Below, one piece after another: positions 1-23,358 of a DNA stretch of 23,358 nt (positions within the stretch are counted from its first letter, which is position 1; every line of letters starts with the position of its first letter). Source of the stretch: a virus. The position numbers and the translations under genes are program-made. Location: positions 1-23,358 of IMG/VR virus record IMGVR_UViG_3300025102_000302. The stretch is one strand, 5' to 3'. The notes below the pieces were generated by a model. The model did not search any database, was not told where the DNA came from, and saw nothing but the letters and a program-made list of their open reading frames with translations.

Positions 1-1
1 T

Positions 2-61
2 CGTCGCATCGAGAAACTCAAAGCCAAAGCCGCACGTAAAAGGTGGCAGAACATGGACTAA
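2..61 (+). CDS. 3' end of an unknown gene (partial)
   Basis: An open frame enters the window and ends at TAA 59-61, giving a short, very basic tail (RRIEKLKAKAARKRWQNMD). It has the same strand and direction as the operon that follows and stops about 120 bases before the next chosen start. The Arg/Lys/Ala-rich helical character is visible, but 19 residues are too few to assign a family. The other two plus frames are less convincing; the first meets a stop at 37-39. Confidence 0.5.
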   Translation, partial: RRIEKLKAKAARKRWQNMD

Positions 62-88
62 AAAACTTAGTATTATAAAAGATTTATC

Positions 89-117
89 TTGCCTTTTACC
101 ATGCTATATGGTAGACT
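89..117 (+). promoter_or_regulatory. Candidate promoter with overlapping inverted repeat
   Basis: TTGCCT at 89-94 and TAGACT at 112-117 are 17 bases apart, each matching a sigma70-type box at four of six positions. The spacer and the first bases of the -10 box hold an inverted repeat, TACCAT (97-102) and ATGGTA (108-113) around a 5-base centre, where a repressor or activator could sit. Transcription starting near 124 would give the DUF3150 gene a leader of about 60 bases. This is the only promoter-like sequence in the gap before the left operon. Both boxes are weak, so this is a suggestion. Confidence 0.35.
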
Positions 118-146
118 ATTCATATGATTGGGAGAGACCTCCTGAC

Positions 147-183
147 CACAAACCAAAAACAAAAACCAAACAAAACAAATACA
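147..183 (+). promoter_or_regulatory. A/C-rich translational leader of the DUF3150 gene
   Basis: The bases before ATG 184 are almost only A and C, with no purine-rich Shine-Dalgarno stretch. They end in ACAAATAC (175-182), one base before the start codon. The same octamer occurs in the leaders of the next three main genes. The likely role is an unstructured ribosome-loading leader; this is inferred from composition and recurrence. Confidence 0.5.
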
Positions 184-1011
184 ATGTCTAAAGACAAACT
201 ACAAATTGGTCTGTTGACCGCCGTGTCATTCAAGACCTTCGCCCCAACAACCAAGAACAAGACAGCCTCACGGCTGTATGCTGACGCGACCAACACGGAC
301 GCAAAGATGACCAAGGCTAGTACCGACTTGATCGACAAGTCATGGGTAGCTGATATCAAGACGGCGGAAAGTTCCGCCCGAACCACCGCAAAGACTATGA
401 CCTTGCCTTGGCTAGATCGTGGCCTCCGTCTTCTTCCGGCGAAGAACGTGACCAAGTTCCAAGACGCGATGGCAAAAGCTAGACGCGAGTGGGAAGACAA
501 GGTCGATGAGTTCGTCACCAAGTATGACGACATAATTGAGGACTCGAAGCGCAAGCTCAACGGCACGTTCAACCCGAACCGTTACCCGTCCAGCGCGGAA
601 ATCCGCTCACGATTCCAGATGCAGTGTGAGTTTATGCCTTTACCAGACAATGACCAACTCAGGCAGGATTTACAAGAAGAGATGGAAGACCTATTTGCAG
701 ATCGGTTGCGTGACGCTGGTAAGGAACTCCGCACCCGTCTCATCGGTAGGCTCGACCACCTTGCCGACAGATGTGCCAGCGTAGGTGGCGAGTCGGCGGG
801 TAAGTGGTTTACCTCTAACGTGACCAATGTGTTGGATCTCTGCGAAGCTATCCCAGATATGCTGATTGGTGACGATCCTGAGTTGGTCAAGGCCATCGAA
901 GACGCCAAGCGTATGCTCGACGGTCTCGATGCTGACGCGATCAAGTCAAGTGAGATCATCGCTCAAGATGTGAAAGCCAAGGCTAGTGCCATCGCATCTT
1001 CTCTAATCTAA
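184..1011 (+). CDS. DUF3150-like protein, partner of MoxR/VWA genes
   Basis: 275 residues from ATG 184. The upstream in-frame ATG at 124 was rejected because it would translate the A/C-rich leader into a Lys/Asn/Gln/Thr-rich stretch. The middle of the protein carries the pattern I associate with DUF3150: a Leu-Pro-Trp plus Arg-Leu-Leu-Pro segment, then a charged helical stretch with FVTKYDD, then a YPSSAEIRSRF segment followed by a short aromatic/Pro strand (FMPLPD). The rest is largely helical, with no membrane segment or signal peptide. In phages such genes usually sit beside a MoxR-type ATPase and a VWA-like protein, as here, where the next two genes follow on the same strand. The molecular role of the family is unknown; an adaptor or scaffold role for the ATPase is inference. 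The assignment is from memory of the family pattern. Confidence 0.7.
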   Translation: MSKDKLQIGLLTAVSFKTFAPTTKNKTASRLYADATNTDAKMTKASTDLIDKSWVADIKTAESSARTTAKTMTLPWLDRGLRLLPAKNVTKFQDAMAKARREWEDKVDEFVTKYDDIIEDSKRKLNGTFNPNRYPSSAEIRSRFQMQCEFMPLPDNDQLRQDLQEEMEDLFADRLRDAGKELRTRLIGRLDHLADRCASVGGESAGKWFTSNVTNVLDLCEAIPDMLIGDDPELVKAIEDAKRMLDGLDADAIKSSEIIAQDVKAKASAIASSLI

Positions 1012-1048
1012 ATAACTAACGGGGGCCGCGCATCCGTCGATAACGCGA

Positions 1049-1081
1049 ATCAAAAAACCAAAAACCAAAACAAATACTATT
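1049..1081 (+). promoter_or_regulatory. A/C-rich translational leader of the MoxR gene
   Basis: Repeated AACCAAAA-type sequence ends in ACAAATAC (1070-1077), four bases before ATG 1082. No Shine-Dalgarno sequence is present. The upstream half of this 70-base gap (1012-1048) is instead G/C-rich, with CGCG on both sides of a short centre that could form a weak hairpin. Confidence 0.5.
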
Positions 1082-2167
1082 ATGTCTACAACTCATACTC
1101 AAATCGTGCCTGATGATATCATTCCCGTCCTTGAACGCTCAACTAAAGCAGGCAACAAGAAGCCGCCGCTGTTCCTTGGATGGTATGGTATGGCCAAAAG
1201 TTTGATGATCCAGAAGTTCTGCGAGCAGAACGACTACCATTTCATCGACTTCCGAATCGCCTACAAGACGTTCAATGACGTCCGTGGATTCCCGATGCCG
1301 AACCGTGAGACCGGAATCATGGAATGGTTTCCTGACGAAGATTGGGACTGGCATCCCACCAAGCGTAACGTGATCCTGTTCGACGAGATCGGGCAAGGAG
1401 CTATCTCAACCTTCAAAGCGTCTATGCAAGCCATGTTGGATCGTTGTGTCGGTAAGATGAAGTTTCCTGAAGGCACTATTGTATGTGCCGCTAGTAATAA
1501 GCTGGACCAGAAGACAGGTTGTCAGCGTATGTTGGCGGCGTTGGTGGATCGTTTCGCGATCTATGATGTGCGCCCTGACATCGGCGGGTTCCAGAGATAC
1601 CTTGAGAAGGAAGGTAAGTCTCCCGAAGTGTTGGCGTTCATCAATGCGAACAGCGACGCCCCTTACAACTTCAAACTAGATGACTGGACTGGTGAGGAGA
1701 ACCTGCCGACATTCAGATCGTTCAGCCGTCTCGACGAGCTTGTGGCCAGCTACGACTCAGCAGAGGAGGCGTCATCTGATCCCCTCCTAGTGCCTCATGC
1801 ACAGTCTTGTGTCGGGCCAAAGTATGGCACGATGTTCGCTTCCTTCCTCAAGCTCGCCAGCAAGGTGGGGGACGTAGGTAGGATGGTCGATGAGTGCCGC
1901 ACCTGTAACATCCCTACGGAACCCAACCTGCAATGGTTGGTGGCCTGTCGCCTCATCACGTTGGCTAACAAGGAGAACATCAAGAATGTCCTCACACTTG
2001 CCCAGCGTCTCTCCACCCCTAACGACCCAGACTGGAAGTCCCGCAAGGAACCTTCCATGATGCAGATGTTTGTGGGTAATGGCCTACGTCGTCGCAGATC
2101 GGACTTGCATCGGACTGAGACTATGCTTAGTTGGCTCTCACATTATGGTGAGTTCCTCGTTGATTAA
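1082..2167 (+). CDS. MoxR-type AAA+ ATPase
   Basis: 361 residues. The P-loop is GWYGMAKS at residues 33-40; Ala before the Lys-Ser is characteristic of MoxR/RavA-type loops (GxxGxAKS/T). Walker B is VILFDE (97-102), a sensor-1 Asn is N139 in the AASN segment, and an arginine finger is likely in DRF (156-158). These are the parts of an active hexameric AAA+ unfoldase or remodeller. The C-terminal third (about 200-361) is helical and lacks recognisable motifs. MoxR ATPases typically work with a VWA-domain partner that recruits substrate, and such a protein is encoded by the next main gene. The enzyme is expected to be cytosolic. Related cobaltochelatase CobS-type ATPases are an alternative label, but no cobalamin genes are nearby. 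Confidence 0.85.
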   Translation: MSTTHTQIVPDDIIPVLERSTKAGNKKPPLFLGWYGMAKSLMIQKFCEQNDYHFIDFRIAYKTFNDVRGFPMPNRETGIMEWFPDEDWDWHPTKRNVILFDEIGQGAISTFKASMQAMLDRCVGKMKFPEGTIVCAASNKLDQKTGCQRMLAALVDRFAIYDVRPDIGGFQRYLEKEGKSPEVLAFINANSDAPYNFKLDDWTGEENLPTFRSFSRLDELVASYDSAEEASSDPLLVPHAQSCVGPKYGTMFASFLKLASKVGDVGRMVDECRTCNIPTEPNLQWLVACRLITLANKENIKNVLTLAQRLSTPNDPDWKSRKEPSMMQMFVGNGLRRRRSDLHRTETMLSWLSHYGEFLVD

Positions 2168-2537
2168 GTTGGCCAAGCCCCCTGCAAACCCGCCCTCTGT
2201 TTTGAGGGTGGGGTGGGACGTAGATGTTGTCAATCTAGTGCGGTGGTTGCGAGCTTATGCTCCTGACCACTATACCAGAAGCGGCTCCAACTACCTCATA
2301 TCGGAGGAGGCTAACAACATTCCCGTGGATGTCATGTCCACCCAAACACAAATACTAAAACTAACACAAAAACAAAATGAATGCGAAAGCAAAAGTAGAA
2401 TACGGAATTCGTCAAGTGGTTACCCACCACGACTTCTTTGGGCCAGCCGTAGTGGCGATGCCTTGGAACCCAGACAACAGCGTCCCCACGGCTTGCACCG
2501 ATGGAACGTCTGTTCGATACAACGAGTCCTTCGTTGA
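2145..2537 (+). CDS. Possible small overlapping ORF, function unknown
   Basis: The 209-base gap between the MoxR and VWA genes is long for this compact operon (other gaps are 70, 20 and 5 bases). It is open throughout in a third frame. From ATG 2145, which overlaps the MoxR end by 23 bases, it would encode 130 residues. The part inside the gap reads like protein, with segments such as VDVVNLVRWLRAY and DHYTRSGSNYLI. Downstream it would read through the A/C-rich leader of the VWA gene and 161 bases into that gene, where it looks like chance sequence. It may be a real small gene, the remnant of one, or accidental. I recognise no family. Confidence 0.3.
   Translation: MVSSSLIKLAKPPANPPSVLRVGWDVDVVNLVRWLRAYAPDHYTRSGSNYLISEEANNIPVDVMSTQTQILKLTQKQNECESKSRIRNSSSGYPPRLLWASRSGDALEPRQQRPHGLHRWNVCSIQRVLR
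2341..2376 (+). promoter_or_regulatory. A/C-rich translational leader of the VWA gene
   Basis: An A/C-rich stretch with sparse T contains ACAAATAC at 2348-2355 and ends in ACAAAAACAAA directly before ATG 2377. The octamer is 21 bases from the start here, farther than in the other three leaders. A purine block GGAGGAGG at 2303-2310 lies 66 bases upstream of the start, too far to serve it. Confidence 0.45.
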
Positions 2538-3672
2538 CGGGCTTACCAAGGCCCAGACCGTGGGGCTTGTCATCCACGAACTGTGCCACCCCTTGTTGGG
2601 TCACCTCGAACGGTTGGCTACTCAGTTCAAGACTGAACATCGTAAGGCGAATATCGCGGCTGACTATGAGTTGAATGGGTTTATTACCTCATACAACAAT
2701 GACGCTGCTATACCTGTGATCCTACCACCTGATGGTTGTATCGATGTCGAGAAGTGGGGGACACTATCGGCTGAAGCGATCTTCAAGAGTCTGGAGCTAC
2801 CCGACCCACCACCACCACCCAAGCCACCTACTAACCCAGATGGCGACGACGAAGGCGGTAACGACGGCGACGACGAAGGCGGTAACGGCGACGACGATAA
2901 CGACGATGACGGTAACGGCGACGACGAAGGCGGTAACGGCGGTAACGACGAAGGCAAAGGTGATGGCAAAGGCGGCAGCAGTGCTGGCGAGTTTGAGATC
3001 CCTAAGAACCCTAAGGACGCTAAAGAACTCAACGACAAGTGGCGTGAGTTACTAAGCTCATGTATCCAAACCGCCAAGCTACGTGGTAGTGCAGGTGGGG
3101 ACTTCCTGAAGAAGCTGGAGGGACTCTACGATACCCCACTCAGTCTCGAAGAGATCCTTAGCAAGTATGTCAGTGAGTTCTGTATTGGTGACGAAAGTAC
3201 CCGACCCGACCGCAAGTTCCTCGCTGTGCATGACATCTGTATTGCTGGAAATGAGGATGAACGGCACGGCACTTTGGTGTTCGTCCGTGATACCTCCGGT
3301 TCTATGGACTCTAAACTCATGAGTAGCGTTACGAGTGTTGTTCAGCAAGCGAGTAATGAACTCGACTTTGAGAAGATTGTGGTCATCGACGCTGATGCCA
3401 GCGTCTGCGATATCGTCGAGTATGAACCCGCCGACAAGATCAGTCTCGACTACAAAGGTGGTGGTGGCACTAACTTCTGCCCCGCCCTCAAGCACGTCGA
3501 AGACAATGTTGAAGACGCCCGTGTCGTCATCTACTTGACTGATGGCTTCGGTGAGTTCCCTGATCACGAACCCCCAACCCCAACCTTGTGGGTCACTTAT
3601 GGCCTTAGTGAATCCCGCTTCCCTTTCGGTGAGACGATTAGCCTCACCGAAATCCTCAAGGCCCAACAGTAA
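2377..3672 (+). CDS. Metallopeptidase-like (DUF2201-type) protein with VWA domain
   Basis: 431 residues. The N-terminal part carries HELCHPLLGH at residues 67-76, an HExxH zinc site with a further His five residues on, as in the DUF2201 metallopeptidase-like family. An Asp/Gly/Asn-rich linker (about 156-198) follows, then a C-terminal VWA-like domain with an intact MIDAS: DTSGS at 305-309, a Thr in the GGGGTNF segment and the LTDG segment near the end. VWA domains of this type partner with MoxR ATPases, and the ATPase gene is directly upstream. The arrangement suggests that the ATPase feeds or remodels substrate captured by the VWA domain, with a possible zinc peptidase step. Proteolysis is inferred from the motif only; in many family members activity is unproven. 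No signal peptide or membrane segment is seen. Confidence 0.82.
   Translation: MNAKAKVEYGIRQVVTHHDFFGPAVVAMPWNPDNSVPTACTDGTSVRYNESFVDGLTKAQTVGLVIHELCHPLLGHLERLATQFKTEHRKANIAADYELNGFITSYNNDAAIPVILPPDGCIDVEKWGTLSAEAIFKSLELPDPPPPPKPPTNPDGDDEGGNDGDDEGGNGDDDNDDDGNGDDEGGNGGNDEGKGDGKGGSSAGEFEIPKNPKDAKELNDKWRELLSSCIQTAKLRGSAGGDFLKKLEGLYDTPLSLEEILSKYVSEFCIGDESTRPDRKFLAVHDICIAGNEDERHGTLVFVRDTSGSMDSKLMSSVTSVVQQASNELDFEKIVVIDADASVCDIVEYEPADKISLDYKGGGGTNFCPALKHVEDNVEDARVVIYLTDGFGEFPDHEPPTPTLWVTYGLSESRFPFGETISLTEILKAQQ
2842..2970 (+). repeat. GDDEGGN-coding acidic repeat
   Basis: A 21-base motif encoding Gly-Asp-Asp-Glu-Gly-Gly-Asn occurs three times with degenerate copies between, forming an acidic, glycine-rich linker between the zinc-peptidase-like and VWA domains. 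The DNA is built almost entirely of GGC, GAC, GAA and AAC triplets. It is not a canonical RTX nonapeptide. Confidence 0.75.
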
Positions 3673-3692
3673 AAACTAACTACAAATACAAA
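3673..3692 (+). promoter_or_regulatory. A/C-rich leader of the 354-residue gene
   Basis: The whole 20-base gap between the VWA stop codon and ATG 3693 is A/C-rich and contains ACAAATAC at 3682-3689, three bases before the start. It leaves no room for a Shine-Dalgarno sequence or promoter. Confidence 0.5.
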
Positions 3693-4757
3693 ATGACTAA
3701 TGTTGAATTAATTGAATCGTTTGGGGTTGACCCAACCCGTAACCTACGCTCTAGCTTCTTCCGCTCTATGGACGGTATGCTGTTCGTAAAAATACCGGAC
3801 ATTCACGGCCGTGTGAAATCGTGGTGTCCCATATTCATTGTGTCTGAGGTGGTGCTATATACGCATCCGTCTTACTCCTACCTCCCTACAAGGGGTAACA
3901 GTGCTTGTTGGAGTGCTTTACAGCGAGTCGCTGCTAAGTTTGGTGAGAAATATACGGTGATATCCACTGAGAGTGCTTTGTCGCTTATCCCCCATAAACT
4001 ATGGCAACCACCCAAGCTACGAGGTGTGCCTAGCCGACAGTGCTTCATACGAGATATCATGAACTTCCTGACGGAGTCCCCCCTTGATCATGCCCCCCGT
4101 TATGGGCCTGATGAGGAGGAGACTAGGAAGCTGCACGCTGACGAGAGTCGGAAGATAGCATGGGAATTTGCGATTACTCAGACCGCTTCCAAGTTCGCGA
4201 AGTCCAAGAAGACCCTTGAGATGGAGATGAACAAAGCAGTGTCCAGTGTCCATGCGAAGGGGATCGAGGACGGTCTCAAAGACCTACGTAAGCACGTTAT
4301 GGCGGATGACTTCACCGAAGCGGAGAAGGCCCACGAACGCCTACATAAGTGTGTGAGAGAACTAGAGCAGATGACCAATCGTTCAGCTTATACCTTAGAC
4401 AAGGCTAAGAAGTCAACGTCGTCCATAGTCTACCGCGCCGTCAGTTGGCGTGAGGAAACGCTCCCTCCAGAGAGGTTCGACAGTTGGAGGAGAGGCTCCG
4501 ATCTCTTCAGCATCAACAATTCCAACATCATCGAGGGGTGGGTAGACTTCTCCAAGTTCTTGACGAACCTCGGTATCGACATACCAAGACCCTTCGGCGA
4601 AGACCTGAGTCACGAATCCGTGTATAGGTTAGCTGCATACCATTCCGTTAGTGCTGAGTCATACTTCAACTTCAGGGACTACATAGAGGACAAGTTGGCT
4701 GAACCCAAAGAGGACGACCAAGAAGAAGCTAAACCCTGTAACCTGTATCTTGGATAA
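3693..4757 (+). CDS. Unknown protein in the MoxR/VWA operon
   Basis: 354 residues; family not recognised. The N-terminal 130 residues look globular and mixed alpha/beta, with a hydrophobic strand (WCPIFIVSEVVLY) in an otherwise soluble protein. Residues of about 145-245 are highly charged and helical, probably a coiled coil (KSKKTLEMEMNKAV and a later EKAHERLHKCVRELEQM). The C-terminus is acidic. It follows the VWA gene by 20 bases and precedes the DUF7178-like gene by 5, so it is co-transcribed with the MoxR/VWA set. It could be a substrate, adaptor or regulator of that set, but nothing in the sequence decides this. The leader octamer supports the start. Confidence 0.8.
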   Translation: MTNVELIESFGVDPTRNLRSSFFRSMDGMLFVKIPDIHGRVKSWCPIFIVSEVVLYTHPSYSYLPTRGNSACWSALQRVAAKFGEKYTVISTESALSLIPHKLWQPPKLRGVPSRQCFIRDIMNFLTESPLDHAPRYGPDEEETRKLHADESRKIAWEFAITQTASKFAKSKKTLEMEMNKAVSSVHAKGIEDGLKDLRKHVMADDFTEAEKAHERLHKCVRELEQMTNRSAYTLDKAKKSTSSIVYRAVSWREETLPPERFDSWRRGSDLFSINNSNIIEGWVDFSKFLTNLGIDIPRPFGEDLSHESVYRLAAYHSVSAESYFNFRDYIEDKLAEPKEDDQEEAKPCNLYLG

Positions 4758-4762
4758 CTGTT

Positions 4763-5389
4763 ATGAGAACCATCAATCAGATAACAGATAGACAAGTCCG
4801 TAACAGGCTCCGTAAATGGCGTAGCCTCGCTACAGAGGAGCAGGTTAAAGCTGGCCGTGTTTGGTATAACGAAGCGGAGGAGGTGGCTAACTCAATAGCA
4901 GAAGTGACTGGTATTGATACGTTCACCGCTGCTGCCGTCATCGCCGCTCTTTCTCCTCGCAACAAGTGGGAGCGTAACACACATGACGCATGGGAGTTGT
5001 GTAAAGCATGGGCTAAAGGTGAGGAACAGGACTCTGTTACCGTCTGCACCTTCCACGCTAACCGTGACAAGGCGTGGCGGATACTGGAGGGGGAGAAGGA
5101 TGTCCTTGCGACCTCACCGAAAGTGTCTGCCTTCGCTGACACCATCGTCAATGGCGTCCTGTCACAGTCAATCGTAGTCGATGTCTGGCACACCAGAGCG
5201 TGTATCGTGACACCGAACGAGGGTGTGGTCGATTGCCAAGCCTCACCTACGGCGGCTCAGTATAGGAGATTAGAAGAGATTACACTTGAAGAAGCGAACC
5301 TTTTAGGTGAGTATCCTTGTGAATACCAAGCTACCATCTGGTGCGCGATTCGCGACAAATGGGAAACACAAAGACGACATGGAAACTAA
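4763..5389 (+). CDS. DUF7178-like phage protein
   Basis: 208 residues. The N-terminal half has the pattern I associate with DUF7178 phage proteins: GRVWYNEA, a helix, then AAVIAALSPRNKWERNTHDA. Further on come TSPKVSAFADTI and VVDVWHTRA, and near the end YQATIWCAIRDKW. The AAVIAALSP helix plus the Val-Asp-x-Trp-x-x-Arg segment faintly resembles helix-hairpin-helix DNA glycosylases such as endonuclease III, where a VD-T/H-x-x-R segment holds the catalytic Asp. That link is inference from memory and would need structure comparison. The gene starts 5 bases after its upstream neighbour and overlaps the next start by 11 bases, so it belongs to the same transcript. Confidence 0.65.
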   Translation: MRTINQITDRQVRNRLRKWRSLATEEQVKAGRVWYNEAEEVANSIAEVTGIDTFTAAAVIAALSPRNKWERNTHDAWELCKAWAKGEEQDSVTVCTFHANRDKAWRILEGEKDVLATSPKVSAFADTIVNGVLSQSIVVDVWHTRACIVTPNEGVVDCQASPTAAQYRRLEEITLEEANLLGEYPCEYQATIWCAIRDKWETQRRHGN

Positions 5390-5627
5390 ACACATAAAAG
5401 TAATTGTAGATGACGGTAAGATAATCAAGGCTAGTTGCCGAAGATTGCCGGACGGTCAGTGGTCAGTAGTTGGGTGGGGTCCGTCCCTGTCTGTAAGAAG
5501 CACAAGTGTTGACAGCGATCCGTTACTCGATGAGTTCATTGACACCTTGCTTTACATCAACAATGTGGAACCCAATGATCTGGATTCCGGTTCTGTCTAC
5601 GACGCTCTCGTAGATGTGATACAATAA
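5379..5627 (+). CDS. Small unknown protein, last gene of left operon
   Basis: 82 residues from ATG 5379. The frame is open farther back to 5307, but that start would overlap the preceding gene by 83 bases, whereas 5379 gives an 11-base overlap typical of coupled phage genes. The product is soluble and acidic: an N-terminal strand-rich part (KHIKVIVDDGKIIKASCRR, then GQWSVVGWG) followed by an acidic helix with DEFIDTLLYI. No family is recognised. A terminator hairpin begins nine bases after its stop, which makes it the last gene of the operon. Confidence 0.65.
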   Translation: METKHIKVIVDDGKIIKASCRRLPDGQWSVVGWGPSLSVRSTSVDSDPLLDEFIDTLLYINNVEPNDLDSGSVYDALVDVIQ

Positions 5628-5635
5628 ATAACATC

Positions 5636-5670
5636 AAGCCTAGCCGTGTGAAAGCGGCTAGGCTTTTATT
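5636..5670. terminator. Intrinsic terminator between convergent operons
   Basis: An 11-bp perfect stem (AAGCCTAGCCG at 5636-5646, CGGCTAGGCTT at 5655-5665) with an 8-base loop is followed on the plus strand by TTATTTATT. On the minus strand the stem is followed by GATGTTATTTATT, so it may work in both directions. It sits between the plus-strand stop at 5627 and the minus-strand stop at 5670, ending both convergent operons. Confidence 0.85.
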
Positions 5671-8600
5671 TATTCATAAGGTTCTACAAGAGGCCACCCA
5701 CTTATGATTTGGTCCATAGCCTTGTTAAGTCTGTCGAGTGAACTATCATCACCTCTAGACCGTAGGCCACCTGCCAACGAATCCGGTATATCAGGTCTGG
5801 TGAAACGTCTTAACTTAACATCTCGGATGTAGTCTTTAGGTAACTTGTAGTAACTAAGAGTGCCGTCGATCTGACTATTCGTGAGTCCCCTAGTCTGAGC
5901 TGCCGTGATGTATCGAGAAAGTTCCTGAGCGGCTTCCTTCTGGCCATTGACGAACTCGCTTACGGCGGCTTCGATATCTCCATCAGTGAGAGACGACCGA
6001 GACTTCAGTTTATTAATCTTGAGACGTGCGTCGTTTTTCCTCTCTTTATTATTACCCACCGCTCTCTGGAACACGCGTTCCCAATCAATGGTGTATTCAC
6101 GGGCTGGTTTGATTTCTCTGGTAATAAGAGCGAGTGCTGACTTCTTTTCGTTTAGTGGCACGTCACCAAGAGCGGCGGAGGATACGTTACGGATAGCGGA
6201 GGAGATTCGAGGCTCATACGCTTGCTTCCCTACGTAAGTAACAGCGTCCACGAACGAACTGAAAGACCCATCTTCTTTGTAAATCTTACCTCCCGTCCTT
6301 GGGTCTCTGTTCTGCTTGGCGTCCATAATCGCGGACGAGACAATCTGAGAACCACCGTATTCCTTGAACAAGAGGCTAAAGGCTTTCACCAGTGCGGAGA
6401 CAGGCTTGCCGTCCATGACCTCCCCCATCGCCTGATACGGGATGTTGGTCACGCCAGAAATAGGGTTGACGTAAGTAAGATCGTAGAATTTGGTATCGCT
6501 CCAGAAGAACAGAGTAGCGTCCTTCTGCCAGTCCGGCAGTGTTTCGCGGAGCATATCATCCTCTTCATCACTAAGTCCTGCTACGAGAACCCTAGTCAGG
6601 TAAGGGATTATCAAACTGAGGCCGCCGATAGTAAAGGTGGCTCCGGCGACACGCTTGATGCCCCGCCCTACAATTACTTTGTTACCGCTGCTGAGTTCCT
6701 CCTTGATCTGCCTCGGCAATCCGTCGAGCATAATGCGGAGGATATCCATGCGGAAACGGACGAACGGCGGGAGTAGGAATGAATACTTTCCAGTCGCATA
6801 TTTTACTGACTCGTAGGCGTCAACATACGATTGAGAGGTGCGGCGAACGGCGTGCGCGGCTTTTGTTTTCAGGTCGTAGTCGGACAAGTTGTAACCTTCT
6901 CCGTCCTTGACTCCGTTCTTCTGATCCTCTGCGCGAGCTTTCTTCAATACCTCGAACTCGTTCTGGAAGTAGACAATCTTGTAAGCTGAATCAATAGCCT
7001 GAGAAAGGGCGACCGCCCGTTTCATAACAGGCTGGACTGTCTTATCGTAGGCTTTTTTCCCAGACTTGAGGAGCGTGTCTATCTTGCTGACAACTTCCTC
7101 CGCCTCTTGTTCGAGACCCTTTAGGGTAGTCTTGCCTTGGAGAAGCTCCTTGATTGTGTTTGAGGTCAGGTCGCCGTGTGCAACATTAAGCATGACGAGT
7201 TCCGACGTATACTCGTCGAGTCCCTTCATGTTATTAGCATACAGGTTACCTATATTCTTGAGACCGATGGCGACTTTAACGGGATTAAGGCCAACCAGCG
7301 GTGCGAAGAACGCTACGTTACCTAAGATGTTACGTAGGTAGAAACCGACAGAGAACAAGGTCTTAGCGGCGAGTGAAGACCCAACCGCATACTTCGCTAT
7401 CCTAAGACCACCCTCTACGAACTGAGAGTGGGAGGCTAGTGAATCCTCGACACTGCGTTGGAACTGTCTCTGAATGTCATCATACATCTCCCTCGGAACG
7501 TAGTAGTCCTGTGTGACGGACACCTTTTCTTCGGCCTTGTCCGTCAGTGTCTCTTTCTCGATGTCAATCGTAACGGCCCGTGCGCCTGTTCTGAGGTTCA
7601 CTAAGTTCAGATCCTTACCTTGTAATTGTTCCGCTCTAACTTCTTCAAGGTTGTAAACGAACTTGGACTCTGGTCTAAGGCCGAGTTTGATGACGTTTCT
7701 GAGGAAGGACTCTTTGGAAGCGGATTGACTCACCGTCGTTATTGAACGTAAGACGTTCTCCAATACGTCGGAGTCAGGATACTGCCCCAAGAGCTTGCGG
7801 AAATCCTCTGGGATCTGTTTACGTTCGCGGAGCCTATTCACTAACGACTTGGTAGCACTCTCTGCGAGCTTGCCCTTAAACTTAGAGTTAGGGTCGAGTG
7901 CGTAGAGGTATTGGAGAATCGCGTCTCGGATAAGGTCTTGCCCACCATCTTTCGCAGCAGCTAACTTTGCTTTTGCGTCTTCCATTAGCTGGTCGTAGGA
8001 AGCTTGTTGGCTTTCAGGCTCCCCCTCTTCCTTTTTTGATTCCCTTCGAGCGAAGGTTTGCATATACTCTTCCTCAAACAACTTATACACATTCTGGTAG
8101 TGTTGGACCATCTGCTCGTCTCCGGCGTCGGACTCACCTCTAACGACCTTCATGACCTTATCCATGTAGCCTTCTTCAAGGAAAGCCCTGTAGGATCTCA
8201 CGACGTAGATACCTAGATTAGAATCAATAGTGATGCTGAGATCACCTTTCGTGTTAAACACGCCTGAAAGTTTTTTCGAGAGAGCGTCGAGCAAGAGGCG
8301 GAGTTCTGACAACGCCTCGAATAGGGGTCGGTCTGTTTGGTAAAGCTTTTCGTAGGCCGCTTCTTTCTTGGCCTTCGCCGCACTGCGGAGCTTGGCCAGT
8401 TCGGCTTCGACAACGTCGTCTACCTCTTCCTGAATGATCGCGACGCGTTCACTATCGGGAATGGGGCTACCTCTCTCATAAGACTCCCTCAGTATACGCT
8501 CTCGGGAGATATCATATCGTTTCTGCCTAAAGTTGTCAGGTAAGTCAATGTCACTTGACCTGCCTAAGAAGTCCCCAAGCAACTGGTCGTTCGCTTCGGG

Positions 8601-11600
8601 GTTGTTCTGGACCAGCTCCATAACGTCGTTCATCATCCTTTCAGTGCGTCCTTCGATGGCTTTCTGAAGTGCGTCCGCTTGCTTACGGATTTCAAGGATT
8701 CGGGGATCGAGTTCGCCGTTCAGCCACTTCGTATAGACGTTGCTCTGATATTTACCGTCCTTGAACACACCTACAGGAAGCTCGAAGCCTCTCAAGAACG
8801 GGAAACGCTCGTAGATCTGTTCGTCAGTTGTCTCGGCGTTGATCTCCTTGAGTTTACTGACCTCTAGCGTAGCAGCGAATCTCCGGTTCAGGTTGTCGAT
8901 AGTGAGTTCAGGGGTCGCGATATCGAAGTTAAGCATATCACGGATGTGGAACACACCGCTCCTGAGAAGTTGGACCTCGTTAGATATCCGGTTGATCATG
9001 CGAGCCATCTCTGGGTTGTTCTTATTCAAGTTGTATTTACCATACATTCTCTTGAAGACCCCCTTCAAGTAACGGAACATCACTTTGAAGAAATTAGGGC
9101 TGGTGATATAGAAAGCTTTGTCTTGTTCGGTGGTGTAGCCCCTGTCGATCTTCTGGCCTTCCATGCGGAGTTTCTCCCCTACCAACTGGCGTTTGGTTCC
9201 TACGTCCCCCTCACGAACTTTATCTTTAAGACTCTTACGTAATGCCTCGTTTTTGGTATACTCCTCAATGATCTCGTCAAATTTATTGAGAGTTAGGTCA
9301 GACGCAGCAGAATCTAATTCCTCAAAAGTAATCGTGCGCTGTTCAGCGGCATGGACAAGCTCCTCGTTCAAGACAGTCTCAAGGATCATCTTGGCGTGGT
9401 TAGCGTTAGCTACTTCATTAGTATAACTAAGCACAGCCGCCTGTGCCACCTTACGATTGACGAAGATTGTGGCTACTGGGCGGTCGCCGATCATGGCGAT
9501 CTGAGCCACGAAGGCGGAGTCCTCCCTACCTTCAAATGGAGAGACTTGGCCCTCCTCAACTTGAATAACTGGAACATCCCTCGGGACAGTGGCCGCGACT
9601 ACGTCGTCGATAATCTCGTCCATCGCGGCCTGTTGTTCAGGTGTGAGTAGTTTACCGTTCGAGATTCCTTCGACAGAAGCGAATCTCCTGTTCTTGGACG
9701 CCTCGGCATTCTTAATCATATCGTCGGAATACTTTAACAACGCGTCTTCAGCATCACTACGGGTGGGTCTCCGTGAAACGGTGTCGATATCGCCTGTCGG
9801 TGCTACGTCCATGTTCATGAAGTCAGCCAAGTCGTCGAACGCTTTTGCCAGACGAGTGTTGTTTTGGATGCCGAACAGAGACTTGATGGCGTTAAGGATT
9901 CTGCGGAACAAGCCAGACTCTGGTAATCGTCGGACCTCGTTCTGGAACGTAGCAGACGTGAAGGAGGTCGCGATGAACTCGTCGAGGTTCGATAAGCCGT
10001 GGTCTATAGCCTCTGATACTCTATTTGATTTCCTGAAATTGCTGGCTACCATCTGGCGAAGCCCTTCGAGTCTCTTTATCGCGGCTCGTTGTTTCGGGTT
10101 TAGATTCTTGCTTCGGATAAGGTAGGCAGTCGCGGCGTGGAGATACTCATGGAGTAGGATGGACTCGATGCCGGAACCGTATTTGGAGGCGACATTGACG
10201 GACACACGGCTCTTCCCACCTCCAAGAGGGACGAAGCTACCAGCGACTCTACTTAATGGATTATCTGCAATTCGGAAGTTAGTATTCCTTATAAGTGCCT
10301 TGTCCTTGAGGAGTAACTTAGCCACAAGTCGATGGGACTCATCGACGCCTGTCTTAGCGATCTCTTCGAGGGCGGCGACAACGGACTCAGGATCACCATC
10401 GACCAAGCCGAGACGAGCGATGTCCTCGTTGTTATCCTCGCGAGCCATCTTAGCCTCCTTAAAGGTAGCGAGGTTAGGAGCATTCATTTCGCGTAATAAC
10501 CCGATGATCTTCGCCTGAGCTTTCCTTGCAACGGCCTTTTCCTTTTTAGATTTGGGGTCCAACCCGAACGATGATAATGCCTGCCGAACTACTGGCGGTA
10601 GGTTGTCGTAGTTCTCATGGAACTTTGAAGTTGGGACTTTTTTACCTCCTGCTCTTTTAACGGCGATTGTATTTAACAGTTCGCGGAAGATCGCAGGCAT
10701 TGATTTATCTTTACCTTCAATGTCTTTACTTTTAATTGAAGGGTCTACTTCTTTAGTGATTGCCAAAATACCAAGAATTAGCTTTTGGGCTTCTATATCA
10801 TCCGGTTTAAGAACTGTGGGGATTTCGGAGAAAACCTCTTCATCTACTCTTGCTACGGTATCATCTAAGACGAACTGATAAGCGTGCGAGTCTACAGGGT
10901 CAATAACTCCATCTGTAGGTGTAGGTGTAGGTGTAGGTGTAGGTGTAGGTGTAGGTGTAGGTGTAGGTGTAGGTGTCTCTGGAGCTACTGGAGCTGGCGT
11001 GTTCTCATTAAGCTCAGACGCCACTGGCCCTGCTTTATCCTCGGCTCGTTTTCTTACGCGTTGCCCTACATCTTGTGAGATTTTTAGAAGGTTAGGGAAC
11101 GACGTGCCTTCCTGTGGTTGGAACTGCGGTGAGTCTAACATAGTCTCTACCGACTTGAATATAATTAGGTCTTCCCAACCTTTTATAAGTCTCTTCCTTT
11201 TTTTTGTTCCGTGGACGTTACCAATAAATTCTTTGTTGCCGTCAGTGCCGAAGGGGTTTGTAATGCCTTTGCCCGTGTTGACGTGATATAAGAAAGCGGC
11301 TAGGTCTTCTTTGTCATTGTTATTGCGTTTATTGAGGTTAGAATCTTCCGTGGTTCCAGTTAAGAACTGAACCTTATCGAGTTTCGGGTCATTAAGCACC
11401 TCCCTAATAGCCGCCATGTCAAAAAACCCAGACTCAATGAGGGCGTCGGATACTTTAGCCGCCTCTTGAGCTGCCCTAGATCTCAGTAGGATTCCCTCTG
11501 GGTCAACTTTAATACTCCCAACGGTTTTCCGTAAGGCTGCAATCGCTGCGGTGTGATTCAGATCGAGTAATATCTCGGAAATTATGGCTCCTCTAAATAA

Positions 11601-14600
11601 CTCGTCCTTCTGATCTTTTGTTGGCAGCCTTGCCTTATCGATTCCGCTTATCATCCGTACACGTCCCCCAACAGGTGAGTTTAAAGCACTATCAATGAAC
11701 TCGTCTATTTTAGAAACCGCCTCCTTATAGGTAATCTCACCGTCCGCGATATACTCTCGGTTTTCCTCTTTCGTCTCTTTCGTGAAAAGACCAAACTTGC
11801 TAAAGGTGAATTTAACGTCCGAAGCTTTATTAATCGCCGAGGTGAATTTAATCCTTTTTTCAGCTAACGCGGTTTGCGATTGATTTTTAGATTCCTTACC
11901 TCTCTTCGAGTTTGGGCTAAAGGCAGGTTTTCTAATGTCGGTCAGTGCGCCGTCCTCTACCGTGAATAGTTGCGTGCTGTATTTCATACCAGCAGCAACC
12001 TTGATTCCTCTTTGATTTTTCCCAAGAAGGTAATTCATTTTAACGGGATCGTTATCGAAAAGAAACCCATCGACGACGTGCCTGAAAACACCTTTCGCCC
12101 TCGTCTCTATGTCTTCGGCCCTATACCCGTATGCCTCAGCTACTTCCTCTTCTGTGCGTAGTATGTAGAGATTACTATTCTCATCATTTTGTTTCTCTAG
12201 TAGGTCTTCCTCAAACTTTTTAGCGCGTGCTGACAAAAACGGTTTGATACCCGAAGGTAGCCCATACCTACCAGACGCATTCTTGAGATCAATTGGGTAT
12301 CCAATTTCCAAGAGTTCTTCCAACCTAGCTTCAACGGTTGCCTCCAATTCGGGATCGATTTTAGGGGTGTCTGAGTCTCCATCTGGTTGGTCGGGTGCTG
12401 TAGGGGTTTCTACTTGCGCTGACTCTTCACCCTCGCCCTTGACGGTTCCTGTTTCCGTAACTTCTGCTAAGTCTTCAATGAAGGGTATAAGTTCAGCGTC
12501 AGATAATCCATACAACTCTTGGAACTCCTTGAGGTCTTCGCGAGTTATTTTTTCTGCCTTACCGCCAAATGTGACTTCGATTGTGGTAGGGTTGGTGAGG
12601 TTCTCCTCCGCCGTCAACTCCGCGAGTTGCTCAGGGGTAGCGTTCACCAAAGCCTCGTAGACTCTTTTCGCTGTGGCTTCGTCCCGTTCTTCGGGGGTAG
12701 CGTTTGCTAAATCATCGAAGTTCTTCGCCGCTTCGGCTTCATTCCTTCTGGCTCTCTCTTTTCTCGCAGCCTGAAAATCTCTAGCAGCCCCTACAGTGCC
12801 TGCTTCTTTGCGGCCTCGTAAAAAGTACTCCATCACTTCCTTAGTTTCCTCGATAACTGTATCGAGTTGCGGGTCTGATAAATCTTTAATTTTTGTTCCT
12901 TGGGGGGCGTCTCCGTGTGTCGAGAATAGCCCTCTTTCTCTAGTTACATCAGATTGATTAGTCTCCGTCCAACCAAACACAGAACTGTCTCCATCTTCAG
13001 TAACTACTCTTTCCCCGTCCTCACTCAAATACACAATTTTAAGTATGCCGTCACTCTCTTTAAAGTTTTTGACTGTGAACACTTTCTCCCTTCCGAAGGG
13101 GTCATAAAGAGTCTTCTGTGAACCAATCTTCGGAGCTGTAAGTGTAGTCTCTTCTTCAGCAGTTGGAGCTGCTTCTGTAGGCGTAGCTGCTTCTGTAGGC
13201 GTAGCTGCTTCTGTAGGCGTAGCTGCTTCTGTAGGCGTAGCTGCTTCTGTAGGCGTAGGCGTAGCTGCTTCTTCTGATTTTGTAGGTGTAGGTGTAGCTG
13301 CTGATTTCGCCTGAGCAGGAGCCTGAGCTGGAGCTGGTTGGGCTTCCGCAATCGCCAGCATGAACTGCCTAGCGGATGTCGGGGAACCAGTCTTTGTAAG
13401 GTTGTCAGCGGCTTTCCTAGCTACCTGACCTTGAACATCGAGTTCGGCACTCGTATTTCTACCACTGAAAACCCTATTATACCCTGCGGTTGCGACAGGC
13501 ATCGCTCCTCCGAGGATACCCCCATAGACAGCACCCATCCCAACAGCGGTAAGATACTCTGAAAAGGGTAGATCTTGGCCAGTGGCCTCGACTTGGACAA
13601 TCGTATTTAAGCCTGCGTCAAGACCTTCTTCAATAGATTCAGAGGCTGCGCCAATACCTATTCTCGCCCACATCGGGTCGGCGAACTGGTTCGGGCCTTT
13701 TTCGAGGACTTTTTTGAGTGTCTTTTGATACGCTCCGTCGGAAAGTTTCACCCCATTCAATCGGTCAAATACTCTCCTAACCTGTTTAAGAGAAGCCCCG
13801 TTCCCCACGAAGCTCTCAATTCCACCGAACCTATTGACTCCGAAAGCCCCTACTAGAGAACCAGTGATAAGGTAAGCGGTCGCTGCTGCGCCCAACGCCT
13901 TGCCTCGGATCTCTTCCTTACTTAAAAACTGCCCTTCAGGGCTTCGGCTGATCCCATCAAATACAGCCGCGTAGGTCATTGAGGCACTACGTAGTCCAGC
14001 GACATTAGAAACAGAGCCGATCTTAACTACTTTGTTACTAGCGATCTTTGCGTATGTATTAAGGAAGGTGGAGGGGGCAACGTCTTTAATTTTGCTCTTT
14101 CCAGTGGACTTGGCCACTGCTTGCATAGTTTCGCGGGATAATTTTCTTACTGTGGCCTTTAGGGCATTCTTAGCACCCACCGCAGCTAAAACAGGGACAG
14201 CACCTACACCACCCGTCGCGGCTGTTACAGCCGTTGAAGCTATGAGATCTGAGATAATGGGTAAGGCAGTGGCAGCAAGCTCTGTCCCGAAACCGAAGTC
14301 CTGACCGAACATTCTGGCTACGGTGGTCCGCGCCTGACGGTCCTTCATGTTCTCGACAAGGAACCTCTCGGCGTTGTCGTATTTGTCGAGGTCAAAGCCC
14401 ATCTTTTCGCTAACCCTATCCGCAGCGAAGGTTAGCCCCCAAGCCAAGTCTGTAGCCCCTTCACCAAGTGCTAGTGCAAGGTGTTGGGCTTTGTTTTTGA
14501 AAGAGTAGTTTGTGTTCTTTACGAACTCGTTAAGGATGTCTGGGTCGGATGCGGTTCCTTTGCGGTCGGCGTAGAAAGAAGCCCACTCATCTTTTAGATA

Positions 14601-15728
14601 GGAGCGGCTCAAGGAATCACTAAGATCTGGGAAAAGAGATTCTCGGATAATGTCGCGTTGGGCATTAGCGCGATTCTTCTCCCCCTCACTCATCCCCTTG
14701 ATAGCTTCCTCGAACTGAGCGGGGTCTTCTAGTAACTCGCGGTGGTATGCGGCGTTCCCGTAACCGAAAGTTTTGATGTTGTTCCGTAGGTTGTCCTCGT
14801 CGAACTTAGGAGACCCACTCATCATAGCCGAAGACCCGATGTGATATTCTAGGGCGGCTACTAAGTCCTTCTGAGATATTTGTTGTGCGCCTCCATCTTC
14901 GGATCTAATAGAGTAAGCTAATGCTTCTAATTCATTGCGAGGTATCTCACCAGTTCTAGCATATTCTCTAGAAGCGGCATTTAGTTCCTCGTCAATGTAA
15001 GCACGCTTTTCGTTCCCGTAGATCTTCGCGTCGTTAATAATTTCAGAAAGGTAATTACTGGCCTCTACAAAGTTAAGTTGGCGGAACGCCTCATACCCGT
15101 TCTTATCCTTTCGGGCCAGCTCTGAAATGACTTGTATATCGTTAGGGGTGATGGTTCCCGCAGCGAGTGACTTTTCATATGCTTCGTAAGCGGTCAACCC
15201 GACAGCGGCGTCTCCTCCCTGTATCTGGACAGAACCGTCTGGCATCTCAATTCTGGAGAAAGGAATGCCGTTGTTGTTTAACGACCACTGGACAGCATCA
15301 TCATACTGAAATTCTACTATTTCTTCGACTTGTGAGCGTAGATCTTCAGTTTTCTTTTTTATTATTTCAGGTGCGTCTGGCTGGTTTTCAAGAACCTTCT
15401 GGTAGCCTTTAAACTTAGCTAACGTCTCGCGATCTTCATCGCTGCCGATGCTGCTATAAGATCGGTTGATAAGATCCAACTTCTGCTCGAAGGTGGGTGC
15501 TTTGGGTGTGAGGGCTTCCTGTAGTTGCTCAGTCGATACACCTTCGCTACTAGCTCCCTTGACCATTGACTCATCAATTAAGCCATAGATCTCGCGCATC
15601 TCTTCTCGGCTGAGATCTTCTTTAAGGTATTCCGCTTTTACGTAATTAGAAAATCCTGTCCATTTATCGACAGGATCGCTAACGTCGTTGATGGCTGACC
15701 AATCTTCGATCTGCTGTAGTTCTGGCAT
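5670..15728 (-). CDS. Giant polyvalent internal virion-type protein (3,352 aa)
   Basis: The largest gene of the window, starting 6 bases after the 327-residue gene. Visible architecture: a helical N-terminus (1-480); Ala/Gly-rich hydrophobic stretches near 483-523, 608-633 and 724-750; an Ala/Pro/Thr repeat linker (about 825-854); a long charged region; a Pro-Thr repeat (about 1585-1606); a zincin-like domain with HEYLH at 1860-1864 and a likely third ligand E1917 in the DEFIA segment; a second zincin-like region in which the motif reads EELVH (2122-2126), lacking the first His; long coiled coils; and hydrophobic segments near 2782-2823 and 3025-3050. Zincin sites and mixed domains are typical of phage large polyvalent proteins, several of which are packaged and ejected with the DNA. 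An internal-virion role is inferred from size, position and membrane-interacting segments. No RNA polymerase or lytic transglycosylase motif was recognised. Confidence 0.8.
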   Translation of the reverse strand: MPELQQIEDWSAINDVSDPVDKWTGFSNYVKAEYLKEDLSREEMREIYGLIDESMVKGASSEGVSTEQLQEALTPKAPTFEQKLDLINRSYSSIGSDEDRETLAKFKGYQKVLENQPDAPEIIKKKTEDLRSQVEEIVEFQYDDAVQWSLNNNGIPFSRIEMPDGSVQIQGGDAAVGLTAYEAYEKSLAAGTITPNDIQVISELARKDKNGYEAFRQLNFVEASNYLSEIINDAKIYGNEKRAYIDEELNAASREYARTGEIPRNELEALAYSIRSEDGGAQQISQKDLVAALEYHIGSSAMMSGSPKFDEDNLRNNIKTFGYGNAAYHRELLEDPAQFEEAIKGMSEGEKNRANAQRDIIRESLFPDLSDSLSRSYLKDEWASFYADRKGTASDPDILNEFVKNTNYSFKNKAQHLALALGEGATDLAWGLTFAADRVSEKMGFDLDKYDNAERFLVENMKDRQARTTVARMFGQDFGFGTELAATALPIISDLIASTAVTAATGGVGAVPVLAAVGAKNALKATVRKLSRETMQAVAKSTGKSKIKDVAPSTFLNTYAKIASNKVVKIGSVSNVAGLRSASMTYAAVFDGISRSPEGQFLSKEEIRGKALGAAATAYLITGSLVGAFGVNRFGGIESFVGNGASLKQVRRVFDRLNGVKLSDGAYQKTLKKVLEKGPNQFADPMWARIGIGAASESIEEGLDAGLNTIVQVEATGQDLPFSEYLTAVGMGAVYGGILGGAMPVATAGYNRVFSGRNTSAELDVQGQVARKAADNLTKTGSPTSARQFMLAIAEAQPAPAQAPAQAKSAATPTPTKSEEAATPTPTEAATPTEAATPTEAATPTEAATPTEAAPTAEEETTLTAPKIGSQKTLYDPFGREKVFTVKNFKESDGILKIVYLSEDGERVVTEDGDSSVFGWTETNQSDVTRERGLFSTHGDAPQGTKIKDLSDPQLDTVIEETKEVMEYFLRGRKEAGTVGAARDFQAARKERARRNEAEAAKNFDDLANATPEERDEATAKRVYEALVNATPEQLAELTAEENLTNPTTIEVTFGGKAEKITREDLKEFQELYGLSDAELIPFIEDLAEVTETGTVKGEGEESAQVETPTAPDQPDGDSDTPKIDPELEATVEARLEELLEIGYPIDLKNASGRYGLPSGIKPFLSARAKKFEEDLLEKQNDENSNLYILRTEEEVAEAYGYRAEDIETRAKGVFRHVVDGFLFDNDPVKMNYLLGKNQRGIKVAAGMKYSTQLFTVEDGALTDIRKPAFSPNSKRGKESKNQSQTALAEKRIKFTSAINKASDVKFTFSKFGLFTKETKEENREYIADGEITYKEAVSKIDEFIDSALNSPVGGRVRMISGIDKARLPTKDQKDELFRGAIISEILLDLNHTAAIAALRKTVGSIKVDPEGILLRSRAAQEAAKVSDALIESGFFDMAAIREVLNDPKLDKVQFLTGTTEDSNLNKRNNNDKEDLAAFLYHVNTGKGITNPFGTDGNKEFIGNVHGTKKRKRLIKGWEDLIIFKSVETMLDSPQFQPQEGTSFPNLLKISQDVGQRVRKRAEDKAGPVASELNENTPAPVAPETPTPTPTPTPTPTPTPTPTPTDGVIDPVDSHAYQFVLDDTVARVDEEVFSEIPTVLKPDDIEAQKLILGILAITKEVDPSIKSKDIEGKDKSMPAIFRELLNTIAVKRAGGKKVPTSKFHENYDNLPPVVRQALSSFGLDPKSKKEKAVARKAQAKIIGLLREMNAPNLATFKEAKMAREDNNEDIARLGLVDGDPESVVAALEEIAKTGVDESHRLVAKLLLKDKALIRNTNFRIADNPLSRVAGSFVPLGGGKSRVSVNVASKYGSGIESILLHEYLHAATAYLIRSKNLNPKQRAAIKRLEGLRQMVASNFRKSNRVSEAIDHGLSNLDEFIATSFTSATFQNEVRRLPESGLFRRILNAIKSLFGIQNNTRLAKAFDDLADFMNMDVAPTGDIDTVSRRPTRSDAEDALLKYSDDMIKNAEASKNRRFASVEGISNGKLLTPEQQAAMDEIIDDVVAATVPRDVPVIQVEEGQVSPFEGREDSAFVAQIAMIGDRPVATIFVNRKVAQAAVLSYTNEVANANHAKMILETVLNEELVHAAEQRTITFEELDSAASDLTLNKFDEIIEEYTKNEALRKSLKDKVREGDVGTKRQLVGEKLRMEGQKIDRGYTTEQDKAFYITSPNFFKVMFRYLKGVFKRMYGKYNLNKNNPEMARMINRISNEVQLLRSGVFHIRDMLNFDIATPELTIDNLNRRFAATLEVSKLKEINAETTDEQIYERFPFLRGFELPVGVFKDGKYQSNVYTKWLNGELDPRILEIRKQADALQKAIEGRTERMMNDVMELVQNNPEANDQLLGDFLGRSSDIDLPDNFRQKRYDISRERILRESYERGSPIPDSERVAIIQEEVDDVVEAELAKLRSAAKAKKEAAYEKLYQTDRPLFEALSELRLLLDALSKKLSGVFNTKGDLSITIDSNLGIYVVRSYRAFLEEGYMDKVMKVVRGESDAGDEQMVQHYQNVYKLFEEEYMQTFARRESKKEEGEPESQQASYDQLMEDAKAKLAAAKDGGQDLIRDAILQYLYALDPNSKFKGKLAESATKSLVNRLRERKQIPEDFRKLLGQYPDSDVLENVLRSITTVSQSASKESFLRNVIKLGLRPESKFVYNLEEVRAEQLQGKDLNLVNLRTGARAVTIDIEKETLTDKAEEKVSVTQDYYVPREMYDDIQRQFQRSVEDSLASHSQFVEGGLRIAKYAVGSSLAAKTLFSVGFYLRNILGNVAFFAPLVGLNPVKVAIGLKNIGNLYANNMKGLDEYTSELVMLNVAHGDLTSNTIKELLQGKTTLKGLEQEAEEVVSKIDTLLKSGKKAYDKTVQPVMKRAVALSQAIDSAYKIVYFQNEFEVLKKARAEDQKNGVKDGEGYNLSDYDLKTKAAHAVRRTSQSYVDAYESVKYATGKYSFLLPPFVRFRMDILRIMLDGLPRQIKEELSSGNKVIVGRGIKRVAGATFTIGGLSLIIPYLTRVLVAGLSDEEDDMLRETLPDWQKDATLFFWSDTKFYDLTYVNPISGVTNIPYQAMGEVMDGKPVSALVKAFSLLFKEYGGSQIVSSAIMDAKQNRDPRTGGKIYKEDGSFSSFVDAVTYVGKQAYEPRISSAIRNVSSAALGDVPLNEKKSALALITREIKPAREYTIDWERVFQRAVGNNKERKNDARLKINKLKSRSSLTDGDIEAAVSEFVNGQKEAAQELSRYITAAQTRGLTNSQIDGTLSYYKLPKDYIRDVKLRRFTRPDIPDSLAGGLRSRGDDSSLDRLNKAMDQIISGWPLVEPYE
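10914..10976 (-). repeat. TGTAGG hexamer microsatellite coding (Pro-Thr)n
   Basis: The plus strand has TGTAGG repeated ten and a half times without a break. On the coding strand it encodes alternating Pro and Thr at about residues 1585-1606 of the giant protein. As the unit is six bases, copy-number slippage would keep the frame. Confidence 0.95.
13168..13257 (-). repeat. 18-bp tandem repeat coding EAATPT
   Basis: Five perfect copies of the plus-strand unit GCTGCTTCTGTAGGCGTA, followed by a partial unit and more Pro/Thr/Ala coding sequence to about 13310. It encodes repeated Glu-Ala-Ala-Thr-Pro-Thr at residues of about 825-854 of the giant protein. There are no spacers, so this is not a CRISPR array. 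Confidence 0.95.
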
Positions 15729-15734
15729 GGTAGT

Positions 15735-16718
15735 TTAATCTGGTTGTCCGAAAAAGGCGGACGTGACATTGTCTCTCTCTTCGTCCGCTTTTGGGGTCGT
15801 GAGAGAGTCTTGCCCTAATTGGCTAAAGTCAATCCGCGTATAAGCTATATCTCTTATTTCTTGGATAAGTTCTCGGCTCTTTTCTAATGGGAAATCTGCG
15901 GTAGCTTGGGCGCGGCCACTTTTCAATGGCTCGCCCCTTAACCTAACTAGGTCATCGATGAACTCGTCGTAGTCTGCTGTGTCCAGTGCTAGATAAACAT
16001 CTCTTGTCACCTTGCCATCACTATCCATTACCGGTTTTTCATCGAAGGACACAGACTGGAGTCTCTTAATAGTGTCTTCAGCAGCTTCTTTAGTAAAGTC
16101 GGGGGAGTCTTTTTTCTTCGAGGCTTCCTCTTCTAATTCCTTTGCGCGAGCAATCTTACTCAGTATGTCGGAAACTTGTTGGTCGCTGACATCTCCGGCT
16201 AATACACCCTTATAGACATTTTCGTCGTATAAGCCAGTCCGTAAAGTTCCTTGTCGGTAGTCGTTAGCGGCTGTGTTCCTAATCTTCATCTCGTTTTGAC
16301 GAAGCTTTGCGTCGGACGCCATCTGACTCTCTAGTAACTTATCCTGATAACTAAACAGTGAGGAGATGGTGGGGTTAGTGTTGATCAGCCCAATATTATT
16401 CATAGCGAAGTCGGTGAAAGCTTCGCGCTTCTCCATCGGAGTGGTCTCGCTAGTGCGTATCTCGCGTAGGCGATTGTCGATCATCGGTATAGACTTATTG
16501 GCTTCCCGCTCCATACGGAGTTCGTTTCTTTGTTTACGGAAGGCTAACTTCTGCCGTTTGAAAGCGAGATTATCTTGCTCCAGCTTCATGGTCTGCTGCT
16601 GCATAGGCATCAAGACTTTATTGTGGAAGTCCATCGATTGATCAAAACCTCTTTCACCGACGAGTGTCGGGAAATAATTCTGGTATAGTGTGGCGATATC
16701 TTTGTTATAATCAATCAT
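15735..16718 (-). CDS. Coiled-coil virion-associated protein, unknown
   Basis: 327 residues, family not recognised. Residues of about 33-75 form a long charged/Gln-rich coiled coil (MQQQTMKLEQDNLAFKRQKL and following). More helices follow, with Lys/Glu-rich segments near 190-215. There are no membrane segments or cysteines. It lies between the 561-residue gene (42-base gap) and the giant gene (6-base gap) on the same strand, a position often held by internal-core or ejection proteins; that role is inferred from context. The start is supported by an A/C-rich leader like those of the left operon. Confidence 0.8.
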   Translation of the reverse strand: MIDYNKDIATLYQNYFPTLVGERGFDQSMDFHNKVLMPMQQQTMKLEQDNLAFKRQKLAFRKQRNELRMEREANKSIPMIDNRLREIRTSETTPMEKREAFTDFAMNNIGLINTNPTISSLFSYQDKLLESQMASDAKLRQNEMKIRNTAANDYRQGTLRTGLYDENVYKGVLAGDVSDQQVSDILSKIARAKELEEEASKKKDSPDFTKEAAEDTIKRLQSVSFDEKPVMDSDGKVTRDVYLALDTADYDEFIDDLVRLRGEPLKSGRAQATADFPLEKSRELIQEIRDIAYTRIDFSQLGQDSLTTPKADEERDNVTSAFFGQPD

Positions 16719-16755
16719 CTAACTTATAATTTGTTTAGTTTGTGTGGGGGAGTTT
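16719..16755 (-). promoter_or_regulatory. A/C-rich leader of the 327-residue gene
   Basis: Read on the minus strand, the gap holds CCCCCACACAAACTAAAC, then AAATTATAAGTTAG, directly before ATG 16718. It has ACAAAT-like content but not the full octamer, and no Shine-Dalgarno sequence. The style matches the left-operon leaders. Confidence 0.35.
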
Positions 16756-16760
16756 AATTA

Positions 16761-18446
16761 CTACACTCCATCTCCAGACTGACCTAAAATCTCTAGTTGC
16801 TCGCGAGCTGCCGCCGCCTGCGCCCGACGCTGGTCTGCTCTCCGTTTATCGTCAGCCGGAGTGTTGATAGGAGGTTCCTTCGCCCTCATCCCCTCTGCCT
16901 GTGCGTCCATCGCTCTCCAAGAGGGATTTCCTCTGCGGAAGAGCCTGCGAGCTGCGCTACGTATCCTAGCACTCGGAGGACCGACTGGTTGTGCTGGTGT
17001 GGATCTTTGCTTCGCAGTGATTCCTTCGGTCAACGATGTGCCAGTGCCAAAGGGGCGACTAGGGATTTGTAGGGCGTCTAAGTAATTTAGTCCTGTCCCG
17101 AATTGCCGTTGATAAGCTACTTCTTCTGCTGCTTCTGCTGCGGTCATCGGAGTAGATGTGTTATTGGGGGTTCCTCTTGTGCCTTTTACACCACTTTCGC
17201 CTTTTACGCCACTTACGCCTTTTCTTGGCGTGTCGAATAAACCTGTCCCAGTCCTTGGTTTTTTGTAGGAGAAGGCAGAACCCCTTAGTCGGATACCGTT
17301 CTTCTCCAAGAACGTATTAAACTGATCGTCAGAAACACCAGCCATAGCGGCCCTCTCACGGGCCTCTTCGAGGAGGGCCGAGGTCAAGGCTCCTTTTTGT
17401 GAGAGGCTTTTCAGGCCGGAGGCGATGCCCCGCTTCTTTCCAAGCTGTTCCTTGCGTAACTCTTCGCGAGCCATCGCTCTGTCATACTGAGAATTTTCGC
17501 GGGAGCGAGCGGTTCCGTCTTCATTTAGCGAACCGAGACCAGATTTAAAGTCTTCTAAATCCTTCTGGGCCTTAGCTAAGTCGGGGTATTCTTCGGTAGA
17601 ATTGCCTTTGCTTCTCTCGTCAATGATCTTTTTAGCTTTTTCTGACGTTTTCGAGTCCGGCTCTGCTGAACTCCCCACCGGAGGTAGCTCGCCTTTTGCT
17701 TTTTTATCTCTTACGTCTCTATACATATTTAAAAAACCCGTCATATCGAGGTCTGGCTGGCTACTCTCGATGCGGAATTCACTGAGCCTTTCGTCTACTT
17801 CCGACGGTTTAAGCCCTAAATTTTCGAGGTCGATTCTCGTCTGGTAAAGTTTTTCAGGGCTTACAGGATTGATGGAGCGGTCTGGATTGGTCAGACCCTT
17901 CCGTAAATCTTTTAAGTAAGATTCGGGAGTCTCTGTAGCGGTCGTAGCCGTGTAAGGTGCGCCAGCCATACCTGCACCAAAATTCTCGATATTTTCTGCT
18001 GCGCTTTTTTTCCAGTAATCGTTAGTTGAGGGAGGTTCACCAGCCGACATAATCCGTTCGTTTGCCGTTCGCCTACCTACGGGTTCAGGTTTGTAAGCAG
18101 GGAAAACATCCCTGAGTTCTGCTGTCGTTACAGGAGGTGTAGCGGTCGCAGTAGGTGTAGCGGTCGCAGTAGGTGTAGCGGTCGCAGTAGGTGTAGCGGT
18201 CGCAGTAGGTGTAGCGGTCGCAGTAGGTATAGTGGTCGCAGTGGGTGTAGGCGTAGAGGCTCCATAACCTCCCCCCACATTCGCTCCTGTGGCACTCGCT
18301 GATGTAGATGCCGAAGCCCCCGCCAAGCCAGTTGCAGGCGTCGTAGTAGGCGGAGTGTTCGCGGGAGGCGGAGTGTTCGCGGGAGGCGGAGTGTTCGCCT
18401 GATTTGAGTTCTTTGCTTTTTTAAGCTCTTTTTTTCTATCGGCCAT
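16761..18446 (-). CDS. Thr/Pro-rich virion-operon protein, unknown
   Basis: 561 residues, no family recognised. A short basic start (MADRKKELKKAKN) leads into about 90 residues of Thr/Pro/Ala repeats encoded by two different 18-bp tandem repeats (ANTPPP and TPTATA units). The rest is charged and mostly helical, with a Gly-Val-Lys-Gly-type repeated patch (GVSGVKGESGVKGTRG) near two thirds of the length and an Arg/Ala-rich C-terminus (RIRSAARRLFRR, later RRADQRRAQAAAA). No membrane segment is present. ATG 18446 lies two bases after the upstream stop codon, so translation is probably coupled. It may be a structural or ejected protein given the neighbours, but no motif proves this. Confidence 0.8.
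   Translation of the reverse strand: MADRKKELKKAKNSNQANTPPPANTPPPANTPPTTTPATGLAGASASTSASATGANVGGGYGASTPTPTATTIPTATATPTATATPTATATPTATATPTATATPPVTTAELRDVFPAYKPEPVGRRTANERIMSAGEPPSTNDYWKKSAAENIENFGAGMAGAPYTATTATETPESYLKDLRKGLTNPDRSINPVSPEKLYQTRIDLENLGLKPSEVDERLSEFRIESSQPDLDMTGFLNMYRDVRDKKAKGELPPVGSSAEPDSKTSEKAKKIIDERSKGNSTEEYPDLAKAQKDLEDFKSGLGSLNEDGTARSRENSQYDRAMAREELRKEQLGKKRGIASGLKSLSQKGALTSALLEEARERAAMAGVSDDQFNTFLEKNGIRLRGSAFSYKKPRTGTGLFDTPRKGVSGVKGESGVKGTRGTPNNTSTPMTAAEAAEEVAYQRQFGTGLNYLDALQIPSRPFGTGTSLTEGITAKQRSTPAQPVGPPSARIRSAARRLFRRGNPSWRAMDAQAEGMRAKEPPINTPADDKRRADQRRAQAAAAREQLEILGQSGDGV
18135..18242 (-). repeat. 18-bp tandem repeat coding TPTATA
   Basis: Five perfect copies of the plus-strand unit AGGTGTAGCGGTCGCAGT (18135-18224) and a sixth copy with two changes (18225-18242). 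They encode Thr-Pro-Thr-Ala-Thr-Ala repeats in the N-terminal part of the 561-residue protein. Confidence 0.95.
18348..18398 (-). repeat. 18-bp tandem repeat coding ANTPPP
   Basis: Two full copies and one partial copy of the plus-strand unit AGGCGGAGTGTTCGCGGG encode Ala-Asn-Thr-Pro-Pro-Pro near the N-terminus of the 561-residue protein. The unit length equals that of the TPTATA repeat about 100 bases away, but the sequence is different. Confidence 0.9.
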
Positions 18447-18448
18447 GA

Positions 18449-18742
18449 TTACCAGAGGTGTTTGCAGGCCCAGTGGCGTGCGGTTGTCTTATCTTTAGCA
18501 GTTTTGCAGTTGTGTCTGGCCCTGAAATTAGCCCGACGCTTAGGGTTCTTGTGCTTGGTGAAATCACTGTAATCGCGATGTCCGTAAGAGACTTTCTTGA
18601 TTTTGTCACCTTCTTTACCTAATACGACGAATTTTTTTTTCGATCCTTTCGGGGCGCGTTTAGGCTTATTAAAGCCAGCGAACGTCTCGCCGTGGTATTG
18701 GATACGACCGGAAGGGAGCCGTTTGAATCGTTTGTTCGCCAC
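18449..18742 (-). CDS. Small basic Cys/His protein, DUF5754-like
   Basis: 97 residues, very rich in Lys/Arg. The C-terminal half (KHKNPKRRANFRARHNC, then DKTTARHWACKHLW) is a pattern I associate with small proteins of phages and large DNA viruses grouped as DUF5754; the exact family name is uncertain. Two Cys and several His residues could bind metal, and the charge suggests nucleic-acid contact. Both are inferences. The start is GTG; no in-frame ATG exists nearby, and the promoter 6 bases upstream fits a leaderless message beginning at or next to this GTG. It is the first gene of the minus-strand virion operon, two bases from the next start. Confidence 0.7.
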   Translation of the reverse strand: MANKRFKRLPSGRIQYHGETFAGFNKPKRAPKGSKKKFVVLGKEGDKIKKVSYGHRDYSDFTKHKNPKRRANFRARHNCKTAKDKTTARHWACKHLW

Positions 18743-18748
18743 AGGCAG

Positions 18749-18777
18749 AAGATACAGGTTTTAGGATGAAGTGTCAA
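18749..18777 (-). promoter_or_regulatory. Consensus sigma70-type promoter for the virion operon
   Basis: On the minus strand, TTGACA (18777-18772) and TATCTT (18754-18749) are separated by exactly 17 bases. The -35 box is a perfect match; the -10 box matches four of six. The -10 box ends 6 bases before the GTG start at 18742, so the expected transcription start falls on or next to the start codon. It lies just downstream of the terminator-like dyad after the terminase gene, so it can drive the 97-, 561-, 327- and 3,352-residue genes as a separate unit. Confidence 0.75.
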
Positions 18778-18793
18778 TCTTCGGGATTCAGGC

Positions 18794-18873
18794 AAAAAAA
18801 ACTTTTTCCTCAGACGTATGGTATTACATAATATATTATATAATACTAAGAGCCTTAGACAAAAGTTTTTTTT
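18794..18873. terminator. Large AT-rich dyad, probable terminator of the terminase gene
   Basis: Outer arms AAAAAAAACTTTT (18794-18806) and AAAAGTTTTTTTT (18861-18873) are perfectly complementary over 13 bases and place a run of eight T at the 3' end on either strand. Inside lies a 26-bp near-perfect palindrome (18821-18846) with a perfect 12-bp core ATAATATATTAT. The right outer arm overlaps the terminase stop codon. The simplest reading is a terminator for the terminase transcript. A protein-binding site, packaging site or origin element is also possible. With the promoter beside it, this accounts for most of the 129-base gap. Confidence 0.6.
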
Positions 18874-20662
18874 AGCTAATCAAACTGGTATCGGGATTAT
18901 CAAGCGCACCACTAAGACTTTTAATCGTAACCTGTTTCCTGAACCCCGCATCCTTATCGTCTTTCGGTGGGTCAACAGCCACTAATCCTAAACGCTGGCG
19001 AGCGCAATCGAGAGCCAAGAACGCAGCATCAGCTAAATCAGGACTGCGACCAAACCGTGCCTTGAACTCTGGTTTCGACTCGATCTTCACTCTCAGCGTT
19101 CCTGTTCCCTTAGTCATATCGTAGTTTCTGGCACACATTTCCTGTGCGAGATCCGATGACACACCGTAAATCTGCTTAGTTCTCAGCAGTTCCTTGCCTA
19201 CGAACCAGAGTTCAGAGACTCGATTCGTGTAGAGTTCGGCTCCGGTTAGCTGGCTGTTCATGCTGACGCGCTTGTCTGAGCCTTTCCCGCCAAAGGTAAC
19301 GCGCATAAAGTCGCTCGACCACTCGCCAGCCAGCACGTCGCAGAACGGCGCACCCGCTCCGGTCGAGTCGAGTGCTACGTTATTAGCAGAGATATTTCTC
19401 CGCTTACAGTGGTCGATAATCTGATGGACGATCTGGTAGGTTCGGGGAACCGCTTTATTAGTGGCGTCATCATTTAGGTGTATGGCTTCTCCTAACTTGC
19501 AGACGTATTGCCCGTTTCGGGCGTAGCCGACTTCGGCGGTATACATAATAGTCCGGTCGCCACCGTTGGTGAAGGCAGGGTCGATTCCCGCGACGACGGT
19601 CGGTTTATCCGCCCAATCTACTTTTCCCATCGCGCCACCTTTGGTCAACTCTGCCTCAGAGTAGATTCCGGTGGTCTCATCTGAGTCGAAGAAGACGGCG
19701 CGAACCATCCTCATGTATCCTCTGGACTCCGGCCCCAATAACGCCCTGTCTTCCTCTAACTTCTCAGCGGTAGGTAACCAAGGATATTTAACCTCTCCTA
19801 ACGTAATGTTCGGACTCCGCTCACCGTCCAGTCTAATATATTTACCACCCCATTTCGTCTTCCATTCGTCAGCGGTCTGTGCGTCAATAGATTCCCAGCC
19901 TTTCTTCGGCTCCGACCAGACGCCGAAAGCGTCGAAGCGGCTGTTGGGGTTGGACATACCAATCATCTGGAAAAACGGGTTTTTAGAGAGGTTGGTCAGG
20001 CCAGCCTGCAATATCGCCTCACTAAGCTCCGAAAGCTCATCACCGCAAAGTATCACCCGCTTCTGCTTGATTCCGATGAATTTTCCAATCGCCTCTCGCG
20101 TCTTAGACTTTTCCGCTGCAATAAGCGATAAACCAGCCCTCTCGATAAGAGTGCCGTTCCCGTCCACATATGCAGCGTTTCCTATCGAATCCCGTATCTT
20201 GATCGGCGCACCATCGATCACGGACAATAGAGACATTACTGAACCCCATATCCTTTTTCGTGCTTCCCGTAGCGTGGTTGAGGTCATCAGGACCAACGTA
20301 TCGGCTGGTTGCGATAACCACTGGATAATCCCCCAAGCCGCCATTGTGTGGGACTTACCAGACGACGCAGAGCCGCCAATCGCTAAATATTTGTTATTGA
20401 GGGCAGCGCGGATCATCTGTTCTGCCCAAGGATGGCGAACCATCATTGGCTCCGGTAAATCGTCGCGGTTCCACAACTCGTCACACACACGCCAGAAATA
20501 ATACTCTCTCGCGATGACTTTTGGGTGGTGTGCGAAACCGTATAGGAGGGCCGTAACTAAACTGGTTGGTGGAATCGAAAGACCCCCGACATCCATCTTT
20601 TTTGTTATTGGGTGGATTCTAGGTTCGAGAATTTTCTTGCCACCACCATTCTTACCGGACAT
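18872..20662 (-). CDS. terL: Terminase large subunit (ATPase/nuclease)
   Basis: 596 residues, a usual to slightly long size for the family. The N-terminal ATPase has Walker A GSASSGKS at 97-104, Walker B VILCGDE at 203-209 and a coupling-motif-like GMSNP at 235-239. The C-terminal RNase H-like nuclease has its first acidic residue at D361 (VVAGIDPAF), a second at D432 (VALDSTGAG) and a third at D542 or D545 (SPDLADAAFLA). It packages phage DNA into the prohead through the portal and cuts the concatemer. All key residues appear present. It is transcribed away from the small-subunit-like gene, with only 20 bases between the two starts, and ends in a large dyad. Neither portal nor capsid genes follow, which is unusual. 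Confidence 0.95.
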   Translation of the reverse strand: MSGKNGGGKKILEPRIHPITKKMDVGGLSIPPTSLVTALLYGFAHHPKVIAREYYFWRVCDELWNRDDLPEPMMVRHPWAEQMIRAALNNKYLAIGGSASSGKSHTMAAWGIIQWLSQPADTLVLMTSTTLREARKRIWGSVMSLLSVIDGAPIKIRDSIGNAAYVDGNGTLIERAGLSLIAAEKSKTREAIGKFIGIKQKRVILCGDELSELSEAILQAGLTNLSKNPFFQMIGMSNPNSRFDAFGVWSEPKKGWESIDAQTADEWKTKWGGKYIRLDGERSPNITLGEVKYPWLPTAEKLEEDRALLGPESRGYMRMVRAVFFDSDETTGIYSEAELTKGGAMGKVDWADKPTVVAGIDPAFTNGGDRTIMYTAEVGYARNGQYVCKLGEAIHLNDDATNKAVPRTYQIVHQIIDHCKRRNISANNVALDSTGAGAPFCDVLAGEWSSDFMRVTFGGKGSDKRVSMNSQLTGAELYTNRVSELWFVGKELLRTKQIYGVSSDLAQEMCARNYDMTKGTGTLRVKIESKPEFKARFGRSPDLADAAFLALDCARQRLGLVAVDPPKDDKDAGFRKQVTIKSLSGALDNPDTSLIS

Positions 20663-20682
20663 AATATTATCACTTAATACTA
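20663..20682. promoter_or_regulatory. 20-bp gap between divergent terminase starts
   Basis: The two divergent ATG codons (20662 minus, 20683 plus) are separated by 20 A/T-rich bases. -10-like hexamers are present (TATTAT at 20665-20670 on plus; GATAAT at 20671-20666 on minus), but no matching -35 box was seen for either. Any promoter must overlap the opposite coding sequence, or messages must have almost no leader. Confidence 0.4.
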
Positions 20683-21354
20683 ATGGAACCTAAAGACAAG
20701 GCTTTGTTTGAGGAGCAACTGGAGATAAACCCTAATCTCCGCGAGGCTCACAATTTGGCGTGCAAGGGCTGGTCTAACACCGCTATTGCCGAACATTTTG
20801 GTGTCCACTACAATACAGTTAGGTCGTGGTTTAAATCAGCCTCTTTCGCACCGAGGCCGAGAGGTGGTGCAAATAACACCCACAAAGAAGCACTTAAAAA
20901 GATCCACAAGATTGAAGGCGAAGAAGCGGAAGACGATTCCATCTACAATATCCTAGAGCCGTTAACAGAGGCCGCTGTAAAAGATTTCAAAAGGCAAGCC
21001 TCCTCCGAAGAGGACGAGTCACTCGCGGAAATAGCGGCTGCTCAGTCAACCGCCGCCGACAAATACCAGCATTACATAGCCGCAGCCGGAATTAAGTTGC
21101 TACGGGACTCACTAAAAACGATTAAGGGTCCGCGCACGGTAAAAGAGCTTTCGGATTTAGATCAGTTGATTCGACGTAGCATGGGCCTAAACGAAAAAGG
21201 TGCTGGAGGTGGTTCTGGAAAAATGCAGATTGACATCTCCATCCTAAATAACAGTATGGCCGATAAAGGAAAGGGGTCGCTAAAAGCAATGAAAAGTGAT
21301 GCTATCGACGCTGACGTAGTTTCTGAAAAAACAGCTAAAACCAAGAAAAAGTAA
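20683..21354 (+). CDS. HTH protein, probable terminase small subunit
   Basis: 223 residues. Residues of about 26-54 form a helix-turn-helix (CKGWSNTAIAEHFGVHYNTV followed by RSWF). The middle is a Glu/Ala-rich helical segment suited to oligomerisation (about 75-150). A segment DLDQLIRRSMGLNEKG is followed by a Gly-rich turn and a strand MQIDISILN, an ending I associate with phage small terminase subunits. The tail is Lys-rich. Small subunits bind pac/cos DNA and regulate the large subunit. The assignment rests on this architecture and on the adjacent, though divergent, large-subunit gene; an ordinary HTH regulator is the alternative. The stop overlaps the next start by one base (TAATG). Confidence 0.65.
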   Translation: MEPKDKALFEEQLEINPNLREAHNLACKGWSNTAIAEHFGVHYNTVRSWFKSASFAPRPRGGANNTHKEALKKIHKIEGEEAEDDSIYNILEPLTEAAVKDFKRQASSEEDESLAEIAAAQSTAADKYQHYIAAAGIKLLRDSLKTIKGPRTVKELSDLDQLIRRSMGLNEKGAGGGSGKMQIDISILNNSMADKGKGSLKAMKSDAIDADVVSEKTAKTKKK

Positions 21355-21584
21355 TGTTTGAAGATCGCGAACCCGAAGTAGGGGCAAGGTTCATCACCCG
21401 AGTAGATGAGGGTGCTGATTTCCGCTTTCCTGTCGATACCGCCGACGGGCTATGGTATCGTGTGAGGCCGTCAACGGCCCGTGAAGTGTTCTACTTGCAA
21501 TCGTTGCCGAAAGGGATCAGGGTTCTTGTTCCGGCAGAGGGCGACGGCCTACTTATCAGAGGAGATTCAATACCAGTAAAATGA
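21354..21584 (+). CDS. Small unknown protein
   Basis: 76 residues, soluble, without cysteines or recognisable motif. It appears strand-rich, with repeated Arg/Val/Leu alternation (GARFITRVD, LWYRVRP, GIRVLVPAEGDGLLIRG), compatible with a small beta-barrel; that is a guess from pattern. Its ATG overlaps the stop of the HTH gene by one base and its TGA overlaps the next start by four (ATGA), so translation is probably coupled through three genes. Confidence 0.7.
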   Translation: MFEDREPEVGARFITRVDEGADFRFPVDTADGLWYRVRPSTAREVFYLQSLPKGIRVLVPAEGDGLLIRGDSIPVK

Positions 21585-21979
21585 AACCTGAAACCCTATT
21601 CCGTCTTCACGAAGAGACGTGCGCTAAAACGCTCGACATCATGCGAGCAAAGAACTCCGACTATTGCGGCGGCACTGAGACAATCGACGCCCTTGCTAAT
21701 TTTAAATCAGCTAAGTCTTTAGGACTCCATCCGGTCACCGGATTGCTGTTACGGATGCAGGATAAACTAATGAGGATTAAGTCGTTCGTGAACGATGGTC
21801 AGTTACAGGTAGCTGGCGAGTCGGTCGATGACGCCTGTGAAGATCTTGTGAATTACTCTATCTTAGCCAAAGCCCTCCTTACTGAGGAACGCGAGGAACA
21901 CTGCGAGACGTGCGACGGGCCTGTGGAAGAGGACTGCGACAATATGTATTGTCCTGAGTATATTCCTACTCAGTTGTAA
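21581..21979 (+). CDS. DUF1599-like nucleotide-modification protein with Cys cluster
   Basis: 132 residues. Residues 1-100 match the pattern I know for DUF1599 (nucleotide modification associated domain 1, MazG-like helical fold): K24-x2-DY (27-28), F41, R58-x2-DK (61-62), R65, then E80, D83/D84, D88 and Y92. These acidic residues are expected to bind metal and nucleotide, pointing to nucleotide-pool hydrolysis or base modification. After this domain comes a short tail with Cys 108, 111, 119 and 124, spaced like a small zinc knuckle. The gene is coupled to its upstream neighbour by an ATGA overlap. A GGAG at 21561-21564 lies 16 bases before the start, too far for standard pairing. Substrate unknown. 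Confidence 0.75.
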   Translation: MKPETLFRLHEETCAKTLDIMRAKNSDYCGGTETIDALANFKSAKSLGLHPVTGLLLRMQDKLMRIKSFVNDGQLQVAGESVDDACEDLVNYSILAKALLTEEREEHCETCDGPVEEDCDNMYCPEYIPTQL

Positions 21980-21994
21980 CTCCTAAAATATAAT

Positions 21995-22022
21995 TCGCCA
22001 TAGGCAGTGGCGACTTTCTTTT
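21995..22022 (+). terminator. Short hairpin with T-rich tail before the RuvC-like gene
   Basis: TCGCCA (21995-22000) pairs with TGGCGA (22008-22013) around a 7-base loop, followed by CTTTCTTTT. The stem is only 6 bp, so it may be a weak terminator or attenuator. It ends 12 bases before ATG 22026 and occupies the place where a Shine-Dalgarno sequence would be expected, so it could also act on translation. Confidence 0.5.
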
Positions 22023-22025
22023 AGC

Positions 22026-22514
22026 ATGATCGTCGGAGTAGACAACGGATTGGATGGCGGACTCTGCGCCATATCGAAACACGACGGCAGTCTCATTGAT
22101 AAAATTCGCATGCCTACTCTCCAGATGTCGAAGAAGAAAGAGATCGACATCCGTAAGGTTCATCAATGGATAATGGATCTGAACACCTCCTTTATATTTG
22201 CGGTCGAGGAACCTCTAGCTCACGCGAAGAGTAGTCAAGCAGTTCGGTCAATGGCGATCTCGTTCGGCAAGCTAGTCGGCATGGCTGAGTCCCACGACTA
22301 CGAAAACATAATGCGTGTGTCAGTCCACAAGTGGCAGAAGGTCATGCTGGGCAGAGTCCCTAAAGGCAAGACCAAAGAAGTTGCGTTGGGGCTAGCGAAT
22401 CAGTTAGAGCCGTCAGAGAACTGGCTGGCTAATAAACGATGCCGGACGCCACACGACGGCATGATCGACGCCTACCTTATTGCCCGATATATTTGGGGTG
22501 GTAAAAAAAGTTGA
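22026..22514 (+). CDS. RuvC-like Holliday junction resolvase
   Basis: 162 residues, the usual size of RuvC-type resolvases. The RNase H-like fold is indicated by D6 in the N-terminal strand (IVGVDNGLDGGLCAI), a Glu pair at 61-62 (FAVEEPLA), and D144 and D148 in HDGMIDAYLIA, giving four acidic catalytic positions. A Lys-rich segment (WQKVMLGRVPKGKTKEVA, from 103) is in the place where this family contacts DNA. The enzyme should cut four-way or branched DNA before packaging, or during recombination. The helicase gene follows at 55 bases. The family also includes poxvirus A22-like and phage resolvases. Confidence 0.85.
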   Translation: MIVGVDNGLDGGLCAISKHDGSLIDKIRMPTLQMSKKKEIDIRKVHQWIMDLNTSFIFAVEEPLAHAKSSQAVRSMAISFGKLVGMAESHDYENIMRVSVHKWQKVMLGRVPKGKTKEVALGLANQLEPSENWLANKRCRTPHDGMIDAYLIARYIWGGKKS

Positions 22515-22548
22515 TTTTTTTCTGGACGTATTACATCCCTTCAATTAT

Positions 22549-22566
22549 TTGTCTGTTCATAGACAA
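22549..22566 (+). promoter_or_regulatory. Hairpin directly before the helicase start
   Basis: TTGTCT (22549-22554) and AGACAA (22561-22566) are complementary around a 6-base loop, ending three bases before ATG 22570. A separate A7/T7 pair (22503-22509 and 22515-22521) spans the end of the RuvC-like gene and could act as a weak terminator. No Shine-Dalgarno sequence is present. A translational control role is inferred from position only. Confidence 0.35.
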
Positions 22567-22569
22567 TAA

Positions 22570-23358
22570 ATGAAGACGCTATATCCGAAACAACAAGACG
22601 CGCTCGACTTCTTCCTAGCGAAGCACAAGTTGAATTTGAACTCACTCGACACTAGCCATGTCGGGACTGGTAAGACCGTAGTGGCCGCTCATCTGGCCGA
22701 TGCTTTGAATAGACCCGTTGCGGTCTTGTGTCCGAAGGCAGTGATCCCGTCATGGGAGCGTGAGCTTAAAGAGACTGGCATCGAGCCGCTATTCGTTCTC
22801 AACTACGAGAAGATCAGGACGGGCCGGACGGACTTCATGTCCAAGCGTGGCAAGAAGATCATGACGTGGAACTTACCTAAAAACACATTAGTGTTAGTGG
22901 ACGAGGTTCACAGATGCAAAGGGCCGTATACGCAAAACGCGCAGTTGTTAGTTTCTCTCGTCGCACAAGGCTACTCGATTCATGCGATGAGTGCGACTGC
23001 CGCCGAAGACCCTACTGAAATGAGGCCAATCGGATACGCATTAGGTTTGCACAATCTCAACAAAGCGGAGGACGGTGTCAAAAGTTGGTTCGGGTGGATG
23101 ATGCAATACGGATGCACTCAGAACCAGTGGAACGCGTGGGAGCTTCGCCGTAAGACTAAACTCAGTGATCTTAATAGGGTCATGTATAGGAAGAATGTTA
23201 AACGGCTCACAGTTGATGACTTTCCCGATTCCTTTAAAGCGAACCGCGTATTCGTGGAGCCGATTGCGTTCGGCTCTGCTGCCAAGATCGCTAAGGCGTA
23301 TAAAGATTTAGACATCACTCCTGAAATCATCACCAATCTTCTGGAGAACGGAACCGTT
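22570..23358 (+). CDS. SF2 DEAD/DEAH-type helicase (N-terminal part)
   Basis: 263 residues to the window edge, with no stop. A Q-motif-like start (YPKQQ, 5-9) is followed by Walker A VGTGKT (31-36), a motif Ia-like VAVLCPKAVIPSWERE (50-65), Walker B/motif II DEVH (111-114) and motif III SAT (141-143). The PKAVIPSWERE segment is the type seen in SNF2-like and phage helicases. The second RecA-like domain lies beyond the window. It probably unwinds or remodels DNA during replication or recombination, fitting the adjacent resolvase. ATG 22570 is chosen because the Q motif begins within five residues of it. Confidence 0.85.
   Translation, partial: MKTLYPKQQDALDFFLAKHKLNLNSLDTSHVGTGKTVVAAHLADALNRPVAVLCPKAVIPSWERELKETGIEPLFVLNYEKIRTGRTDFMSKRGKKIMTWNLPKNTLVLVDEVHRCKGPYTQNAQLLVSLVAQGYSIHAMSATAAEDPTEMRPIGYALGLHNLNKAEDGVKSWFGWMMQYGCTQNQWNAWELRRKTKLSDLNRVMYRKNVKRLTVDDFPDSFKANRVFVEPIAFGSAAKIAKAYKDLDITPEIITNLLENGTV

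Follow-up and report, generated by a model that had tools for sequence, protein, structure and literature searches.

A Conserved Start-Abutting Sigma70-Type Promoter Predicted to Yield Leaderless mRNA behind terL in a Marine Phage Family

The stretch of DNA analysed here, called the window, spans the entire IMG/VR virus record IMGVR_UViG_3300025102_000302 (23,358 nt), and its minus strand carries, between the terminase large subunit gene (terL) and a gene for a 97-aa protein, a sequence that is probably a real sigma70-type promoter making a leaderless mRNA, one of a set found across the phage family, and restarting transcription after terL. In the proposed mechanism, a sigma70-type promoter of the form TTGACA-N17-TANNNT would recruit RNA polymerase, presumably carrying a host sigma factor, before the 97-aa gene, and the polymerase would begin transcription at the start codon's first base or no more than about 3 bases away. 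The mRNA of the 97-aa gene would then be essentially without a leader, its 5'-terminal GUG being recognised directly, without a Shine-Dalgarno sequence. Transcription coming from terL would stop at the palindrome behind that gene and be restarted by the promoter for the operon of the 97-, 561-, 327- and 3352-aa genes. The terL strand would carry several such start-abutting promoters, this one included.

Promoter and Gene Organization of the Window

The minus strand of the window reads TTGACA CTTCATCCTAAAACCTG TATCTT CTGCCT GTG GCG AAC, and the positions of these elements and of the neighbouring genes are collected in Table 1. The preliminary description had placed TTGACA-N17-TATCTT 6 bases before the GTG, at 18740–18777, and the coordinates, the spacer and the distance were all found as given there. 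The two features by which leaderless genes are recognised were observed at the 97-aa gene, namely a -10 element some 12 bp ahead of the start codon, the distance from the first T of the -10 to the GTG being exactly 12 bp in the window, and the lack of a Shine-Dalgarno sequence, none being found before the GTG in the window sequence. The frame is bounded by an in-frame TAA 21 nt 5' of the GTG, and the window sequence holds no ATG, GTG or TTG between the two.

Table 1. Positions of the promoter elements, genes and inverted repeats in the window
Feature	Position	Strand	Remarks
-35 hexamer TTGACA	18772–18777	-	sequence read; TTGACA identical in all 66 terL-linked loci with the gene
-10 hexamer TATCTT	18749–18754	-	17-nt spacer to -35; family consensus TANNNT
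6-nt stretch CTGCCT between -10 and start codon	18743–18748	-	pyrimidine at -1
GTG start codon, where transcription is expected to start	18740–18742	-	GTG in 65/66 loci
97-aa ORF	18449–18742	-	PF19058 DUF5754 / phrog_7595
561-aa ORF, second operon gene	16761–18446	-	without family match; gap 2 nt
327-aa ORF, third operon gene	15735–16718	-	without family match; gap 42 nt
3352-aa ORF, fourth operon gene	5670–15728	-	gap 6 nt
Terminase large subunit (terL), upstream gene	18872–20662	-	phrog_2, E 2.3e-14
80-bp imperfect palindrome, terminator-like hairpin with A/T-tract base	18794–18873		begins at terL stop; z -5.68
Inverted repeat between converging genes at operon end	5624–5677		likely bidirectional terminator

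A promoter scan of positions 15000–23358 gave 12 sites matching at least 9 of 12 bases, against 7.4 (sd 3.0) in shuffled sequences, and the window promoter is a 10/12 match in a region with further 10/12 sites. A lone 10/12 match at the 97-aa gene is within chance for the region, and the window promoter gains its significance from conservation in relatives, not from its own match count. A functionless chance match of the hexamers, in line with the match count of this single window, has a negligible probability when set against the conservation and repetition across the family, and it was rejected on the conservation in relatives.

The GTG gene had also been proposed as the head of an operon of four virion-type genes, and the successive gaps between it and the three following ORFs (2, 42 and 6 nt) are compatible with an operon. 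Searches of the PHROG and Pfam families returned no match for the 561-, 327- and 3352-aa ORFs, and, as comparison with PDB sequences likewise gave the 3352-aa protein no match, it was rejected as a known virion enzyme. Likeness of the four products to virion proteins came down to one weak match, of the 97-aa protein to the head/pilot family phrog_220 (E 0.00018). The 97-aa protein also matches 99 phage records, each at below 60% identity; its AlphaFold model has a mean pLDDT of 66.1, and no PDB fold match to the model was found at E 0.001. No match to the window's terL was found at E 1e-5 in 50,697 phage records, and Rfam and tRNA scans returned no matches.

Other sequence features were also observed around these genes. 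The 561-aa and 3352-aa ORFs contain runs of Thr-Pro/Ala that are encoded by short tandem repeats (18130–18260 and 10900–10960). TerL and a helix-turn-helix gene diverge from start codons only 20 nt apart (20663–20682), so the promoters of these two genes must overlap the neighbouring gene. In one relative (L129, ORF 9–2498) the TerL frame is broken in the Walker A region by an insertion that we take to be intein-like, its first residue being Cys and its end His-Asn before Ser, and in G016 (contig 92, 4343–7141) a 943-aa frame was matched in two pieces, with an insertion seemingly at the same TerL place.

Conservation of the Promoter among Relatives

A terL search of viral_contigs yielded 194 stretches encoding relatives, the best 80 of which were compared together with the window (81 sequences). 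The 97-aa gene is present after terL in 66 of these 81 sequences, window counted, and was not seen in 15, and TTGACA-N17-TANNNT precedes it in every one of the 66 terL-linked loci with the gene (window counted; best 80 of 194). The end of the -10 element is separated from the start codon by 6, 7 or 8 nt and once, in L013, by 10 nt; GTG opens the gene in 65 of the 66 loci and ATG in L078. Among the 15 loci not showing the gene, five end before the terL stop or at most 48 nt past it and are unjudgeable, and the promoter is kept in all ten of the others, which are without an intact 97-aa gene (one of them, L014, is cut inside the gene). By eye, the GTG is replaced by another codon in four of the loci without an intact gene (L030, L035, L036 and L038), and where the gene is missing and the GTG changed the message would have a leader of about 45 nt. 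Internal deletions were also seen by eye in L054, L055, L056 and L081, in which the GTG opens a 14- or 21-residue frame keeping the old C-terminus.

Near-copy loci were collapsed to 35 distinct 45-nt upstreams and these to 14 clusters at 75% identity, which are not fully independent of one another. The representatives of all 14 clusters have TTGACA at -35 and TANNNT at -10, and the mean column identity over the 14 clusters is 1.00 at the -35 and 0.87 at the -10 element, as against 0.53 in the spacer and 0.46 in the upstream 20 nt. The marks of a sigma70-type promoter were found together at this site, comprising a TTGACA -35, a spacer within 16–18 nt, a TANNNT -10 and conservation beyond that of the neighbouring sequence.

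Bacterial RNA polymerase favours a start 7–9 nt past the -10 element, at a purine with a pyrimidine before it. Counted from the end of the -10 element, the start codon opens at nt 7 in 18 of the 35 distinct upstreams, at nt 8 in 13, at nt 9 in 3 and at nt 11 in 1, which places it at nt 7–9 in 34 of the 35. The base at -1 is a pyrimidine in all 35; transcription should therefore begin at the start codon. The earlier proposal of a start coinciding with the GTG finds support, at the level of sequence, in the kept -35, spacing, -10 and start-codon distance. A pyrimidine followed by a purine where the codon begins, and the like promoters found at other places in relatives, point the same way.

Counting against this reading are the in-frame ATG or GTG located further upstream in 4 of the 35 distinct upstreams (the window not among them), the spacing in L013, the loci with a changed GTG, and the keeping of GTG without the promoter. 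When relatives' copies of the 97-aa gene were considered, the strict motif was absent from 35 of 76 distinct upstreams, and the GTG is also kept in several relatives where the gene lies inside other gene runs without the promoter. By eye, L160 (two loci), which belongs to those 35, has TTGACA-N16-TAATAT-8-ATG, and in L108 an upstream frame overlaps the GTG. The GTG was rejected as a sign of leaderlessness, since it is also kept where the promoter is absent and its conservation must have another cause.

Start-Abutting Promoters in the Phage Family

A scan for TTGAC-N17-19-TANNNT-N5-8-RTG, covering 16 records of the family with the window among them, gave 46 matches spread over 15 of the 16, compared with 3 for a reversed-pattern control. 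With the same promoter pattern and the start codon moved, 8 matches were obtained at 20–23 nt and 9 at 35–38 nt in the 16 records, and several of these displaced-start matches repeat either a start-abutting site or a single coding sequence. A pyrimidine occupies -1 in 38 of the 39 distinct start-abutting sites. Most of the larger records contain three or four such promoters, with four recurring places, as read in G002 and G005, at the genes for the 97-aa, 318–321-aa, 740–744-aa and 86–87-aa proteins. All but two of the promoters, one each in G006 and G015, are on the terL strand, and the DNA polymerase, helicase and exonuclease genes of G002 lie on the strand opposite terL; the terL strand would be the one expressed late. 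Sub-cutoff lectin and carbohydrate-binding matches were observed in the gene two places after the 321-aa gene, and they are compatible with a virion operon, without being proof of one.

The concentration of similar sites on the terL strand, together with -10 elements that are frequently weak among the loci (TAATTT, TAGTTT), would also suit a late promoter needing a phage activator or a modified polymerase, in which the consensus look would be part of the recognition only. This reading is considered unlikely, though it weighs more than the other alternatives, as TTGACA with a 17-nt spacing is a plain sigma70 signature and the upstream sequence (identity 0.46) has no extra motif common to the clusters. 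A scan of 20 ORFs of G002 (10 + 10, a part of its ORFs) detected neither a phage RNA polymerase nor a sigma factor.

A second start-abutting promoter-like site is present in the window on the plus strand at 89–123 (TTGCCT-N17-TAGACT-6-ATG), before a 295-aa ORF, with an A/C-rich stretch following it; the ORF has one relative, a 33% homologue in G006, which lies 62 nt after a TTGACA-N17-TATAAT site. In G005 an identical promoter-like sequence and frame occur near both record ends (307 and 59890), which suggests a terminal redundancy of about 1.8 kb.

Palindromic Hairpins and Predicted Termination

The palindrome behind terL forms a stable hairpin with a U-tract after the gene, the U-tract belonging to the base of the stem, and this base, AAAACTTTT/AAAAGTTTT, is compatible with a two-way intrinsic terminator. 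Hairpin z values below -3 were obtained in 47 of 56 distinct family regions (30 shuffles each), and across the family the hairpin sequence changes fast with its symmetry kept. Lying between terL and the promoter, this conserved hairpin has the look of a terminator.

Two further readings bear on this hairpin. The 97-aa protein might be made mostly from longer mRNAs reading through from terL, with the promoter real and the start-abutting message mainly feeding the downstream genes; terL and the 97-aa gene do share a strand with a 129-nt gap, and the promoter persists in the 10/10 loci without an intact gene (truncated L014 counted), which may mean that it chiefly serves the downstream operon. 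Such read-through is judged distinctly improbable in view of the strong conserved hairpin between terL and the promoter, the start codon holding the expected start-site distance despite length changes, and the missing Shine-Dalgarno sequence of the 97-aa gene. It is also conceivable, with very low probability, that the effective promoter is a TTGTCT-N16-TATAAT inside the palindrome (18862–18835), with a leader of about 85 nt. That sequence is itself a 10/12 match in the window; however, the tip of the palindrome varies, several relatives are without the TATAAT yet keep the hairpin, and TTGACA-N17-TANNNT is kept throughout, and the candidate was rejected because its TATAAT is not kept in relatives. 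The favoured arrangement is that of a hairpin ending the terL transcript, followed by the start-abutting promoter.

Copies of the palindrome were also observed at a second place about 20–35 kb away in six full relatives. The 26-nt tips differ by 0–1 bases within one genome (9 comparisons) and by 0–12 bases (mean 8.2) between genomes at the same place, the low values there coming from close relatives. The near-identical tips within a genome look like the outcome of gene conversion or concerted evolution between copies. Palindromes near two late-strand junctions are found, for instance, at 3910–3979, 4029–4098 and 25674–25743 in G002 and at 7533–7602, 29901–29970 and other positions in G005. No comparably strong hairpin was found just upstream of the other start-abutting promoters tested. 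In L057 the palindrome in the gap between terL and the promoter is extremely long and nearly perfect, with a dG of -98.6 kcal/mol over 175 nt.

Shine-Dalgarno Use and Possible Hosts

No convincing Shine-Dalgarno sequence was found at the usual place in any of 16 window genes inspected, and Shine-Dalgarno-like motifs are not enriched in the window, nor in three full relatives. TerL relatives in contigs of metagenome-assembled genomes (MAGs) were found at 4 loci in three unrelated bins, namely Opitutae (two contigs), Blastopirellula and Altibacter. In the Opitutae bin, Shine-Dalgarno-like motifs precede 17% of 90 ORFs compared with 10% in the control, which suggests weak use of the signal, and some Verrucomicrobia and Flavobacteriia are listed as Shine-Dalgarno-scarce in PMC10783764. 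As for the start codon, a leaderless GTG has less than 10% of the activity of ATG in E. coli, and in mycobacteria it works like ATG, a 5'-terminal ATG or GTG being sufficient for translation (both in PMC4633059). PMC9031893 describes the same equivalence of leaderless GTG and ATG in other Actinobacteria, and poor use of non-AUG codons in leaderless initiation in Caulobacter.

A wider picture may be drawn from these observations, and it is offered tentatively, being rather doubtful as a whole. Late protein synthesis of the family would take place largely on leaderless mRNAs, including those with a 5'-terminal GUG, by means of start-codon-fused promoters; the host would stand outside Actinobacteria and Thermus and barely use Shine-Dalgarno sequences; and the palindromes near two promoters would be kept alike within a genome by recombination.

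Comparison with Known Systems

Leaderless translation is well studied in few bacterial groups, and few descriptions were found of phage operons depending on it; no account of leaderless promoters in this marine phage family was found in the literature searched. The family set represents a natural comparison (gene kept or lost, ATG for GTG, spacing of 6–10) for the evolution of start-site choice and of 5'-terminal initiation codons, and gene finders that depend on a ribosome site could set gene starts wrongly here.

Lambda cI is a phage gene whose transcription starts at the start codon. It is a single AUG repressor gene, whereas a set of late-strand operons is involved here. Lambda is named as a leaderless case in PMC3160421, and cI is described as leaderless in PMC9031893. 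In PMC3160421 bacterial leaderless genes are defined by a TANNNT some 12 bp before the start codon, and the window agrees with this at exactly 12 bp; in contrast to that class as described there, the window also has a conserved consensus -35. The leaderless genes of mycobacteria have the same geometry (PMC4633059), but they are cellular genes of Actinobacteria, whereas the present promoter belongs to an uncultured marine phage with relatives binned with Opitutae, Blastopirellula and Altibacter MAGs.

The closest likeness is to the Thermus phage phiYS40, whose middle and late mRNAs are mostly leaderless and which shifts initiation factors toward leaderless translation, according to PMC3594737. 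Both would be phages with leaderless late messages, those of the present family, and their late timing, being predicted from sequence. However, phiYS40 belongs to another phage group. In the present family the TTGACA -35 is always present and the 97-aa gene starts with GTG. Leaderless late phage mRNAs are thus already known from phiYS40, and the present family would add a predicted, family-wide conserved case.
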